64,000 bases of DNA from positions 1 to 64,000 of the IMG/VR virus record IMGVR_UViG_3300027836_000009; one strand, written 5' to 3'. How positions within the stretch are numbered: position 1 is the stretch's first letter; each line of letters begins with the position of its first letter. Under the pieces are notes generated by a model. That model searched no databases and was not told the DNA's origin. It worked only from the letters and a program-made list of their open reading frames with translations. Of the stretch, positions 1 to 64,000 are shown in pieces. Source of the stretch: a virus. The translations under genes and the position numbers were made by a program.

Positions 1-580
1 TAATACATCTCAAGGAGCTAGTTTAGTATGGAATGGAGTTACTTTTACGTTAGATACTTCTTTGCTAAATTATTCATATACAGCTATTATAACTACTATA
101 CCAGCAAGTGCAGTCCCTTCTGCAGGTAGTTTAATCGAAGTTACAGTTGGAAATTCAGTTACAAGTATTGGTACTGATGCTTTCTTACAGTGTAGCGGGT
201 TGACATCTGTAACATTTTCACCTAATTCAACACTTACAAGTATTGGTCTCAGATCGTTCGACAGTTGTTCATCATTGACAACTATAACAATTCCAAATTC
301 AGTTACAAGCATTGGTGCTTATGCGTTCTGGGCTTGTGCTGCATTGGCAACTATAACAATTCCAAATTCGGTTACAAGTATTGGTAATTTTGCATTCAGA
401 AGTTGTATTGCATTGTTAAATGTAGTAATTCCAAATTCAGTTACAAGTATTGGTGCAGATTCATTCTTGCTTTCCGGGTTGACAACTGTTACTATAGCAA
501 ATGGTCAATTAGGAATACTATCACCTAGCGCAAGTCAAGCCTTTTTTGGTGTAATAACTGTTCAAACTATTCAACCTTAA
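1..580 (+). CDS. BspA-like leucine-rich-repeat protein, 5'-truncated by window edge
   Basis: The frame is open from the first base to the stop at 578-580, so the true start lies upstream; the TTG at 62 is not needed. The protein is built of about 23-residue repeats with the recurring core NSVTSIG.xAF..C.xLTxVTI, typical of BspA/LRR_5 leucine-rich repeats. In phages such repeats occur on fibres or other surface-exposed binding proteins, so a role in receptor or surface binding is an inference. A strong terminator follows at 708. The downstream piece in another frame (583-690) suggests the C-terminus may once have been longer. Confidence 0.75.
   Translation, partial: NTSQGASLVWNGVTFTLDTSLLNYSYTAIITTIPASAVPSAGSLIEVTVGNSVTSIGTDAFLQCSGLTSVTFSPNSTLTSIGLRSFDSCSSLTTITIPNSVTSIGAYAFWACAALATITIPNSVTSIGNFAFRSCIALLNVVIPNSVTSIGADSFLLSGLTTVTIANGQLGILSPSASQAFFGVITVQTIQP
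152..500 (+). repeat. In-frame 69-nt leucine-rich repeat array
   Basis: Five imperfect copies of a unit coding for about 23 residues, each containing a variant of aattcagttacaagtattgg. Copies start near 152, 221, 291, 360 and 429. They are protein-level LRR repeats with drifted third positions, not a CRISPR or tandem DNA satellite. Confidence 0.8.
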
Positions 581-582
581 TC

Positions 583-690
583 GAGATAACTAATTTAGGT
601 TCTCTGTTTATCAGTGTACCAGAGTCATTAGATGAATCCGCTGTAAAGGAACATGTAATTTCTGCAATAATCAATAACGCAACCGCTTAG
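583..690 (+). pseudogene. Possible out-of-frame C-terminal remnant of the LRR gene
   Basis: After the LRR stop codon, the -1 frame reads an open stretch of 35 codons (LIEITNLGSLF...SAIINNATA) ending in TAG at 688-690. It has phage-like codon use but no plausible start codon. The terminator begins 18 nt later, the spacing expected behind a genuine 3' end. A single-base indel near 560-580 (or upstream at the T6 run at 542-547) could have separated it from the LRR frame. A chance open frame remains possible. Confidence 0.3.
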
Positions 691-707
691 CCGTTGTGCT
701 AGGTGTC

Positions 708-733
708 AAGAGGGACTACGGTCCCTCTTTTTT
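708..733 (+). terminator. Rho-independent terminator
   Basis: A perfect 9-bp stem (AAGAGGGAC / GTCCCTCTT) closes a TACG tetraloop and runs into a T tract. It ends the LRR gene transcript. Its stem sequence GAGGGAC/GTCCCTC recurs in the terminator at 26351. Confidence 0.92.
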
Positions 734-741
734 ATGTTAAA

Positions 742-767
742 AACTATCCTTAAATTTGTGAATATAA
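742..767 (+). promoter_or_regulatory. Class I phage promoter motif (AACTA-N12-TGAATATAA)
   Basis: AACTA at 742-746 and TGAATATAA at 759-767 are separated by 12 nt, 16 nt before the start of the 55-residue ORF. The same two-box pattern occurs at five other gene starts in the window. The downstream overlap TATAAATA (763-770) also equals the T4 late promoter core, but the shared upstream box argues for membership in this class. Confidence 0.6.
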
Positions 768-783
768 ATACAATAAATTTAAA

Positions 784-951
784 ATGAGTTTTAACAAAAA
801 ACGAGTTCCTCCTTTAAACGAATTAATTGAAGAGCTTGAAAAATATCCTGAGCATTTAAAGTTTTATCAAAAAGCTGATGCTCTTATAGGTCCACCTGAC
901 GCGGTTAACTACCTTATGTCATTAAATGAAGCTGATAATAATGACATCTAA
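784..951 (+). CDS. Small hypothetical protein (55 aa)
   Basis: Begins at ATG 784 behind a class I promoter motif and ends in TAA at 949. It is acidic and helical in character (PLNELIEELEKYPEHLKFY), without recognisable domains or membrane segments. It stands alone between a terminator and the glycosyltransferase gene. I do not recognise the family; reality is supported by its promoter, codon use and phage-like size. Confidence 0.65.
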   Translation: MSFNKKRVPPLNELIEELEKYPEHLKFYQKADALIGPPDAVNYLMSLNEADNNDI

Positions 952-1045
952 AGGACCTTTATCTTTTACACAATAGATAACTAATTAAACTATTATTAAT
1001 ACATGAGAAGACTATATCTGATCTTCTTTACTAATTTTACAATCA

Positions 1046-2434
1046 ATGTTTGAAAAAATTGGCTTTATAGAAAATGATCCGAACAAGAAGAATATCTTGA
1101 TTACGGTAAGTCAAATGAAAACCCGCGAATATACATACGGATATGTTTACCCGCTTGTTGAAGTACTAAAAGAAAAATTCAATGTTTATTACTTTTACGA
1201 AGGTGGCCTTAAACACATTGAAGAATGTGGCTTTAAAAACGTTTACCGATTAAACAAAGGTAAGTACAATGATTTTAAGTCAGCAAATCTAAAAAGAAAA
1301 AAAGAACTTGAAACTTCTGACATATATAATCAAAACTTGATTGACTTGGAAATTGAAAAGTTCTTTAAAGATGAATACCAATTTTCGGATATCTTAATCG
1401 TTGATAATCACAACTTGATGTTACCGTTCAACCCACAAACATCACACCCAAAATTAAAGGAATTGTTTAATGATTACTTTGATAGCTTTGATGATGAAGA
1501 TCCTAGAGTTCTTGAAGAAATTGAAAGAGTTAACAATAAGTTGTTTAACCCAACTGCAAAAGGACTATCTCCACTTGCATTCCGTTATATGTATAAGAAC
1601 ATTATGTTATCCGTAATTGAATACATTAGTAAAAGTAACGATGCAATAATTCACCCACTTATCATGGACCCATCTGCTGCAATTCCTTTCTTTAAGTTTA
1701 AAGGATTGAAACATCGCTTTTGGTATTTCACTGATGACCACCGTCATTTACGAGAACTGTATGGATTCCCAATTGCCGAATTACAGCATCTTGTGTTTGA
1801 ACCTCATTGGCAAAACATTACGCCAACGAAAAAGAATCTTCTTGAAGAATTTGAAGTTAAAGAAGAAAAGATTCCTTTCTTTTTTGCGGGATCCTTGCTT
1901 AACGATAAAGGTAAACGAAAATATATCTGGAGAGATTTCTTTAAAGACTTTTCATATCCTGGTGCTAAACTCTATTTTAAAGTAAGTTTGATTTTAGGAA
2001 TGGATAAAGAATCTTTTGAGAATCTTAAATCTGATGTAATGAAACATCCAAACTTCTGTGGTGATTTTATGCCGAACGAAGAATATATGAGAGTTCTTAA
2101 AAGATGCAAGACTGCGTTCATTGCTCGTAATGTATCAGCAAATGGTGGATTCACATATCGTCATATGCAATATTTGTACTTTGGTGTTCTTCCTCTTTTT
2201 GATGACTTATATGACCCAGCCTATTTGTGGATACCAAAAGAATTTCAAGATAAGCTAACTGCAAAAAATCCTGAAGAATTACAAAAGCTAATTGAGTTTT
2301 ACGATAACAATGAATCTGAAAGATTAAAAGTTTTAAAAGATCTAAAGAAACATTTCCAAGTTGATGATTGGGTTGACAACTGGAAAGAGAAACTTGTTAA
2401 CACTGAGCTATTCAAAGATTATCTTTGGAAGTAG
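1046..2434 (+). CDS. Putative GT-B-like glycosyltransferase
   Basis: A 462-residue protein with a two-lobed look. The N-terminus reads NILITVSQ followed by an alternating beta/alpha pattern, and the C-terminal third carries FCGDFMPNEEYMRVLKRCK and a GxFTYRHMQYLYFGVLPLF stretch (about residues 368-385), like the donor-binding lobe of GT-B enzymes. It opens the module that also contains a sugar nucleotidyltransferase, kinase, C5-methyltransferase and dCMP-hydroxymethylase-like enzyme. Transfer of sugar to modified DNA bases is the favoured inference; glycosylation of protein or surface glycan is the alternative. No signal peptide is visible. Confidence 0.6.
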   Translation: MFEKIGFIENDPNKKNILITVSQMKTREYTYGYVYPLVEVLKEKFNVYYFYEGGLKHIEECGFKNVYRLNKGKYNDFKSANLKRKKELETSDIYNQNLIDLEIEKFFKDEYQFSDILIVDNHNLMLPFNPQTSHPKLKELFNDYFDSFDDEDPRVLEEIERVNNKLFNPTAKGLSPLAFRYMYKNIMLSVIEYISKSNDAIIHPLIMDPSAAIPFFKFKGLKHRFWYFTDDHRHLRELYGFPIAELQHLVFEPHWQNITPTKKNLLEEFEVKEEKIPFFFAGSLLNDKGKRKYIWRDFFKDFSYPGAKLYFKVSLILGMDKESFENLKSDVMKHPNFCGDFMPNEEYMRVLKRCKTAFIARNVSANGGFTYRHMQYLYFGVLPLFDDLYDPAYLWIPKEFQDKLTAKNPEELQKLIEFYDNNESERLKVLKDLKKHFQVDDWVDNWKEKLVNTELFKDYLWK

Positions 2435-2438
2435 GCAG

Positions 2439-2463
2439 AACTATTTAAGAAAAATGTATATAA
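2439..2463 (+). promoter_or_regulatory. Class I phage promoter motif (AACTA-N11-TGTATATAA)
   Basis: AACTA at 2439-2443 and TGTATATAA at 2455-2463, 23 nt before the transaldolase-like start. It lies in one of the few gaps of the module, so it probably drives the six-gene run 2487-8323. Confidence 0.65.
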
Positions 2464-2486
2464 TATAAAATTCAAAATTTATAAGT

Positions 2487-3188
2487 ATGAGAGTAAAAAT
2501 CTTCGCAGACGGCGCAAACGAACAAAGTATGATTGACCGTAACAATTCAGAAATGATTTCTGGTTTAACGACAAATCCTACATTAATTCAAAAATCAGGT
2601 GTTACTGATTATTCTTCATTCATTAAAAGAATGTTACAGACAGTCAATGAAAAATCGTTTTCAGTTGAAGTTGTATCTGATGATCTTGAAGAAATGTACA
2701 CACAAGCAAAAACTATTGCTTCTTGGGGCGAAAACGTTTATGTTAAAATTCCAATCACAAACACAAAAGGTGAAACAGTTTACGATATCGTAAAAAGATT
2801 ATCTGATGAAGGAGTTAAAATAAACGTAACTGCTATGATGACAACTGAACAAGTTAATCATATCTTGCCTGCATTAGCAAATTCCCCAGCCGCATATATA
2901 TCTATATTTGCTGGCCGTATTGCTGACACTGGAATTGACCCAATGGATATTATGACAGAAACAATGACTACGTTAGGTGCTTACCCACAAGTTGAATTAA
3001 TTTGGGCATCTCCTCGTGAATTGTTAAACATTTTCCAGGCTGACTCTATCGGTTGTCATATTATTACTTGTACTGATGATATCATTAAAAAATTATCATT
3101 ACACGGTAAAGATTTAAGTGAGTATTCATTAGATACAGTTCAAATGTTTTATGATGATGCTCAAAAATTAAACTACACAATTGAATAA
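2487..3188 (+). CDS. Transaldolase / fructose-6-phosphate aldolase-like enzyme
   Basis: A 233-residue protein with family signatures in order: KIFADGA near the N-terminus (Asp8), GLTTNPTL at 26-33, VEVVSDD at 61-66, YVKIPIT with the Schiff-base lysine Lys87, GVKINVTAMMT, YISIFAGR and LIWASPRE. This is the short TalC/FSA-type class I aldolase, which makes or cleaves sugar phosphates through a lysine imine. It starts a compact operon with a kinase, nucleotidyltransferase and glycosyltransferase, so making an unusual sugar phosphate for an activated sugar donor is a reasonable inference. A role in pentose phosphate flux for nucleotide supply is the alternative. Confidence 0.85.
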   Translation: MRVKIFADGANEQSMIDRNNSEMISGLTTNPTLIQKSGVTDYSSFIKRMLQTVNEKSFSVEVVSDDLEEMYTQAKTIASWGENVYVKIPITNTKGETVYDIVKRLSDEGVKINVTAMMTTEQVNHILPALANSPAAYISIFAGRIADTGIDPMDIMTETMTTLGAYPQVELIWASPRELLNIFQADSIGCHIITCTDDIIKKLSLHGKDLSEYSLDTVQMFYDDAQKLNYTIE

Positions 3189-3191
3189 ATT

Positions 3192-4436
3192 ATGACTGAC
3201 AATTTCAATAATCCTAAAAGACTACATAACCTTTTTACTCTAAAGAAAGGCTGCAGCATCTTATGTGATATTGACGGAACTATTATCCAACATGAGAACA
3301 TTCCTGATTACTCAAAAGATATTGTTTTACTTGACGGTGCATTAGAGAAACTAGATGAATGGTATGCTGATAATGCTTATGTTGTATTAACGACAAGTAG
3401 AAATCCTGTGGATAAGGATCTGTTAGTTAAAGCTCTAGCAAAACAAAACATAAAATATGATTCATTGGTTATGGGTTTACCACCAGGACCAAGATATTTA
3501 GTAAACGATAAAAAACCTTATTCAGAAATAACTATGGCACAATCTTTTGAAGTTAAACGCGATGAAGGAATCAAAACAATTGGTCACTCATTTGCTGCAG
3601 TTAGTATTAAAGAAAATACTATCGAAAAAACATTACCTGCTGACGCAAACCAAACTCAATTAAACAAGTTTGCTTGGCAATATCAAACATTATCCGATTT
3701 GGGTAATATTGAAAACGTTAAACCTGCTATCCCACAGGTATACGAATTCTCTTCTCATAAATTCAGTATTGAGTATTTAGAAAAACATAAAGGAATCAAC
3801 CAATTTGATACTTACCAAAGAAGTGTGGTATTACCTTACGTTTTTGAATATGTAAACAATATGTACAGTATTGAAAATGAAACAATAGATTCAGAAAATC
3901 CATCTAGAGATTGGGACGAATGGTTTAAGTCTTTCATTGATGCAAAAATTTACGCAAAGAAATCTGATTTAGAAAAGTACGGTTTAGATACTTCAGTTTT
4001 TGAAGATATGAAAAACTACTTAGAAACAAATTATGAAACAATCAGACCATATTTCTTTGCAAGATATTTCCACGGAGATCTTACATACGAAAACATTTTG
4101 TTTTATAACTTTGATGTTAAGTTTATTGATTTTGATAATGATTATGTTTGGGGTCCTGTTGAACTTGACTTAGGAAAACTTACACAATCAATCATTACAA
4201 AATATGAAAGTTGGGATAACCCAGAAGAAGCAATCCAAAATGTTGAAGAAGAATTTGAAAGAGTACTTTACTTTTACACAGGGTTCGTTGGAGAACAAGC
4301 AAGGTCTAAAGCATACTTCTATTGTATCATTCACTTAATCAGAATGATCCCGTATCAAGCTCAACGTGATGTTAATCGTTGTCACATTGCTTTAGGTTGG
4401 GTTAAAGAATTATTTAACAGATTAAACAACAAATAA
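3192..4436 (+). CDS. HAD-like phosphatase fused to APH/choline-kinase-like kinase
   Basis: Two domains in 414 residues. The N-terminal domain has HAD motif I CDIDGT (Asp26, Asp28), LTTSR near 66-70 and a motif III-like NDKK near 105-108. The C-terminal domain carries the Brenner motif HGDLTYEN (His294, Asp296, Asn301) followed by FIDFDN (about 311-316) of aminoglycoside phosphotransferase/choline kinase folds. It probably phosphorylates a small hydroxylated substrate, such as a sugar, with the HAD part removing or rearranging phosphate. It sits 3 nt after the aldolase and 1 nt before the nucleotidyltransferase, consistent with aldolase, kinase, nucleotidylyltransferase order in a sugar-activation route. 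The substrate is unknown. Confidence 0.75.
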   Translation: MTDNFNNPKRLHNLFTLKKGCSILCDIDGTIIQHENIPDYSKDIVLLDGALEKLDEWYADNAYVVLTTSRNPVDKDLLVKALAKQNIKYDSLVMGLPPGPRYLVNDKKPYSEITMAQSFEVKRDEGIKTIGHSFAAVSIKENTIEKTLPADANQTQLNKFAWQYQTLSDLGNIENVKPAIPQVYEFSSHKFSIEYLEKHKGINQFDTYQRSVVLPYVFEYVNNMYSIENETIDSENPSRDWDEWFKSFIDAKIYAKKSDLEKYGLDTSVFEDMKNYLETNYETIRPYFFARYFHGDLTYENILFYNFDVKFIDFDNDYVWGPVELDLGKLTQSIITKYESWDNPEEAIQNVEEEFERVLYFYTGFVGEQARSKAYFYCIIHLIRMIPYQAQRDVNRCHIALGWVKELFNRLNNK

Positions 4437-4437
4437 C

Positions 4438-5151
4438 ATGGATGCAATAATACTAGCTGCAGGTAGGTCACAAAGATTTGGAGAAAACAAATTACTTATC
4501 CCTTTTGATTCTTTAACATTAACTGAACATTCCTTAAAGTTCTTAGCTGAAAATGGAATTACTGGTAAGATCGTTATTGTGATTAATAAAAGTGATGTTT
4601 ACATCAGCAATCGTGATAAGATCATTCAACCTGTAATGCATAGATTATTGGGTTCTCCTTATTATAGTGAAAACATTGAGTTCGTTTTCCAAAACCCTGA
4701 TGAATATGGACCTGCAGCTGCTATAAGATCGGCTGCAGGTAAAATAAAAGATGATTTTATTATTCTTTCAGGTGATAACTATTACAGTGGAAAAATTGAT
4801 ACAACATTCCCAGACGGCGCAACTGCCAAAGCTACTTTTAAATACTATCCAGATTCAGAACTTAACTTACGCCTTGCTTATGTTAACCTTGATGAAAACA
4901 AAATAATTGAGAAACCTCATAATTTTTCTAGTGGTGAATATTACTGTGGTTACATGATGTTGAAATATGAAGAATTAGAAAAAGTTAACACAATGGAAAT
5001 TTCGCCTCGTGGTGAATATGAAATAACTGACTTCTTTAATTCATCAAAAAAGAAAGCATTTGAACCGTTAAGTATTAAATGGACTGATATTACTTTTTAT
5101 GAAGATATCCCAACAGTTTTAAAGTATATTAAAGAAAACGCTAATAATTAA
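4438..5151 (+). CDS. Sugar-1-phosphate nucleotidyltransferase-like protein
   Basis: The N-terminus AIILAAGRSQRFGENKLLIP is the nucleotide-binding signature of the GT-A-fold NTP-transferase family (LAAGxGxRF...K). A central ILSGDNYY supplies the metal/nucleotide-binding aspartate. At 237 residues it matches single-domain sugar nucleotidylyltransferases. It should couple a sugar phosphate to NTP, giving an activated donor for the neighbouring glycosyltransferases. Tight spacing on both sides (1 and 4 nt) marks it as part of the operon. The sugar and the nucleotide cannot be read from sequence. Confidence 0.8.
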   Translation: MDAIILAAGRSQRFGENKLLIPFDSLTLTEHSLKFLAENGITGKIVIVINKSDVYISNRDKIIQPVMHRLLGSPYYSENIEFVFQNPDEYGPAAAIRSAAGKIKDDFIILSGDNYYSGKIDTTFPDGATAKATFKYYPDSELNLRLAYVNLDENKIIEKPHNFSSGEYYCGYMMLKYEELEKVNTMEISPRGEYEITDFFNSSKKKAFEPLSIKWTDITFYEDIPTVLKYIKENANN

Positions 5152-5155
5152 CAAT

Positions 5156-5737
5156 ATGATACACAATTTTTACGATTGGGACGATACAATAGTTTTGACT
5201 CGTCCAGCAATTTATCTTTCTTATAGTTTTGCTTTAAAGAAAGTTGTTGACATTGATTTACCTCGTGGTGATTTTGATAAAAAACTTTACGCTAATGCTA
5301 ATGCTTATATGGCTCAATTAGGATTTACTGAAAAGACAATGCGTGAGGTAAAACGAGTTAAGAACGAAGTCTATCTTGATACTTATTGGGAAGATGTTAA
5401 AGTTCTTAAAACAGATTTTGACCCATACGAAAAACATTACATTGTTTCAAACACAACAACTGACGTAATTGAAACTTTATTGGAAAAATTTGATTTACGT
5501 CATAACTTTGATACAGTCGTAGGATCTGACGTTTATCTTGGCGTAAACCGTAAACCTGCTCCAGATTTATACAACTATGCATTCTCAAGAATTGAGAAAA
5601 ACTTTAATCCTGATAAAGATTGGGTTGTGATTCACGAGGATAGCATCTTTGGGTTAAACGCAGCACTAGCTTTTTTTGAAGATAATAAATACAAAATAAA
5701 AAACTTTAAAATTGTTTACTCTCCGCAAAATTTTTAA
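5156..5737 (+). CDS. HAD-superfamily hydrolase
   Basis: A 193-residue single-domain protein with DWDDT (Asp7, Asp9; nucleophile and acid/base pattern DxDxT), VSNTTTD (motif II Ser/Thr), NRKPAPDLY (motif III Lys) and HEDS (motif IV acidic residue). This matches the phosphoglycolate phosphatase/beta-phosphoglucomutase-like branch. In this operon it may dephosphorylate or isomerise a sugar-phosphate intermediate. It could instead act on nucleotides such as dCMP-pool intermediates; the sequence does not discriminate. Confidence 0.8.
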   Translation: MIHNFYDWDDTIVLTRPAIYLSYSFALKKVVDIDLPRGDFDKKLYANANAYMAQLGFTEKTMREVKRVKNEVYLDTYWEDVKVLKTDFDPYEKHYIVSNTTTDVIETLLEKFDLRHNFDTVVGSDVYLGVNRKPAPDLYNYAFSRIEKNFNPDKDWVVIHEDSIFGLNAALAFFEDNKYKIKNFKIVYSPQNF

Positions 5738-5740
5738 TTA

Positions 5741-7066
5741 ATGAAAACTACAGGCCTGCGAATTGCGATCTTTCCAATGGGATCCGCAATTAAATTAAAA
5801 AAAGATAACATAAAAAGAAACGACGGTTCAATTGAGTACTATAAATCTGTATGGGCTCTAACACATAATGAAAATGTTGACCAAGTTTTAATTGTTCAAA
5901 AATCCGATTGGGATAAATTAACCGATGAAGAAAAAGCTGATCTTGATCCTCGTGGAGTTATCTTTGATGTTTATTCAGAATTAGGATTAAGAACTCCTAA
6001 TCTTTCAGGAGTTATTTCTGATGATGAATGGGAAAAGTACACTAATGTATATGAAGCATTAAAGGATTTACCTCAACCTGATTTTGGTATTGGGTTTCTT
6101 GCTCAAGGATACACTATTGTAAATATGCCAAATTTCTTATATAAGAAAACCGATCCAACAAAAAAGAATTCAGTATTAGCAATGACTGGACGCTACGCAG
6201 CTCCAATTGTGTATTACTTGAATATGTCAAAACTTCCTTACTTTGTAATTGCTACTGACCCTCGTTACTGTACTCGTAAATTGAAAAGACGTGATAGCGC
6301 AAACCGTCCGTTAGAATTTATTTCTCAGTACAATGATGTTTGTGAATTTACAGCAATCACAGAACACGATCCGTATTCACCAGAAGTTATGACACCAATT
6401 AAAATTACTTACTCAGGAATTGAGAGATTAGGATTAGTTGGTGAAAGAGCTGTTGCTCCAGATAATGAAAGAACAATTAAATTTGCGATATCTGCAATGC
6501 AATCTTCATACGGTGAAAACGCAACTAAAGATTTCCGTTTTGACGAATTAAAGAAATGGGTTCTTAACCAACCAGATTCTGAAGATTATCATATCTACGG
6601 AAGATGGACTGATTACTTTACAAAAGATCACCAACAATTTAAAGGTCTGATTCCTCACACGGAAATTGACGAAGCTTTTATCAACACAAGATATACATTA
6701 GTAATTCCTATTCGCCCAGATTGGGTTACTGGTAAATATGTTGAAATGATCCGAGTTGGATGTTTGCCATTCTTCCATCCAAAATACGATACTCAGTTTT
6801 CAACAATTCCTAAAGACCATTTCTTAAGGGTTAAAGATCCTGCTGATATGTATAAAAAAATAAAGTATCTTGATGAAAATCCTGAAGTAAGAATTAAACT
6901 TGTTAAAGAATTACAAGTTAAGTTTTTATTAGGCGTTCGTCAAGGAGATTTCTTTGCTAACATTCTTGATACTTTTTTAAAGAAACATGATTTGCCATTC
7001 AGTATCGCACCAGGCTATACTGAAGAATTAAAAAGAGTCGTTAAAAAAACAGTTAAACTATTTTAA
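5741..7066 (+). CDS. Putative glycosyltransferase (GT-B-like C-terminal lobe)
   Basis: A 441-residue protein. The C-terminal part has a donor-lobe-like pattern: YHIYGRW, then FINTRYTLVIPIRP, GKYVEMIRVGCLPFF and a late helix-rich region after DPADMYKKIKYL, as in many GT-B proteins where an E.xRVGCLPF element follows the nucleotide-binding site. The N-terminal half begins RIAIFPMGSA and lacks a signal peptide. Directly abutting the C5-methyltransferase (next ATG follows the stop), it is a good candidate for glycosylating modified cytosines in phage DNA. A different acceptor is possible. Confidence 0.55.
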   Translation: MKTTGLRIAIFPMGSAIKLKKDNIKRNDGSIEYYKSVWALTHNENVDQVLIVQKSDWDKLTDEEKADLDPRGVIFDVYSELGLRTPNLSGVISDDEWEKYTNVYEALKDLPQPDFGIGFLAQGYTIVNMPNFLYKKTDPTKKNSVLAMTGRYAAPIVYYLNMSKLPYFVIATDPRYCTRKLKRRDSANRPLEFISQYNDVCEFTAITEHDPYSPEVMTPIKITYSGIERLGLVGERAVAPDNERTIKFAISAMQSSYGENATKDFRFDELKKWVLNQPDSEDYHIYGRWTDYFTKDHQQFKGLIPHTEIDEAFINTRYTLVIPIRPDWVTGKYVEMIRVGCLPFFHPKYDTQFSTIPKDHFLRVKDPADMYKKIKYLDENPEVRIKLVKELQVKFLLGVRQGDFFANILDTFLKKHDLPFSIAPGYTEELKRVVKKTVKLF

Positions 7067-8323
7067 ATGAAAAAGAAAATTAAGTATGGTGTTGTTGTTC
7101 CACTTATCGGTGGTATGACAATCGCAAATGAAAACGCAACAGGAGAGAAACCTACATTTATTTTATCTTATGAAGCATTTGCTGCAAATGACAAACATTG
7201 TGTAAACCGTTACAATGAAACTCCTTATGTGCTTGCTGACGGTGATACAAATGAAATTATGCCAACTGTTGTTAATGAAGAAACTGGAGAAGTAGAATAT
7301 GAATCTGCTTTTAGAGCAGATCTATTTGAAGAAGTTGATTTTGTTTCTGCAGTTTGCCCTTGCGCAGGTCTTTCAATGTTAAACTCAAATAACAATAAAG
7401 AAACAGCTTCTGCTCGTGGGTCTGATGCTGTTCAGAATGACTGGATGTATAAAACAGCTCGTCTTGTTCTTGAGAAAGTTAGTCCTAAAGTTTTATGGGG
7501 TGAAAATGCTCCAGGATTATATACTAACATGGGTGCTGGTGTTGTTGAAAAGTTAAGAGTAATTGGTAAAGAATATGGGTATTCTTTCTCAATGATTAAA
7601 ACTGATACGTTTTTACATGGAATTCCACAACATCGTCAAAGAACATTTTACTTCTTTTGGAAAGGCAGTGATGCTCCAATCTTAAACTATTTTGAAAAAG
7701 AATCTCCAATGTTAGGTGATTACTTGGACCAAATTCCTGAAGGCGCATCTTATATGGATAAACCGTTTATGGCTGACTTGACTGATAACAATTGGGTTAA
7801 GTTTATAAAAAGTGAAGGTTTTAGTCTTGAAGCACTTGCTGAAGATCCAAAATTAAACACAGTTTTTCAATGGATTCATGCTAAAGGTTTAAGAGATAAA
7901 GCAATTGAGTTTGGTGAAAGCATTGGTGATGAAGGAATGGTTAAGTTCTTAAATCACACAAAGAAAAAAGAAGCTGAAAACAAAGGCTGGTGGGATGGAA
8001 CTCCACTTGCATTTAAAACAGCAACAAACTCAATCATTGCTAAAAATTCTGCAATCATTCGTCCAGGTACTGAACGCGGAATTACATTACGTGAGGCAAT
8101 GTGGCTAATGGGTCTTCCTCATGATTTTGAAATGATGGGTAATGTAAACAATCATATCTGTCAAAATGTCCCTGTTAAAACAGCAACTGATTGGACATCT
8201 GAAGTTATAAGATTCTTAAACGGCGAGATTACAGAATTCGGTGGTGATTTTGTTAAACAGAATAACATTTCTAAAAAGATTGATTTTGCTGAGGCTTCAA
8301 TCAAAACAGCTGTATTGTTCTAA
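7067..8323 (+). CDS. DNA cytosine-C5 methyltransferase family protein
   Basis: The 418-residue protein carries the C5-methyltransferase motifs in canonical order: a motif I-like PLIGGMT near 12-18, motif IV PC with catalytic Cys99 (VCPCAGLS), motif VI GENAPG (Glu146), motif VIII GIPQHRQR (185-192), a TLREAMWLMGLPHDF segment as seen before motif X, and motif X-like CQNVPV. All key residues are present, so it should be active. It is unusual beside a dCMP-hydroxymethylase-like gene, because 5-hydroxymethylcytosine is already blocked at C5; see findings. It ends the sugar/modification operon and is followed by a promoter. Confidence 0.85.
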   Translation: MKKKIKYGVVVPLIGGMTIANENATGEKPTFILSYEAFAANDKHCVNRYNETPYVLADGDTNEIMPTVVNEETGEVEYESAFRADLFEEVDFVSAVCPCAGLSMLNSNNNKETASARGSDAVQNDWMYKTARLVLEKVSPKVLWGENAPGLYTNMGAGVVEKLRVIGKEYGYSFSMIKTDTFLHGIPQHRQRTFYFFWKGSDAPILNYFEKESPMLGDYLDQIPEGASYMDKPFMADLTDNNWVKFIKSEGFSLEALAEDPKLNTVFQWIHAKGLRDKAIEFGESIGDEGMVKFLNHTKKKEAENKGWWDGTPLAFKTATNSIIAKNSAIIRPGTERGITLREAMWLMGLPHDFEMMGNVNNHICQNVPVKTATDWTSEVIRFLNGEITEFGGDFVKQNNISKKIDFAEASIKTAVLF

Positions 8324-8327
8324 ACAG

Positions 8328-8353
8328 AACTAAATACGTATTTGTGTATATAA
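8328..8353 (+). promoter_or_regulatory. Class I phage promoter motif (AACTA-N12-TGTATATAA)
   Basis: AACTA at 8328-8332 and TGTATATAA at 8345-8353. The kinase start is only 12 nt further, implying a very short leader. It drives the kinase and hydroxymethylase pair. Confidence 0.65.
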
Positions 8354-8365
8354 AATTTAAAGTAA

Positions 8366-8932
8366 ATGAAATTATTAATTTTTGAAGGATTGGATCGTTG
8401 TGGCAAAGATACGATTATAAATCATATCGCTGCTGATTATCCTCACTTAATTAGAGTTCATTGGGGGTTTCCGAAAGGTGAAACGAATGAAGAAAAAACA
8501 GAATATCAAGTTAAAACATTTAACGCTGAAATGTCTGTTCAAAGTAATCTTCGTCATATCTACGGCGCAAACTATTTTGAAGATGGAATTTATATCTGGA
8601 ATCGTTCACATATAGGTGAATATGTTTACGGACCAATGTATCGGGATAGCAATCCTGATACGTGGATTCCTGATCTTGAAAAAAGATATTTTGCTAATGA
8701 CCCTGATGTCTATTTAATTTATTTGCATGCTGATGTTGACTTTATATTAAAACAAGATGATGGACAATCATTTACAACTGACCGCAAGAAAAAAGTAAAA
8801 GAAATGAAGTTATTTAACGAAGCAGTTGATAACTCACTTATTAAAAACAAATTAAAAATAAAAGTAAATGACGGAAACGAATACATTTCAATTGACACCA
8901 TCTGCGGAATTATCAAAGATGCAATCTGCTAA
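8366..8932 (+). CDS. Thymidylate-kinase-like deoxynucleoside monophosphate kinase
   Basis: A 188-residue P-loop kinase: IFEGLDRCGKDT (residues 5-16) is the TMK-type Walker A, and WNRSHIGEYVYGPMY provides the Arg-containing substrate segment. The start is behind a class I promoter and the stop overlaps the next gene. Coupled to a dCMP-hydroxymethylase-like enzyme, it is likely to phosphorylate 5-hydroxymethyl-dCMP toward the triphosphate, the job done by gp1 in T4 (there an unrelated dNMP kinase). Plain dTMP kinase activity is the alternative. Confidence 0.75.
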   Translation: MKLLIFEGLDRCGKDTIINHIAADYPHLIRVHWGFPKGETNEEKTEYQVKTFNAEMSVQSNLRHIYGANYFEDGIYIWNRSHIGEYVYGPMYRDSNPDTWIPDLEKRYFANDPDVYLIYLHADVDFILKQDDGQSFTTDRKKKVKEMKLFNEAVDNSLIKNKLKIKVNDGNEYISIDTICGIIKDAIC

Positions 8933-9767
8933 CGAAGAAGTTTATCGTTTATTAAATAAAATCAATGAGGAAGGTTCTGAATCAGCTCCTCGCGGTTTAA
9001 AGGTTAGGGAATTGCATATGCATACATTAAAGTTATCTCCTAGCTTCCCTTTAATGGATTTTGAGGATCGCCCTTTTAACTTTAAATACTTTATGGGTGA
9101 AATGGCCTGGTATTTATTAAAAGACAGTAACATATCTTACATTAACAATTTCTCATCTTTCTGGAATCGCATTGCAGATCACGCAGGTAACGTTAATTCA
9201 AACTACGGTAAGTTATTATTTGGTGACCAACTTCAATGGGTTCTTGATACATTAAAAGCTGATATTAATTCAAGACAAGCAATTGCTTTTGTGAATCAAC
9301 CTAAATTCCAATATGAAGGAAATAAGGATTTTGTTTGCACAATGTATCTTAACTTTTGGGTTCGTGATAATAAACTAAACATGAAAGTTCAAATGAGATC
9401 TAACGATATCTTTTATGGTTTATCTTATGACGCACCTTTCTTTGCTTTCATTCAACAATCAGTATGGCACTGGTTAAGAAAAACATATCCTGAATTAGAA
9501 TTAGGTATGTATTATCACTCTGCGGATAACATTCACTATTATGAAAGACATTTTAATGTCGCAGAAAGCATTCAATCTACACAACCTAAAAATCCATTAT
9601 TCTTTCAACTTCGCGATCCTCTGTTCTTAATATCAAGCGGAACAATGCTGCCAACAACTGCAGGTATTAAATTTATACAAGATGTTCAAGAATTGATAAA
9701 TTCTGGTGAAACAATTACTCAAGAAGTATCTCGAGAAATATTAACTAAATACTTTTTTATTCAATAA
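8919..9767 (+). CDS. Thymidylate-synthase-fold dCMP hydroxymethylase
   Basis: Start placed at ATG 8919 (14-nt overlap with the kinase); an upstream ATG at 8868 would give a 65-nt overlap. In the 282-residue product, EMAWYL (Glu61), NSNYGKL, DINSRQ, DFVC with catalytic Cys140, MRSND (159-163) and GLSYD follow the thymidylate synthase order. Where thymidylate synthases have an Asn that reads dUMP (LPFN), this protein has Asp171, as T4 gene 42 dCMP hydroxymethylase does; DFxCT and MRSND also resemble T4 gp42. It should make 5-hydroxymethyl-dCMP from dCMP and methylene-tetrahydrofolate, giving hmC DNA. dUMP specificity is less likely. Confidence 0.8.
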   Translation: MQSANEEVYRLLNKINEEGSESAPRGLKVRELHMHTLKLSPSFPLMDFEDRPFNFKYFMGEMAWYLLKDSNISYINNFSSFWNRIADHAGNVNSNYGKLLFGDQLQWVLDTLKADINSRQAIAFVNQPKFQYEGNKDFVCTMYLNFWVRDNKLNMKVQMRSNDIFYGLSYDAPFFAFIQQSVWHWLRKTYPELELGMYYHSADNIHYYERHFNVAESIQSTQPKNPLFFQLRDPLFLISSGTMLPTTAGIKFIQDVQELINSGETITQEVSREILTKYFFIQ

Positions 9768-9769
9768 TC

Positions 9770-10207
9770 ATGGAAAAAGAATTAACTACTAAAACGATTA
9801 AAATTGCAAGAACAAGAACTGGTGTACCTTGCTTATGGGAAAGCTTAATGAGTTTTGCCGATCTTAAAAGATCAACTGTAATACTTGATGAAAACGGGAA
9901 AGCAAAAACTGCTGTCTTTTTAAATGCTGAAAAGGAAAAGCAAGCATTAGTTCCAATTACTGAAGGAGATTTTATTTCAAAATCTTTTGAAGATAAAAAT
10001 GGAGTTGCTCTTTCATTGTTTAAAGTTTTGGAAATTTCTCCAATGAAAAACGAAGCAGTCATTGTTCCTGTTTATCGCAAGTCATCTTTTGTTAGCGAAG
10101 ATGTATACCCATCTGAGTATAAGGAAATGATCTTAAAGACTATCGCTAAATTAAATGGCGACATCAAAGTGGTTTCTTTACCACGTGAAAAAGAATATGC
10201 TGAATAA
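9770..10207 (+). CDS. Hypothetical protein (145 aa)
   Basis: A soluble mixed alpha/beta protein without motifs I recognise; the middle has a basic/acidic repeat-free stretch (VILDENGKAKTAVFLNAE). It starts 2 nt after the hydroxymethylase stop, so it is probably cotranscribed with the nucleotide genes, and its stop overlaps the next start (TAATG). Confidence 0.7.
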   Translation: MEKELTTKTIKIARTRTGVPCLWESLMSFADLKRSTVILDENGKAKTAVFLNAEKEKQALVPITEGDFISKSFEDKNGVALSLFKVLEISPMKNEAVIVPVYRKSSFVSEDVYPSEYKEMILKTIAKLNGDIKVVSLPREKEYAE

Positions 10208-10413
10208 TGAATTTTTTCGTATTCGTTCGACTAGAATCAGTTGATGAATTTTTAGAATGGACAAAGGATCCATCGGTTGACGCTCCAGAATCATTGAAAT
10301 TAAAAGTAAGAATCTGTTTTCCAAGATTCGCAGGCTTCACAATGATCGGAGTTGATAAAGATCTCTGGTTTAACATTAGAGATAATTTTGATAATGCAGG
10401 TAAGTGCATATGA
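10207..10413 (+). CDS. Small hypothetical protein (68 aa)
   Basis: Starts on the last base of the preceding stop and overlaps the next gene by ATGA, so translational coupling is likely. No domain is recognisable; the beginning NFFVFVRLESVDEFLEW is hydrophobic-acidic but too short and charged for a convincing membrane anchor. Confidence 0.65.
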   Translation: MNFFVFVRLESVDEFLEWTKDPSVDAPESLKLKVRICFPRFAGFTMIGVDKDLWFNIRDNFDNAGKCI

Positions 10414-10700
10414 AAAAGGAAGTAACAAAAAAACAAGAAAAACAATTTGACGATTACGTACATTATCTTACAAAAGATCCTGTATGTATTATGAAAAAGA
10501 AAGGATCACCGCATCGTGTAGAGTTTCATCAAGACCTACGTGATGATTGGTTCTTTTATTGTATCACTCGTTCAACTAAAAAAGCGGATATAAGTCATGC
10601 CTCAATGATTATCCGTAAAGACCTCCCAGGATGGATAACATATCATCAATCTATGGGTTGGGCAATTGATAAGGAATTAACTATAAACATAACAGAATGA
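10410..10700 (+). CDS. Small hypothetical protein (96 aa)
   Basis: ATG 10410 overlaps the upstream TGA (ATGA) and is preferred over GTG 10404. The N-terminus is lysine-rich (MKKEVTKKQEKQ). The rest contains several aromatic residues and His but no known motif. It is coupled to the next gene by another ATGA overlap. Confidence 0.65.
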   Translation: MKKEVTKKQEKQFDDYVHYLTKDPVCIMKKKGSPHRVEFHQDLRDDWFFYCITRSTKKADISHASMIIRKDLPGWITYHQSMGWAIDKELTINITE

Positions 10701-10948
10701 AACATTTAATCTTTGATTTTTTTATTGATGCTTATAACCCAGTAGCCGCAGAGCACATCAATAAATTAGTAACCGAAATTAAAGAAGCAAGACTGCCTCT
10801 TTTTATTAATAATCAAACCGATGATTTGGGTATTGAAAGATATCATCTACAAGGATCCACTGAGGTGTATATTCGTTTTTTACAGCCTGAAGGTCACGAT
10901 CCTAACCTTGAGAAGTGGCAATATTCGCTTGAACATTTTCAAGAATAG
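10697..10948 (+). CDS. Small hypothetical protein (83 aa)
   Basis: Coupled by ATGA to the upstream gene. The beginning HLIFDFFIDAYNP followed by ARLPLFINNQTDDLG resembles a small alpha/beta fold, but no family is recognised. Confidence 0.65.
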   Translation: MKHLIFDFFIDAYNPVAAEHINKLVTEIKEARLPLFINNQTDDLGIERYHLQGSTEVYIRFLQPEGHDPNLEKWQYSLEHFQE

Positions 10949-10950
10949 TT

Positions 10951-11115
10951 ATGAAAGTTACAATTCCAATTGAAGCTGTGTTAAACATCTTCCCAGCTGC
11001 TTACGATTTAAAAAACATGCCTCGTAAGAAAAAGAAAAAAATGAAAAAAGAATTCACGAAAGTTTTTAATCGTGAGTTTGAGCATTGGCTCGAAAATAAC
11101 AAAGAAATACTTTAA
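10951..11115 (+). CDS. Small basic hypothetical protein (54 aa)
   Basis: ATG 10951 lies 2 nt after the previous stop and the frame ends in TAA at 11113. It has a strongly basic centre (RKKKKKMKKE) followed by an amphipathic segment (FTKVFNREFEHWLE), which might contact nucleic acid. No family is recognised. Confidence 0.6.
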   Translation: MKVTIPIEAVLNIFPAAYDLKNMPRKKKKKMKKEFTKVFNREFEHWLENNKEIL

Positions 11116-11118
11116 GAT

Positions 11119-11742
11119 ATGGGTGTTAATGCAAAAACATTTAATGATTTAATTAACGTAATTGATAATTACGTAACCGATTCTAGAACAAAAACTTTTA
11201 TTGAATTAGGTAAGCAAGAAACTTGGGGGACTATGGACATAAGATACATAAGAGATGTTTTAGATAAATCGTTTGCGTCATACTTATCAGTTGACTTGCA
11301 TCAAGAAGAAAACATTACAGTTTTTGATTTATCTAAACATAAGCCTGATATGTTTAGCGCAGACATTTTAACAAATTTTGGAACGTCTGAACATGTTGAA
11401 TATGAAGATGGACAATATAACTGTTGGAAAAATATACATGACTGGGTTAATGTTGGTGGGATATCATTACATGACGTCCCTTTAACAGGCTATTGGAAAA
11501 ATCATTGTAGATATTTTTATACTGATGAGTTTTTTAAAGAATTTGAAAAATTTGGTTATAAGATTTTAGATTTAAGACATCAAGATTCTTGGGGTGACCC
11601 ACTTATCTGGTGTGTTTTACAAAAAACTGAACATAAAGAATTCATGAGTTTTGAAACTTTTAAAAATCTAATAACTATTGATTACGATACAAGTTCAAAC
11701 ATTATAGCTGGTCACAATAACCCAAAAAAATTATCATTTTAA
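11119..11742 (+). CDS. Class I SAM-dependent methyltransferase-like protein
   Basis: The 207-residue protein shows a Rossmann-like pattern: TFIELGKQET (motif I region, 26-35), YLSVDLHQ (motif II acidic residue), ADILTNFGTSEHVE and a VNVGGISLHDVPL strand followed by TDEFFKEFEKFGYKI. This layout resembles small sugar or glycan methyltransferases. It lies in the second glycosyltransferase cluster, suggesting methylation of a sugar or glycan. The acceptor is unknown. Confidence 0.55.
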   Translation: MGVNAKTFNDLINVIDNYVTDSRTKTFIELGKQETWGTMDIRYIRDVLDKSFASYLSVDLHQEENITVFDLSKHKPDMFSADILTNFGTSEHVEYEDGQYNCWKNIHDWVNVGGISLHDVPLTGYWKNHCRYFYTDEFFKEFEKFGYKILDLRHQDSWGDPLIWCVLQKTEHKEFMSFETFKNLITIDYDTSSNIIAGHNNPKKLSF

Positions 11743-11744
11743 TT

Positions 11745-11963
11745 ATGAAAGAATATAATCACATTAAAACAACAAAAAATACTGACGGTAGTTACGTTTT
11801 AGATATCGTTGCTACCAGATGGGAATTGCTTAAAGCAATTTTTCGTGGTGAGTTAAGAACTGAATTGTCAGCAAATGCTGCTTCTAGCTTAAGTGCTAAA
11901 CTTTATATACCAAAGAAAAAGTATTATAAGAAGTCAGAAAAGGCAATCCTAAAAGGTGAATAA
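11745..11963 (+). CDS. Small hypothetical protein (72 aa)
   Basis: Two nt after the methyltransferase stop. Contains a hydrophobic-basic helix (WELLKAIFRGEL) and a lysine/tyrosine-rich C-terminus (IPKKKYYKKSEKA). No domain is recognised; its cluster position suggests cotranscription only. Confidence 0.65.
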   Translation: MKEYNHIKTTKNTDGSYVLDIVATRWELLKAIFRGELRTELSANAASSLSAKLYIPKKKYYKKSEKAILKGE

Positions 11964-11981
11964 ATAATAAAATAATTTAAC

Positions 11982-13160
11982 ATGGCAGAAAATCGCATTT
12001 GCTTGAATATGATCGTGAAGAATGAGTCACGAATCATTGAGAGATGTATAAGTAGTGTTTATCATCTGATAGATACTTGGTGTATTGTTGACACCGGTTC
12101 CACGGACGGAACTCAAGAAATCATTAAAAAATTACTTAAAGATAAACCTGGTGAACTAATTGAAAAGCCTTGGGTAAACTTTGGTCATAACCGTAATGAA
12201 GCTTTAGAACTTGCTAAAGAATGGGGCGAATGGACATTGTTAACCGATGCCGATATGGTTCTTATAGATAACGGATTTAGTAAAGACCAATTAAATCCTG
12301 ATGTTTGTGGATATGATGTTGAACAAGAAAATGGCGGAACACGTTATTACAATTTCAGAATCTTAAATAGTAGTAAAGATTGGAAATGTATTGGTGTAAC
12401 ACACGAATATTATTCCCCTAAAGAAGGAATGAAACAACGTGGTGCACTTAATAGTATTTTCTTTAACGATGTTAGTGACGGTGGATCTAAAGGTGACAAA
12501 TTCACACGTGATATTGCTCTGCTTGAGCAAGGCTTAATTGATGAACCTGAAAATCATCGCTATATGTTTTATCTTGCACAATCATATCGTGATACTGGTG
12601 TATATGATAAAGCAATTGAGTGGTACACAAAATGTTCTGGATGTAGTACTTGGGATGAAGAAAAATTCTTTGCTGCTTACATGATTGGCTGGTGCATGTG
12701 TTCAATGGTTGAACGTGATGATAAATCATACACAATTCAACAAATAGCTGAAAAAAGTTTAGCAGCTTGGATGATGCGTCCTTGGAGAGTTGAACCGATA
12801 TTCCAATTAGCTATGGAATATAAGAAAAGACAAATGTGGCAACATGCGTATCAACTTTTAAAAGTTTGTGCAAGTACAGATTATCCATCGGGTGATTTAC
12901 TTTTTATTGCAGCTGCAATATATGAAGGAATATCAACTGATGAATATTCTATTGCCGCTTATTGGGCTGGTAAATATGATGATTCTTCTGCTGCGTGTCA
13001 ACAGCTTCTTGAAATGGGATATAACCCAGTTCATTCAGGTAGAATTCGTAAAAATCTTTGGTATTCTGAAAACGCAAAAGGAACGTATTCTCAAGAAAAT
13101 TTACAGAAATATCTTAAAGCTAAAAAGGAATCTGTTGAAAATACATATTTAGCTTTATGA
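11982..13160 (+). CDS. Family 2 glycosyltransferase with TPR-like C-terminal region
   Basis: Residues 5-110 are a GT-A domain: NMIVKNE, VDTGSTDGT (36-44) and LTDADMV with a D-x-D metal site at 89-91. From about residue 185 helical pairs such as YMFYLAQSYRDTGVYDKAIEWY fit tetratricopeptide repeats. Inverting transfer from an NDP-sugar is expected; the TPR part may bind the acceptor. Such GT2-TPR proteins are frequent in large phages and giant viruses. The acceptor may be a virion protein, DNA or host glycan. Confidence 0.85.
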   Translation: MAENRICLNMIVKNESRIIERCISSVYHLIDTWCIVDTGSTDGTQEIIKKLLKDKPGELIEKPWVNFGHNRNEALELAKEWGEWTLLTDADMVLIDNGFSKDQLNPDVCGYDVEQENGGTRYYNFRILNSSKDWKCIGVTHEYYSPKEGMKQRGALNSIFFNDVSDGGSKGDKFTRDIALLEQGLIDEPENHRYMFYLAQSYRDTGVYDKAIEWYTKCSGCSTWDEEKFFAAYMIGWCMCSMVERDDKSYTIQQIAEKSLAAWMMRPWRVEPIFQLAMEYKKRQMWQHAYQLLKVCASTDYPSGDLLFIAAAIYEGISTDEYSIAAYWAGKYDDSSAACQQLLEMGYNPVHSGRIRKNLWYSENAKGTYSQENLQKYLKAKKESVENTYLAL

Positions 13161-13315
13161 TAGAAACATTTAATTTTAAAGGACATGTATATTTTGTTTT
13201 ACCTACAATAGGGTTTTGGAAAAATGACTATAATGAATTCAAAGAAGGGCTTCATTATGGTGTACAATTTAATTGGTTTAATTGGCAAATAGGAATAATA
13301 TGGAAAAAGAAATAA
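13157..13315 (+). CDS. Small aromatic-rich hypothetical protein (52 aa)
   Basis: Starts by ATGA overlap with the GT2 stop and overlaps the next gene by 16 nt. It is very rich in Phe, Trp and Tyr (VYFVLPTIGFWK, FNWFNWQIGIIW) with a basic tail. The alternating pattern looks like a small beta sheet rather than a membrane helix. No family is recognised. Confidence 0.55.
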   Translation: MIETFNFKGHVYFVLPTIGFWKNDYNEFKEGLHYGVQFNWFNWQIGIIWKKK

Positions 13316-14997
13316 CAAACGGCAGAGATACACTTATCATAACTGCTCTACAAGGATATGGGATTGACGATATCCGTCCTTGGGTTGAAAGTTTAAAAAA
13401 CACAGGATATACTGGTGGCGTTTTAGCATTTAAGTATGATGATAATAAAGAAGTTGAAGATTACTTAATTGAGAACAACATTTCAATTTATAAAGGAATC
13501 CCAAATGGTCTTAATCACGTAGCAACACAAAGGTTTGCTGATTACGCAATTACTTTAGGCAATGAAACGTTGGAAAGTGTTGAATACGTATTACATACAG
13601 ATATTCGTGATGTAATATTTCAAGAAGATCCCACAACATGGATGAAACGTGGATTGGAAAAACATCACATATTAGCAAGTGCTGAAGGCATAACTTACAA
13701 TCATGAAGATTGGAACGGTGATGGCTTACAAAAACATTTTGGTAAAGAAATGTTTGACGAACTTAAAAATTATGAAACACTTTGTTCTGGTGTGATTGCT
13801 GGAAGAAAAACTGCTATAGCAGATCTTTTCATTACAATTTTTGAAATGTCTTTTTATTCTGGTGCGCCAGATGGATTTAATGACCAGCACTTTCATAACA
13901 TTGCAGTTCGTAAAGTATTTTCTGGTATAACAAACATACCTCGTGCTGATGAATCTTGGACAGCAAATCTTGGAACACTTATTGCGATTCCTATGAATGA
14001 TCCTAATTGGTCTTCGTCTGCAAGAACACCTTATAATTCATATGAAAGATTCCGTAAAGGCACATTTGTTGAAAACATGCTTGTGTTATTGCCTAAAATG
14101 GTTGATGGAAAAGTTTGTAACCAACAAAATGAGCCATACGCAATTGTACATCAGTATGATCGTTATCAGCCTTGGAAAGACAAATTGTTAAATGAATTAG
14201 GAATTGCTTCAGAAAAAGTTGTTGATAACACAACTGTTATTACTGCTCTTTATGATTTAAAAAGGGAAAACTGGAAAGGTTTTAGCAGGCCATTCCAAGA
14301 ATATAAAAATTGGATGAGATCAATACTTTCTTTTGACTCTCCTATGGTTATTTACGTTGACCCTTCTGATGTTGAGTTTATTGAAGAAGTAAGAAAAGAT
14401 AGAGCTGATAAAACAAAAATCATACCACTTAAATTTTCTGAATTAGTTACAAACATTAAGTATGGAAAGGACATTATATCTGTTATGAGTACTAATGAAT
14501 TTTTGGAAAATCAAACTGTGCCTAATCACCCACAAATAAAGTACCCAGATTATAATATCTTAATGCACGAAAAAGTTCAGTTTGTTAAAAGAGCTACGGT
14601 TGAGAATCCGTTTAACACTGAAAACTTTATGTGGCTAGATGCTGGTGTTTATCATATGAATAACAGAGTTGACTTGATTAACAAAAAATTCCCTAAGTTA
14701 AACATTACAGATAATAAGATACATTTAATTTACATTAATGAGCCTAAAGAATCCGATCTTGAATTAGAAAAATTCTACAAAGGACATAATGTAAGAATTA
14801 TTGGAACATCATGGGGAGGCAATAAAGATGCTATTATTGAATTCGTTAATGAATACGAAAACTTACTTGATGAATCAATAAGTAAAAATCTTATGGACCA
14901 AGATCAGTCGTTCCTTACTGTATGCGCTTTAAGAAGACCTGATATATGCGAAGTACACAAAGGTAATTGGGAATCAGCATTAAATTTCTGGTCATAA
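13300..14997 (+). CDS. Two-domain glycosyltransferase-like / HtrL-YibB family protein
   Basis: ATG 13300, preceded by AGGA, is chosen over TTG 13282. The 565-residue protein has an N-terminal GT-A-like half with HTDIRDVIF (99-107) and NDQHFHN near 194-200, as in enzymes that use a D-x-D-type metal site. The C-terminal half begins TTVITALYDLKRENW (311-325) with GFSRPFQEYKNWM, characteristic of HtrL/YibB proteins. YibB sits in LPS core clusters in enterobacteria, so a glycan role is plausible. Its activity is not established. Confidence 0.7.
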   Translation: MEKEITNGRDTLIITALQGYGIDDIRPWVESLKNTGYTGGVLAFKYDDNKEVEDYLIENNISIYKGIPNGLNHVATQRFADYAITLGNETLESVEYVLHTDIRDVIFQEDPTTWMKRGLEKHHILASAEGITYNHEDWNGDGLQKHFGKEMFDELKNYETLCSGVIAGRKTAIADLFITIFEMSFYSGAPDGFNDQHFHNIAVRKVFSGITNIPRADESWTANLGTLIAIPMNDPNWSSSARTPYNSYERFRKGTFVENMLVLLPKMVDGKVCNQQNEPYAIVHQYDRYQPWKDKLLNELGIASEKVVDNTTVITALYDLKRENWKGFSRPFQEYKNWMRSILSFDSPMVIYVDPSDVEFIEEVRKDRADKTKIIPLKFSELVTNIKYGKDIISVMSTNEFLENQTVPNHPQIKYPDYNILMHEKVQFVKRATVENPFNTENFMWLDAGVYHMNNRVDLINKKFPKLNITDNKIHLIYINEPKESDLELEKFYKGHNVRIIGTSWGGNKDAIIEFVNEYENLLDESISKNLMDQDQSFLTVCALRRPDICEVHKGNWESALNFWS

Positions 14998-15028
14998 ATA
15001 AAGTCTTATAATTATTAAAACAAATAAA

Positions 15029-15679
15029 ATGGATAAAGAAGTAGAAAAAATTAACGAAAACTTAAGAACAGGCGTGTGGACTGATTTGTGTCAATTAATG
15101 AAAGATTATAATAGTGATAAAAGTAATATTCACAATTACACAAAAGCGTATCAAGCTTTATTTTCAGATATTAAGTTGTCAGTTGAAAATGTTTTGGAAA
15201 TAGGAATAGGCACAAACAATACTGATGTTTTGTCAAGTATGGGTCCAGGCGGGACTCCAGGTGCTTCTTTAAGAGGTTGGCGAGATTATTTTAAAAACGC
15301 TCAAATTTGGGGTTGTGATGTTGATAAAAGAATCTTATTTGAAGAAGAAAGAATAACTACCTTTTATCTTGACCAATTACAAGATGACTTAATTTCTTTC
15401 TTACCTAATGAAACAATGTTTGATGTTATCATTGACGATGGCTTACATGATCATGCTGTAAACTTTTTTGTTTTAAGAAAATTATTCAAAAGATTAAAAC
15501 CAGGAGGATATTACATAATTGAGGATTTACTAAAAGGACAACAATTAACATCCTTATTTAGCAATTGGAATCCAGAGATAATGCCTGAGTTAACAGATTA
15601 TAACTGTGTTTACTTAGATATGCCAGGCACAAGTAAGCCTGATAATGTTTTATTTGTTATAAAAAAGAATGATGAATAA
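15029..15679 (+). CDS. SAM-dependent methyltransferase
   Basis: A 216-residue class I methyltransferase: VLEIGIGT (55-62, motif I), IWGCDVDK (motif II), FDVIIDDGLHDH (motif IV) and LKPGGYYIIEDL (motif V). The start is in an A-rich leader 31 nt after the HtrL-like gene. Similar proteins methylate macrolide or polysaccharide sugars (MycE/NovP-like), consistent with the surrounding glycosyltransferases. Confidence 0.8.
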   Translation: MDKEVEKINENLRTGVWTDLCQLMKDYNSDKSNIHNYTKAYQALFSDIKLSVENVLEIGIGTNNTDVLSSMGPGGTPGASLRGWRDYFKNAQIWGCDVDKRILFEEERITTFYLDQLQDDLISFLPNETMFDVIIDDGLHDHAVNFFVLRKLFKRLKPGGYYIIEDLLKGQQLTSLFSNWNPEIMPELTDYNCVYLDMPGTSKPDNVLFVIKKNDE

Positions 15680-17093
15680 AGTTCATTGTATATCATTTAT
15701 TACGCAAGGTGAACCTTTTGACAAAGGATTACCATTAGGACATTTAAAACAAAGATTAATTAACGAATATAGTCAATGCTTTGACAAAGTAACGATTTAT
15801 ACAGTAGACGATATCCCTGAAGAATTCCGAAGAGAATATGACCCTGAGATTTTTGAAACACGGTTTAACCCAGGATACCATAATGTAGGATATGGCGCTT
15901 TTAAGCCATATCTTATATTAAAAACGATGGAAGAATCGGATTGCGATATTATTTATTGGAGAGATGGTAATATTGATAAATGCCCATATTATTTGACAGG
16001 AAAAGAATCAGCAAGAAACTTATCAATAGATATATTATACGATATAAAAACTGATATATTTGTGCCGTTTGAAAATCCTAGCTGGCTAATTGGTAACACA
16101 ACTCCTTCTAGTGTGTTTGAAAAAATATTAGGTAGCGCTGCTGATAATTACGTGCAGTACCCACAAATGAATGCTGCATTAATAATCTGTAAGAAAACTG
16201 ATTATGTAAAAAATCTGCTAGAAGAATGGCTTAGTTGGATGAAACACGATGAGTTCTTTTATAGAGAACAACCTATTAATCACCCTGGCTACAATATGAA
16301 CTGTGGTGACCAAGGAGTTTTAAATGCAATTCTTTTAAAAGAAATAAGAAATGGAAATTTACCAGAAGGCTGGCCTTTTATAGGTTATGAAGATAGACAT
16401 TTTACATTAGACAAGTTATACAAAATAGAAAATATAAAAAAAATTATGAATACTGTTACTATTAATGAACACACGTTTTTCCCTGACAAATTAAGTAAAA
16501 ATCCTGTTATTGTCGATCTTGGATGCAGTGAAGGTGGATTCTTAAGAGATTTTAAAAATCAATTTGAGTATGGCACATATATAGGTGTCGAGGCAAATCC
16601 ACTTAATTATGAAAAAATTAAAAATCTTAACGATGATAATACATTCATACTTAATACAGCAGTTTGTTCTGAACAACGCAATGACGCAACAGTATCTTTT
16701 GTTGTTGCTGTTAATGATGGATCTTTAGGTTCATTTGTGTTTGATGAAAACAGTGTATCTTTGGCAAAGCCAGGAAACACAACTGAGAGGTTTACTGTGC
16801 CTACGATAAAAATATCTGAAATTTTTGAAAAATATAACTTAGAGAAAATTGATGTATTAAAAGTTGACATTGAAGGCGCAGAATGGGAAGTATTAGAAAG
16901 TCTTGATAAAAACATATTTGACAAAATACATCAAATATCTGTAGAATTCCATGATTTTATTGACCCAACTAAAAAAGATAGAACGAAAGAAATTGTTGAA
17001 AGACTTGAGTCGTTTGGGTATAAATCAATAATCAGTGGGGCTCCGTGGTTTTATGGAACAGAACACTTTGACTGTACGTTTTATAAAGATTAA
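15669..17093 (+). CDS. Glycosyltransferase - FkbM methyltransferase fusion
   Basis: Starts inside the previous gene (11-nt overlap). Residues 1 to about 250 look like a GT-A-type glycosyltransferase (YGAFKPYLIL, IIYWRDGN, DQGVLNAIL at 214-222). Residues about 275-474 are an FkbM-family methyltransferase: VIVDLGCSEGG (280-290), YIGVEANP, LKVDIEGAEWEVLE. A single polypeptide could add and O-methylate a sugar. It ends the cluster, followed by a promoter-like repeat and a terminator. Confidence 0.8.
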   Translation: MMNKVHCISFITQGEPFDKGLPLGHLKQRLINEYSQCFDKVTIYTVDDIPEEFRREYDPEIFETRFNPGYHNVGYGAFKPYLILKTMEESDCDIIYWRDGNIDKCPYYLTGKESARNLSIDILYDIKTDIFVPFENPSWLIGNTTPSSVFEKILGSAADNYVQYPQMNAALIICKKTDYVKNLLEEWLSWMKHDEFFYREQPINHPGYNMNCGDQGVLNAILLKEIRNGNLPEGWPFIGYEDRHFTLDKLYKIENIKKIMNTVTINEHTFFPDKLSKNPVIVDLGCSEGGFLRDFKNQFEYGTYIGVEANPLNYEKIKNLNDDNTFILNTAVCSEQRNDATVSFVVAVNDGSLGSFVFDENSVSLAKPGNTTERFTVPTIKISEIFEKYNLEKIDVLKVDIEGAEWEVLESLDKNIFDKIHQISVEFHDFIDPTKKDRTKEIVERLESFGYKSIISGAPWFYGTEHFDCTFYKD

Positions 17094-17095
17094 TT

Positions 17096-17127
17096 AAATT
17101 GTTAATAACTTTATGCCCATAGATTTT
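17096..17127 (+). promoter_or_regulatory. Candidate host-type promoter with 16-nt repeat, copy 1
   Basis: AAATTGTTAATAACTT (17096-17111) is repeated exactly at 18298. The TTG at 17099 is 18 nt from TAGATTTT (17120-17127), five of six fixed positions of the Bacteroidota -7 box TAnnTTTG. The -7 part overlaps the terminator hairpin, an arrangement that would end upstream transcripts and start a new one. Confidence 0.4.
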
Positions 17128-17144
17128 TATCTATGGGTTTTTTT
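17116..17144 (+). terminator. Rho-independent terminator
   Basis: A perfect 9-bp stem (CCCATAGAT / ATCTATGGG) with a TTTT loop and a T7 tail, 23 nt after the stop of the GT-FkbM gene. It closes the second glycosylation cluster. Confidence 0.9.
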
Positions 17145-17178
17145 GTTTATATTTAACTATAATTAAAATTTATCAATT

Positions 17179-17427
17179 ATGGAACAACAAGTTATCTCTG
17201 TTTTATTTCAACGTGGCAAAGACACGAAGATTAAAACAATCCACCCGGTGGGTGATGAACCAATACAGGTTTTTGTAATTCGTAGCGGTTGGCGAAATGT
17301 TGAAGATGAATATCACGTCATCACAGAATACGGTGATTTTGAGCATACTGAATATCAGTACTTGACAGAATCTCAAGTTCTTAATCAATTTGGTTTATCA
17401 CCAGAAGAATTAGCACAAGACAATTAA
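17179..17427 (+). CDS. Small acidic hypothetical protein (82 aa)
   Basis: Follows the terminator and precedes the membrane/lysis genes. Acidic beta-rich sequence (VFVIRSGWRNVEDEYHVITEYGDF) without a known domain, signal peptide or membrane segment. Confidence 0.7.
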   Translation: MEQQVISVLFQRGKDTKIKTIHPVGDEPIQVFVIRSGWRNVEDEYHVITEYGDFEHTEYQYLTESQVLNQFGLSPEELAQDN

Positions 17428-17447
17428 TTAACTTAAAATTAGCTATT

Positions 17448-17756
17448 ATGAAAATTACAGAAAACTTAAATGAAAAAGGACAAAAACTTTTAACCATTGG
17501 AATCGTTGCCATCTCAATCGTAGGTGGAATTTTTGCACACAAGATTTATCAAAAACTAAATGATGATAAGCCTTGTAAGTCAACTATCATTTATCCTGAA
17601 ATGAAAATGGTAAAAGAAACTTCAGTTGCCGTAAACGAAAGAGGCGAATTGATGTTAATTGATAGAAAGAATGGAACCTTTCAAATATATCAAGATAGCG
17701 TAGGGCAAATCATCTTTAAGATGTACGCAAACAAAATGTATTCATTTAAAAATTAA
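17448..17756 (+). CDS. Single-pass membrane protein (102 aa)
   Basis: One membrane segment around residues 13-31 (LLTIGIVAISIVGGIF) preceded by a short charged N-terminus and followed by a hydrophilic domain; N-in topology is expected from the flanking charges. Being 4 nt upstream of a lytic transglycosylase suggests a role in lysis or envelope interaction, for instance a spanin- or holin-like accessory, but no family is recognised. Confidence 0.65.
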   Translation: MKITENLNEKGQKLLTIGIVAISIVGGIFAHKIYQKLNDDKPCKSTIIYPEMKMVKETSVAVNERGELMLIDRKNGTFQIYQDSVGQIIFKMYANKMYSFKN

Positions 17757-17760
17757 TCAT

Positions 17761-18297
17761 ATGAAAATCAAAGTATTTAAAATCTTAACAGTTGCTGTCT
17801 TATTTTTAATCGTTGTAAGTTTCAACGCAATAAAAGATAAACCGTCACAAGAACATGTTACTCCGTTGCCAACAGCTTACACATTTGGTGTTACCGAAAA
17901 CGAACCACCATGTTTAAGAATGTATGAAGCAATTGAAAAGTTTGCTAAAATGTACGGCGTTCCTAAAAGATACGCATACGGAATTGCTAGTTCTGAAACA
18001 GGTTACCAAGGTCCGTTTCATTGGAAATATAAACAATGTCAAACTTCTTGTGTAGGTGCTTTAGGCCCAATGCAAATAATGCCAAGCACTGCTGATATGA
18101 TGTGGCCAAATAAGGACATCTCACGAACTCGCCTTAAAAACGATATAGAATTTAATGTCCATACTAGTATGAAGCTTCTAAGGCAACTACATGACAAGTA
18201 TAATGATTGGAAAATAGTATTTGGTTGCTACAATACTGGAAGACCATTAATTAACGATTACGCAATTGCAGTTTACAATCATCAACCACAATTTTAA
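17761..18297 (+). CDS. SLT-type lytic transglycosylase with N-terminal signal/anchor
   Basis: The first 23 residues are a basic start plus hydrophobic segment (LTVAVLFLIVVSF), a signal peptide or signal-anchor. The catalytic domain has SSETG with Glu79, GALGPMQIMPST (99-110) and a late VFGCYNTGRP, matching the goose-lysozyme/SLT fold that cleaves peptidoglycan between MurNAc and GlcNAc. It probably acts as the secreted endolysin; with the upstream membrane protein it forms a lysis cassette candidate. Confidence 0.85.
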   Translation: MKIKVFKILTVAVLFLIVVSFNAIKDKPSQEHVTPLPTAYTFGVTENEPPCLRMYEAIEKFAKMYGVPKRYAYGIASSETGYQGPFHWKYKQCQTSCVGALGPMQIMPSTADMMWPNKDISRTRLKNDIEFNVHTSMKLLRQLHDKYNDWKIVFGCYNTGRPLINDYAIAVYNHQPQF

Positions 18298-18357
18298 AAA
18301 TTGTTAATAACTTATAGCAAAAAAGTTTGCATAAACAAGAATTTTGTATTAAATTTG
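18298..18357 (+). promoter_or_regulatory. Candidate host-type promoter(s) with 16-nt repeat, copy 2
   Basis: The 16-nt repeat AAATTGTTAATAACTT (18298-18313) is followed 18 nt after its TTG by AAAGTTTG (18322-18329). That TTTG is in turn 20 nt upstream of TAAATTTG (18350-18357), an exact match to the Bacteroidota -7 box TAnnTTTG. One or two tandem host-RNA-polymerase promoters are likely, placing the DUF932-like gene among early genes. Confidence 0.5.
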
Positions 18358-18382
18358 AATATAATTAATAAATCTAAATATT

Positions 18383-19522
18383 ATGAGAAACACAGGAGTT
18401 ATTGAGGAGATTATGGCAAATGCTAATCCCATCTTAGAAAAATTAAACAGCCGAGAAATTATCCAATTTCAAGTCAAAGAACTTGATTTAAACAATGGAA
18501 TTTCTTTAAGAGGTATTCCACTTGTAGGAAAAGCAATTGGCCGTATCTTTTACACTTTAAAAGTTCGTCCTAATTTTAATGATTTTGCTTCAAAAATGAC
18601 AACTAGTGATTTTAATTTAATATCACAGAAATTGAAATCTGCTGAAGCTGAAACAAAAATGTATGCAAAAATCGTTAAGAACGATAAAGGAAATCCTGAG
18701 ATTGTTGAATGCTACTACCACAATGATAAGAAAACACAATCTGACGCATCAGGTATTAACAACTACTTTGATTGGATGGCTGATTCTTTACAAAACAGTG
18801 AAAAGGATTATAGCTTAAAGAAATTTGGTTTCAACGCTCAGAAAGAAACATTTGAATTAATCTTGTTAGATGAAACACAAGAAAATAAAATTGATGCTTT
18901 TGGAACAGGACTTGATTTATGGAAAATGGGTGATCGTTTTGAGTTCAACTCATTAAAATTTGATTATGCTCCTTTCTTAGAAAGACTATCTTGCTCAAAC
19001 GGAAACACTGCATTAGAATATGGATTTGGCGCTGATATCAGTCATGCTAAATTTAATGACCGCCGTTTAGAATCTGTTATTCAAAAAGCATTATCTGTTA
19101 AGAATGAAACTGTACCTCTTATCTTACAACAGTCTGTAAACCACTTACAACAAAATAATGTATCAATGGCTGAGTTCTACCATTATCGCAAATTCTTTGA
19201 AAATCTGAATGATGATGGAATTTACACAGGTCTTATTAACAACTACTTTGATGATAAACCTTTTTACCAATCTTATGGAATTGATATTAAAGGAAAATCA
19301 AATAAATGGAAAAGCACAGCAAACACAGGTATTAATGCCTACGACTTCTTTAATATGATTACTTACGTTGCATCGCATCCTAAAGAAGTTCGTATGGACC
19401 GTGACCACCGCACACAATTACAAATCAACGCATCCAATCTTTTGTTTAAAAAGGATCTTGATTTGGAAGACATTGCTACATCTGTCAAAGTTGACTATCC
19501 TCGTTTAGCAGCAATGAATTAA
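18383..19522 (+). CDS. DUF932-like phage/plasmid protein
   Basis: A 379-residue soluble protein. The segment FLERLSCSNGN (198-208) followed by a conserved-looking helical region resembles the CxNG signature of DUF932 (TIGR03299-type phage/plasmid proteins), whose function is unknown. It is monocistronic: a host-like promoter region lies upstream and a terminator 27 nt downstream, suggesting separate, probably early, expression. Confidence 0.5.
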   Translation: MRNTGVIEEIMANANPILEKLNSREIIQFQVKELDLNNGISLRGIPLVGKAIGRIFYTLKVRPNFNDFASKMTTSDFNLISQKLKSAEAETKMYAKIVKNDKGNPEIVECYYHNDKKTQSDASGINNYFDWMADSLQNSEKDYSLKKFGFNAQKETFELILLDETQENKIDAFGTGLDLWKMGDRFEFNSLKFDYAPFLERLSCSNGNTALEYGFGADISHAKFNDRRLESVIQKALSVKNETVPLILQQSVNHLQQNNVSMAEFYHYRKFFENLNDDGIYTGLINNYFDDKPFYQSYGIDIKGKSNKWKSTANTGINAYDFFNMITYVASHPKEVRMDRDHRTQLQINASNLLFKKDLDLEDIATSVKVDYPRLAAMN

Positions 19523-19548
19523 TACCTACACCACATAAATAAAAAGGA

Positions 19549-19571
19549 CCCTGCTTCGGCAGGGTTTTTTT
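19549..19571 (+). terminator. Rho-independent terminator
   Basis: CCCTGC-TTCG-GCAGGG hairpin with the extra-stable TTCG loop and a T7 tail, following the DUF932-like gene. Confidence 0.93.
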
Positions 19572-19573
19572 AT

Positions 19574-19582
19574 GATATATAA
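19574..19582 (+). promoter_or_regulatory. Class II (late-type) promoter motif GATATATAA
   Basis: Located just after a terminator and 16 nt before the first capsid-targeted gene. No AACTA box is present. The same core ATATATA(A/G/C) stands 13-29 nt before several structural or targeted genes. Confidence 0.5.
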
Positions 19583-19598
19583 AAAAAATCTAAACTCT

Positions 19599-19787
19599 AT
19601 GAATAACGGACACTTAAAAACTTTTGAGGATTTCGCAAAAGAACTTAAGAACAAAATCCCACAAGAAGGTGATAAGAAGCCTGAGAAAAAAAGCAAAATC
19701 ATATTAGGGCCAGATCCTCAGAACTCTTCGTCACCAACAAGTCAGGAAACTAATGTAGGAGCAAAATATCCTAATGGCGGATTATGA
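19599..19787 (+). CDS. Small protein with capsid-targeting-like N-terminus (62 aa)
   Basis: ATG 19599 is preferred over ATG 19572, which lies in the promoter motif. The N-terminus HLKTFEDFAKEL matches the K-T-[FY]-x-[DE]-F core of the shared leader, here followed by AKE instead of LNE. The rest is Pro/Ser/Lys-rich and probably disordered. It overlaps the next gene by ATGA. I infer an internal head protein. Confidence 0.65.
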   Translation: MNNGHLKTFEDFAKELKNKIPQEGDKKPEKKSKIILGPDPQNSSSPTSQETNVGAKYPNGGL

Positions 19788-19966
19788 AAAAAACATTAAA
19801 AACATACGAAGAATTTATTGGTGATAAGTCAATGGATAAAGTTATTAAACATAGCAAGACAGTTAAAGTTGTGTCAACTAATACAAACAATCCTGGAAAA
19901 GAATATGACGATGAAGAAGATGGTGGAGACACACTTAATCAAAGTCCTTTAAATGGAAACAGATAA
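19784..19966 (+). CDS. Small protein with capsid-targeting-like N-terminus (60 aa)
   Basis: The start LKTYEEFIGD is nearly the T4 internal protein leader KTYQEFIAE. The body is hydrophilic with an acidic run (DDEEDGGD) and is probably disordered. Coupled to the upstream gene by ATGA. Likely a packaged head protein. Confidence 0.65.
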   Translation: MKKTLKTYEEFIGDKSMDKVIKHSKTVKVVSTNTNNPGKEYDDEEDGGDTLNQSPLNGNR

Positions 19967-19967
19967 C

Positions 19968-20072
19968 ATGCCTGAGAGGAAAAGCTTTAGGGAATTATGG
20001 TCAATGAACTTGACCCTTTATTTGTTTATTCTTATTAAGGATACTTTAAGAAAGAATAAATATAGAAAATAA
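19968..20072 (+). CDS. Possible micro-protein with hydrophobic segment (34 aa)
   Basis: ATG directly after the previous stop, TAA at 20070. Basic ends flank LTLYLFILI, which could sit in a membrane. Its tight spacing argues for translation, but at this size a chance frame cannot be excluded. Confidence 0.35.
   Translation: MPERKSFRELWSMNLTLYLFILIKDTLRKNKYRK
20058..20065 (+). promoter_or_regulatory. Weak class II promoter-like motif AAATATAG
   Basis: A diverged version of the ATATATA(A/G/C) core, 16 nt before the 384-residue targeted protein. Overlaps the end of the micro-ORF. Confidence 0.25.
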
Positions 20073-20081
20073 TAAATTATA

Positions 20082-21236
20082 ATGTCATTACTAAATTACC
20101 AAGATTTCTTATTTGAAACATACGGCAAAATAAAATTGAGTGAAGCTCGTGAAAACTTGTTGAGAACAATATCAAAGTCGTATCTTTTAGAAGAAGAACA
20201 GTATGTTTTAGATTTTGTTATTCAAGAAGGCTTAACCAACGATTTCTTTTCGTTATATGAATCAAACGATGATATTATTCAAGAAAATTTTATTCAAAAA
20301 GCTAAAGAAAGATACGATAGAGCTAAAGAAGAAATAAAATCTCGCGGTAAAGAAGCACTCGATAAAATGAGTGATGCTACTAAAAATCTGGTTCAAGTTG
20401 GTGGAAACATATTAAAGCCAATTAAAACAATAATGCAAAAAATTGGTGAAGCAATTAAAAAGGCTTGGGAAGAAGCAAAAGCAATTGCGAATGAAGCAGT
20501 AAACAAGTATAAAGATAAGATATCCGAGAAAATCAAAAACTTAATTAAAGATAGCGATAAAAAGAAAAAGCTTAAAGACGAATTAAAAAATTTAGGCGAG
20601 ATGATTAGCGCAGGCACAAAGTACATCACAAGCGGTTTTTCTACTGACGCTGAAAAAGCTGCAGCTGCTGCTGCCTCATCTGATGATAAAAATGAATCTT
20701 TTTTAAACTACATTGAGTATGCAATATTAAACGAAATAACATCGGAAATTAATAAAGGCGTAAACATTGATGATATAATTGAATCCCTTAATGAAGAAGG
20801 ACACGGTCACGAGAAAAAAGGAGGGTTAAACATTCCCTTTGTAAGTAAAGTGATGAGCAAAATAGGTCATATGCCTCCGTTTAAATACTTTCACGATTTA
20901 GGCGCAAAAGCTGAAGATTTTACAAATAACAAATTATCACGAGCAAGTTTCTTAGTAAATAAAGTTGCTGATGGGCCTGCTCCTTATGAATATGTTGTTT
21001 TTGGATCTCTCGTTGGTGTTGCTGTTGGTTATTACACTGAAACATTTGCTAAAACTGGTGCTTTAGGCATACTTGCTGAATTTGGTATTCCAGGACTAGT
21101 CATTTTAAAAAGTTTAATTGGTGGAATAGGTCTTGCTTTAGCAATTTACGGAATTGCTGAATCCTTAGTTGGTAGCGAAGGCGAAGAGAAAAAGGAAGAA
21201 GAGAAGGAAGAAGACGAAAAAAAAGAAGAAGAATAA
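20082..21236 (+). CDS. Capsid-targeted helical membrane protein with acidic tail
   Basis: Leader MSLLNYQDFLFE ends in L-F-E, a gp21-type cleavage site. Residues about 70-185 are Lys/Glu/Ala-rich amphipathic helices, likely coiled coil. Residues about 300-362 contain two or three hydrophobic segments (VVFGSLVGVAVGYY, LVILKSLIGGIGLALAIYG). The C-terminus is an EEKKEEE-type acidic tail. A packaged protein with membrane segments would suit delivery into or across the host inner membrane during infection. That role is inference; no enzyme motif is visible. Confidence 0.7.
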   Translation: MSLLNYQDFLFETYGKIKLSEARENLLRTISKSYLLEEEQYVLDFVIQEGLTNDFFSLYESNDDIIQENFIQKAKERYDRAKEEIKSRGKEALDKMSDATKNLVQVGGNILKPIKTIMQKIGEAIKKAWEEAKAIANEAVNKYKDKISEKIKNLIKDSDKKKKLKDELKNLGEMISAGTKYITSGFSTDAEKAAAAAASSDDKNESFLNYIEYAILNEITSEINKGVNIDDIIESLNEEGHGHEKKGGLNIPFVSKVMSKIGHMPPFKYFHDLGAKAEDFTNNKLSRASFLVNKVADGPAPYEYVVFGSLVGVAVGYYTETFAKTGALGILAEFGIPGLVILKSLIGGIGLALAIYGIAESLVGSEGEEKKEEEKEEDEKKEEE

Positions 21237-22306
21237 TGACATTAAAACTTTACGAACAGTGGTTACTGACTGAAGGTGGCTGGGCTACAACAAAAACACA
21301 AGGGACAGTTATCAAGCCTCTTATTATTGCTGACTGCGTTAAAAAGACACGAGTTATTGCTGAAGAGTTTGCAGCTCACTGTAAAACTGTTGAACTGCCG
21401 CCTCTTGAATTTACAAAGCCAATCGGCAGCGGTACATGGTATGAAGAAGATATCGTATCACAGCCTGACAAAGTTTACGGAGACGTAGACTTTATGGTGT
21501 CTTATCCTGTTTTGGAATTAACAGGGAAAGATCGTCGTGCTGATGAAATCGCAACGGTTAAACTTTACAATAAAGAACTGATTGACTTCTTAAAGAATAA
21601 AAGATATTCGTTTATTGATATTGCTGAAACAATGACAGTTTCAAATGATGTATCATTAAAGTTTATTATGGAAGTTGAAACACCTGAAGGTGAAGGATGG
21701 ATTCAAGTAGACATTGTTGTTACGCATACTGATTATAAAGAATGGGCAATCTTTAGAATGACTCCTATTCGTAATGTAAAAGGATTTGTACTTGGTAACT
21801 TATATTCTTCTTTTGGAGAAGTTCTTGAAGTAAGTATTCAGCCTCGTGGAGTTAGAGCAAAATTTGCTGGTACTCAAATGGTTGCATATAGTAAAAGAGC
21901 TGGTACTGAGGAAAAACTTCTTACAGCAAACATTCAAACATTTATGCATGATATTGCTCGATTCTTTTGGGAAACAAGTGGCACTGATAAACCTTATGAA
22001 GAATCGTCTTCATTAAAAAGATGGAAAGGTATCAATCCACAGAACCCACGTTTTGAAGATCTTTGTGATGGGATTCGTGGAGTTGCTGAAACACTTGAGC
22101 AACTTGGTGAATTTGGCAGTGTTATCAAATATAAATCAGCAAAAGAATTATTAGATGCAGTAAAGAAGAGATATATAGAAAAGATGGAAACTGCAGGTAA
22201 CGCAGAGAAATTAAACAAAGCTGAAACGCCATCGGCAATTGCAGCTGCTGAAAAATTACGTAAGTTTGTTAAGGATTACACCGAATTAGCAGACAAGCTA
22301 TTATAA
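21236..22306 (+). CDS. Capsid-targeted nucleotidyltransferase-fold protein
   Basis: The leader LKLYEQWLLTEGG fits the shared targeting sequence with an L-T-E site at 11-13. The body has a polymerase-beta-type nucleotidyltransferase pattern: IGSGTW (63-68, GS loop), GDVDF with Asp83 and Asp85, and WIQVDIVV with a third carboxylate Asp159. The C-terminal half is helical. It could transfer NMP to RNA, protein or a small molecule. The family includes CCA-adding, oligoadenylate-type, antibiotic and MNT-type enzymes, and I cannot place it further. It is coupled to the preceding targeted gene (TAATG). Delivery with the genome, as for T4 Alt, is the inferred mode. Confidence 0.65.
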   Translation: MTLKLYEQWLLTEGGWATTKTQGTVIKPLIIADCVKKTRVIAEEFAAHCKTVELPPLEFTKPIGSGTWYEEDIVSQPDKVYGDVDFMVSYPVLELTGKDRRADEIATVKLYNKELIDFLKNKRYSFIDIAETMTVSNDVSLKFIMEVETPEGEGWIQVDIVVTHTDYKEWAIFRMTPIRNVKGFVLGNLYSSFGEVLEVSIQPRGVRAKFAGTQMVAYSKRAGTEEKLLTANIQTFMHDIARFFWETSGTDKPYEESSSLKRWKGINPQNPRFEDLCDGIRGVAETLEQLGEFGSVIKYKSAKELLDAVKKRYIEKMETAGNAEKLNKAETPSAIAAAEKLRKFVKDYTELADKLL

Positions 22307-22309
22307 GGT

Positions 22310-22930
22310 ATGGAGTCAAACATATTAGTTGCTATAGTCACAGGGATATCATCAATCACAGTTGCGGTCATTACGGTCGTTGTTAAGGATTGGCTTGATA
22401 AAAGGAAAGTTGCTGAAAAAACAGCAAAAGATGAATGTGTTAAACATGAAGATTTGGACAACATGATGTATGTTCAAGAATTCATTGAAGCATTACGATT
22501 AGAATATAATTTTGACAGAGCTGGCATTTGTCAATTTCACAACGGAGGAAAGTTCTTTAAAGGACATTCAATGAAAAAATTTTCAATGAGTTTTGAGACA
22601 ACCAAACCAGGTATTGAAAAGATTAAACGTGGTATGCAAAATATCATGGTTTCAGAATTTCCTCATCTTATAAATGGTTTATTAAATGAAAATAGTTTAA
22701 CCATATATCAAGATACACAAGGCTTCCCAGCAACAACACGTGAAATGATATCTAACGGCATTGTTCAATCTATAAATATTCCTATCCGTGGTTTAAGCGG
22801 AGATCTTGCAGGATTTGTATTCTTGCACAATATTGGGGATCCTGGGGATCCAAGTGAAATGGTTAGTGAAGACGCAATTGATGATCTTTGCCGCCGAACA
22901 GATCAGATCTCAGGATACATTTTAAAATAA
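22310..22930 (+). CDS. Membrane-anchored GAF-like domain protein
   Basis: Residues 5-25 form a membrane segment (LVAIVTGISSITVAVITVVV). The rest, with FDRAGICQFHNGG, SLTIYQDTQGFP, INIPIRGLSGDLAGFVFLHN, follows the alternating strand/helix pattern of a GAF-type sensor domain. It starts 3 nt after the nucleotidyltransferase gene but lacks the targeting leader. Ligand and function are unknown; phage versions may act in the host membrane. Confidence 0.6.
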   Translation: MESNILVAIVTGISSITVAVITVVVKDWLDKRKVAEKTAKDECVKHEDLDNMMYVQEFIEALRLEYNFDRAGICQFHNGGKFFKGHSMKKFSMSFETTKPGIEKIKRGMQNIMVSEFPHLINGLLNENSLTIYQDTQGFPATTREMISNGIVQSINIPIRGLSGDLAGFVFLHNIGDPGDPSEMVSEDAIDDLCRRTDQISGYILK

Positions 22931-22941
22931 ACAAAATCATA

Positions 22942-23229
22942 ATGAAAAACTTATTAACAGGCTTAAAATGGTTAAAGACTGAAATACTTAATATGTATTC
23001 TTCAAGACCCACTTTTTTTTCAAAAAAACGTGTTGAGTCAGGAGTTGCATTTCTTATAGGACAATGGGGTATGGTGTTCTTTCTTTTAGAAAAACATACT
23101 ATTATGACAACTAGTGATTTAGCAATATGGGCTGGTATTGAATTTGCAGTATCAGGATATATGCTTAGCCAAATACAAAAAGAAAAGAAATCAGCAGTTC
23201 CGACTACAGAAGAAATAACAGAAAACTAA
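22942..23229 (+). CDS. Two-segment small membrane protein, holin-like (95 aa)
   Basis: ATG 22942 is in an A-rich leader; upstream in-frame codons belong to the previous gene. Two hydrophobic segments at about 32-50 (SGVAFLIGQWGMVFFLL) and 59-76 (LAIWAGIEFAVSGYML) are followed by a charged, Glu-rich tail. Size and topology fit class II holins, but no family signature is seen and it lies away from the transglycosylase. Confidence 0.55.
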   Translation: MKNLLTGLKWLKTEILNMYSSRPTFFSKKRVESGVAFLIGQWGMVFFLLEKHTIMTTSDLAIWAGIEFAVSGYMLSQIQKEKKSAVPTTEEITEN

Positions 23230-23232
23230 TAT

Positions 23233-23430
23233 ATGAAATACATTAAAACATTTGAAGCTTATTTGAATGAGCTTGAACTTCCTTTAAAAGGTGAAGACGA
23301 AAACACAAAAGGCAATAAAGACGTTGCAGCTGGTGAAGAAGAAGATGTAGTGAAAGGCGATGAAAAAGCTGACGCTAAAGGCGAAGAGGAAGAAGAGAAA
23401 GAAGAAGAAATTGATGCTGACGAAGCATAA
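23233..23430 (+). CDS. Capsid-targeted highly acidic small protein (65 aa)
   Basis: Leader MKYIKTFEAYLNE with L-N-E at 11-13. After the predicted cut the protein is almost entirely Glu/Asp/Lys (EEEEEKEEEID...). Such an acidic polypeptide may help condense counter-ions or space packaged DNA. It starts 3 nt after the holin-like gene. Confidence 0.7.
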   Translation: MKYIKTFEAYLNELELPLKGEDENTKGNKDVAAGEEEDVVKGDEKADAKGEEEEEKEEEIDADEA

Positions 23431-23444
23431 AATTATTTTATACA

Positions 23445-23819
23445 ATGAAAAACTTACAAACATACCAAGAATTCTTAAATGAACAAGAAGAAATTCTAAA
23501 CGAAGACATCAATTTGATAACAACAGTTATGTTGCTAGGTCAGGCTACGATTGTTGCAGCTGCAGTAATGGCAAGAGCGGGATATGATACACCCGATGAA
23601 AAATTAGCAGAGTGGTGGAATAAATGGAAAAGAGATCGTAGAGTTAATAAGATTTTAGATAAACTTAATGCTGATTCAGAAGTTCAACAATTTCTTACAT
23701 TGCCTCCTAAAGAACAAGAAGGTAAATGGAAAAAACTTGTAGATACAAAACTTAATAAAGAGGATAAAGATCTTCTTAATTCAATTTCTAGAGACCGAGT
23801 TAAAAAAGGTAAAATATAA
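23445..23819 (+). CDS. Capsid-targeted small protein with hydrophobic segment (124 aa)
   Basis: Leader MKNLQTYQEFLNE is the closest in the window to the T4 internal protein start (TYQEF) and ends in L-N-E. A hydrophobic stretch TTVMLLGQATIVAAAVMA (about 26-43) may be a membrane segment. The rest is Lys/Asp-rich helix. Its stop overlaps the next start (TAATG). Confidence 0.7.
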   Translation: MKNLQTYQEFLNEQEEILNEDINLITTVMLLGQATIVAAAVMARAGYDTPDEKLAEWWNKWKRDRRVNKILDKLNADSEVQQFLTLPPKEQEGKWKKLVDTKLNKEDKDLLNSISRDRVKKGKI

Positions 23820-24280
23820 TGAAACACATAAAAACATTTGAGTCATACGTTAAAGAAGGCGTTGAGAAAAACAGCAAAGTTCTTGAATCCGAAGAATCTG
23901 TAAATGAATCAACAGATATAGATGTATCTGCATTAAGCGATGGTATGCTAAAAGAATTACGTAAGGTATTTAACGGTGTAAAGCATGGACTGTCTAATAA
24001 CGATTTACAGTTATTAGCAAAGATTACGATGGAGATCAAGAAAAGAGGTATTAAAGAATCTGTAGATGAATCTGTTATTAATGAAGGTATCATGTCATTA
24101 ACCGCATACTATAAGGATTATGATAGAGATGTAACTACTCCTGCTAAGAAAATTGATGATATACTTAATAAAGAAATTAAATCAGTTAGTAGCAAAAATG
24201 CTGTATTAGATTTGATTACTGATTTGGTTGAAGAATATGCAGTTGAATATGCAGACAACCGAGATCAAGAAAGATATTAA
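23819..24280 (+). CDS. Capsid-targeted protein (153 aa)
   Basis: Leader MKHIKTFESYVKE with V-K-E at 11-13. The remainder is helical and charged with a further potential I-N-E site (VINEGIM). No enzymatic motif is recognised. Confidence 0.7.
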   Translation: MKHIKTFESYVKEGVEKNSKVLESEESVNESTDIDVSALSDGMLKELRKVFNGVKHGLSNNDLQLLAKITMEIKKRGIKESVDESVINEGIMSLTAYYKDYDRDVTTPAKKIDDILNKEIKSVSSKNAVLDLITDLVEEYAVEYADNRDQERY

Positions 24281-24293
24281 AAATAAAATAAAA

Positions 24294-24599
24294 ATGAAAA
24301 ATATACACACATTTGAAGAGTTCTTAAATGAAGGAAAAGTTTCTTTTTCTAAAATGGAATTCACAGTAGCTTCGTTTGTAGATAACAAAGGACTTGCTAT
24401 TCAGTTTCTAGCAAATAATAAAACTTTAGACAATTTTAGTGCTAATGCAATGGTAAATGCAATAACTGCAATGATAAACAAAAACATATCTGACTTAAAT
24501 GGACTTTTATATTATGAAATTGGTAATGTAGCTGCAGGTATAGTATTTAGATTAGATCAATATGAATTTGGTAAAATGATAGAAAAACGACTTAAATAA
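24294..24599 (+). CDS. Capsid-targeted protein (101 aa)
   Basis: ATG 24294 is chosen because it yields the leader MKNIHTFEEFLNE (L-N-E at 11-13); an upstream in-frame ATG at 24228 lies within the previous gene. After the leader follows a compact alpha/beta domain without recognised motif. Confidence 0.7.
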   Translation: MKNIHTFEEFLNEGKVSFSKMEFTVASFVDNKGLAIQFLANNKTLDNFSANAMVNAITAMINKNISDLNGLLYYEIGNVAAGIVFRLDQYEFGKMIEKRLK

Positions 24600-24600
24600 T

Positions 24601-25146
24601 ATGAAATACGTACATACATTTGAAAGTTTCTTAAATGAAAAATTTGCTGATAAATATCCTAAGCAAATGTATATTGAACTACAGCCTAATGACATTTCTG
24701 ATTATGCTGATGAATTAGCAAATCTTGTAAATGTAGCATATGCTGATAAAGGCGGTAATCTTGAAATTAAGAACGGCGCAGATTTAAGAAAGTCTGACAT
24801 TACTTATTGGGTAGCAAAAGATATTGATGAAGATCCTAATGCAGATGTTGCAGTTGGAGGTAAGAAAACACCACATGGTGTTAAGATGACAGTTATGGGC
24901 CAAGATGGTTCTCGTGAAGCAAAAAAGGACGCAATCTTAAAAATGATTGAACTTATGAAGACTCGTGGTTTTTATGCTGAACTTGATACTGACTTAGCAC
25001 AAAAGTTAAATCTTACTCACGTTAAAGACGAAAAGAAAATACGTGATGTATTAAACAAAGACATTACTTATTTTAAAGACGGATCTTATGATCGTGATAT
25101 TGCTGGAGATACACATAGAAAAGTTCTTGTAGGAATGCCAAAATAA
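24601..25146 (+). CDS. Capsid-targeted protein, possibly acetyltransferase-like fold (181 aa)
   Basis: Leader MKYVHTFESFLNE with L-N-E at 11-13. The body has DELANLVNVAYADKGGN, a WVAKDIDEDPNADV strand pair and DGSREAKKDAILKMIELM, an order loosely reminiscent of GNAT acetyltransferases. The acetyl-CoA loop is not convincing, so the fold call is weak. It begins on the base after the upstream stop plus one. Confidence 0.65.
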   Translation: MKYVHTFESFLNEKFADKYPKQMYIELQPNDISDYADELANLVNVAYADKGGNLEIKNGADLRKSDITYWVAKDIDEDPNADVAVGGKKTPHGVKMTVMGQDGSREAKKDAILKMIELMKTRGFYAELDTDLAQKLNLTHVKDEKKIRDVLNKDITYFKDGSYDRDIAGDTHRKVLVGMPK

Positions 25147-25154
25147 TTCTAATC

Positions 25155-25859
25155 ATGAAATACATTAATAATTTTTCGGGTTGGGTTAACGAAAGTGTAT
25201 CAAGCAATGAAGCTGATAAAATCGTTTATGGAAATCAGCCAAAAGATTTACAAAAGTTAGCAGACGATAAAAACGATCCTATAAAAAATTGGTTTATAGA
25301 AAAAGGATTCGTTGATACGATTGTAAAAGAAACACCACTTAATAGCGGATCTCAAACAAGAAAAGATCTTGATACTATAGTTGAGAAAATGTCAAAAGCT
25401 ACGCCTGAAGATTTAGCGTTTGCTCGTTACATAGATGATGAAGCAAATATATCAAAAACTTTTATTGATTTATTAGGTAAATACGGACATAAAGTTTTTG
25501 AAGAAGAACATTTGTTTGTTGAAACTCAATCCGACGCAATCTTATTTTATTTAAAAGACGTAATTAATAGACCAAGACCGTATCAACTTGCTTATTATTA
25601 TAAAATTGATTTATACCCACTTATCAGAACTAACGCAATGACAGCTTCTTATCCAAGTGGACATGCTTTAGCAGGTATTATGATGAGTGAACATTACGCA
25701 AAACTTTATCCTGATGCTTCAGTTGAATTAAAAGAATTAGGAAACAAAATTGCTAACAGTAGAGAACTAACAGGAATTCATTATTCTTCTGATACAGAAA
25801 TATCTCGTAAGATATCAAAAATCATTATTGATAATAACTTGCTACAAATAAAAAAATGA
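25155..25859 (+). CDS. Capsid-targeted PAP2-family phosphatase
   Basis: Leader MKYINNFSGWVNE ends in V-N-E. All three PAP2/acid phosphatase motifs are intact: K-x6-RP (Lys134, Arg141, Pro142), PSGH (167-170) and SR-x5-H-x3-D (Ser202, Arg203, His209, Asp213). Histidine-based phosphoester hydrolysis is therefore expected. There are no multiple membrane helices, so it resembles soluble class A acid phosphatases rather than integral lipid phosphatases. Possible targets are nucleotides, lipid-linked phosphates or phospholipids at the entry site. Being packaged is inferred from the leader and neighbours. Confidence 0.85.
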   Translation: MKYINNFSGWVNESVSSNEADKIVYGNQPKDLQKLADDKNDPIKNWFIEKGFVDTIVKETPLNSGSQTRKDLDTIVEKMSKATPEDLAFARYIDDEANISKTFIDLLGKYGHKVFEEEHLFVETQSDAILFYLKDVINRPRPYQLAYYYKIDLYPLIRTNAMTASYPSGHALAGIMMSEHYAKLYPDASVELKELGNKIANSRELTGIHYSSDTEISRKISKIIIDNNLLQIKK

Positions 25860-26059
25860 AATTCTTAAAGTTCTTTTTTATAACAGGAACACAAAGGTGG
25901 GGTTCATTTATGTGGCTAGGTACACATTATAGCATGACACAAACAGATTGGCATTGGGTTCTTGAAACCTCATTATGCATAGGATTAGATTTGTTGCTTG
26001 TAATAGGTGTATTTTTAGAATGGAAAGAAATTCATAAACATAAAGATTCCGAAAACTAA
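25856..26059 (+). CDS. Small membrane protein (67 aa)
   Basis: ATGA-coupled to the PAP2 gene. One clear membrane segment at about 37-54 (TSLCIGLDLLLVIGVFL) after an aromatic region; charged C-terminus. No family is recognised. Confidence 0.65.
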   Translation: MKFLKFFFITGTQRWGSFMWLGTHYSMTQTDWHWVLETSLCIGLDLLLVIGVFLEWKEIHKHKDSEN

Positions 26060-26079
26060 ATAGACAGTTGTGTATATAA
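26054..26079 (+). promoter_or_regulatory. Class I phage promoter motif (AACTA-N12-TGTATATAA)
   Basis: AACTA at 26054-26058 overlaps the end of the membrane protein gene; TGTATATAA is at 26071-26079, 31 nt before the DUF4494-like gene. Confidence 0.65.
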
Positions 26080-26110
26080 TTTAAAATATTATTAATCTAA
26101 ACAAATTATT

Positions 26111-26332
26111 ATGGCACACTGGACAGTAAGAGTTAAGACTACTGAGGAAACTGATGACGGAAAGCTAATTAGAAAAATTGAGCCTTTCTTAGTAAAAGCA
26201 GATACAATTGAAGAATCACAAGCAAGAATTCGCGAGTACTTTAAAGGTATGACACTTGATTATGAATTTCATAGTGTAAGTAAAAGCAACATCATCGGTT
26301 ACATTGACAGTGAAGGTAATGTTTCAGAATAA
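26111..26332 (+). CDS. DUF4494-like small protein (73 aa)
   Basis: The pattern WTVRVKTTEETDDGKLIRK followed by PFLVKADTIEESQARI resembles DUF4494, a small family found mainly in Bacteroidota and their phages. Function unknown. It has its own class I promoter and a terminator 19 nt downstream. Confidence 0.55.
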   Translation: MAHWTVRVKTTEETDDGKLIRKIEPFLVKADTIEESQARIREYFKGMTLDYEFHSVSKSNIIGYIDSEGNVSE

Positions 26333-26350
26333 GAAACAATAAACGACTTT

Positions 26351-26374
26351 AGAGGGACTTTGTCCCTCTTTTTT
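26351..26374 (+). terminator. Rho-independent terminator
   Basis: Eight-bp stem AGAGGGAC / GTCCCTCT with a TTT loop and T-rich tail; nearly the same stem as the terminator at 708. Confidence 0.92.
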
Positions 26375-26385
26375 AATTATCCCTT

Positions 26386-27360
26386 ATGAGTATAGAAAAA
26401 GTTTATATAGGTGATCTATATGTAGGAGATCTACATACTACAGATCCACAGTTTGAGCAAAAACTGAATAACATCAAAAATATAGTTGCTCAAGATTCTT
26501 TCTTAGAATTGTATCAAGCTATTGATGATGCACTCCCACAACAACTTGTAAAAGTTATTGGACCAAAACTTAAAAATCTAATCCAAACCTATTATTTAGG
26601 CGGTCCTGAAAATTTGCATATTCTTATAGAGCAAATTAAAAATCCAATCAACATAACACACGAATTAAGATCTTTTGTAGATCCTATTGAAATTTTAACC
26701 AATCATTATTCTTCTCTACCAAGAGAGTTCTTTGAAATTCTTTTTAAGGAACAGCCTGGTGATATGGGTCCTAGCGAATTACTTTTTACAATTTTTACAA
26801 GTCTTTCAAAAAGCGATAAAGGTGATTTATATGATTCTGAATATGATCGTAAGATTGAAGTAAAAGGCAGAAATGGTCGTTTGAGTGGAAAATGCAAAAT
26901 GCTAACTGGCTTATGTGCACTTGAAAAAATTAACAAGATTTTTGACTCAAACATTGAAAGCAGAGGAATAACAAAAGGTATTTTAGTTTTTGACATATAT
27001 AAGTTATTGAAACATAAGGACCTTTCTTTTGAAGAAGCTAAAGAATTCATTGACTCGCTTTCACAATTCCCAGAATCTTTTACATCAAGTAAACAACATC
27101 TTATTTTAAAAATATTGCATGGCCTATCCAAACCTGAAGATTTAGTTAACATTTTTATTGCTGTTCAAATTTTAAGTTACACAGATCATGGAGGTTTTAA
27201 TGATTTGTTAATCTTTAGTGATAAGAATCGTAAATGTCAGTTACTTAATGTAACCGATGCAACAATTGATGAAATTCTTGAGTATGGAAATCTTATAAGT
27301 TTCTCACCTTGGTATACAGGACATGAAACATCAATAGGTTTGATAAGAAAGACTCGATGA
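26386..27360 (+). CDS. Putative PD-(D/E)XK-type nuclease-like protein
   Basis: A 324-residue soluble protein. GPSELLFTIF (Glu131), GDLYD (Asp147) and KIEVKGRNGRLSG (Glu158, Lys160) form the E...D...ExK order of PD-(D/E)XK nucleases. The rest is helical. No targeting leader. Related phage proteins are uncharacterised; a role in DNA processing or terminase-like trimming is possible. The call rests only on this motif. Confidence 0.45.
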   Translation: MSIEKVYIGDLYVGDLHTTDPQFEQKLNNIKNIVAQDSFLELYQAIDDALPQQLVKVIGPKLKNLIQTYYLGGPENLHILIEQIKNPINITHELRSFVDPIEILTNHYSSLPREFFEILFKEQPGDMGPSELLFTIFTSLSKSDKGDLYDSEYDRKIEVKGRNGRLSGKCKMLTGLCALEKINKIFDSNIESRGITKGILVFDIYKLLKHKDLSFEEAKEFIDSLSQFPESFTSSKQHLILKILHGLSKPEDLVNIFIAVQILSYTDHGGFNDLLIFSDKNRKCQLLNVTDATIDEILEYGNLISFSPWYTGHETSIGLIRKTR

Positions 27361-27368
27361 ATATATAA
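27361..27368 (+). promoter_or_regulatory. Class II (late-type) promoter motif ATATATAA
   Basis: Occurs as GAATATATAA, 19 nt before the 596-residue targeted protein, directly after the previous stop. Confidence 0.5.
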
Positions 27369-27387
27369 AGAAAATAAAACACAAAAC

Positions 27388-29178
27388 ATGAGTCTTTTAA
27401 ACTACCAAAAATTTATATTAAATGAAGTTAGTATATTTAAAGATAAGTATAAAAAAGGAGGAGGTAAAAGTTTTACATTAAACACAACGTCTTCAAATTC
27501 AGACGCTGTAGAATTTGCGAATTTAATTATTGCTCAAGGAGCTGACGGAAATGGTGAATATCAAAGAGTTGATTATGATGAAAACGCGCCTACTATTAAT
27601 TGGAAAGGGGGAACAACGCATTCTATAACTATAGAAGATAAAAACGGTAAACGATTTAATCTATCATCTAATAGTAAAGATATATTGGGATATGTTTGTT
27701 TGGAATATAGCGAAAAATCTTTAGGCGGGAAACTTGATGCTGCAAAATATGAACAAGGAATTGTTTACTTTTATAATACTCAAGTTATGGGATTAGACGA
27801 AGATCAAGCTATTGCGCAAGGATCTCTTAATGATTCTGATACAGGATGGTTTACTAAACTTGAGAAAACATGTTTAGGCGTTGCTAAACAATTAGATTCT
27901 AATTTAGGACCTTTAATTTGGTCAGGAAGCGATTCTGTAAATACTAGTGCTGACTGGAAAAGCAGCGATAAAACGCCTAAGACTGACGTATATTCAGGAA
28001 AATCAAATAGCGGTAAGTTTTCTGTTAAAAAAACAGGTGGCTCACAATTAATGAGCGGGACTACTGAAGCAAAAGATGTGTTTAACGCTGCGCTTCAATA
28101 CTATAATCACTTTGAGAAAAAGAAATCTATCGTGTCTCCTGCTTTTATTGAAAATTTATCAAAAAAGGTTTCATATGTAGTTAAATCTGAAGAAGGCATT
28201 CAAAAACTTAAAGCAAATGCTCAAGAAGCATGGGTTTCTTTTAGATTAGGAACAGTATTAGATACAATACGCAAAAATAAACTTACATTGCCTATTGTTT
28301 TTCAAAAAGATCCAAATCGCCCAGCAACTGATAAAGCAATATCTGACGCAGCAGACGCTCACACAAAAGCTGAATTTGCATCAGCAGGAATTGGTGATAG
28401 ACGTGGAAATTGGGAAAGCAATTTAATTAAAGGCATTGATGACGGCCAGAAAATTTTTAATGGCTGGTGGGAAAAATCTTATTTGCCTACATTAGCATCT
28501 GTGCAGAAAGATGTATTATTAACAACCGTTTTAGAAGCTACTCAAGATCATCGTGAAGTACAAGAATCTTTAAGGGATGTTTTTCAAAATGATCCTGATT
28601 TTTTAAAGTGGCTTATTTATGAAGCCGCAACAGGGCAAGTAAAATTTAGCGGAAATGTCAATATTGATTCATCCACTGGTGTTACAGCAATTGCTGATAA
28701 GTTTTTGATATTTAATGATACTGGACTTGCTGAGCCTATTGCACCAATTACTATTGGATGGGCTAAGGATCATATTAAAGAAGTTAAAACAACGGTAGGG
28801 TTTAAGTCATCAGGAAGTAGGTCAGCTTCATCTATAAGATTAGCGATAGGTGGTAAATTAGACGAAAGTGAATCTCTTCAATTATCAGGCATGGAAAGAA
28901 TAATTTTTGAAGAATTTAATAAACTAAATAATGATTTATTAGCATTAAATGAATCCTTTATTGATTCTTTTAAGAAAACACTTAATAACGTAAAAACTTT
29001 TGCGGCTCAAACTTGGACTGCTGTGACAAACGCAATTTCTTATTTTTATCAAAATATAATAGTAAGAATTTCTAAAGCATTTACAGATGTATTCAGTCAA
29101 GGAATTGATGCTATATGTAGTTTTTTTGGTTTTACAATAGACGGAGCAGTTGACGGAGAAATTAACATAAGTTTTTAA
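27388..29178 (+). CDS. Large capsid-targeted protein with nuclease-like motif (596 aa)
   Basis: Leader MSLLNYQKFILNE (L-N-E at 11-13) is close to that of the 20082 gene. The segment TPKTDVYSGKSNSGKFSVKKTGGSQLMSG (Asp200, Lys214) resembles the TPKTD...SLKK...QLMSG core of PD-(D/E)XK-like phage nucleases, with Ser in place of the second acidic residue. The C-terminal 100 residues hold hydrophobic helices (FAAQTWTAVTNAISYFY), perhaps a membrane-active part. It may be a nuclease delivered with the genome; catalytic competence is uncertain. Confidence 0.6.
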   Translation: MSLLNYQKFILNEVSIFKDKYKKGGGKSFTLNTTSSNSDAVEFANLIIAQGADGNGEYQRVDYDENAPTINWKGGTTHSITIEDKNGKRFNLSSNSKDILGYVCLEYSEKSLGGKLDAAKYEQGIVYFYNTQVMGLDEDQAIAQGSLNDSDTGWFTKLEKTCLGVAKQLDSNLGPLIWSGSDSVNTSADWKSSDKTPKTDVYSGKSNSGKFSVKKTGGSQLMSGTTEAKDVFNAALQYYNHFEKKKSIVSPAFIENLSKKVSYVVKSEEGIQKLKANAQEAWVSFRLGTVLDTIRKNKLTLPIVFQKDPNRPATDKAISDAADAHTKAEFASAGIGDRRGNWESNLIKGIDDGQKIFNGWWEKSYLPTLASVQKDVLLTTVLEATQDHREVQESLRDVFQNDPDFLKWLIYEAATGQVKFSGNVNIDSSTGVTAIADKFLIFNDTGLAEPIAPITIGWAKDHIKEVKTTVGFKSSGSRSASSIRLAIGGKLDESESLQLSGMERIIFEEFNKLNNDLLALNESFIDSFKKTLNNVKTFAAQTWTAVTNAISYFYQNIIVRISKAFTDVFSQGIDAICSFFGFTIDGAVDGEINISF

Positions 29179-29231
29179 CAAAAGAAATTAAAGATAAACG
29201 ATTAGGACCGTTTGCTTGTTACGACAAGTTT

Positions 29232-29272
29232 AGACTGCAGAGATTCGCTATCATCTGCAGTCTTCCTTTTTT
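29232..29272 (+). terminator. Rho-independent terminator
   Basis: Ten-bp perfect stem AGACTGCAGA / TCTGCAGTCT around a 12-nt loop, then TCC and T6. A smaller hairpin (CTTGT-TACG-ACAAG) lies just upstream at about 29215-29228, so the 3' UTR of the targeted-protein gene has two stacked hairpins. Confidence 0.85.
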
Positions 29273-29274
29273 AG

Positions 29275-29299
29275 AACTATTTCAAATTGATGAATATAA
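29275..29299 (+). promoter_or_regulatory. Class I phage promoter motif (AACTA-N11-TGAATATAA)
   Basis: AACTA at 29275-29279 and TGAATATAA at 29291-29299, immediately behind the terminator and 16 nt before the next ATG. Confidence 0.65.
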
Positions 29300-29315
29300 T
29301 ATAAAAATCATAATT

Positions 29316-29555
29316 ATGTCAAACGAAAATTTAGAAAAATTAGAAAAATTAGAAAACATAACATATCCTGATTGGGATAACGTTATCGTACAATTGTGCC
29401 AAGGTGAAAAAGGAATTGCTAACATCAAAATGCAACGTCAAGATATGGAAGCAATTCAAGCATTACATGGAAGTGAAAGAACTGAAGTTATTGAAATGAT
29501 GCTTCAAGCACTTGAAGAACAAGTTAAACAATCTGAACCAACACAAGAAGATTAA
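29316..29555 (+). CDS. Small acidic hypothetical protein (79 aa)
   Basis: Starts behind terminator and class I promoter. N-terminal leucine/lysine heptad-like run (NLEKLEKLENI) and a Gln/Glu-rich end; probably helical. Its stop overlaps the next ATG (TAATG). Confidence 0.7.
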   Translation: MSNENLEKLEKLENITYPDWDNVIVQLCQGEKGIANIKMQRQDMEAIQALHGSERTEVIEMMLQALEEQVKQSEPTQED

Positions 29556-29881
29556 TGCCTTACGTAAAAGATTTTACGGAACTTACAGGTAAAGGATCTT
29601 TTAGTATGGAAGTTCCTAATTGGGTGCCTTTAACGATTGAATATGGATATGATCGTATAAGTTTAGCAACATATTTTTTCTGGCGCATATCAGGAACACA
29701 ACACACCTTTCGTATTAATTATAACGATTTAATGACAGAAACAAATGGGAATTTGGAAGAACATATTTCAACGTTTCTCAAAGGATTCAGAAACGACTAT
29801 CTTACCTGGGCCCGAGACGGTTTCTCCGTTGACTGGATGCGAGAATACCACAGAGAATACAGAAATTTTATTGAACTTTAA
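29555..29881 (+). CDS. Hypothetical protein (108 aa)
   Basis: Translationally coupled to the preceding gene. Aromatic-rich, soluble, no recognised domain (VPLTIEYGYDRISLATYFFWR). Other frames over this stretch are shadows. Confidence 0.65.
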   Translation: MPYVKDFTELTGKGSFSMEVPNWVPLTIEYGYDRISLATYFFWRISGTQHTFRINYNDLMTETNGNLEEHISTFLKGFRNDYLTWARDGFSVDWMREYHREYRNFIEL

Positions 29882-29888
29882 AGAGGGA

Positions 29889-29896
29889 ATATATAC
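29889..29896 (+). promoter_or_regulatory. Possible class II promoter motif ATATATAC
   Basis: Lies 13 nt upstream of ATG 29910 and 8 nt after the previous stop. Only the core is present. Confidence 0.3.
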
Positions 29897-29909
29897 TAAA
29901 ACAAAAACA

Positions 29910-30488
29910 ATGAGTGATATTAAAACTTTCCAATGGCTTAAAGGCGAAAGATCAGGGGAATTCGTAAAATGGGATGGTACAATAGTTCAAGACGGGGATC
30001 TTAACTTTTTACAATTTGAAGACGGATCACGAGGTAACGAAAATTTATTAAACGATTTTTTCATTGAGGTACCTAGTGAACACGAGCCTTTTTACATTAC
30101 GGAAAAAATGGAAAATAAGTATGCACAGGATGTTCAAACAATGAATGACCATTTGCATAATTCACATGAATTAAAACAACAAGATTCGTTTCCAGCACCC
30201 GGCATTTTTCAAACTAACACACAGCCAGATAACCCAATTGCTAAATTGTTAAAAGATAGTAAGAAAATAAAATCATCTATAGAAATTTCGATTGTAGTTG
30301 ACATACCACCGATTGAACTTATGAAGGTTTTGTCTGATTCTTATGACGATGGTGAAAAACGAGTTCTTGATTATTTGTCAAGCAGTTTAAGTTCAGAAGA
30401 TATTAAGAAACAAATAGCCCATCAGATTTGGGTAAATTCATTCGCAAAAAAGAAAACGAAAAGCACAAGAATAAATGAAGCAATATAA
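29910..30488 (+). CDS. Hypothetical protein (192 aa)
   Basis: ATG 29910 is favoured: it follows an A-rich leader, whereas upstream in-frame starts overlap the previous gene widely. Begins SDIKTFQWLKGE, faintly like the targeting leader but lacking the E-F-L-N-E end. The C-terminal part (PIAKLLKDSKKIKSSIEISIVVDIP ... helical end) looks like a compact phage domain of unknown function. Overlaps the Nudix gene by 14 nt. Confidence 0.65.
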   Translation: MSDIKTFQWLKGERSGEFVKWDGTIVQDGDLNFLQFEDGSRGNENLLNDFFIEVPSEHEPFYITEKMENKYAQDVQTMNDHLHNSHELKQQDSFPAPGIFQTNTQPDNPIAKLLKDSKKIKSSIEISIVVDIPPIELMKVLSDSYDDGEKRVLDYLSSSLSSEDIKKQIAHQIWVNSFAKKKTKSTRINEAI

Positions 30489-31017
30489 CGTATTATTTGA
30501 AGATAAGTGGTTTCAAGTTGTTGACATAGAAGGCCAGATAGGTTTAAAGAACAAAGAAATGTCAGTTGCTATTATGCCATATCGTGTAAACGAATTAGGA
30601 GTAATAACTGAAATAGGATTACTTAAAGAACTAAATTATTTTAGAGAAGGAAACTATGCACAAACACTTATCACAGGAACAATTGAAAAAGAAGACGATT
30701 CCCTTTTGTTAGCGGCAAAAAGAGAACTTCTTGAAGAAGGTGGATTTGAACTTACTGAAGATGATAACGAAAGATGGTTATTCTTAGGGCCTGTTTATTT
30801 ATATAAGACTAGTGACCAAATGATCCCCGTATTTGCTGTTGACGTAACTGGAGTTGAACAAAGAAAAGCAGACGGAGACGGATCGGTTAAAGAAGAAAAG
30901 TCTGAATTAGAAATGGTTGAAATAGGAAACGGAATTTCATCGTCTGAAGCATTAGTATTATCATCCTTCTTAAAACTATTTAATTATATGTACGCTAAAA
31001 CTTTAAATTATGTATAA
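30475..31017 (+). CDS. Nudix hydrolase
   Basis: The Nudix box spans about 68-91: GTIEKEDDSLLLAAKRELLEEGGF, in pieces G68, REL (83-85) and EEGG (87-90); the early Glu is replaced by Asp at the expected spacing. A 180-residue size matches ADP-sugar/ADP-ribose-type Nudix enzymes, which hydrolyse nucleoside diphosphates linked to another moiety. In phage infection it could remove NDP-sugars, dinucleotides or oxidised nucleotides. Substrate cannot be read. Confidence 0.85.
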   Translation: MKQYNVLFEDKWFQVVDIEGQIGLKNKEMSVAIMPYRVNELGVITEIGLLKELNYFREGNYAQTLITGTIEKEDDSLLLAAKRELLEEGGFELTEDDNERWLFLGPVYLYKTSDQMIPVFAVDVTGVEQRKADGDGSVKEEKSELEMVEIGNGISSSEALVLSSFLKLFNYMYAKTLNYV

Positions 31018-31363
31018 CAGAAAAGAAAGAAGAAATCTTGAAAAACGCATAGGTCTTTTTAAAGAAGTTAAAGATATGCCAGCTGATAAAAAAGCTGAGT
31101 TTTCAAGAAGAAAGCAAGAAGCAGGTCACCAAATTTATTTAAAGAATCTTGAAGATGTTACAAATAAATTAATGGAAGCTGAAGCAGAAAGATATTCACA
31201 ACAACTTGCAAAACTTGTAGAAAGTGGTATTGAACATTCTGACGCAGAAAAAATCCTGGAAAAAAACATCACAACTGAAGAAGCAAGAAAAGAAAAGTTA
31301 GCAGAACGTCGTGAAAGACAAGCCGCAGCTTACGCTGAAAAACTTGCAGCAACTAAAAAATAA
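31010..31363 (+). CDS. Charged helical hypothetical protein (117 aa)
   Basis: Overlaps the Nudix gene by 8 nt. Extremely rich in Lys, Glu, Arg and Ala, probably one long helix or coiled coil (LAERRERQAAAYAEKLAATKK). Might be a chaperone or scaffold-like protein; no family is recognised. Confidence 0.7.
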   Translation: MYNRKERRNLEKRIGLFKEVKDMPADKKAEFSRRKQEAGHQIYLKNLEDVTNKLMEAEAERYSQQLAKLVESGIEHSDAEKILEKNITTEEARKEKLAERRERQAAAYAEKLAATKK

Positions 31364-31367
31364 CATT

Positions 31368-31826
31368 GTGCAATTGAATCTTTACATCACATTCGACGAT
31401 AAGTCAAAAATCAAAAAGTGTTTCTTAAACCTACGTAAGTATCTTATTATAGAAATCTCGGAGGTAATTGAAAGCTTAGGCTTTGACCAAAATGATTTAG
31501 ACGACTGTAAGTCGTTTATTATAAATCAAGAAATCTTAAAATTGATTAAGGATGGTAGTAGCGGTAGGAAATTATTAGGAATCGTTTATAGCAATCCAAA
31601 TCTTAACGATGAAATTGCTAGAGGAATAATTCATTACGTTGAAGAAGTTAAAAATATTGAAAAAGCAATATTCTTAACTGACAAAGATGTACATGATGAA
31701 TTTATTGAACTATTTGAAGAAGCTATCTTTTACCCTACAATGAAAAAGGTTCATATTGTTGAATGCAAAGTTGTTCCTATTGTCTGGCTTGACCGACTGA
31801 ATGAATTAAACGAAGAATTTATATAA
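31368..31826 (+). CDS. Hypothetical protein (152 aa), GTG start likely
   Basis: No ATG is available near the 5' end; GTG 31368, 4 nt after the previous stop, is the best start (TTG 31374 next). Alpha/beta protein with VIESLGFDQNDLDDCKSFI and AIFLTDKDVHDEFIELFEEAIF; no known family. Ends before the bidirectional terminator. Confidence 0.65.
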   Translation: MQLNLYITFDDKSKIKKCFLNLRKYLIIEISEVIESLGFDQNDLDDCKSFIINQEILKLIKDGSSGRKLLGIVYSNPNLNDEIARGIIHYVEEVKNIEKAIFLTDKDVHDEFIELFEEAIFYPTMKKVHIVECKVVPIVWLDRLNELNEEFI

Positions 31827-31859
31827 AAAAACTGCAGGTTTAAACCTGCAGTTTTTTTT
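31825..31859. terminator. Bidirectional terminator between convergent genes
   Basis: A perfect 22-nt palindrome ACTGCAGGTTTAAACCTGCAGT (in two halves, centre at 31841/31842) is preceded by A6 and followed by T8, so it works on both strands. It separates the + run from the two minus-strand genes. Confidence 0.92.
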
Positions 31860-32052
31860 ATTCCTCATCATTATCTTTTGGCTTCTCAAGTTTTTCTTGA
31901 GTTTGCTGAATTGTTTTTAATAAGGTTTGCTTAGGACCCATATTTCTCATAGCCAATGGCTTATTAACTTTTGGCTTTGTTGTAAACGGCTTCTTTTCTT
32001 GTTGTTTACCCAATGACAAAAAGTCTCGAGTAAACTTGGCGTTTTGTTTCAT
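31858..32052 (-). CDS. Small basic Lys/Gln-rich hypothetical protein (64 aa)
   Basis: Second gene of a two-gene minus-strand operon, 2 nt after its partner; its 3' end reaches into the bidirectional terminator. Basic, Pro/Lys/Gln-rich and likely disordered, with acidic tail. No family is recognised. Confidence 0.65.
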   Translation of the reverse strand: MKQNAKFTRDFLSLGKQQEKKPFTTKPKVNKPLAMRNMGPKQTLLKTIQQTQEKLEKPKDNDEE

Positions 32053-32054
32053 AA

Positions 32055-32306
32055 TTAATTAGGTATAGCTGGTGACGATTTAGGTTTCTCACCAGTTTTT
32101 AAATATCCTTTAATTGCTTGCATATTATGATGCGCAATCGTAATCTTATCTTGAACCCAAGCTTCTAAATCAACATCATCATTAATCATACCAGCGATAT
32201 CTTGAGCATCTTTTGATATTTCTTCCAATTTTGGTTTATACATAAACCCTTCAGACTCTTCGTTCATATCTTGAACGTATTCATTATAGCTTTTAACTGT
32301 ACTCAT
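32055..32306 (-). CDS. Small acidic phage protein (83 aa), weak leader similarity
   Basis: Minus-strand gene starting at 32306. The beginning STVKSYNEYVQD is a weak relative of the targeting leader (K-S-Y-x-E-Y-V). The central part DIAGMINDDVDLEAWVQDKITIA resembles small conserved proteins of T4-like and marine myoviruses whose function is unknown. A class II motif on the minus strand lies 17 nt upstream. Confidence 0.7.
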   Translation of the reverse strand: MSTVKSYNEYVQDMNEESEGFMYKPKLEEISKDAQDIAGMINDDVDLEAWVQDKITIAHHNMQAIKGYLKTGEKPKSSPAIPN

Positions 32307-32323
32307 TTTCGTTATACTTTATT

Positions 32324-32331
32324 TTATATAT
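32324..32331 (-). promoter_or_regulatory. Class II (late-type) promoter motif, minus strand
   Basis: Read on the minus strand the sequence is ATATATAA within AAATATATAAAATAAAG, 17 nt before the start of the 83-residue gene. It forms a divergent pair with the + strand motif at 32355. Confidence 0.5.
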
Positions 32332-32354
32332 TTATGTGTCATTTACATAAAGTA

Positions 32355-32362
32355 ATATATAG
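32355..32362 (+). promoter_or_regulatory. Class II (late-type) promoter motif ATATATAG
   Basis: Twenty nt upstream of the 764-residue virion gene, opening the tail/baseplate operon. Confidence 0.5.
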
Positions 32363-32382
32363 AAAAAATAGCAAGTATAATA

Positions 32383-34677
32383 ATGGCTACAGGCACGAAT
32401 GCACAAGCAACCAACCCGCCATCTCCTCCCTATCTGATAGAGATTGTTGGTCCATCTGCTTCCGGTTTACAAGTAAATTACTTAACTGAACCACCTTTTA
32501 TTAATCAAGAAACACCTGAGGAAGAACCTCAAGAAGATGATGTGCCAGTTCCTGAAGGCTCAACAGCAGAAACTTCATTATCAAGTAGTACAGGAACAAG
32601 TCCAGAAAGTGGAACAAGTGGTTCAACTGGAGCAGGAGCTCCTGTGGAGGACCCTGCAGCTTCAACAAAAATACCTGCATTTTTAAATAAGTCAGAAGCC
32701 GAAGTTAGGTCAACATATCCTACGGGAACTGTTTATCCTGAAGCAGCAGGAACTGGTGGTACTGCAACTATCGATACAACAACTGGAGATGATACAGGCA
32801 ATTCAGCTACGCTAGATGGTGACGGAGAAGTGCCTCTTGACCCAAGATTAATTTATCTTGTATCCGAACTTGATAATTCAGTTATCTATTCATTTTCATC
32901 AAAGGATTCGGTAATGGCACCACTATCTGACGGATTTGTTGTTAAAGATCCTAAAGATCCAAACACTGTTATAAGCGCAAATGATCCTAGATATACAGCA
33001 GATGATGCAAAAGGTTTAACCGAATTTTACGGCGTTCCTTCCATAATGAACTACAATGCTTACATTAACATTCAAGCAGCTGGAGGTAAAAACGGTAATA
33101 AGTTTTTAATTGACCGTGAAAATCAACCTAAGTTTTATGAATTTAGCGGAGGCGGTATTCAAAACGCGGAAACACCAGGCACAAACGATATCACAGTAAC
33201 GTCATTAGTTAATTGGGCACAACAAGATAGGAATCAAAAGTTCCCATATAAGTATCAAGATTTTGTATATCTTAAATGGTGGAAGAAAATTCCACTTAAC
33301 TATATGATTACTTTAAGAAGATACCCTGCACCAACAATTGACTCTGTAGGATCTGCTGAAGAAGCAAAAGGACAAGTTTCTAAAGATAAGCTATTACCTG
33401 TAGCAACAGCAATAACATTTTTAGGTGAAGACACAGGTAATAAAATATCAACGATTCTTGGTCCTATTGAAGCAGGCTTAAGATGGAAAGATGTTAAAGC
33501 AGATGTTTGGGAAGTTTCTTTTAACGGTTCTAAAGCATCAGCTGACTCACCAGCACCAGGATTAGCTAAAGTATTAGGTTTAATTAATGGTGGACCAGGC
33601 GGAGCAAATCCACAAGTTGATAACGGAACACCGCTTGACCCATATAATAATGGGCCTTACTCAAATAAAGTTCTTGGTCCTGTTACAGTTATTGACCAAG
33701 TTCAAGCTCGTGATCGTGGTGTTAATTTCAAACATGAACTAAGTCTTATATTTGAATATTCAGCAAGATCTATTGGTGGTATTAATACGAAAGCTGCAAT
33801 GTTGGATATAATCGGTAACTTAATGATACTTACGTATAATGAAGCTCAATTTTGGGGTGGTATGAACCGATTCATGCCTCAAGGCCAAGGCGGGGATCTT
33901 GACCCATTCTTAGGTGGCCCTGCTGGTCGTTCTGCTTGGCTAAACGGTAATCCTGAAGGATTCTTTAAAGCAGTAGGAGATCAGTTTACAAAAGCTTTTG
34001 ATACATTAGGTGATGTCTTTAATAAATTCTTTGAAGATCCTATTGGAGGACTGAAGGAGCTTGCGGGTAAAGGTATGCAAACTTACATGAAGTTAAACAC
34101 AACTGCAGCTAAAGGACAAATGCAAGGTATTCACTCATTATTAACTGGAGCACCAGTTGGTGAATGGCACGTTACGGTAGGTAACCCAATGAATCCAATG
34201 ATGATGATTGGTAACTTAATATGCACAGGAATTAAAATTGAATTTAATGATGAACTTGGCCCTGATGACTTCCCAACTGAATTAAAAGCAACAATCTCAC
34301 TTGACCATGGTATGGCTCGAGACAGATCAGGAATTGAGTCAATGTTTAACCGCGGTCAAGGTCGTTTATATTCATTACCTAAAGGTTACGAAGAATCTCT
34401 TTCATCGGTTAATATGACTGCAGTTGATAAAACAACAGGCAAAGACTACGGAGCTAATCCTAGTGAAGTTGAAGTAACAAAAAGTAGTACGCCTGGCACA
34501 AGTAATTCAAATGGCAGACCGAAAAGTAATGCAAGTAGGAGAAGCCCTTCAAGTGGTGACCCAGGGATTATTGATGGAATATTTGGTTACTATAAGCAAT
34601 CGTTTGTTCCTCGCGTAAAAAGTACTTCATCTGCAATTTATAGTCACGGTGTTAAATTCGTTGCAAGCAAAACTTAA
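32383..34677 (+). CDS. Virion structural protein, baseplate/tail type (764 aa)
   Basis: A Ser/Thr/Gly/Pro-rich linker occupies about residues 36-150 after a short ordered N-terminus. The following region contains FPYKYQDFVYLKWWKKIP and VNFKHELSLIFEYSARSIGG. A late segment GEWHVTVGNPMNPMMMIGN with TISLDHGMARDRSGIESMFNRG looks highly conserved in type. It is the first gene of the baseplate run and has a class II promoter. I assign it to the tail or baseplate without a specific T4 counterpart. Confidence 0.65.
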   Translation: MATGTNAQATNPPSPPYLIEIVGPSASGLQVNYLTEPPFINQETPEEEPQEDDVPVPEGSTAETSLSSSTGTSPESGTSGSTGAGAPVEDPAASTKIPAFLNKSEAEVRSTYPTGTVYPEAAGTGGTATIDTTTGDDTGNSATLDGDGEVPLDPRLIYLVSELDNSVIYSFSSKDSVMAPLSDGFVVKDPKDPNTVISANDPRYTADDAKGLTEFYGVPSIMNYNAYINIQAAGGKNGNKFLIDRENQPKFYEFSGGGIQNAETPGTNDITVTSLVNWAQQDRNQKFPYKYQDFVYLKWWKKIPLNYMITLRRYPAPTIDSVGSAEEAKGQVSKDKLLPVATAITFLGEDTGNKISTILGPIEAGLRWKDVKADVWEVSFNGSKASADSPAPGLAKVLGLINGGPGGANPQVDNGTPLDPYNNGPYSNKVLGPVTVIDQVQARDRGVNFKHELSLIFEYSARSIGGINTKAAMLDIIGNLMILTYNEAQFWGGMNRFMPQGQGGDLDPFLGGPAGRSAWLNGNPEGFFKAVGDQFTKAFDTLGDVFNKFFEDPIGGLKELAGKGMQTYMKLNTTAAKGQMQGIHSLLTGAPVGEWHVTVGNPMNPMMMIGNLICTGIKIEFNDELGPDDFPTELKATISLDHGMARDRSGIESMFNRGQGRLYSLPKGYEESLSSVNMTAVDKTTGKDYGANPSEVEVTKSSTPGTSNSNGRPKSNASRRSPSSGDPGIIDGIFGYYKQSFVPRVKSTSSAIYSHGVKFVASKT

Positions 34678-34692
34678 AATTAATCTCTATAT

Positions 34693-35310
34693 ATGTTACC
34701 ATTTTTATATACACAAGATACTAAAAAAGAAATAACTCACCCACAAACAGGTGTTAAATATGTTGATCTTTTAGAAAAAGATATTGTTTACGGTGATACA
34801 AATAATGGGCCACAAGGAGTTGCTTATTATCTTATCACCGCAGATACTGCAATGCGACCAGACTTAATATCAAAAAGCATGTATGGGAATTTTGACCAAG
34901 TTGAAAAAATGTTAAAATTTAACGGCATATCAAATCCTTTAAGTCTTGATGAAGGCGACATATTAATACAATGGGATATCTTTTCATTAGAACGTAATAT
35001 GAGAAGTCGTAATAATGAAGGGGAAGCTAAAATGGATGTAAGAAAACAATACATCACACCTGAAAAGAAATCAAAAATTGATCCTGCTTTACAAGAATTT
35101 AATAAAAGACTTACAGCTAAGAAAATTCCTGATACTGCGTTACCGCCTAATTACGCAAACTTTGGGGAAAAAGAAATTGAACTACGAAACGGAACAATGG
35201 TTTTTGGCGCTAATGTAAGTAAAAGTAGTAATGGTGCTGCTGGAAACGAACCTTTAGCAAGAACTGAATATATTAAAAATTTGGTGAATAACCGAAATAA
35301 TAACTTATAA
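34693..35310 (+). CDS. LysM-like / gp53-like baseplate wedge protein
   Basis: Within 205 residues, the part VAYYLITADTAMRPDLISKSMYG... FNGISNPLSLDEGDILI is a LysM-like domain with the RPDxIS.xxYG core seen in T4 gp53-type baseplate proteins. The C-terminus is hydrophilic. Its position before a hub-like gene fits a baseplate assembly role. Confidence 0.6.
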   Translation: MLPFLYTQDTKKEITHPQTGVKYVDLLEKDIVYGDTNNGPQGVAYYLITADTAMRPDLISKSMYGNFDQVEKMLKFNGISNPLSLDEGDILIQWDIFSLERNMRSRNNEGEAKMDVRKQYITPEKKSKIDPALQEFNKRLTAKKIPDTALPPNYANFGEKEIELRNGTMVFGANVSKSSNGAAGNEPLARTEYIKNLVNNRNNNL

Positions 35311-35312
35311 AT

Positions 35313-36818
35313 ATGGCAAATGATAAATCAGTCATAAGATCTCTATTTGGTCCAACTATAAAATTGGATGATATGGTATTAGAAGATTTATCCACAGGTA
35401 CGTCTGCTGAAGTTGATGCTAAAGGTGGAAAAAGCGGAAGACAATACCAAAATACATTAGGAACAGACTATCCTTTTATTATTATAAATAGTTACGTATT
35501 TAATGTTGGCGAAATTATTGACTTTGAAATTGATGCAGATGGCTTTTTGCCTAGTATTGACTTAACAGTATCAATGTCTAATACAGCTGGCTTTAAAACA
35601 ACAAAATTTCCAAAAGATGGGGATATCATATCTGTTTTTATTAGAGCAAAGAATGATGCGTTTAAACCGATTCGTAATGATTATTTGATAACATATGTTG
35701 ATAGTGGGCCTGGTAGTTCAGAAGGCCGAGGTTCAACAATAACATTAAGAGGAAGTCTTTTTATACCTCACATGGACGATGAAGTTATTAAATCATTTGA
35801 AGGTACTTCAGTTGATGTACTGCAAAAAATTTGTAAAGAACTGAAGCTAGGATTCGCAACAAACGAAGATACTACCGACGATTCACAAATTTGGATATGT
35901 CCAGGTGACACTCTAAGGAACACAATTACAAGTATTGTAGATCATGCTTACAAAGATGATAAAAGCTTTTTTAAATGCTTTATTGATGTTTTTTATCATT
36001 TAAACTTTGTTAATGTTAATACTCAAGTTGCTAGCGAAGGCAAAATGACTGCAGCCATACTTGACATTGTTTTTATGAAAGACGATAAGCCAGATCTTGC
36101 TTTAGAAAAATCTTCACAACAACAAGTTAAGAAATTCTTATGTGATATGGATAACTTTAAAGATACGAATATGTTTATTGAAACATACACAGTACAAAAT
36201 AATAGTTCTGACATATCAAAAAGATGGGGCTACAAAACGTTTGCCCAATTTTATGACCAACAAACACAGGATACTTGGAGCTTATATGTAGATCCTATTG
36301 TAACTGATGGCGCAAATGATACTGCAATCTTATTAAAAGGTAGACCGTATCCTAAAGCTGCTGATGGAACAGCTGAAGAAAAATATTGGGAAAAACAAAA
36401 TAGATATGTTTGGCTAGGTGTGCAATCAAAAAATTCACATGATATGTATCTTTATTCAGAAATCTGGAATAGAAGAAATCTTGAAGAACTTGACAAATTA
36501 TATATTGAAGCTCACGTTACACGTTGGAACCCAAACATATATCGAGGTGAAAAGATTCCTATCTTATTACATTCGTTTGGTGATATCAACGATAGGGTTG
36601 CCAACAGAACTCCCAATGATGCAAACTTACCTACTAGTGAAACTGCTCCTACAGCAAATCAATTCTACAGTGGATATTATATGGTTGATGGTATCAAATT
36701 AAAGTACACAATTTCTAAAACTGATACATCAAGTAGTCCACCAGCTGAAGGAACACCAGGTATGACACAAGTTTTTTTATTACGTAGAAGAGAATGGCCA
36801 ATTCCTGCTACCGGTTAA
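35313..36818 (+). CDS. Baseplate hub protein, gp27/late-control-D-like
   Basis: The order of features matches hub proteins: an N-terminal beta domain (FIIINSYVFNVGEI ... PSIDLTVSMSNT), then FEGTSVDVLQKICKELKLGFATN and a SFFKCFIDVFYHLNFVN stretch as in phage late control D/gp27 families. A 501-residue size is usual. Located between gp53-like and gp5-like genes. It should form the trimeric hub that carries the spike. Confidence 0.65.
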   Translation: MANDKSVIRSLFGPTIKLDDMVLEDLSTGTSAEVDAKGGKSGRQYQNTLGTDYPFIIINSYVFNVGEIIDFEIDADGFLPSIDLTVSMSNTAGFKTTKFPKDGDIISVFIRAKNDAFKPIRNDYLITYVDSGPGSSEGRGSTITLRGSLFIPHMDDEVIKSFEGTSVDVLQKICKELKLGFATNEDTTDDSQIWICPGDTLRNTITSIVDHAYKDDKSFFKCFIDVFYHLNFVNVNTQVASEGKMTAAILDIVFMKDDKPDLALEKSSQQQVKKFLCDMDNFKDTNMFIETYTVQNNSSDISKRWGYKTFAQFYDQQTQDTWSLYVDPIVTDGANDTAILLKGRPYPKAADGTAEEKYWEKQNRYVWLGVQSKNSHDMYLYSEIWNRRNLEELDKLYIEAHVTRWNPNIYRGEKIPILLHSFGDINDRVANRTPNDANLPTSETAPTANQFYSGYYMVDGIKLKYTISKTDTSSSPPAEGTPGMTQVFLLRRREWPIPATG

Positions 36819-36835
36819 AAATGAATATATAAATT

Positions 36836-38971
36836 ATGCAATATACAGATAAACTAACAAAAGGTTTTTTAAACGGTAATGGCTTTCTAACTCAAGACGC
36901 GCGTTCACAAGGCGTTGGTAGTGGTATAAGATATGATATTGAAGATCCTACTTATTTAGGATTTTATTGGCACATAGTGCCAAACACTGTTAAAGATCCA
37001 CTTAATTATGATTTAGATTATTTGCCTCAAGGATTATTTTTACCTGAGGATCATCCTGATTCAGCTATAGATTATTTAAAAAGAACTGGTGAATATTACC
37101 GCGCCAATATGATGCGTGAATTTTCTGAAGGTTTTAAAACATTATTACGAGATCAACCTTGGGCTTGGGACAAAGTATCTGGGCTTGGTGAAATTTCAAA
37201 AATAGATCCAAAACAAAACTTTAGAGGTAAAGAGAAAAAAATAATTTTTGAAGGCAACGAAACAATTTCTATGCGTTTAACTTATCTTTTGGATCTTTAT
37301 CGCAAAGCTGCGTTTGACCCAATTTACATGAGGTGGAAATTGCCTGAAACTCAAAGACTTTTTGAAATGCGAGTTGTTGTTGCTGAAATCCGAACTTTAG
37401 GTAATGGATTTGGTGGAATTAATGAGCCAGCAACTTTTATAGATTTTATTTTTGAAGAATGTGAATTTACAGCTATTGAAGATGGCTTTGAACACATTGA
37501 TGAATTAACCAATTACCCAGGTGAATCTCCTAGGGTTAAATTTGGTATAAAAGTTGGTCGTATTCGTGAAAGCAATCATTATGGTTTATTTGGTGCTCTT
37601 TTAGCTGATACATTTCAACCTTGGATGAATGGTAAAGGTTTTGGTTCAGCTGCTTTTAATGAATTAACACGAGCAGTTAACCCAACTGGTGAAGCAATTA
37701 ATTTAGCAGGTACTATATTACAAGCACTTAGATCACCAGATGGTATAAATGATTACTTAACTCCTGATAGCATAAGATCTGATAGAGAACAAAGGTTTGC
37801 TGCAGGCAGCGATTCTCGTATTAGGCCAGACGGAACGTTTAAATGGTCAGAAGTTGGTGAAATATTAAAAGGTATTGATGTTGCGACAGAAGGAATTAAT
37901 ATTGGTTTAAGAGAAGCACCTAATAATGAATCCGAGCAACCATTAGGTAATAATAATCCTGAAGAGCCACAGAAAAATACGGATCCTACAGATTTAGGAA
38001 AGGGGGATTTAACAACAGTAGGGAAGCCAATAGGAAAAGGCGATTTACAAGTACAAAAAAGTCAGCAAGAATCTTTTTTAGGTAGGGCTATTCGTAATTA
38101 CATAGACCAACAAATCAATGCAGCTAAACTAGGAAACGTTTATGGTTTTTCTTTAGCAAACATAAGTGCTCAATTAGCGCTTGCTGCTCAAGATCCACTT
38201 TATGCTGCACAACAGCTTATACAAAAACTTTCAAAGCCTAAGCCGCCTGGAACTTTAGGTAACATAGGAATAAGTAAAACGCAAACAAACTTATTACAAA
38301 TATTTGCTTCAACATTATCAAATGCAAATGCTGAATATTCAGCCGCAGCTAAAAAAGCAAAGGCTTCACAAATATTAACTGGTAAGCCTGGAACTGAAAC
38401 GTTAGCAAACGCAATTGACCCTTCTGGAAACCCAGGAAAAGCTTTTGACGCGCCTAAGCCTTCAAGTTCATTGATAAACCCAATTGATAAATTATTATTA
38501 GGTGGTAGTTCAAATTTAGTAGGTAATCCTGGGAAAGAAATAATTTCAGGTTCACCTTCATCAATACAAGGATCGTTAGGAAAAGAACCTTTAATGATCC
38601 CACCAAAAAGTACAGGCGATGATAAAATAAAACTTGAAGGGCCACAAGTTAATCTTGTAGGTGATCCAGGAAAAACTGAGTTATTAGGAAACAGTTTATC
38701 ATCAAGTGCTGAATCAGCGGTTGAACTTAGCGGACCAAATGTAAGTATAAGCGGTAAACTTGATAAAGAAATTCTTGAAGGCGAAGGTTCTTTTTCTGGT
38801 GATTCATTAGGACAAGAAAAACTTACAGGTGAAGGATCTTTATCTGGTGATTCGTTAGGTCAAGAACAACTTAAAGCGCCACAATCAGGTCCTGCCGAAA
38901 AACCTGGAGCTGAAGAACTTAAAGGACCAGTTATTAAAAATGAGAAATTAGGTAATATAGGATTATCATGA
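36836..38971 (+). CDS. Tail tube-associated baseplate protein with C-terminal repeats (711 aa)
   Basis: Residues about 1-250 contain a tube-like beta pattern (RLFEMRVVVAEIRTLG, TFIDFIFEECEFTAIEDG), similar in place and size to T4 gp48/gp54, which cap the hub and start the tube. From about residue 340 the protein is low complexity. The last 200 residues are degenerate repeats around NPGKE, SLGKEP and GSLSGDSLGQEQL. A motif TGAATATATAA ends 3 nt before the ATG; it may be a promoter giving a nearly leaderless mRNA. Confidence 0.55.
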   Translation: MQYTDKLTKGFLNGNGFLTQDARSQGVGSGIRYDIEDPTYLGFYWHIVPNTVKDPLNYDLDYLPQGLFLPEDHPDSAIDYLKRTGEYYRANMMREFSEGFKTLLRDQPWAWDKVSGLGEISKIDPKQNFRGKEKKIIFEGNETISMRLTYLLDLYRKAAFDPIYMRWKLPETQRLFEMRVVVAEIRTLGNGFGGINEPATFIDFIFEECEFTAIEDGFEHIDELTNYPGESPRVKFGIKVGRIRESNHYGLFGALLADTFQPWMNGKGFGSAAFNELTRAVNPTGEAINLAGTILQALRSPDGINDYLTPDSIRSDREQRFAAGSDSRIRPDGTFKWSEVGEILKGIDVATEGINIGLREAPNNESEQPLGNNNPEEPQKNTDPTDLGKGDLTTVGKPIGKGDLQVQKSQQESFLGRAIRNYIDQQINAAKLGNVYGFSLANISAQLALAAQDPLYAAQQLIQKLSKPKPPGTLGNIGISKTQTNLLQIFASTLSNANAEYSAAAKKAKASQILTGKPGTETLANAIDPSGNPGKAFDAPKPSSSLINPIDKLLLGGSSNLVGNPGKEIISGSPSSIQGSLGKEPLMIPPKSTGDDKIKLEGPQVNLVGDPGKTELLGNSLSSSAESAVELSGPNVSISGKLDKEILEGEGSFSGDSLGQEKLTGEGSLSGDSLGQEQLKAPQSGPAEKPGAEELKGPVIKNEKLGNIGLS

Positions 38972-39708
38972 GAGGATTATCAAAAGAAGTTTTAAAAGCA
39001 TCATATTTTATTGGAAAAATAGTTGATGCAGACGATCCCGATAAGGAAGGGAAAGCTAAGATCCGTGTGTTTGGTTTATTTGACGATTTAGAAGATGACA
39101 AGCTTCCTTGGTATCAGCCATTTAATCGTCAAATGTTTTCAGGCGATGGCGGGTTTGCTGATATATCAATTCCAAAGAAAGATGTGTTTGTACAAGTCAG
39201 ATTTTCTGAAGGTAATGTTTATTCAGGCGAATATGCGTCAATCCAAAATTTTAGCGAAGCTGTTAAAAAAGATATTTCTGATACATATCTAAATTCGCAT
39301 GTCCTTGCATATGATACTGAAGAAGAATTAAAAGTTTATTATACACCAGGCAAAGGTTTGGTTATAACTTTAAAAAGTTCTTTAATTAATATTGCACCAG
39401 ATTCAAGTATCGTAATTGAACACAAAGATACTAAAAGTTCAATTTATTTAGTAGGCGATGAAATACAAATATCATCAGAAAACACTGTTAACGTTACAAC
39501 AAAAAATGTTGTTATAGATCATAGTGAAACTGTTGAACTTGGTGCTGGAGCTAGTGAACGACTTGTTCTTGGTGATTCATTTAAAAGTTTTTTTAATTCA
39601 CACGTACATATTGGAAACTTAGGTGCTCCAACAACACCACCTACTATGCCAATGTTAGATGTATTATTAAGCGGCAAAGCTAGTCAACCCGTAGTTAAAA
39701 CAGTATAA
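38968..39708 (+). CDS. Baseplate central spike protein, gp5/VgrG-like (no lysozyme domain)
   Basis: Overlaps the previous gene by ATGA. The N-terminal OB-fold is evident: YFIGKIVDADDPDKEGKAKIRVFGLF, in short FIGKIVD with KIRV, LPWYQP and KKDVFVQVRF...GNVYSGEY. After it come short repeated strands (SSIYLVGDEIQISSENTVNVTTK) of a beta-helical needle, then HVHIGN and GAPTTPP at the end. The T4 gp5 lysozyme domain is absent. It should form the membrane-piercing tip. Confidence 0.8.
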   Translation: MRGLSKEVLKASYFIGKIVDADDPDKEGKAKIRVFGLFDDLEDDKLPWYQPFNRQMFSGDGGFADISIPKKDVFVQVRFSEGNVYSGEYASIQNFSEAVKKDISDTYLNSHVLAYDTEEELKVYYTPGKGLVITLKSSLINIAPDSSIVIEHKDTKSSIYLVGDEIQISSENTVNVTTKNVVIDHSETVELGAGASERLVLGDSFKSFFNSHVHIGNLGAPTTPPTMPMLDVLLSGKASQPVVKTV

Positions 39709-39724
39709 ACCAAATATTAAAAAT

Positions 39725-40291
39725 ATGTTAGTACCAGAAGTATTAGAACAACAATTAAAGAAAGCTTTCGAAGATCTTCAGCCTACAATAGAATCTGAAC
39801 TGAACACTCATTTTTCTGCAAAAATGACAGGTCACACAGCGCTAGGTGTTAATGAAGATCTTGACATGGGTGGAATTGTAGAAACTGAAAGTGTTAATAG
39901 CATTTACACAGTTCAAGAAAAAACTGATAAGTGGGCTATTGAAAATCCGGCAGGAGAAATTAATTCAACAATATTACGAGCAGTATATAAAGATAAGCTA
40001 TGGACTGAAGTTTCAAAAAACTGGGCAAAAAGTTTATCTGAACATATCTCGAAAGATATCACAATGACAATGTCAAAAGAATTAGCTCCTGCATTAACAG
40101 AAATTATAACTGACTATTTAAAATCTGCAACGATATCAGTAATTATACCAGCACTCGCGATAAACATCCCAAGCCCCACTGGACTTCCAATACCGAATCC
40201 ATTACCATTGGAACTTCTTCTTAGCCCAATCATACCAGACGCAATAGAAGCTTTATTGTTTAAGATTAATTCGTTTGGTGGAATAAAGTAA
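39725..40291 (+). CDS. Probable baseplate-associated protein (188 aa)
   Basis: Soluble N-terminal helical part and a Pro/Leu-rich hydrophobic C-terminus (IPALAINIPSPTGLPIPNPLP). Placed directly after the spike gene, so a spike-tip or hub accessory is likely. No family is recognised. Confidence 0.55.
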   Translation: MLVPEVLEQQLKKAFEDLQPTIESELNTHFSAKMTGHTALGVNEDLDMGGIVETESVNSIYTVQEKTDKWAIENPAGEINSTILRAVYKDKLWTEVSKNWAKSLSEHISKDITMTMSKELAPALTEIITDYLKSATISVIIPALAINIPSPTGLPIPNPLPLELLLSPIIPDAIEALLFKINSFGGIK

Positions 40292-40310
40292 TTAGTTATC
40301 TTAGGGTATG

Positions 40311-40318
40311 ATATATAC
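40311..40318 (+). promoter_or_regulatory. Possible class II promoter with overlapping hairpin
   Basis: ATATATAC 18 nt before the S1-domain gene. It is embedded in a small inverted repeat GGTAT-GATAT-ATACC (40305-40319), which could serve as an operator or leader hairpin. Confidence 0.35.
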
Positions 40319-40336
40319 CTTAACAAAAATAAAAAT

Positions 40337-41533
40337 ATGATCATTCAAAAAACATTAGAAGAAGCGTCTTGGGAAGCAATAATGCAACAAGACAAGAAGA
40401 CTCCCAACCCGGAGATCTTGGAGAAGTACGGAGTAAAAGTTTTTAACAATCAGCCTTATGCTTTAGAGTATTACGAAAAGGTGTTTTTAGGTTCGGATCC
40501 TGAAAGTAAAGAACCAATTATTGGGGAATCTCGTAGAATCTTAACTATCAATTCAGTTAACGATAAAGATATGTTAGTTACATTAAGTGGATTTGTTGAA
40601 GCCTCAATTGATATTAGAGGTGAAAAACATTTCTGTTCTTTAATGAATACTACGCCAGCTGATTTATTAGAGTGGTTAAAAGAAACTGAAAACAGAGAAT
40701 CGTTTGTTGCTAGCGGACATACCGTTATTGTTGAAATGATTAAGCCGTATGTTAAAGCTTCAATTTCAAAAGGACATTCATTAAAAATGAAGTCTGAATT
40801 CTTTGGGGAAATTCGTAAACCGTCTGCGGCATATTACGGAAAAATCAAAGAAAAGAACGGAGGAGGATTTATTATTAACGTACAAGGAATTGACGGATTC
40901 TTACCTGGGTCATTAGCTGCAACAAATATCGTTCGTGATTTTGACTCAATGTTAGGAAAAGAAATTCCAGTAATGGTTGAAGATTACTTAAAAGAAAGTG
41001 ACACATTTGTTTTTTCTTATAAGAAATATATTAGTACTGTGATGAACAGTAAAATTAATGAACTTGATTTAGACAAAAAATACGCAGGTACAGTAACTGG
41101 AAGTGCGAAGTATGGTGTCTTTGTTGAATTTGATGAACTTTTTACAGGTTTAATTCATACAAGCAAAATGACTCCGGAATTGCATAACAAATTTGTTAAA
41201 GGAACATTTAAATCTGGAGACAAAGTTGAATTTTGGATAAAAGAAATTACTGACGATAAGAAATTGATCTTAACTGATGAAGATCCTTCAATTCGTCGTA
41301 ATCAATTAGAAGAATTCAAAACTGCAAGCCTAGGAAAAATTGTTGAAGCTGAAGTTGTTTCAGTTCAACCGTTTGGTGTACTATTTAAAGTTCAAAAAGA
41401 TATTGTTGGTTTAGTTTCCCAAAAAGAAATCAAGACCAAGAAAAAGAACTACTCAATTGGTGACAAAGTAATGGTTACAATTGATAGAGTTCACAACGAT
41501 AAAATTTTCCTTTCACTGCCAAATGAAGATTAA
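40337..41533 (+). CDS. Ribosomal protein S1-like RNA-binding protein with three S1 domains
   Basis: Three S1/OB repeats are visible: residues 165-228 (YYGKIKEKNGGGFIINV ... GFLPGS), 248-314 (YAGTVTGSAKYGVFVEF ... GLIHTSK) and 334-395 (VEAEVVSVQPFGVLFKV ... GLVSQKEI, KVMVTIDRV). The N-terminal 150 residues are unassigned but resemble the non-canonical first domains of S1. It should bind single-stranded RNA and might steer ribosomes to phage mRNAs, fitting the near-absence of Shine-Dalgarno sites here. A role in RNA turnover is also possible. Confidence 0.85.
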   Translation: MIIQKTLEEASWEAIMQQDKKTPNPEILEKYGVKVFNNQPYALEYYEKVFLGSDPESKEPIIGESRRILTINSVNDKDMLVTLSGFVEASIDIRGEKHFCSLMNTTPADLLEWLKETENRESFVASGHTVIVEMIKPYVKASISKGHSLKMKSEFFGEIRKPSAAYYGKIKEKNGGGFIINVQGIDGFLPGSLAATNIVRDFDSMLGKEIPVMVEDYLKESDTFVFSYKKYISTVMNSKINELDLDKKYAGTVTGSAKYGVFVEFDELFTGLIHTSKMTPELHNKFVKGTFKSGDKVEFWIKEITDDKKLILTDEDPSIRRNQLEEFKTASLGKIVEAEVVSVQPFGVLFKVQKDIVGLVSQKEIKTKKKNYSIGDKVMVTIDRVHNDKIFLSLPNED

Positions 41534-42938
41534 AAAGAACTACTCAAAAGCTGAAGTACTTGACGGAATTAAAATAGGATTCGAGTTTGAATTCTATTCC
41601 TCACTTGATGTTTTTGAAACTGCAAAACAATTAGCTAAATATACTAAGAAGAGAGTGGTAGTTCCACTTTCTCTTAGTGATATTTCAAATCCTAAACCAC
41701 TTTACCATTCACCAGTTACACCAACTGCTGATATCTTTAAACTTGAACCTGATTACTCAGGAGGTAAAAAGATGTGTGAACTTGTAACAGGACCTATAAA
41801 ATATGCAGATGCCAGAAACATCTTAATTAAAGTTTTTGAGTGGATTCAATCAAATGGTTATACAAATGAAAGATGTTCAATTCACGTTAACATGAGTATT
41901 GACGGTGATGTTGTTCCAACTTTATACACAATTCAAAACATAAACATACCAAAGTTTATTCTTTCGTTTGATGAAAACAAAATTTTTGACAAATTTCCTG
42001 AACGTAAAGATAGTGTTTATGCAAGAAGTATAAAACAAATCAGACCTAACCGAGTTCTTTTTTATTCTCCAACGCTTGAAGATTTTAGTCGTTCAACACT
42101 TAATCTTCCGTCTGACGAAAAATACTACGGTGTTAACTTTTTGAAAGCTGAGAAAGGATATCTTGAATATCGTTACTTAGGTGGGAAAGATTATCAAAAG
42201 AAAAGCAAAGTTATTCTTGACATAATTGATTACCAAGCTTTACATTTATTTGACACACTTAACTTTACAGGTTTTAGTGATAAAGAAAGAGCTGACTTTA
42301 AAAAGATGATAGATCTTGACAAAAAGATTTATGAAGGCTTTAGTAAATATTCGGAATTTAGAAAGAAATTTCCTGATATTAAAGTTGGTGTTGATATGGT
42401 TGACGATCCACAAGTTCTTGAAGCTGTTTGGGGTAATTTGAGAGAGAAATTATATGAATTAATCGTTACAGGTAAAATGTCAAAAGGTGAGTTTAATTAC
42501 GATACTGAATTAGGACGTTACCAATTGAAGAAAACAAAACTTAAAAACTGTAATCTTTCTGATTTTGAATTTATTGATTGTGAAATAGAAGGTATTATGA
42601 CAAGATCTTGGTTTTACGAATGTAAAATTAAAAACAGTCGTATAACAGAAAGTGAGTTTTTAAAAGCAAACACAATTGACTTTTCAAAAATTGCTGATAG
42701 TGAATTACATGTAGGTAATACTTGTAATGACTGTTACATTGAGAATAAAAAAATGAGTATCAACTGTGAAGTTAATGCTGGTGTTATTCGTAACGGCGAA
42801 ATTGGTAAATTAGCAAAAATATCAAAAGATACACTTATCGTTGAAGGTCAGCCTGCTGAATCTGGAAACGCTGGTAGTAGTTCTTATAGTGATCCTAATC
42901 AAGATAAGAATAATAAGAAAAAAATAAAAGAAAAATAA
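41523..42938 (+). CDS. Amidoligase-like (COOH-NH2 ligase) protein
   Basis: ATG 41523 (11-nt overlap with the S1 gene) is chosen over upstream frames. The N-terminal 230 residues follow the glutamine-synthetase-like amidoligase family: IGFEFEF (18-24), EPDYSGG and ELVTGP (86-91), ERCSIHVNMS (116-125), LEYRYLGG. They would join a carboxylate to an amine using ATP. The C-terminal part has pentapeptide-like strands (LKKTKLKNCNLSDFEFIDCEIEG) suggesting a small beta helix. Target could be peptidoglycan peptides or protein. No targeting leader. Confidence 0.7.
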   Translation: MKIKKNYSKAEVLDGIKIGFEFEFYSSLDVFETAKQLAKYTKKRVVVPLSLSDISNPKPLYHSPVTPTADIFKLEPDYSGGKKMCELVTGPIKYADARNILIKVFEWIQSNGYTNERCSIHVNMSIDGDVVPTLYTIQNINIPKFILSFDENKIFDKFPERKDSVYARSIKQIRPNRVLFYSPTLEDFSRSTLNLPSDEKYYGVNFLKAEKGYLEYRYLGGKDYQKKSKVILDIIDYQALHLFDTLNFTGFSDKERADFKKMIDLDKKIYEGFSKYSEFRKKFPDIKVGVDMVDDPQVLEAVWGNLREKLYELIVTGKMSKGEFNYDTELGRYQLKKTKLKNCNLSDFEFIDCEIEGIMTRSWFYECKIKNSRITESEFLKANTIDFSKIADSELHVGNTCNDCYIENKKMSINCEVNAGVIRNGEIGKLAKISKDTLIVEGQPAESGNAGSSSYSDPNQDKNNKKKIKEK

Positions 42939-42940
42939 TC

Positions 42941-43309
42941 ATGAAGTACATTAAAAAATTTGAAGATTATGTTGCTTCTTATAAAGACAGCAATCTTCAA
43001 AATGATGACGAGGAACAATTCAAAAAAGCTGCAAAAGTAACAACTAACGAAAGTGGTTTTGTTATTGAATATAATGATGATAAAGTTACAATTGAAAGCG
43101 GTCTTGATGAAGGTAATGAAGAAGTTCCTGTAGATGAAATTGCTGAAGCACTAAAAAAACTTGGCGCTGAAACTGTTACTTTTGAAAATGAAGATGGTGA
43201 AACTGAATCTCATCCAGTTAATGAGTTTTTAAGAAAATTGAATCCGCTTCGTTGGAAATTATCAAAGAAACATAGGTCAATTGCTGGTGCAATAAAAGAC
43301 GACGAATAA
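42941..43309 (+). CDS. Protein with capsid-targeting-like N-terminus (122 aa)
   Basis: MKYIKKFEDYVAS repeats the leader pattern but lacks the Glu at 13, so it may not be cut there. The rest is acidic with a small alpha/beta domain (VTIESGLDEG, VTFENEDGETESHPVNEFLRKL) and a basic end. It is the only clear leader-bearing gene outside the 19.6-29.2 kb island. Confidence 0.6.
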   Translation: MKYIKKFEDYVASYKDSNLQNDDEEQFKKAAKVTTNESGFVIEYNDDKVTIESGLDEGNEEVPVDEIAEALKKLGAETVTFENEDGETESHPVNEFLRKLNPLRWKLSKKHRSIAGAIKDDE

Positions 43310-43324
43310 AATTATCATAATGAC

Positions 43325-44056
43325 ATGACTAGAGATGAATTAATTGAAATGGTGAACGCTGAGGTTACAGGAAGTGGTTCCTTGCCATATTCAGTTCCTC
43401 CTAGGGAATCTGAACGTATCGTCAATCAAGCTCTTAATTGGTTTTATGCAAATTACGGTCCTTCTGTTGAAACTCAATATTATGTAATTGAGAAAGCTTG
43501 GTTTACCAGTGATGAGTTTAAAAAGACAAGAAGTATTCTCTTGCCTGAATGTGTTATGTCAATTACCGAATGTAAAGAAATTAGTGGAGGCGGTCGTTTA
43601 GGAACAATTGACAAAGACTTTTCTGACAACCGTTTACTTGCAGCTGAGATTTATCTTGCACCTTTTGCTTCTGATGATTTAGTTTTAAGAACTGCTCAAT
43701 ATTCATATTGGGATTTAACTAAAGCGTTCATTCTTGAAAAGGTACGTTTTGATTTTAATAGAAATACTCATCGTTTAAAAATCACAGGTCGTAACCCAAA
43801 GAAAAATGTTTTCATTGACACGCTTGTAAAAATTGAAGAAAACAAATTATATGATGATTGGTTTTTTCAAAGATGGGTTACTGCTCAAACAAAAATATCT
43901 CTAGCAAATATTATTGGATTCTTTCAATTCAACTTGCCTGGCGGAATTGCTGTTAATGCTGACGGTTTAAGAGATGATGGTAAAGAAGAGATCGAACAAA
44001 TTAAACAAAGAATAGATGACGAGAACACACCAGATTGGTTCTACATCTTCCATTAA
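43325..44056 (+). CDS. Virion-associated protein (243 aa), neck/baseplate region
   Basis: Starts TRDELIEMVNAEV, with VPPRESERIVNQALNWFYANYG and FILEKVRFDFNRNTHRLKITGR. It precedes the gp25 gene by 6 nt, placing it in the baseplate operon. It may be a tail or neck component; family not recognised. Confidence 0.55.
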   Translation: MTRDELIEMVNAEVTGSGSLPYSVPPRESERIVNQALNWFYANYGPSVETQYYVIEKAWFTSDEFKKTRSILLPECVMSITECKEISGGGRLGTIDKDFSDNRLLAAEIYLAPFASDDLVLRTAQYSYWDLTKAFILEKVRFDFNRNTHRLKITGRNPKKNVFIDTLVKIEENKLYDDWFFQRWVTAQTKISLANIIGFFQFNLPGGIAVNADGLRDDGKEEIEQIKQRIDDENTPDWFYIFH

Positions 44057-44062
44057 TAAATT

Positions 44063-44425
44063 ATGTTAAAAGAAATTTATTGCCGAAACGAAAACGATCC
44101 TAAATATGTTAACACCATATTGGAAACGACAGATGCGATAGAAGCACTCTTAACAAAATTACGCATGATCCTCTTTACTGCAAGAGGTGAAGTCCTTGGA
44201 TATCCTAATTTAGGCCTAGATCTTGATTCTATGTTGTTTGAGTTAAATTACTCAGGATTCCAAATCCAACGAGACTTTTATGCGCAAATTGCGTCATATT
44301 GTCCTGAAGCTAAAAATTATAAAATAAATATTGAAGTCAATTTCGTACCAGGAAGTGTTAGGGATATCTGCTACATAGATATATACATAGACGGTACAAA
44401 GTATCTAGGTGTCGTCGCAAAATAA
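44063..44425 (+). CDS. Baseplate wedge protein, GPW/gp25 family
   Basis: At 120 residues it has the expected size. AIEALLTKLRMILFTARGEVLGYP followed by NLGLDLDSMLFE (49-60) is the gp25 signature: short RGE-x-LG-x-PxLG and LFE. It organises sheath contraction by linking wedge and sheath and starts before the gp6-like gene as in T4-type clusters. Confidence 0.85.
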   Translation: MLKEIYCRNENDPKYVNTILETTDAIEALLTKLRMILFTARGEVLGYPNLGLDLDSMLFELNYSGFQIQRDFYAQIASYCPEAKNYKINIEVNFVPGSVRDICYIDIYIDGTKYLGVVAK

Positions 44426-46133
44426 GACATCAGAAATGGCATTAGAAATTTTTAAGTATAACAGGATTCGTTTTGAGCAACTTTATCAAGACTCTAAAGA
44501 TTACCTCACAAATAAATTTTTACAAGTTGGGGATGTGTTCTCTCCAGCCAGTGCATACGGTCAGCTTTTAGGTGTAATAATTGATTTAGGTAAACTTATC
44601 TTTTATTATGTTGAAGACAGTATTACTGAATTAAACATCTACACGGCAACTCGTGATTCATCAATCCGAAGTCTTGCCAGAATCGCTGGGCATAACCCAA
44701 CGCGAGCAATTGCTGCATCAGGTACAGTTATGATATCATATAACGGTAACCCAATTGATATGTATGGCAATACAGCAATCATCCCTAATTACACTAGAAT
44801 TATTAATAATGCTACAGGTTTAACATATACAATTGTTGCCGATAGTGAAGATATAAGAGTTCAACTTAGTGGTTCAACTACAATTGAAACTAAATTACTT
44901 CAAGGAATCATTGAAGCTCAAACTGTTACAGGAACAGGATTTGCATTACAATCATATAACATAAATGTAAAAAGAGGATCACAAGTTGATAACTTCTTTG
45001 TGTATGTTTATGTAAATGGGGAAAAGTGGCAAACATACGATTCTATTTATGATATGCCATATGAAAAGAAAGGCGTTGTTGTAAAAACAGGTATTAATGC
45101 AGGTATTGACCTTTACTTTGGTAACGGTTTCTTTGGATCAATTCCTGATTTAGGTGCTTCTATTAGAGTTGAGTACTTATCAACAAGTGGAAACGCTGGA
45201 AACATTCTTGAAGGCGAAACTACACAATTTACATTTGTTGATGATGTTTACGATTTAGCAGGTAACGTTATTCCTATTAATGATGCTGTTAAATTAAACA
45301 TTGGTAAACCTATCATTTTTGGATCTGATGCTGAACCTATTTACTTAACAAGAATTCTTGCGCCAAAAACAAGTAGATCATACGTATTAGCAAATGCTGA
45401 TTCTTACGTTTACTTTTTAGAAAAATTTAATATCTTTAGTGTAATTGATGCTTTTAATACATTTGATGATAATGACTTAAGTGACGATAATGTTGTTTAC
45501 TTATTTTTAATACCAGACGTAAATAAAAGAAAGCCATCAAACGCTGATTACTTTACTGTTCCTATTAAGTTATTTACGCTATCTGAAGCAGAGAAAAATA
45601 AAGTATATGATTTTATTGAACAAAGCGGGCAAAAGATAATCACAACAGTTGTTAAAATTGTTGACCCAATCATAAAGAAATACGTTCTTAATATAAACAT
45701 TACTGCATATGAAGGGTATAGTAAAGATAATGTAAGACAACAAATCATTTCTAAATGTAGCGATTATTTCTTAAAGAATCGTCGTAGAGATCGTATACCA
45801 AAATCTGATCTTATTTCAATCATTGAAAACATACAAGGTGTTGACTCAGTTAACTTGTGGTTTGTTGGTGAAGAAAATGAATACATTAAATCAGACCCAG
45901 CAAATGCTTCTTTACCTGACGTAGGAATTGATACATTTGGTGACATTGTTATTAATCGTGGTGAGTATGCACTTATAAGAGGGGGTTGGAATGATCGTAA
46001 TGGATATGTTTATTATGATACTTCATCAGCAACTAAGCCTGGAAGTATTAATATTGCATTTGGTAAAGATTCGTCAAACTCAATTAATATGGAATTACAT
46101 CGTATAAATGTAGATAGCATAAAAACATCTTAA
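44409..46133 (+). CDS. Baseplate wedge protein, gp6 / baseplate J-like
   Basis: GTG 44409 (17-nt overlap with gp25) or ATG 44436 may be the start; the longer form is listed. Features of the family: TELNIYTATRDSSIRSLARIAGHNPTRA, in pieces TATRDSSIRSLA and AGHNP, the beta-rich middle VEYLSTSGNAGNI, and the C-terminal NVRQQIISKCSDYFLKNRR domain. It forms the wedge dimer of the iris that opens on contraction. 574 residues is slightly shorter than T4 gp6. Confidence 0.8.
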   Translation: MSSQNKTSEMALEIFKYNRIRFEQLYQDSKDYLTNKFLQVGDVFSPASAYGQLLGVIIDLGKLIFYYVEDSITELNIYTATRDSSIRSLARIAGHNPTRAIAASGTVMISYNGNPIDMYGNTAIIPNYTRIINNATGLTYTIVADSEDIRVQLSGSTTIETKLLQGIIEAQTVTGTGFALQSYNINVKRGSQVDNFFVYVYVNGEKWQTYDSIYDMPYEKKGVVVKTGINAGIDLYFGNGFFGSIPDLGASIRVEYLSTSGNAGNILEGETTQFTFVDDVYDLAGNVIPINDAVKLNIGKPIIFGSDAEPIYLTRILAPKTSRSYVLANADSYVYFLEKFNIFSVIDAFNTFDDNDLSDDNVVYLFLIPDVNKRKPSNADYFTVPIKLFTLSEAEKNKVYDFIEQSGQKIITTVVKIVDPIIKKYVLNINITAYEGYSKDNVRQQIISKCSDYFLKNRRRDRIPKSDLISIIENIQGVDSVNLWFVGEENEYIKSDPANASLPDVGIDTFGDIVINRGEYALIRGGWNDRNGYVYYDTSSATKPGSINIAFGKDSSNSINMELHRINVDSIKTS

Positions 46134-46138
46134 TTATC

Positions 46139-46405
46139 ATGGAATATAAAAAAGGAAAATATTTAACTAGAGAAAGTTATTATGATGTTATGCATCACCA
46201 GTTTGATGACCTGAAAAATAACGGTTTTGACTGGAGGGATAAAATGATGACAAATTCAGTGTCAGGATATCTTTTAAGCGATCCTAAACGATTAACGATA
46301 ATTAAAAAGTTTACAGAAATGATGGTGTATATCATGGATTGCGCAAGTCAAATCAAGAAAGCTTTTAATTATACGGTAAATAAAAACTACAAGCACTTAA
46401 ATTAA
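46139..46405 (+). CDS. Small protein between gp6-like and giant wedge genes (88 aa)
   Basis: Soluble, basic, with DVMHHQFDDLKNNGFDW and helical C-terminus. Its stop overlaps the next ATG (TAATG). Probably a minor baseplate or assembly protein. Confidence 0.6.
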   Translation: MEYKKGKYLTRESYYDVMHHQFDDLKNNGFDWRDKMMTNSVSGYLLSDPKRLTIIKKFTEMMVYIMDCASQIKKAFNYTVNKNYKHLN

Positions 46406-49400
46406 TGTTACTAACGAATCGATTTAAGCTTTTTAATAAGCAAGGATATAACCTTAACCCGGACTATACAAGTCCTATAGGCGTAATTATAAACGATCCT
46501 GAAGGTATAGGTTACGGAGCTGTGATTAATGCTTACACAAACCCAAGTGGTGAAATTACTTACGTAGAAATTTTAAGTGGTGGTAGCGATTATTCAACAG
46601 ATACATACTTTGAATTTTTTGATGAATTTACAGGTTCAAGATTTGTCACTAGCACTAGCGATATAACATTAAGTGTCACCGGTGAAATCTTATCATTTAT
46701 AATTCCTATAAGTTCAAACAATAAAGGTTTTACATATCCGTCTACAACATTTTTTGTTAACGAATTCTTAGAGCCTGTTTCAACTGGACTTATAGCAACG
46801 GATCACATTTTCGTTATTGAGAATGTTTTTGATTCTGACGGTAGAGAAACATATACTAAACCTAGAGTTGAAGAATACGGTCCGTTTAACATTGCTTCGT
46901 ATAGCAGCAATGGTCTTACAGCAAATATCAAAATTGAAACATTTGCTATAACAGGATCAGTTCTTGGTGGGAATCTTAATAGGATAGTTGGAATACCTGC
47001 ATTATTGATACCTAACTTAAAAGTAGGTATGTATCTTATTGGTACTGGAATTCCAACAAACACAAAGATTACTGAAATAAACACAACGTATAATTACATA
47101 ACTGTTTCAAATAATCTTGTATTAACTGGTGCTTATTCGTTTACTTGTTATGAACCACATAATTTAAGAAAAGGAAATAAGATACGTATTTTTGATACAT
47201 CATCGCCAACTCTTTTAGATGGGGAACAAGTTGTAACTGGTGTAACAATTACTGACATTTATTTTGCCAGTACTCAAACTATATCAACGACTGTAACATC
47301 AACTACTCAGTTTGGTGTTATTCCTGTTTATAGTGCGTACTTAACACCTAGTAGTGATTCTGAGTTTTTCTTATTTGATGTTTCTTATAATGTAGATTAC
47401 CCAACAATTAATAAAAGAAAACAAGTTTACTTTCAATTAAATAATGCTTCGTTAGCAAGCCCCGCGGATTCAATTCCATCAGGAACTAACACAATTTATC
47501 AAAGAACAGTAAACGAATACATTCATAAAGAATCGCTGCAGTTTAATATCGGACTTCAATCAGACGTTGAAGGCGTGTACACAGCACAAATTATGATTGA
47601 CGATATTACATATCCTACACCTAAGAAAATATTTGTAGGACTGTATGAAGGTGAAACAATACCTGAAGATGAACGATTAGGTTCATTGCTTGAAAACTTT
47701 GGTCGCGATGTTGACATGGAGGAAGAACTTATTATGCGTGATTCTGATGTCAATGAAGATCGTGTAGATAATAAGTTGTTAAACGAGAAAAGAAAAGAGA
47801 TGTTACTTGAAGGAGATAACATCTGGCCTTATGTAGGTTCTTATCGTGGTTTGGTTAACATCGTTAACTGGTTTGGCTATTATGATATTCGTATTAAAGA
47901 ATATTGGTTAAATGTAAATATTGAAGACGAGTACTATGGTAAGTATCGTCAAATGGAAATTCCTTTTCAGCTTAAAGATAAAGCAAAGGAAAGCGAAATG
48001 ATATCTTTACTTCCAAGTAGCCACTATAAGAAGACAAATAAATTTGGACTGTATTATGATATTGTTAGAAATAGTGGGGAATTTGACGAATTTGGTGTAC
48101 CTGTTACAGAAGATGCGTTTGCTTATACAAACGAGGAAGTTTTAATAAAACTTTTTGCATTAAAAAGATACTTAAAAAATAAATTCTTACCTCTTAATAC
48201 AAGAATCGTTGATATTACAGGCGAAGGTGTTTATTATGAAAGATACGCAGTAAACAGTTGGTACGATCCTAACGTTTATTTAAACATTGAATTAACTCGT
48301 GATATTGATTTTAAAACAAATTCACCAGTTCAAATAATTGATGCAAGGCCTTTTGATAATAATGATGGGATGACAAGTCCCGATATGAATACTCTTGTGT
48401 CAAATTACTACAACCAATTTAAAATTTCAGATGCATTTATTGATAACCCAGGTGGACCATACTATGGTGTTATACCTCTTGTTTCATTTGTAGGAAATTC
48501 TGTTAATCAGCCTCGAGGCATTGTTAAAATGAAAGGCAATGTAGCATCTATAACGTTTGCTTCTGTTACAGGAACTGGCTATTTAGCTGGAGACGTTATA
48601 ACATTAGCAGGAGGCTCTTATATAAATCCTATACGTTTAACAGTAACAAATGTTAACGCAAATGGCGGTGTCATTGATGCTGATATTTTAGCAGGTCCTG
48701 ACCAAGGATCTCTTTATGCTTCATTACCACCAACTTTTTACCAAGCACTTGTATTAAGACCAAGTGGTACAACTTTTTTTGTTCCTAACGCAACTGGGTT
48801 TAATTGTCTTGCTACTGACATCCCGTTAATTGCTGAAGATATTTATTTCTACGATCGTTTTGACAGCGGCGAAACATTTTCAACATTGCCTACCGCAGTT
48901 TTCTCGCCAGCAATAGGCGGTATATCTGCATTATTAGATGTAACTACTGTTCCTGGAACACCTATTGGTTATTTTACCGATACTGATACAGTAGATCCTT
49001 GGGTTGATGCTCCAGGTATTCCTGTGGGTGGTCCTCTTAATTTGTCAACATCTTTTGATGTTACATGGGATGATATGCAATACGTATGGAAAGATTTAAG
49101 CGGTGCGTCTGACGCGTCTTTTAAGGCATGGGTAGATGGTCAGCTTCAAGCAATTGAGATTCTTAACCCAGGAACTGACTATGCTTATGCACCAGATATA
49201 TTTGTATCAGGAGGAGGAGGGTTTGGCGGGACAGCTGATTCTTCAATTATTAACGGCAAGATTAAGATACTTGAATATGAAATACTAACTGTTAGTAACT
49301 CAGTAGGTATTAATGACTTAATAACTGTCACGCCTGCATTACCTGTAGCTGGCTTATATCAAGTAAGTATTAATAAAATTGTTAAAAGCCCTAATGTACC

Positions 49401-52400
49401 TGACGGTACAATGACAAGCATAGTTAATCAGCCGCTTGATGAAATTGAATTATCTCTATACGATGGTTCGGCAATTACAACAGCGTTAGCGCCCGGTGAT
49501 AAAATTTACATACACGAAGGTATAAATGTTTTAACAAGTGGTACTTATTTAGAATCTCCAACAGTATCAGCAAATGGCGGTAGAGGTGATTCTTACACTT
49601 GGGATAAAATGGGAAGATACGATATGTATCAAATGGCATGGAGAATTTCTTTGACTGGTCCTGAAAATCCTAATCAACAGTTTAACTATTATACTGATAT
49701 AAAGCCTATAGATGAACTTATAAATCATACTGTATTGTTACCTTATGAAGGTGTTTACGCAGTAGAAATGGTGATATATGATACAGATAACAATTTCTTA
49801 ATTAAAAGAAAAGATATAACTGTGACAATGCCATATGCAAACTTTTCGTTTGTTGCAAGATTTGTTACTGATTGTGTTGACACGTGGGATGATTTAGCTC
49901 AAGTACCTACTCCGGTGTTTTCGCAAACGCCAGGTCAATTAAACCCACCAGACAATGAAGGACCTCTTTATGATTGGGATCATGCAACTGGTCGTTGGGT
50001 AAATCCAGTGTTTAACCCAACAACATGGGATGATTCAGAAATCACATGGAATCATTTAGAAGGAGGACCTTTATCTGTATTTAATGATTATAATTTCCCA
50101 TTAGAAAATCCTTTAGAAGTGATCCAAATCTCTGCAGAAGATAATCTTGAATACTATGTTTTATCATATAAAGATTCAACAACAAATCCTGCTGTAGTTA
50201 ACCCAACGATATCTGTCTTTGGGCAAAGACCATATCCAAAAATTGAACCTTTAATAAATCCTAATGATTGGATTTTTATTAGAAGAGATGATGTTACATA
50301 TCAATTAGAAGTGTTATACACAGATTATTCTGTGGCTAATGAAACTAAAATTGAATTAACTACAACTCCGCCATTAGCGTTTACACAAAATCCAACTACG
50401 TGGGAAGTTCTTAGAGAAATAGGCGGCACTATTGTATTAAAAGGAAATCAAATATACGATCCTATCACAAATCCTACAGGTATTGAAATTGGAAAGTACA
50501 TTAGATTAATTGGTGTTGACGATGTACCAAAACAAAAAAGAGTAGGAATTGTTGGAAAAGATAATTACGCAGGAAATCCTAATTACATAGTTTTAAATGG
50601 TGATGTTAACAATTACACAAAAGGTGGCGAAATTGGAAAGATTTATAAAATACGTAATTACGATTCAGCAAATGGCAATCTTAATTGGAATTCTGTAGAA
50701 TCTACGTCAGCTTGGGTAGTAAGACCAGGAATAACTGATAATGTTGAAAAAAATAAATATGTAGGTAAACTTTATATTAATAGTTCGATTGAAGTAGGGT
50801 GTTTACCTGCGGTCCCATCATCTGAAATAAGACCAGGGTTTACAAACATTATTATTTTTGTTCAACTTGATGGCAAAATTATTTATGAACAAAGATTAAG
50901 AACTTTACATACGTTCTTTGACACTAGTAACACTGGTGTTATTTATGATGTATGGAACGGAGCTGGAGTAAATTATAATGGAATTCATGTAATTGACATT
51001 TCTACAGTTGACGGCGGTGAATTATTTAATTTAAACGCGCAGCTTGCCGATTGGTTTACAGCTGGTGCTTCAATTTGGCTGGAGTATGAATATAATGAAT
51101 TTCCAACTCGTACTTATTTAGGTTTAGGATCTGCTGGTGTACCAGAAGTTTATATGGACTTTAATATGTTCCCACCATCAGGCGAATTTATAAGTGCAGA
51201 CCTAAGTTCATTCCCTGCGTCATCATTACCTTTTACAGGTTGGTATTATGATCATGGCATAGCAACTGGTGATTACAGTTTATACGTAGTAAACACAGGT
51301 ACTTGGAGAAATGGATTAGGCACAATTATAACTGTTGATGATTCAGCTTCTGAATTGCTTAGAAGTTCATCGAGTTTTACCGCATATCAATATGACTTTG
51401 ATACTGATAATTCAGAAAAGTATATTGGTTCATTAACTAAAACATGGGAAAATTCTCAACTTATTAATTGGACTGAAGCATGTAACCAATCATGGGATAC
51501 ATATGATTATCAAGATAACTTAGGTTGTAATTTTAACTTAAGCAAAATTGCGCAAAACGGCGGAATACAAATGAATAACGATATTAGTTTCTTATTCACT
51601 GGAATTGTAGGTGGTATGTCACCGGCACAGCAATGGTCACAAGCACTTTATGAATTAAGAAAAACTGATAACCCATCACTTTCAAGATTTAGTTATCAAC
51701 TTAATAGCGTTTCAGATATGAAATTTATATTAGGAAGAGTTGATACATACACGGATCCTACAAAGATATTTGATTACCAAACTTCTGGTCCAACCCCAGT
51801 TGTAGGAGATGTCATTGTTGCTGAAAACGTCGGACCTGCTCAAGATATTGTTAATGTAACATCTGATTTAGAATTAGCAAATCCTATACCTAAAAAGGTT
51901 GCTTTTACAGCAACGGCTACTGCTGGTGATTATTCAATTAAGAATATTACAGGCTTAATGGAATCTGAAATTTATATAGGAGATACAATCACAGGTCCTG
52001 GATTACCCGTTACGCCAAGTACTGGAGCAACAGTTTTAGAAATATATGCTTATGATGGTGTTGTTAGAACTTTAAGATTATCTGAACCTGCGTCAGTAAA
52101 TGCAACATGGAATACTTATTACTTAGAATGGGTAACGCCTGCAAACAGTTTATTAGGTTTACAACATTTATTGGAAAACGGAACTTTTTTAATTGATGCA
52201 TTTGCGAATACGCCAAGTGTTGACCAATTAGGATGGTTAATTGGACAAAATGGTATTGAATTCTATAATGAAGTAACAAGATCAAACGATCCTATTTCAC
52301 ATACATATCCTATTAAAAATCTTTATCACAATGTAGGCTATGGAATCGGTAAAGTTGGTGGTTTCTTAACGGGGATGAAAGAACTTGTAATTAATGAAAG

Positions 52401-52860
52401 ATCATTACAAGTTTATTTTTATGAAGGCATAAATCCAAATGCTGGTGAACCTGGATGGTATCCTGCAGCTTCGTTAGCGCCTGCTTATTCATTTTTTAAT
52501 GACCCAGCTTTTAGTAATGTTTTAGAAGCTGAAACACAATCTAATCGTTTACCTTATGAATCAGCAATAGGCGGATCTTGGAGATGGGAAGATTCAATTA
52601 TAGGAACGCTACCTGCAAAAATACCACAAGGCACAAGCGTTTTACTTACACCGGATGCAAGTAAAATAGCAGGAAAAACAAAATTTGGTTGGAAGATATA
52701 TGAAGATTCAAATCTTCTTGTCGAAACAACTGACCCAACTATCTTATGGGAATTTTCATACCCGGGTAAGTTCACTGTTGAATTAACCATAGAAGATACA
52801 AACGGTAATGTAAGAATAGATACGAAAAAAGATTTCTTTGAAGTTTATGGCGAAAACTAA
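46405..52860 (+). CDS. Giant baseplate wedge/tail protein, gp7-position (2151 aa)
   Basis: Placed right after the gp6-like gene, where T4 has gp7. Around residues 470-500 it reads IWPYVGSYRGLVNIVNWFGYYD, a helix-rich segment like the part of gp7-type proteins that binds the wedge. Beta-rich repeats with a recurring TWDD-x3-W motif (about residues 890, 1210, 1690) and PKD-like modules (for example YTDIKPIDELINH and the C-terminal FSYPGKFTVELTIEDTNGN) follow. It is about twice the size of T4 gp7. Likely a peripheral baseplate or fibre-bearing protein. Confidence 0.6.
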   Translation: MLLTNRFKLFNKQGYNLNPDYTSPIGVIINDPEGIGYGAVINAYTNPSGEITYVEILSGGSDYSTDTYFEFFDEFTGSRFVTSTSDITLSVTGEILSFIIPISSNNKGFTYPSTTFFVNEFLEPVSTGLIATDHIFVIENVFDSDGRETYTKPRVEEYGPFNIASYSSNGLTANIKIETFAITGSVLGGNLNRIVGIPALLIPNLKVGMYLIGTGIPTNTKITEINTTYNYITVSNNLVLTGAYSFTCYEPHNLRKGNKIRIFDTSSPTLLDGEQVVTGVTITDIYFASTQTISTTVTSTTQFGVIPVYSAYLTPSSDSEFFLFDVSYNVDYPTINKRKQVYFQLNNASLASPADSIPSGTNTIYQRTVNEYIHKESLQFNIGLQSDVEGVYTAQIMIDDITYPTPKKIFVGLYEGETIPEDERLGSLLENFGRDVDMEEELIMRDSDVNEDRVDNKLLNEKRKEMLLEGDNIWPYVGSYRGLVNIVNWFGYYDIRIKEYWLNVNIEDEYYGKYRQMEIPFQLKDKAKESEMISLLPSSHYKKTNKFGLYYDIVRNSGEFDEFGVPVTEDAFAYTNEEVLIKLFALKRYLKNKFLPLNTRIVDITGEGVYYERYAVNSWYDPNVYLNIELTRDIDFKTNSPVQIIDARPFDNNDGMTSPDMNTLVSNYYNQFKISDAFIDNPGGPYYGVIPLVSFVGNSVNQPRGIVKMKGNVASITFASVTGTGYLAGDVITLAGGSYINPIRLTVTNVNANGGVIDADILAGPDQGSLYASLPPTFYQALVLRPSGTTFFVPNATGFNCLATDIPLIAEDIYFYDRFDSGETFSTLPTAVFSPAIGGISALLDVTTVPGTPIGYFTDTDTVDPWVDAPGIPVGGPLNLSTSFDVTWDDMQYVWKDLSGASDASFKAWVDGQLQAIEILNPGTDYAYAPDIFVSGGGGFGGTADSSIINGKIKILEYEILTVSNSVGINDLITVTPALPVAGLYQVSINKIVKSPNVPDGTMTSIVNQPLDEIELSLYDGSAITTALAPGDKIYIHEGINVLTSGTYLESPTVSANGGRGDSYTWDKMGRYDMYQMAWRISLTGPENPNQQFNYYTDIKPIDELINHTVLLPYEGVYAVEMVIYDTDNNFLIKRKDITVTMPYANFSFVARFVTDCVDTWDDLAQVPTPVFSQTPGQLNPPDNEGPLYDWDHATGRWVNPVFNPTTWDDSEITWNHLEGGPLSVFNDYNFPLENPLEVIQISAEDNLEYYVLSYKDSTTNPAVVNPTISVFGQRPYPKIEPLINPNDWIFIRRDDVTYQLEVLYTDYSVANETKIELTTTPPLAFTQNPTTWEVLREIGGTIVLKGNQIYDPITNPTGIEIGKYIRLIGVDDVPKQKRVGIVGKDNYAGNPNYIVLNGDVNNYTKGGEIGKIYKIRNYDSANGNLNWNSVESTSAWVVRPGITDNVEKNKYVGKLYINSSIEVGCLPAVPSSEIRPGFTNIIIFVQLDGKIIYEQRLRTLHTFFDTSNTGVIYDVWNGAGVNYNGIHVIDISTVDGGELFNLNAQLADWFTAGASIWLEYEYNEFPTRTYLGLGSAGVPEVYMDFNMFPPSGEFISADLSSFPASSLPFTGWYYDHGIATGDYSLYVVNTGTWRNGLGTIITVDDSASELLRSSSSFTAYQYDFDTDNSEKYIGSLTKTWENSQLINWTEACNQSWDTYDYQDNLGCNFNLSKIAQNGGIQMNNDISFLFTGIVGGMSPAQQWSQALYELRKTDNPSLSRFSYQLNSVSDMKFILGRVDTYTDPTKIFDYQTSGPTPVVGDVIVAENVGPAQDIVNVTSDLELANPIPKKVAFTATATAGDYSIKNITGLMESEIYIGDTITGPGLPVTPSTGATVLEIYAYDGVVRTLRLSEPASVNATWNTYYLEWVTPANSLLGLQHLLENGTFLIDAFANTPSVDQLGWLIGQNGIEFYNEVTRSNDPISHTYPIKNLYHNVGYGIGKVGGFLTGMKELVINERSLQVYFYEGINPNAGEPGWYPAASLAPAYSFFNDPAFSNVLEAETQSNRLPYESAIGGSWRWEDSIIGTLPAKIPQGTSVLLTPDASKIAGKTKFGWKIYEDSNLLVETTDPTILWEFSYPGKFTVELTIEDTNGNVRIDTKKDFFEVYGEN

Positions 52861-54259
52861 TAGATTAATAATTAATGTGCCTGACGCTTTATTAAAAGCT
52901 CAAGACCAATTTTTAAGAACACCTTCTATTGAAGATGGTAATAGTGATGATGTGCTACAAGGAAAGATATACACATCTGAGTTAACAATTAATGATAACT
53001 ATAGTGTAAATTATACATCAAGTATAACAAAAGTTGACTTTCAAAATATAAAGTCAGGAAATTTTTACATTGTTAACATACATTGTTCATATCTTGCGCA
53101 ACAAGCAAGCGTAGCAGCAACAAATCCTGGACTATACGGGTCTGAATTAATAAAAACAGGTGAGCCGTTCACAATTATAAGTTCAACTGGTGATTATGTA
53201 AGAGGTGTTGTTTCGGAAATTGTTGAAATTATACCTACGCAATTACAATCTAATTATCCTGAAGTTTGGGAGTATAATTTTGAACTTTCATGTATTATTG
53301 CGCAAGGCAATCCTAAAGAAATCTCGCCAGGCCAGTGGTTTATTTGGAAAAGACAAATGTATCAAGATCATTCAACATTTAATGAAGCATATCCGCCAGT
53401 TAATTTAACTGCGTCTTTTAATTCAACGACAAAAGAAATCTTCTTTTATTGGGATGATGTTAATCAATCAAGTAGAACTTACAGGCTACAGCTAAGAGAC
53501 CCATCAGATAGTATTACCCCTTACATATATAAAACACAAGTTCATGGCCCGCTATCAAATAGCGATACTTCGTTAAAAGCTTTTGTTAATAATGGAAATG
53601 TACAAACAATTAAAATAGTTGAGCCGGGCGTAGGTTTAAATTCCAATCGTTCTTTAATAATTAAAGGAGTTGGAACAGGCGCAGTTTGGGCAACTCGTCT
53701 TGATAATAAAGGAGCATTAATGATAAACACGTTTGATGTTTGTGCCATATCTGGTTCTGCAAATCCTTCATACCTTGAACTTGGTTTATTTGCAAGAAAG
53801 ACACGTCCTGAATATGGCGGCACATATCCGCTACCTACAATTAATTCATACATTGAAGGTTTACCGCCTTTAGGCACAACAACAAATTTTTATGTGCATT
53901 CTATATTATATTCAGGCAGACAATTTGGAATTGAGGTTCGCGATGCTGATACAGGATTGGGGGTAGACATTACACAAGAATGGTATGATGAAGTTCTTAA
54001 ATCTGAAATCAAAACACATGATGGTGTATATAAAATACAAAACGGATCAGGATATAATTACAGAACATTGGCTAGTGTAAAAACTATACCTAATGGCGTT
54101 CGTGCTTATTGGGATCCCGTTTTTGGAGTACCTACCAATTCAGCTCCGTTTAATTATTCAACAAATAAACTCTGGGCTTGGTCAGTATCCGCAACATATG
54201 ATGAGATAAATAAACTATACACAGAATGGACAGCAGAAGAATACATAAACCTAGCATAA
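52847..54259 (+). CDS. Baseplate protein, gp8-position (470 aa)
   Basis: ATG 52847 (14-nt overlap) is favoured over TTG 52838. Contains a fibronectin-III-like module (PPVNLTASFNSTTKEIFFYWDD, RTYRLQLRD) at about 190-245 and beta-rich surroundings. By order (gp25, gp6, giant wedge, this gene) it takes the position of T4 gp8; sequence similarity to gp8 is not evident to me. Confidence 0.5.
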   Translation: MAKTNRLIINVPDALLKAQDQFLRTPSIEDGNSDDVLQGKIYTSELTINDNYSVNYTSSITKVDFQNIKSGNFYIVNIHCSYLAQQASVAATNPGLYGSELIKTGEPFTIISSTGDYVRGVVSEIVEIIPTQLQSNYPEVWEYNFELSCIIAQGNPKEISPGQWFIWKRQMYQDHSTFNEAYPPVNLTASFNSTTKEIFFYWDDVNQSSRTYRLQLRDPSDSITPYIYKTQVHGPLSNSDTSLKAFVNNGNVQTIKIVEPGVGLNSNRSLIIKGVGTGAVWATRLDNKGALMINTFDVCAISGSANPSYLELGLFARKTRPEYGGTYPLPTINSYIEGLPPLGTTTNFYVHSILYSGRQFGIEVRDADTGLGVDITQEWYDEVLKSEIKTHDGVYKIQNGSGYNYRTLASVKTIPNGVRAYWDPVFGVPTNSAPFNYSTNKLWAWSVSATYDEINKLYTEWTAEEYINLA

Positions 54260-54813
54260 ACGAAATTTCAATAAAAGGGAAACGATCTGAAAAGCTTGCT
54301 ATATTTGACTTAGATGATACGCTCATCATTTCACAAGCGAAGATACAGGTCATAGATCCTAAATCGGGGAGGGTTCTTAAATCCCTTACACCGGAACAAT
54401 TTAACCATTATGTACATGATCACAATCACGCATTATCATTTACTGAATTTGAGGATGCGGAAATTTTGAGAAGATCTACATTTATAACAGAGATATTGGA
54501 AAAGTTATTAAATTTTTACACCAGCGGAGTACATGTCTCAATTGTAACAGCAAGATCTAATACAAAACTGATTCGTGATTTTTTCTTAGAAAAAGGAATA
54601 AACATTCACCCGGATTTGGTGTTTGCCGTAAATGATCCCAGGTATAATTTTAAAGGTAATGTTGCCGAAAAGAAAAAGCAAGCAATACACGGGCTCATAG
54701 AATACGGTTATAAAGATTTAGTTTTCTTTGACGACAACGATGACAATCTCCGATTAGCAAAAGAAATTGAAAAGGAGAAAGATGTCAAAGTTGAAACTGT
54801 CAAAGTTGGTTGA
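54226..54813 (+). CDS. HAD-like phosphatase, polynucleotide 3'-phosphatase type
   Basis: Overlaps the previous gene by 34 nt. LAIFDLDDTLI gives the DxDxT nucleophile motif, SIVTARSN is motif II, and VFFDDNDDNLRLA motif IV. Spacing resembles the phosphatase half of T4 polynucleotide kinase and other phage HAD enzymes. It lacks a kinase P-loop. A nucleic-acid end-healing function is a possibility; a small-molecule phosphatase is the alternative. Confidence 0.75.
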   Translation: MDSRRIHKPSINEISIKGKRSEKLAIFDLDDTLIISQAKIQVIDPKSGRVLKSLTPEQFNHYVHDHNHALSFTEFEDAEILRRSTFITEILEKLLNFYTSGVHVSIVTARSNTKLIRDFFLEKGINIHPDLVFAVNDPRYNFKGNVAEKKKQAIHGLIEYGYKDLVFFDDNDDNLRLAKEIEKEKDVKVETVKVG

Positions 54814-54853
54814 AATTATATAGGACGAGATCCTATGCAAAAAATAAAAGATT

Positions 54854-55642
54854 ATGGCAAGACCTAAAAATAAAGCCAAGACAGATGAATACTTTGATGA
54901 AGTATTTCCACTTGGATATACATCTTCATCACAAACATCAAACAAGTTTAATCTTGATAAGATTACGGTTGATTTGAAATGTAAAAATCCAAACCAAAAA
55001 ACTTTTATTAACTTAATCAGTGATAACAAAATTACAATCGCTGCTGGCCCTGCAGGAACAGGGAAAACATATCTTGCTTGCGCACAAGCATTGAAAATGT
55101 TAAAGTCAGATCCAAAATTTAAAAGAATAATACTTGTAAAAAGTGTAACGGTTTTAGAAGGCGAAGAAATAGGATTCCTAAAAGGAGATATGAAAGAAAA
55201 AATGTATCCTTTTACAATTTCTTTTCTTGATAACTTTCACAAACTTATTGGAGAAGGCATAACACAAATCATGCTTGACATGGGACTTATTCAAGTTCTA
55301 CCATTAGCTTATATTCGTGGTCGTTCAATTGACAACGCAATCATAATCGTTGACGAAGCTCAAAACATTACTAAAAAGAATATGAGGTCTACATTGACCC
55401 GTATCGGTACTGATTCTATAATGATCATTACAGGTGATACTAAACAAATTGATATGAAGAATCATCAGATGTCTTCACTCGAATTGGTTGTTCACTTATT
55501 TGCCGATAAGCCTAATATAGGAGTATTGGAATTTGATAAAAATGATATCGTTAGGGATCCTATCGTTATGTTAATCGAACAAACTTTTGATGATTGGGAA
55601 GAATCCCAAACAACTACACATCCTAAAAAGGATATTTCGTAA
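54854..55642 (+). CDS. phoH: PhoH-family ATPase
   Basis: AAGPAGTGKTY (63-73) is the Walker A and IIIVDEAQN the Walker B of the PhoH family; KSVTVLEGEEIGFLKGD and IMIITGDTKQID are further signatures. At 262 residues it is a typical single-domain phage PhoH, a superfamily-1-like ATPase with presumed RNA-related helicase function. Its 3' end overlaps the convergent SET-domain gene by 20 nt. A leader hairpin is not seen; a weak TTATATAG lies 30 nt upstream. Confidence 0.92.
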   Translation: MARPKNKAKTDEYFDEVFPLGYTSSSQTSNKFNLDKITVDLKCKNPNQKTFINLISDNKITIAAGPAGTGKTYLACAQALKMLKSDPKFKRIILVKSVTVLEGEEIGFLKGDMKEKMYPFTISFLDNFHKLIGEGITQIMLDMGLIQVLPLAYIRGRSIDNAIIIVDEAQNITKKNMRSTLTRIGTDSIMIITGDTKQIDMKNHQMSSLELVVHLFADKPNIGVLEFDKNDIVRDPIVMLIEQTFDDWEESQTTTHPKKDIS

Positions 55643-56075
55643 TATAACCAATTTTTGAATTAAACCAATGTTCGCCGTATGAAACAAATAACTGTTCTTC
55701 GGCGGATATTGGTTTTATTGTTTTTATACCAATAAGATTAAGTTCGTAGTCAGCAATAAACTGACAATTATTATCATCTTTATGATTATACAGAGCCACC
55801 CATCCCATTGGGAATCCACCGTCTGCTTGCCAGTTCACAGTGTATTGGTCAAGTTTTAAATCTCCGTTTGGAATTCCTTCAGCTTGACAAGACCAAATTG
55901 CTATTTCCATTAACTGTCGTGGATAAACAACAACAGGAGCTATTTCAATAATAACTCCGTCGTTGATGTTTTCTTTTGTAAAAATCCCCCAGCCGCCTAT
56001 TTGTGGAACTGACTGAATTTCTAATCTCGAATCTATAAAAGGTTTATAATTCGAGTCCTGAAGATTTTTTTGCAT
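55623..56075 (-). CDS. SET-domain protein, putative lysine methyltransferase
   Basis: On the minus strand, a 150-residue minimal SET domain: GGWGIFTKENINDGVII (27-43, the G-x-G and I-x-x-G signature), ALYNHKDDNN (94-103, the N-H-x3-N SAM-binding core), ISAEEQLFVSYGEHWF (124-139, E-E-L-x-x-x-Y-G). It should transfer methyl groups from SAM to lysines of a target protein. It is the second gene of a minus-strand pair and overlaps the end of phoH tail to tail. A viral single-SET protein resembles vSET of chlorella viruses in size. Confidence 0.8.
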   Translation of the reverse strand: MQKNLQDSNYKPFIDSRLEIQSVPQIGGWGIFTKENINDGVIIEIAPVVVYPRQLMEIAIWSCQAEGIPNGDLKLDQYTVNWQADGGFPMGWVALYNHKDDNNCQFIADYELNLIGIKTIKPISAEEQLFVSYGEHWFNSKIGYITKYPF

Positions 56076-56334
56076 TACAAGTACTTTTTAAATTTTCAGG
56101 AAAATCTGGTACTTGAGAATAAACAAACTCAGGTACTTTCCCACATTTTTTACAAATGACAACATCCATAGGTAGATATTCTTCTTTGCCACTTGGACTC
56201 AATAATGCTGGTAATCTTTTAAATATAGATACAGATTCAAATAGCTGTGGTTCCTCATCACATCCTACCCATTCTAATGTTCGTGGATCGACTCTCATCT
56301 GTCCTAATCCATCTTCTTTTCCTAGATTCATCAT
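56044..56334 (-). CDS. Small Cys-containing protein upstream of SET gene (96 aa)
   Basis: Minus-strand gene overlapping the SET gene by 32 nt, so the two are one operon. VICKKCGK plus a later STCNAKK could form a small zinc knuckle. DPRTLEWVGCDEEPQ looks conserved in type. No known family; possibly a partner of the SET protein. Confidence 0.6.
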   Translation of the reverse strand: MMNLGKEDGLGQMRVDPRTLEWVGCDEEPQLFESVSIFKRLPALLSPSGKEEYLPMDVVICKKCGKVPEFVYSQVPDFPENLKSTCNAKKSSGLEL

Positions 56335-56460
56335 TCTTTCTTTTCTTATGTTTCTACTGTTGTTTACTATCTTAGTCTACCTACTTCAATCTATCTATCC
56401 TTCCACCTGACTAACCGTATAGTTTTTATACATAGTTTGTAAATAGTTCTGTCTAATATG

Positions 56461-56486
56461 AACTAATTAAAGAAAAATGTATATAA
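56461..56486 (+). promoter_or_regulatory. Class I phage promoter motif (AACTA-N12-TGTATATAA)
   Basis: AACTA at 56461-56465 and TGTATATAA at 56478-56486, 21 nt upstream of the exonuclease ATG, in the divergent gap 56335-56507. No class I or II motif was found for the minus-strand pair in that gap. Confidence 0.65.
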
Positions 56487-56507
56487 AAATTAAAATAAAT
56501 TAAAATT

Positions 56508-57230
56508 ATGTTTAGTGAAAGTAAATTAAAAACAATGCTGTTCTTTGATATTGAAACAGCTGGTAAGTATTCAAACTACGAAGAATTTGAAAACGCAGAT
56601 CCTGCAGGTGCTGAGATGTGGCATAAGAAAATGAATCGTCAAAAAATTGAAGACTACAAAAAAGGTTATGAACAAAACGTTGCTCTTTATCCAGAGTTTG
56701 GACAAATCGTAACAATGTCGTATGGCTTATGGAATCCTGATAAATATGCAGGAGGGAACGGTTATAATGTAGGTTCAATAACATTAGATGACGGCGATAC
56801 TGAATATGATTCTTTAAAAAGAATTGCGATGGTATTTCATAATGCATCAGCAAACGGTTTAGTTCCTACCGGCTGGAATATCAAAAACTTTGACGTTCCG
56901 TGGATTGTTCGTAAATTACATAATGTAGGATTACAAGTTCCATCTTGCTTAAGTACTTATGATAAAAAGCCTTGGGAAGTTGGTGTTATTGATTTAAAAG
57001 AAATGTGGAAAAGTAATTCAAGTCTTGATGTAACTTTTGAAGAAGCTGCTTATAGTATGGGAATCCCAACTCCTAAAGATGACATTGATGGAAGTCAAGT
57101 ACATGAAACATATCATAATTATGGATTGGATAGAATTCAAACTTATTGTGAAAAAGACGTTAAGACAATGATTCATCTTGTTACTGCTATTTCAAAAATT
57201 TACAACCCAGGAGTATTAAAAACTGTTTAA
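56508..57230 (+). CDS. DnaQ/DEDD-type 3'-5' exonuclease
   Basis: LFFDIETAG (11-19; Asp14, Glu16) is Exo I, GWNIKNFDVPWIVRKL with its Asp is Exo II, and YCEKDVKTMIHLV near the C-terminus is Exo III with the final Asp. The 240-residue protein has no polymerase domain. It probably trims DNA or RNA 3' ends in replication or repair. Followed 1 nt later by a DNA glycosylase gene, so a small DNA-repair operon. Confidence 0.85.
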   Translation: MFSESKLKTMLFFDIETAGKYSNYEEFENADPAGAEMWHKKMNRQKIEDYKKGYEQNVALYPEFGQIVTMSYGLWNPDKYAGGNGYNVGSITLDDGDTEYDSLKRIAMVFHNASANGLVPTGWNIKNFDVPWIVRKLHNVGLQVPSCLSTYDKKPWEVGVIDLKEMWKSNSSLDVTFEEAAYSMGIPTPKDDIDGSQVHETYHNYGLDRIQTYCEKDVKTMIHLVTAISKIYNPGVLKTV

Positions 57231-57231
57231 T

Positions 57232-58059
57232 ATGCCTGAATTAGCAGAAGTAAAAATAATGTCCGACTTCATTAATAATGTTGTCGGCATTGACCCATTT
57301 TTTGAAGTTGTTGAAAAATCAGAAGTTTCAAAAGTAAAAACTGATCTTGATGTTTTTGAAGGAGGAATCTTTGCTATTTCTGCTCAATCACGTGGAAAGG
57401 AATTAATGCTTAATCTTGAACTTGTTGGCGGTGACATTAATGGCGTTTTAATGAAAAGACTATCTTGTTCAATGGGTATGAGCGGTAATTGGATTTACAT
57501 AAAGAAAGATAGTGCAAAATTAGAAACAGCTTTAAAACATGCGCATTTAAGATTCATAAGTACTCGAGGCAATTACTTAATTCTCTATGACGTAAGAAGA
57601 TTCGCAAAGTGGAAATGGGCAGATACTTGGAATAAAGGCAGAGGTAACTGTCCGCTAATTGAATATAATGATTTTAATCTTGTTTTAAGAACAAACATAT
57701 TTAAACATAAAGATTTTAATAAACCTATTTGCGAAGTTTTAATGAATCAGAAATGGTTTAACGGTGTTGGTAATTATTTAAGAGCTGAAATACTTTATCG
57801 GTTAAACATTAATCCTTTTCAGTCCGCCAACCAATTAACAGATCAAGATGTTGATCTTTTATGTACAATTACACATCTTTGTGTTAGAGATGCATATCAA
57901 TTAGGTGGTGGCCAATTAAAAGATTGGTATAATCCTAATGGTATAAGTGGTGATACATTTAAAGAATGGGTTATGTGTTATGGCAAATTAAGTTCAATGG
58001 TTGATAAAACAGGCCGCAAGTTTTGGTATGATCCAAAATGGGAATCTTACCGAGTTTAG
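57232..58059 (+). CDS. Fpg/Nei-family DNA glycosylase (zincless finger)
   Basis: MPELAEV gives the catalytic Pro2 and Glu3. RGKELML has Lys56, DVRRFAKW (120-127) equals the Fpg DPRRF motif and NGVGNYLRAEILYRLNI (177-193) is the helix-two-turn-helix. The C-terminal finger (WVMCYGK ... KTGRKFWYDPKW) lacks the four cysteines, so it is a zincless finger like that of NEIL1. It removes damaged bases with beta/delta elimination. In hypermodified phage DNA it might spare or recognise the modified bases. Confidence 0.88.
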   Translation: MPELAEVKIMSDFINNVVGIDPFFEVVEKSEVSKVKTDLDVFEGGIFAISAQSRGKELMLNLELVGGDINGVLMKRLSCSMGMSGNWIYIKKDSAKLETALKHAHLRFISTRGNYLILYDVRRFAKWKWADTWNKGRGNCPLIEYNDFNLVLRTNIFKHKDFNKPICEVLMNQKWFNGVGNYLRAEILYRLNINPFQSANQLTDQDVDLLCTITHLCVRDAYQLGGGQLKDWYNPNGISGDTFKEWVMCYGKLSSMVDKTGRKFWYDPKWESYRV

Positions 58060-58066
58060 CAATTAG

Positions 58067-58074
58067 ATATATAA
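58067..58074 (+). promoter_or_regulatory. Class II (late-type) promoter motif ATATATAA
   Basis: Twenty-nine nt before the first gene of the terminal structural run, directly after the glycosylase stop. Confidence 0.45.
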
Positions 58075-58103
58075 AACAAATCATAAGAAAATAACTTAGA
58101 AAA

Positions 58104-58919
58104 ATGGCAAACATTTCAATCACGGAATTGTTAGGAGGGGATAATATCGCAGGATCTCGTATAACAATTAACGACAACTTCAAAAAATTAACAAACGCAA
58201 TCAATACTCTTGAAGGACGTTTGGACACTTCTTTTAACCCAGGTGGAGCCTTAAATGTAGGTAACGCAATTATTAAGAAGTACACTAATCCTGCATCAGC
58301 ACAAATATTTACATGTGAAGCTACTGGTTTATTCCAAGGCAATTTAAATGTCGCATTAAGTTTAGGTGTTACGCAAAGTATAACAGTTGCACAAAGCTTA
58401 ACTGTTAATAAAAATATAACTTTTGATGGTTCAGCTGTTGGCGGTGGAACATTAACATCTGCAGTGCCTTCAACTTTTTCTAATGAATTCCGTATTTCAC
58501 AATTAGGAACAGGTGGTTTATTGTTAGATCCACAAACTTTAACAGGAGGCACAACAACAAGAACAATGGCTCCAGGCACGTTAAATAACAGATCAGTGTT
58601 AAGACTTAACTTGTCAGCTTATACTGGTACAGCACCATCTGATTGTGATACTATTAATTTACCAGCAGGTAATTTAGGACAAATTGTAACTATCTTTATA
58701 CAAACACCAATTACATCAGGCATTTCATTAAGTACATTTACAATCGGAACTGCAAATTTAGCAACTTCTGCGCCAATTGAATTTAAAGCAATATCAAGTC
58801 TATCTTTTGCAAGTACAGACGTTAAAAAATTAGCGGTAACGTTATTTTATGATAATTCTGGTTGGAGAGTAATAAGTGCAGCTAATCCAGGTGATAGCGT
58901 ATACTCAATTGAATACTAA
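58104..58919 (+). CDS. Virion protein, fibre-like beta-rich (271 aa)
   Basis: The start ISITELLGGDNIAGSRITINDNFKKL, with a following helix (TNAINTLEGRLD), is typical of phage fibre or tail proteins that trimerise. The rest is Thr/Ser/Gly/Ala-rich repeated beta strands (LNVALSLGVTQSITVAQSLTV). Likely a trimeric fibre or head decoration; no enzymatic motif. Confidence 0.6.
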   Translation: MANISITELLGGDNIAGSRITINDNFKKLTNAINTLEGRLDTSFNPGGALNVGNAIIKKYTNPASAQIFTCEATGLFQGNLNVALSLGVTQSITVAQSLTVNKNITFDGSAVGGGTLTSAVPSTFSNEFRISQLGTGGLLLDPQTLTGGTTTRTMAPGTLNNRSVLRLNLSAYTGTAPSDCDTINLPAGNLGQIVTIFIQTPITSGISLSTFTIGTANLATSAPIEFKAISSLSFASTDVKKLAVTLFYDNSGWRVISAANPGDSVYSIEY

Positions 58920-58936
58920 AAAATTAGAGACCTTAA

Positions 58937-61081
58937 ATGATAGCTCCATTAATTAAACCAATCCGTTTACAGGGTGGTACATTTTATACGTTTTCATCAG
59001 CATCAGAAGATTTAGGACTGTCTTTGAATAATTCGCAAAAGAAATTTAAGTTTTCTACATTTGCGTTATTAAACATACCTGACATAAAATCTTCTCCGTT
59101 AGGTGAAAATAATATAGGCTTGTCAAATACACCTGGCGCGTTTACAGTTATTGACCAAAGCAAGACATTAAATGATTACTTTGCGGAATCATTACAAAAT
59201 TACTGTCTTAACTTAGAATCAATGATCACATCTGATCCTGATTATGATCCAACATTAAGTCGTACAGTTTCTGAACGTGTTTTTTATAAATGGTTAAAGG
59301 AAATTGGAGCAATTCGTTTTCGTGAAGCTAATGCAAGTGAATTAAGTTCAAACATATACGGTTTAAGATGGGTTGAAGAAGATGAAACACCAACTTACAA
59401 AAGAGTTGTAAGATATGTTGGTGATATAAACATCATTAATAGTGTTAGAAATAATTTTAATGCTTTTACTGAAGTTTATATTTACGTTCCTACATCACAT
59501 GGTAACACACCAACTGTATTATTTAATTCAATTAGTGATGCTAATTATGCTCCTAATAAAGTTTTTACAAACACACCCGAAAATCCTTTAGCTGCTGAAT
59601 ACTTAAACGGTAGAGATGCTGCAACTGTTCAGCCTGCAGGTTTAAGTACATTAGCGTTTTTTGACAGTGATACATTTACTTATACAGTTGATGATCCACA
59701 AAGTACATTAGGTGAATACTATTACTATAGTCCTGTTACAAATTCTTACATTCAAGAAGGATTCCCAGGGTTCCAGTGGTGGTTCCCAAATCCAATTGCG
59801 AATACGTATTTCTTAGAGCCTGCTGCATTTGGTGATTCAGCAAATGACAAGTTTAAAATTGAAAGTACTTATAAAATTGTAGAATACACAAGATCACGTC
59901 TCGATGGTATTTCAGTTGAATTTAAAACCGATGTTTATGCAGGAATTAAAGGCGCTATAACAGATTTTGGTACATTTAATGATTCAGCATTAGCACAATC
60001 TTTTGATTTTAATGCTGTACTTATTTATTATGATTTATACGATCCATTAAATCCTAGCGATTCAACAACTAACTTATTTGGAGTTTTATTCCTAGATAAT
60101 GTAGATCCTCTTGCAAGTGGTGGCGGATACATACCAAGATTAACAAAATATAAGCCTAATTCATTAACAGGTGATAACGGTAACTCTTATGCTTACCGAG
60201 TTAACTTGAAGTTTGATTTGAATACTCAAGATACTTCAATTGAGACAAACATTAATAACTATAACCCATTTTCATTACAGCTCTATATGGATGCTTTAAA
60301 TGAAATGAATGCTGCAGTTACAATATTAATGAATAACAATCAGTTAGTTAATGATCTTTATGCTGAATTTCAAAACTTACAAAGTTTAATTTTATCTAAT
60401 GAAACTGCGCAACAGATTGAAGCTCGAATGACAGCTTTAGAAGATAGCATTACAACGAACGCAGGGCTTTACGCAAATACAACAAACATCTTAAACTTAA
60501 TTCAACGAAATTACGAAGAGATAACAAACATTTATAAAAATCAGACAAGTGTTCAAATGTCTTATAACCTGGATCTTTTACAACCAGGTCAAGGTATTTA
60601 TTTAGATAAGAGTCAAGCAGGGACTGTTCAGATTGTGAACACGAATCAGCAATTTAATTTAGGAACTAAACCTCTTGTTTCAATCTTAGATGATTTCTTA
60701 TCAAATCCTAACAGTTATTCATACGTTAAACCACTTATAGATTTTACAAATTATATTAAGATAACAGACGGCACACCAAACAACCCACTTATTGTTGACC
60801 GTGATGTTGTAATGTACATCGATGATACAAATAAAAGTTGGCAAAAAGGCCAAGTATTAAGAATATCTTTTGTTAATGGTATTGACTTAAATAACGCAAA
60901 CGGCAAATTTAACTTTATTGTGTATTCTGATGCAACTGATTACTTGAACACAGGATTCCCTTATTCAGCTGAAATTGGTTTTATTACTTATCTTGATTTT
61001 GAGAATAAAGGAAATTCTCCAATTATTGAACTTGTATGTTTAGATCCTGCGACATTTACGTTTGCAGTTGATATATTCTAA
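58937..61081 (+). CDS. Large virion protein, baseplate/fibre region (714 aa)
   Basis: Beta-rich with many aromatic residues, and a coiled-coil candidate at about 450-530 (LNEMNAAVTILMNNNQLVNDL, QIEARMTALEDSI). Such organisation fits a trimeric tail-fibre or fibre-connector. No catalytic motif. Starts 17 nt after the previous gene. Confidence 0.6.
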   Translation: MIAPLIKPIRLQGGTFYTFSSASEDLGLSLNNSQKKFKFSTFALLNIPDIKSSPLGENNIGLSNTPGAFTVIDQSKTLNDYFAESLQNYCLNLESMITSDPDYDPTLSRTVSERVFYKWLKEIGAIRFREANASELSSNIYGLRWVEEDETPTYKRVVRYVGDINIINSVRNNFNAFTEVYIYVPTSHGNTPTVLFNSISDANYAPNKVFTNTPENPLAAEYLNGRDAATVQPAGLSTLAFFDSDTFTYTVDDPQSTLGEYYYYSPVTNSYIQEGFPGFQWWFPNPIANTYFLEPAAFGDSANDKFKIESTYKIVEYTRSRLDGISVEFKTDVYAGIKGAITDFGTFNDSALAQSFDFNAVLIYYDLYDPLNPSDSTTNLFGVLFLDNVDPLASGGGYIPRLTKYKPNSLTGDNGNSYAYRVNLKFDLNTQDTSIETNINNYNPFSLQLYMDALNEMNAAVTILMNNNQLVNDLYAEFQNLQSLILSNETAQQIEARMTALEDSITTNAGLYANTTNILNLIQRNYEEITNIYKNQTSVQMSYNLDLLQPGQGIYLDKSQAGTVQIVNTNQQFNLGTKPLVSILDDFLSNPNSYSYVKPLIDFTNYIKITDGTPNNPLIVDRDVVMYIDDTNKSWQKGQVLRISFVNGIDLNNANGKFNFIVYSDATDYLNTGFPYSAEIGFITYLDFENKGNSPIIELVCLDPATFTFAVDIF

Positions 61082-61102
61082 TATTCTAAAAAATTAAAAA
61101 AT

Positions 61103-64000
61103 ATGAGCACACCTAATACGACTGAAAATAGTCTTGGCACAATATTAGCTAATTTTATTCGCTTACAAAATAATTCATTAGATACACTGCAGGCAATTCA
61201 AACTGCAACAACTTCTAATGCGGATACTGTAGCTATAACTGTTTCAAACAGCGATGGAACAACTACGTCATACACAATCCCTTCGTTTGGGTATCTTAAA
61301 GGCAGTATTGATAGAATTGATAACACAATTCAAAAACTAACAGGATTTGACGGTAGCGATGCTTATATAAGAATGCCTGATGGAACATTTAAAAGAATTT
61401 ACCAAGCAGCACTTATAAAGAATCCTGCACCAATTGGTAATCTTACAGTTCCGTCAAAATTCATTACTGAAAATAATTATTTCTTTGAGAGTATGTACAC
61501 ACCTGCTCTTAAAGTTAGTTTTGATGTAACGCCTTACATACCACAACAAGAATCAAAAATTTATGCTCAACGATTAATTCTTAATCTTGACGATAAAACG
61601 AAACAAGATTATTTTAACAATAACTTAAAAGGTAAAAATAATCTTGATTATGTGCAGCTTCTTGTTGGCTTACAAAAACAAAACATTAATTATTTTACAG
61701 ACGATGCTGTTCTTGACATGCCTCTTTCAATTGTAAGATATGCCGGTGATTTTTTAGTTGTAAACATACAAGATAGAGAAGTTACAAATCCTGATGGTAG
61801 TACAGGTAAAAAGAGATGGTACTTATTTAATAAGTTATCATATACCGATAATCTTTCGTTAACAAAAGATACGCTTTCATTAAAAATAGGTGATCGCCTT
61901 GTTAAAGGCGAAACGATGTATGAAATAGTAGAAATTGATAATTCAACAAAATACGTTAGAGTTACAAGATTAAATGGATACGACCCTTTTATCGTTGGTG
62001 AACCTGTAGGATTTTATTCTGAAACATTCTCGCCTAAAATTGCTAATGTAGGAATCGGCTTTAACGAATATAATGTTATTTTCTTTAGAACTGTTAATGA
62101 TGAAGAAAACTTAATCTCTACAATTTATTCACCAGGCGTTGCTTTTGCTACTAATGACTTAAGTACTGAAACTGGTGCAGGAACAATGATAATGAAAGAT
62201 TTTTATCAAAAGAATGTTCTTGATTTTGGTAACATTTTATTATCACAAGCAAAAGAAAATAAAATATCAGCAGTTGATGGTATTACACCGATAGCTCCTG
62301 AGTTAGATCCGTCAAACTTTAAAGTTGTTACAATTAACGATCATAAACTTGACCAAGCTGAGATTGACTCAATCAGAAAGAAACAATCTGATAAGGTTAC
62401 ACTTGAGTCTGAGATTACTGAATTAGAAAAATCAATTGATAAAAAGAAAGAAGAACTAAATTCACGTAAGTTTAATTCGGATACTGAACGTCGTGGAGTT
62501 AAAAATGAATTAGATAATTTAATTCGCGAGAAAAGCACAAAATCTTCCCTCTATGCATCTATTGTAAAAGAACTTGCGGTTATTGCTGAACAAAAACCGG
62601 CAGCATTAGACACACCTAAATTTCGTATTAGAGGGTTCTTTAATATGCCTGACCCACAATATAGTGAGAAAACAGGTAACCAAAGTGTAATGCAATTTAG
62701 AATCTATTGGAGATACGTTAGGCCTGATGGAAGTCAAAATAATGTTCAGCAGTTTGACTTTATTGATGCAAATGGACAAATTAAAAAAGGTACTTACTCA
62801 AATTTAAATGAATACACATCAGCTATACGAGCAAAAATATACGATGTAGGCACAGGTAAATACGTATGGGCTTCAGAAGATATTGAAAATCCCGATGCTG
62901 TAAATATTAACCAAATTGATATTCCTATTAGTAAAGGTGAAAAAGTTGAGTTTTATGTAATTTCAGTTTCTGAAGCAGGCTGGCCTGATAACCCTCTTCT
63001 TTCAAATTCTTCTAATGTTATATCAATTGACTTTCCTACTGATCTTGCTACTGAAGATGAAGCAACTATTGCGCTTCAACAAGCAAATGCAGAAGCTGTG
63101 CGAGTTCAACTTAATAATGATTTAGCTGCTAAAGGAATTGATACCCATTTAGAAAGTTCATTCTTTGTCGGCCAAAAATATTATGCTCACAATGCTGAAA
63201 CAGTTTCTTCAGGATATTATACGTCTGAAGGCAATGTTATTACACTTTTACAAAAACTTCAAGAATATGAAATAAGAATTCTTGAATTAGAAAATAGAGC
63301 TAATCGTGTTGCTGGTATTCTTAGCATATATCTGATTGATCCTGATAAGAAAACTAAAACAGCTATTACACGAGGAAGTGTTATTCAACTTTTTGCTGGC
63401 TATTACTTAGATTATGTAACATTATTACCTGTTAATGAGAGACGTGGCGCAATTGTAAATAAGACATACCAAATTTCATTAGAAAACGCTGAGGCAACAC
63501 CTTTACAATTAATTTCAAGATTCCCAGGTGGAATTGGTGCTGCTTTGCCTACTACATTAACAACAGCAAATATTCCTGTGTTCCCTTCAGTACAACCGTT
63601 TGTGTCTCCGTATAATACAACGACTTTATTCCCAACTACTAGTGATAGCGATTATAATAACTTTAGATTATATGACCAAACGCCTATAGTTCAAACTTCT
63701 ATACAAAAAGATGATACAAATAACGGTAACAAGTACGCAACAGCGTTTTATCAAAGCGGCCAATCAAAAGGGCAATACATTTATAGCAGATTTAAAGATG
63801 TAGGACTTGTTAACAATTTATATGAAAATCCAATAACAGGAAGATATTATGTTCCACCAACGCCAACTACGTCAGGTGCCGTTAACGCGGAAACATGGAT
63901 ATGGAATGGAACATATTCATTGACAAATGTCCCTAATGGCGGTTTAGCTGGTGAAATTAGCGATTTTTGTATACATACAGATCACCCAGCAATAAACCCA
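61103..64000 (+). CDS. Very large virion protein, 3'-truncated by window edge (>966 aa)
   Basis: ATG 61103 in an A-rich leader; the frame remains open to the last base of the window. Early helix SLGTILANFIRLQNNSLDTL, then beta-rich domains, a long charged coiled coil at about 415-480 (SEITELEKSIDKKKEELNSRK), another helix near 715 (EYEIRILELENRANRV), and beta-rich sequence to the end. Related in style to the two preceding genes; probably a long tail fibre or baseplate-distal protein. Confidence 0.7.
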   Translation, partial: MSTPNTTENSLGTILANFIRLQNNSLDTLQAIQTATTSNADTVAITVSNSDGTTTSYTIPSFGYLKGSIDRIDNTIQKLTGFDGSDAYIRMPDGTFKRIYQAALIKNPAPIGNLTVPSKFITENNYFFESMYTPALKVSFDVTPYIPQQESKIYAQRLILNLDDKTKQDYFNNNLKGKNNLDYVQLLVGLQKQNINYFTDDAVLDMPLSIVRYAGDFLVVNIQDREVTNPDGSTGKKRWYLFNKLSYTDNLSLTKDTLSLKIGDRLVKGETMYEIVEIDNSTKYVRVTRLNGYDPFIVGEPVGFYSETFSPKIANVGIGFNEYNVIFFRTVNDEENLISTIYSPGVAFATNDLSTETGAGTMIMKDFYQKNVLDFGNILLSQAKENKISAVDGITPIAPELDPSNFKVVTINDHKLDQAEIDSIRKKQSDKVTLESEITELEKSIDKKKEELNSRKFNSDTERRGVKNELDNLIREKSTKSSLYASIVKELAVIAEQKPAALDTPKFRIRGFFNMPDPQYSEKTGNQSVMQFRIYWRYVRPDGSQNNVQQFDFIDANGQIKKGTYSNLNEYTSAIRAKIYDVGTGKYVWASEDIENPDAVNINQIDIPISKGEKVEFYVISVSEAGWPDNPLLSNSSNVISIDFPTDLATEDEATIALQQANAEAVRVQLNNDLAAKGIDTHLESSFFVGQKYYAHNAETVSSGYYTSEGNVITLLQKLQEYEIRILELENRANRVAGILSIYLIDPDKKTKTAITRGSVIQLFAGYYLDYVTLLPVNERRGAIVNKTYQISLENAEATPLQLISRFPGGIGAALPTTLTTANIPVFPSVQPFVSPYNTTTLFPTTSDSDYNNFRLYDQTPIVQTSIQKDDTNNGNKYATAFYQSGQSKGQYIYSRFKDVGLVNNLYENPITGRYYVPPTPTTSGAVNAETWIWNGTYSLTNVPNGGLAGEISDFCIHTDHPAINP

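Follow-up and report, generated by a model that had tools for sequence, protein, structure and literature searches.

Twelve otherwise unrelated proteins encoded in a 64,000-base stretch of viral DNA (hereafter the window) begin with a common short leader, which is read here, with a probability of about 0.88, as a capsid-targeting tag of the T4 kind that a protease would remove. The leader stands on unrelated bodies, stops sharply at a Glu residue and follows a motif close to that of T4, and the motif at its end recurs at the other expected targets of the protease. From these features we infer with high confidence that the tagged proteins are packaged and cleaved; ejection of the cargo and an anti-host function are likely by analogy. 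The window covers bases 1-64000 of a linear virus contig of 92,113 bases (G000). The host of this phage probably belongs to the Bacteroidota, since the nearest isolate records infect Flavobacterium, Prevotella, Tenacibaculum and the host of phage PAU, now classed in Sphingobacterium (PMC3738902).

The leader and the twelve proteins that carry it

The preliminary description had listed twelve proteins by their starts, and all twelve open the reading frames given for them, each on the plus strand. Most of the genes are crowded at 19.6-25.9 kb, frequently overlapping by a few bases, with 27388 and 42941 (proteins are named by start position) lying farther from this main cluster. Their bodies had been called unrelated and are so by sequence: an all-against-all BLAST of the leader-less bodies gave nothing better than E = 0.02. 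The proposed start pattern, MKxxKT[FY]xx[FYW][LV]NE, holds overall but fits only loosely in 20082, 21236 and 27388, which start with MSLLNY or MTLKLY. Nine leaders do end in [LV]-x-E (20082, 21236, 23233, 23445, 23819, 24294, 24601, 25155 and 27388); in 21236 and 27388, one additional residue precedes the Glu. The remaining three end in A-K-E (19599), I-G-D (19784) and V-A-S (42941).

The consensus of the leader is MKxI-x-T-F-E-x-F-L-N-E followed by S, A or G, with conservation ending sharply at the Glu. It can be seen in 273 ORFs from 13 related contigs that were picked on the leader's first half alone (M[KRNSQ]...[FY][EDNQSGK]). The unselected second half of these ORFs shows F in 76%, L/I/V in 77%, N in 52%, E in 71% and S/A/G in 48%; L/I/V sits two residues before the end Glu and S/A/G right after it, and farther on only background composition is found. 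A second aromatic residue (F/Y/W) occurs unselected in 85% of the 273 ORFs, whereas the first aromatic is part of the selection. From those ORFs belonging to other phages, a profile of nine columns with a threshold score of 11 was built. It is reached by 13 of 90 ORFs of the contig versus none of 61 internal pseudo-starts, and the top nine of the 672 ATG ORFs of the contig comprise eight proteins of the preliminary description and a new one.

Elsewhere, scores of at least 11 are found for 50/442 ORFs in G009, 29/313 in G012, 31/293 in G013 and 28/143 in G003, and for 3/267 in T4 and 0/154 in Flavobacterium phage MaF61. The latter is the nearest complete isolate record as judged by the protein encoded at 35313-36818; it was tried as a model and set aside, and it serves as a negative control since it has no leader in the parts read and no Peptidase S77 (gp21-type) match. 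An assignment of 35313-36818 as tail sheath was also dropped, MaF61 having a separately annotated sheath. A DNA pattern of the leader matched at least 119 stretches in IMG/VR, with as many as 11 exact copies in a single record among the matches listed, and the reversed pattern gave no match there. The rest of the contig had been pointed out as a place to look for further leader proteins, and three were found there, all past the end of the window: 90800 (contig coordinates, as for the other two; MKNYSEFITEG) and 84109 (MKTFKEFKYTG, without E), both scoring above 11, and 91198, which starts with MKKFTEWVGAIREAE. A leader-like start on the minus strand at 32306 (MSTVKSYNEYVQD) scores 5.8, under the threshold, and is left out of the count.

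The main cluster includes a 62-aa protein (19599..19787; score 16.4), whose leader MNNGHLKTFEDFAKE spans residues 1-15 and ends in A-x-E, and a 60-aa protein (19784..19966; leader MKKTLKTYEEFIGD; score 14.9), in which Asp replaces Glu and residues 5-36 weakly match phrog_7673, 'internal head protein' (E 0.03). The 384-aa protein 20082 (20082..21236; leader MSLLNYQDFLFE; score 13.2) has a body that is long and helical, includes a hydrophobic stretch and gives low-complexity matches of a tape-measure-like kind. For the 356-aa protein 21236 (21236..22306; leader MTLKLYEQWLLTE), the predicted mature start is GGWATTKTQ. Its AF2 model (pLDDT 80, residues 1-15 of the leader being below 50) suggests a Pol-beta-like nucleotidyltransferase fold, with a Foldseek match to Pol beta/lambda (E 6.9e-6, prob 1.0, TM 0.33); a sequence search of solved structures with this protein and one ART-looking cargo protein returned no matches.

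Five further proteins of the cluster score above the threshold. They are a very acidic 65-aa protein (23233..23430; leader MKYIKTFEAYLNE; score 19.8) with a net charge of -16 after the leader, a 124-aa protein (23445..23819; leader MKNLQTYQEFLNE; score 22.0) in which residues 18-20 (LNE) make up a second site, a 153-aa protein (23819..24280; leader MKHIKTFESYVKE; score 17.3) with an additional VNE site at 28-30, a 101-aa protein (24294..24599; leader MKNIHTFEEFLNE) whose score of 27.0 is the best of the contig, and a 181-aa protein (24601..25146; leader MKYVHTFESFLNE; score 26.8). The last of these is tentatively assigned a GNAT-acetyltransferase-like fold from its model (pLDDT 70; Foldseek to ArsN-type GNAT, E 2.2e-4, TM 0.47). 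Second sites are a wider feature, as a second [LI][NST]E lies at most 15 residues on in 19% of leader proteins versus 3% of body stretches, recalling multi-site propeptides (PMC5694885). A 234-aa PAP2-type phosphatase (25155..25859; leader MKYINNFSGWVNE) matches Pfam PF01569 with E 8.8e-6, slightly under the curated cut-off. Both outlying proteins score below the threshold: the 596-aa protein 27388 (27388..29178; leader MSLLNYQKFILNE; score 7.2), for which a search for relatives found no homolog, and the 122-aa protein 42941 (42941..43309; leader MKYIKKFEDYVAS; score 9.7; net charge -12), which has the aromatic targeting residues without a Glu cut site and no homolog among the relatives compared. 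Two of the twelve, 19784 and 42941, are without a usable cut site.

Across the five orthologs of 21236 (leaders MTLKLYEQWLLTE, MKLYIKLFEEFIAE, MKSIKLYEAFLTE, MRNLQLYNEWLTINE and MLSYKEWVLNE), the E-GGW junction is invariant while leader length and sequence vary, and in five orthologs of 24601 the only invariant leader residues are M1 and E13. The leader is also kept in orthologs of 20082 in G003 (MSLLTYNDFLLE) and G006 (MLNYTDFLIE), of 23445 in G013 and G009, of 23819 in G009 (MKNLQTYEEFLNE) and of 25155 in G003, G012 and G028. These alignments bear on the idea that the common start acts at the DNA or RNA level, for example as a translation enhancer or a recombination site, or is a residue of gene duplication, which appears extremely improbable. 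Codon use in the leader is indeed skewed for Ser and for Thr (ACA 78% vs 37%), as for copies spread by recombination. However, identical leader peptides within one genome differ in DNA (six copies, five spellings), codons for Phe, Glu, Asn and Leu are near body usage, conservation ends at the Glu residue, and E-GGW is constant despite the variable leader length. A DNA/RNA-level element is rejected because of the codon evidence, and the Thr/Ser skew hints that the leader was spread by recombination.

Likeness to the T4 capsid-targeting sequence

The leader of T4 is established, as is its value for finding ip genes among the T-even phages (PMC3012670, PMC12373910). Each of the three T4 internal proteins disables different GmrSD restriction enzymes (PMC12373910). 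The likeness to these proteins claimed at the outset is upheld by the profile, which contains no T4 sequence: among the 1,580 T4 ORFs that start with ATG and have 40 codons or more, IPII, IPIII and IPI rank second, third and fourth, the top four scores being 18.5 for gp61.1, 18.1 for IPII, 18.1 for IPIII and 10.9 for IPI. Since the other cut head proteins of T4 (Alt, gp21-gp24, gp67 and gp68) do not rank high, the profile responds to the capsid-targeting leader carried by internal proteins rather than to gp21 sites in general.

In T4 IPIII, residues 4 and 7 serve targeting and residues 8 and 10 processing, and Asp at position 10 blocks processing while targeting is kept (PMC9026906). The columns conserved here are those that mutation identified in IPIII. 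The processing residues (hydrophobic at T4 position 8, Glu at 10) are present in nine of the twelve window leaders and absent from 19784 and 42941, 19784 having exactly the Asp that in T4 stops processing but permits targeting.

Both systems have a short N-terminal leader on unrelated proteins, with the pattern aromatic-x-x-aromatic-[IL]-x-E and a cut site (here predicted) after Glu, and in relatives of the window phage, as in T4, the S77 protease adjoins portal, scaffold and capsid genes. They differ in leader length (13 residues here versus 10 in T4, owing to an additional M-K-x-I/L stretch), in the number of tagged genes (about 13 to 50 per genome or fragment versus three in T4), in the putative second cut site that is frequent here, in the fusion of the protease to the scaffold (576-637 aa) and in the phages themselves, which here are related to those of Bacteroidota.

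The prohead protease and its putative cut sites

During head assembly, the leader aromatics would dock tagged proteins on the scaffold core, so that unrelated cargo would be trapped within the prohead. A gp21-type (S77) prohead protease would then cut after the Glu of [LIV]-x-E, and the mature protein would remain in the head with the DNA. The 92-kb contig has no S77 peptidase, portal or major capsid gene; absence of the protease from it says little because it is a fragment without portal and capsid genes. The best available stand-in for its missing half is the sister phage G012 (238 kb), which has 55 of 74 proteins in common with the contig at a median identity of 50% and carries a gp21-type (S77) protease as well as portal and capsid genes. 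An S77 match was found in 12 of 23 leader-bearing IMG/VR records, including all nine of at least 136 kb, of which one match is under the Pfam cut-off and about seven records are independent, several being near-duplicates. Because many T4-like and jumbo phages have S77 proteases, the co-occurrence of leader and protease is weak evidence taken alone. In PTm1, the protease is present, yet no such leader occurs within the 67 kb read.

In six relatives, the protease ORF encodes 576-637 aa, with a scaffold-like part after the protease domain. In these six, the leader-end motif [LIV][NST]E[SAG] is found 23 times within the scaffold part, versus 2.7 expected by shuffling, 7 times in protease residues 161-200 (0.2 expected) and 10 times in residues 1-80 of the major capsid protein (0.4 expected). 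All six have a site at residues 163-173 of the protease ORF, where autocleavage would free the protease. No enrichment is seen in the portal (2 vs 1.4), the capsid body (0 vs 1.3) or a neck-like protein (2 vs 1.7). Since the motif is about two-fold enriched across all ORFs even past residue 40, this comparison between proteins weighs more than raw enrichment. Such a distribution is the pattern expected if the leader end is the cut site of the S77 protease.

The same data bear on whether the leader addresses instead the tail, the baseplate, a membrane or a replication compartment, the T4 likeness being superficial. A few leader genes do lie among tail genes (42941) or distant from head genes. 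This reading is nevertheless very unlikely in view of the blind recovery of all three T4 internal proteins, the recurrence of one cut motif at the scaffold, the protease junction and the capsid N-terminus, and the Pfam-annotated cargo, among which there is no replication or core tail protein.

Cargo families and comparison with other phages

The contigs of 16 relatives encode 237 tagged proteins that fall into 143 unrelated body families, with up to about 50 per genome. The families are patchily distributed and most are without known function. The few domains recognized are RimK ligase, 2'-5' RNA ligase/Acb1-like, DUF5856, cytidylyltransferase, KTSC, cREC, GNAT and PAP2; the 2'-5' RNA ligase/Acb1-like (2H phosphoesterase) protein is encoded in the sister phage G012 (L280:16822-17370), with a leader lacking Glu. 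One cargo protein matches a PHROG 'internal head protein'. A PADLOC search of the cargo gave marginal matches only, and an Alt-type ADP-ribosyltransferase is not claimed, the ART-PolyVal match being weak (E 0.0011).

T4 gp22, gp67 and gp68 are cut core proteins. On this precedent, the tagged proteins could be packaged and cut to supply a large head with core, scaffold or DNA-packing components, and would then not be delivered effectors. This is considered unlikely, although the cargo includes several small acidic proteins (among them 23233 and 42941) and some proteins, of the 90800 and 91198 type, are kept across relatives like core genes. Indeed, 143 unrelated, patchily distributed families suit delivered cargo better, and so do RimK ligase, 2H phosphoesterase/Acb1-like, cytidylyltransferase, GNAT and PAP2 proteins, which are less suited to structure. 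As delivered cargo, by analogy with T4 IPI-III, the mature proteins would be expelled into the host along with the genome, and the enzymes among them (nucleotidyltransferase, GNAT-like, PAP2 and others) would act at once, most likely affecting host take-over or defence. It is moderately probable that, among these large phages, a single removable leader serves as an address label of general use, under which each virion ships unrelated proteins by the tens. These would form an arsenal at hand before any gene is expressed, with enzymes that degrade defence signals, modify the host or act on membranes.

Proteins packed in the head encounter host defences before any other phage protein does, but they are difficult to recognize, as their bodies have nothing in common. 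With a leader recognizable by sequence, the proteins probably injected by these viruses along with their DNA can be listed simply, and candidate injected effectors could be catalogued straight from metagenomes (143 families here). If the reading is true, these proteins are the largest set yet described under a single capsid-targeting tag, finding injected effectors becomes a sequence search, the T4 capsid-targeting rule would be valid far outside T-even phages, and the leader could serve as a loading signal in phages of Bacteroidota.

In the open-access literature, no paper was found describing this leader in phages of Bacteroidota. A large head-packed proteome is also known from phiKZ and SPN3US, with ejection proteins, the protease gp245, cleavage C-terminal to Glu (A-x-E) and propeptides with multiple sites (PMC5694885). 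Their propeptides, in contrast, are mostly long (>100 residues), with no single short tag common to unrelated proteins. In phage P1, likewise, the injected protein DarB is directed into the head by an N-terminal signal (PMC9024508), but it is a single protein with another signal and from another family. Another parallel is found in Sphingomonas (Sphingobacterium) phage PAU, where about 13 proteins near the portal, protease (gp151) and capsid genes begin with MK[TS][LI]xKLYE(xKLNE); two of them are annotated 'internal capsid protein', and the PAU capsid protein also has KLNE followed by S. The PAU leader is distinct in sequence, and no more than 5 of its 61 ORFs within 40 kb reach the threshold of the profile used here.

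Protease-scaffold protein and its putative cut site

In the related phage contigs G009 and G012-G016, the gp21-type prohead protease and the scaffold are carried by a single protein of 576-637 aa (protease ORFs, e.g., L261, L280, L270, and L293). A [VI]NE[SA] motif, conserved at 163-173 of these ORFs, within residues 161-200, is likely an autocleavage site.

Leaders of other phages

Around its portal, protease, and capsid genes, phage PAU (L014, JQ362498.1, about 21349-34836) encodes approximately 13 proteins with a common leader of its own, MK[TS][LI]xKLYE(xKLNE), whose KLNE|S is also present close to the N-terminus of the PAU capsid protein. A third type of shared leader, M[KHN][STKH]LxxY[IL]xEKLHLNKG, is found in L066 (IMGVR_UViG_3300029305_007168, 686-6291), a contig that also includes a protease. 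In T4 as a whole, the top leader score, ahead of the known internal proteins, is that of gp61.1, a 54-aa protein starting MKTFKEFIKEDM (gene 61.1, NC_000866.4, 18966-19130, minus strand), which may be an internal head protein so far unrecognised.

Associated proteins and neighbouring genes

Small leader-bearing proteins with the segments GAPxWxDSDAPDAEGRFRDL and YFKGISKSTAxKKKAQM (L020, L047/L048) recur across contigs and are in some cases fused to a PAP2 phosphatase. A domain family, MKKFxxxxxxIREAE...KSPADL...FF, comprises 91198-92109 of the 92,113-base contig (G000) and its orthologs, with [IV][RH]E|AE conserved close to the domain start; in L018, this domain is fused behind a standard leader within a 982-aa protein. 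Upstream of the island of leader-bearing genes, a gene run (window 1046-17093) appears, from N-termini only, to be of sugar-nucleotide, glycosyltransferase-like, and phosphatase-like type.

Follow-up and report, generated by a model that had tools for sequence, protein, structure and literature searches.

The phosphatase gene and its leader-bearing neighbors

The window, a stretch of 64,000 nucleotides, is part of a linear virus record of 92,113 bases (IMG/VR record IMGVR_UViG_3300027836_000009) and encodes on its plus strand a complete, 234-residue PAP2/class A-type phosphatase ORF (positions 25155–25859). Upstream of the ORF, the frame stays open for only 12 more codons (246 in total), and no start earlier than 25155 is given for this gene in the ORF listing. 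All residues of the three catalytic motifs are present on the same strand: K134-x6-R141-P142 (motif 1, K-x6-RP, 25554–25580), P167-S-G-H170 (motif 2, PSGH, 25653–25664), and S202-R203-x5-H209-x3-D213 (motif 3, SR-x5-H-x3-D, 25758–25793), as a sequence-only reading of this DNA had described. The two spacers of 24 and 31 residues lie within the limits of the class A acid phosphatase signature, KX6RP-(X12-54)-PSGH-(X31-54)-SRX5HX3D (PMC12356135), and shuffling the protein 200,000 times never reproduced the full motif. The Pfam PAP2 domain (PF01569) aligns to residues 128–217 with a score of 25.9 bits (E 8.8e-6), compared with a gathering cut-off of 27.2, and the relatives at loci L015, L003, and L002 score above the cut-off (34.1, 33.6, and 34.9 bits, respectively).

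The first 13 codons (25155–25193, plus strand) encode a putative T4-type capsid-targeting (CTS) leader, MKYINNFSGWVNE, which, again as previously read, ends in V-N-E (residues 11–13) and for which cleavage is predicted after E13. Similar leaders are found on nearby genes. An N-terminal [FY]xx[FYW][ILVM]xE pattern was detected in 8 of the 89 gene-like ORFs in the 92-kb record, whereas its frequency at internal positions (7 in 24,273) would predict 0.2. The eight leaders are similar, however, and may have been copied from one another, so that they do not count as eight independent events. Six of the eight ORFs are consecutive, spanning positions 23233 to 25859.

The five ORFs preceding the phosphatase gene in this run are, like all neighbors described here, on the plus strand. 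Directly upstream is a 181-residue ORF with the leader MKYVHTFESFLNE (24601–25146), for which an equal-length, leader-bearing ORF exists at L002:8962-9507. It is preceded by an ORF with MKNIHTFEEFLNE (24294–24599), which begins at an internal ATG of ORF 24228–24599, by ORFs with MKHIKTFESYVKE (23819–24280) and MKNLQTYQEFLNE (23445–23819), and by a 65-residue ORF with MKYIKTFEAYLNE (23233–23430), which has a very acidic tail and is reminiscent of the T4 core protein gp67. Farther away are a 384-residue ORF with the leader MSLLNYQDFLFE and weak tape-measure-type matches (20082–21236) and a 596-residue ORF with the leader-like MSLLNYQKFILNE (27388–29178), for which no relatives were found in the viral contigs scanned. 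A 356-residue ORF with the leader-like MTLKLYEQWLLTE (21236–22306) has leader-bearing counterparts at L002:1785-2852 (YENWLAE) and L001:7058-8215 (FEQWLVE). These three proteins share a conserved GSGTWYE...DVDFMV sequence with the appearance of a nucleotidyltransferase core; neither Pfam nor a named PHROG matches them, and the window copy has no relative among the phage records.

Relatives, predicted fold, and nearest enzymes

Searching with a core alignment of the first relatives identified 40 loci on uncultured viral contigs; together with the window's own protein and one genome-contig match, these gave 23 distinct complete proteins after removal of near-duplicates and one truncated copy. 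The 25 aligned relatives are 22–53% identical to the window protein. The columns invariant among the 25 aligned sequences are K134, R139, R141, P142, Y166, P167, S168, G169, H170, R203, H209, S212, and D213, which include every motif residue except S202. The invariant columns thus comprise the active site and almost nothing else, which argues for a catalytic enzyme under selection.

A tblastn search of 50,697 phage records with five family members detected no orthologue in isolated phages, and two scans of 84,980 species genomes yielded a single distant match, L056, on a contig binned as an alphaproteobacterial MAG. Weak matches among the phage records, including “BcrC” from Acinetobacter phages and one from a Salmonella record, are partial alignments with approximately 29–36% identity and were not considered orthologues. 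PHROGs contains no match for the window protein and no phosphatase family to which it would belong; within the family, 2 of 25 members fall weakly into the unnamed group phrog_13954, and a single tape-measure match looks like chance. The literature search found nothing joining PAP2 proteins with capsid targeting; PAP2 and jumbo phages came up together in one paper, on therapeutic Pseudomonas phages. Two relatives differ in architecture. The ORF L045:2032-4374 carries the PAP2 domain fused to approximately 550 further residues behind MKSFRQTIQE, and no phage-record relative was found for it. A short relative without a leader (L048:3764-4321) is flanked by phage structural-type genes and a large-terminase-like ORF, and several short contigs harbor near-identical copies.

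The closest solved relatives of the window protein, as determined by phmmer, are class A acid phosphatases. Profile matches are strongest to 7f17 (1.8e-27) and PhoN (2e-15) and weaker to LpxE (3.5e-7) and bromoperoxidases (1e-4). An AlphaFold2 model built from 25 sequences has a pLDDT of 93.3 and a pTM of 0.89, with residues 1–5, inside the leader, as the sole stretch below a pLDDT of 50; it superseded a mediocre earlier model built from 5 sequences (pLDDT 70.9). The comparison with class A enzymes by structure prediction that the sequence-only reading had proposed gave PhoN (2akc) as the best match (Z 18.2, 2.7 Å over 182 residues), followed by other class A enzymes mostly at Z 17–18, whereas vanadium haloperoxidases reach at most 16.5 (bacterial chloroperoxidase 3w36), LpxE 13.2, and PgpB 10.0. 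Class A enzymes score less than 2 Z units above the best haloperoxidase, so that structure alone leaves haloperoxidase chemistry possible, and the split is clearer by sequence profile.

The protein shares the motif, its spacing, and a predicted all-helical soluble fold with the class A phosphatases PhoN, PhoC, Escherichia blattae NSAP, P. aeruginosa 7f17, and M2-32, although identity to these enzymes is only approximately 20% and a putative capsid-targeting leader stands in place of the export signal. The protein has neither a signal peptide nor a hydrophobic N-terminus, it contains no cysteine, and with 0.65 as its highest Kyte-Doolittle mean over 19 residues it has no transmembrane segment; the signal peptide and disulfides that are hallmarks of secreted class A enzymes are therefore both missing. 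M2-32, in contrast, has two disulfides (PMC12356135), and its substrate-side Tyr136 aligns to Phe131 of the window protein. The membrane PAP2 enzymes LpxE, PgpB, and BcrC have the catalytic motif and core helices in common with it but are integral membrane proteins, whereas the window protein is predicted to be soluble. By motif and predicted fold the protein is class A-like, yet not an ordinary secreted member. Motif, family conservation, and class A-like sequence and fold together uphold the earlier assignment to PAP2-type phosphatases.

Putative head-targeting leaders and the phage lineage

In T4, targeting to the head depends on leader residues 4 and 7 and processing on residues 8 and 10, and the protease gp21 cleaves after L/I-X-E (PMC9026906). 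Positions 4, 7, 8, and 10 align to F7, W10, V11, and E13 of the phosphatase leader, which thus has the form of a short propeptide with aromatics at the targeting positions: F7 and W10 align to Y4 and F7 of the IPIII leader, MKTYQEFIAE as read from the T4 sequence. The P3 residue is V, a departure from the T4 rule, and cleavage is accordingly likely but not certain. Leaders of the relatives end in LNE, LSE, IAE, ITE, ISE, INE, and VNE.

The strict leader is present in 10 of the 23 distinct proteins (the window, L001, L002, L003, L015, L019, L021, L022, L028, and L029), and that of L003, MKNYREFIAE, differs from the T4 IPIII leader at 2 of 10 positions. Among the more distant relatives, L031, L033, L046–L048, L053, and L056 have a degenerate leader or none, which indicates that head targeting is not family-wide. 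In L001, a fused protein of 601 residues has an internal QTFEEFVNE just ahead of the segment preceding the phosphatase domain. In L029, the phosphatase gene is one of five successive genes whose leaders closely resemble each other, and in L026 its leader, VKIELGELRKIIREEI, resembles those of its neighbors, MKIRLGELRRIIREA and MKIRLSQLRKIIREEI. Across loci, phosphatase leaders match the leaders of their own neighbors better than those of other loci (summed score 442 compared with 371 under permutation; 60 of 20,000 permutations as high), a signal that reaches significance for the combined loci, though not at the majority of individual ones, and that comes mainly from L020, L022, L026, and L029.

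Leaders were also observed on other genes of these contigs. In region L026:2212-5018, the phosphatase gene and at least three of its neighbors have another leader in common, MKIxLxxLRxIIREE, and this leader is probably the head-targeting tag of that lineage. At L015:8264-8608, the leader MKHIQTFESFLNE precedes a GNAT acetyltransferase domain, a candidate packaged enzyme, and at L021:49-1140, MNHVKLFEEFIYE precedes an ATP-grasp-like protein with weak Pfam matches. The leader MKTFKEF at L006:1109-1444 is identical to residues 1–7 of T4 IPI.

Head-protease and capsid genes gave no match within the incomplete 92-kb record itself. A sister record (G002), on the other hand, contains a PAP2 gene with the leader MKNYKEFITE together with a gp21-type protease and a gp23-type capsid protein, the latter with relatives in Lak megaphages and Tenacibaculum phages. 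The protease forms the N-terminal part of a 631-residue protein (phrog_207, 4e-38) and is fused to a scaffold-like region. This fusion contains ten copies of [FY]xx[FYWH][ILVM]xE, all past the protease part, compared with 0.12 in shuffles, and V-A-E is found among these heptads. Another record (G005) has the same arrangement. In T4, the head protease cleaves the scaffold into numerous fragments (PMC9026906); in this light, the heptad-studded scaffold-like region ties the leader to head maturation. Head maturation proteases fused to a scaffold-like region were seen on the minus strand of L007 (37–1932) and L060 (274–2145); L007 has ten heptads, of which YxxYLAE and YAEHIAE are examples, with a spacing of mostly 14 residues, and L060 is similar in appearance.

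The nearest named relatives of a baseplate protein in the window are from Lak-type megaphages, and this kinship makes a Bacteroidota host likely; the source is a large T4-like phage, probably of Bacteroidota. The arrangement resembles the T4 internal proteins IPI, IPII, IPIII, and Alt in that a short N-terminal propeptide with aromatics and a terminal E is common to otherwise unrelated neighbors, and in that the phosphatase gene belongs to a lineage with T4-type head genes. It differs in the cargo, which is a class A-type phosphatase here; in T4, the packaged enzyme Alt has ADP-ribosyltransferase activity, and IPI inhibits a nuclease (PMC9026906, PMC3012670). The N-terminal enrichment of the leader pattern in the record, the T4-like leaders of the relatives, and the protease–scaffold fusion of the sister phage lend weight to the earlier proposal of a head-targeting leader, and targeting of the phosphatase to the head is strongly, if indirectly, supported.

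Proposed function and alternative explanations

The gene product is predicted to be a soluble and presumably metal-independent histidine phosphatase with a class A non-specific acid phosphatase fold. By homology to T4, its N-terminal 13 residues would act as a propeptide that binds the prohead core, the head maturation protease would cut after V-N-E, and the mature enzyme (residues 14–234) would remain in the head with the DNA. It would then be injected with the genome, be active before any phage gene expression, and remove the terminal phosphate groups of small, soluble phosphomonoesters, the likeliest being mononucleotides or the linear nucleotides that host signaling or damage produces. For this reading as a whole, a head-packaged and injected soluble class A-type phosphatase acting on nucleotide-type phosphomonoesters, we estimate a probability of about 0.62. 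Regarding the substrate, the class A enzyme M2-32 prefers 3′- and 5′-AMP, and because the class hydrolyzes phosphomonoesters, intact cyclic nucleotides are an unlikely substrate and 3′/5′-mononucleotide-type phosphates a more likely one (PMC12356135). Linear products, mononucleotides, and sugar-nucleotide phosphates could be targets, while opening of cyclic dinucleotides is not expected.

Packaging could also have a different purpose. The phosphatase might act late in infection within the cell that produces the phage, contributing for instance to nucleotide or phosphate economy, and be packaged only as a by-product, or the leader might function in prohead core assembly alone. T4 IPIII also affects head assembly (PMC9026906), and leaderless relatives exist in other phages (L048 and L053); yet the catalytic residues stay constant where leaders and extra domains change, and a passive core protein would have no need of an active site, so that we regard this explanation as unlikely. 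Slightly less likely again is that the enzyme is packaged and injected but acts at the envelope, being released into the periplasm at ejection and dephosphorylating lipid A, undecaprenyl-phosphate, or phospholipids. LpxE and PgpB do share its fold and motif (Z 13.2 and 10.0), and LpxE is also matched by profile, but the protein has neither a transmembrane segment nor a signal peptide and is clearly nearer to soluble class A enzymes in both sequence and structure. For the same reasons, lipid phosphatase activity was rejected as the first choice, the lipid or undecaprenyl-phosphate targets suggested by the sequence-only reading are disfavored, and a soluble nucleotide-type phosphomonoester appears the likelier substrate.

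Two further explanations concern the leader and the chemistry. The leader could be some other shared N-terminal tag rather than a head signal, given that the protein's own 92-kb record has no protease match. The near-identity of the L003 leader to the tested T4 IPIII leader and the ten heptad copies in the protease-linked scaffold-like region of G002 make this improbable. Vanadium haloperoxidase-type chemistry is the least probable of all: the fold and catalytic residues are the same and 3w36 reaches Z 16.5, but the profile match is far weaker than that to class A enzymes (1e-4 compared with 1.8e-27), and the listed haloperoxidase chains are 410–640 residues long, compared with 234 for this protein.

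If the phosphatase is indeed head-packaged and injected, an anti-defense role may be considered, although by analogy with T4 IPI and IPIII this is a guess. T4 Alt modifies RNA polymerase. T4 IPI blocks a restriction enzyme, and IPIII is needed on strain ECOR17 (PMC9391042). A packaged phosphatase might similarly, ahead of phage transcription, erase a phosphorylated nucleotide that a first-line defense of the host uses as a signal or generates as a product, in which case a class A acid phosphatase would have had its export signal swapped for a capsid-targeting leader; we hold this only tentatively and consider it doubtful as it stands. A survey of jumbo phages argued that many phage enzymes target nucleotide signals (PMC7824862). 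The enzymes proposed there (HD-GYP, HD alarmone, DHH, 2H, calcineurin-like, Nudix, Macro, and NADAR) resemble the present case in their proposed targets, and some are injected, but PAP2 is without mention in that survey of 224 phages (PMC7824862).

T4-like phages preload their heads with proteins for the first moment of infection, and few of these cargoes have a known biochemical activity. The delivery route proposed here is the known T4-type route rather than a new system; what appears to be new is the cargo class, a class A-type phosphatase, and its occurrence in an uncultured phage group. A head-targeted phosphatase of this type would add a testable enzyme class to the preloaded head cargoes. 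The leader is also found on at least seven other genes in the record and on acetyltransferase and, weakly, ATP-grasp ORFs in related phages, and may thus offer a straightforward way to list, from sequence, the cargo injected by an uncultured group of Lak-related phages.
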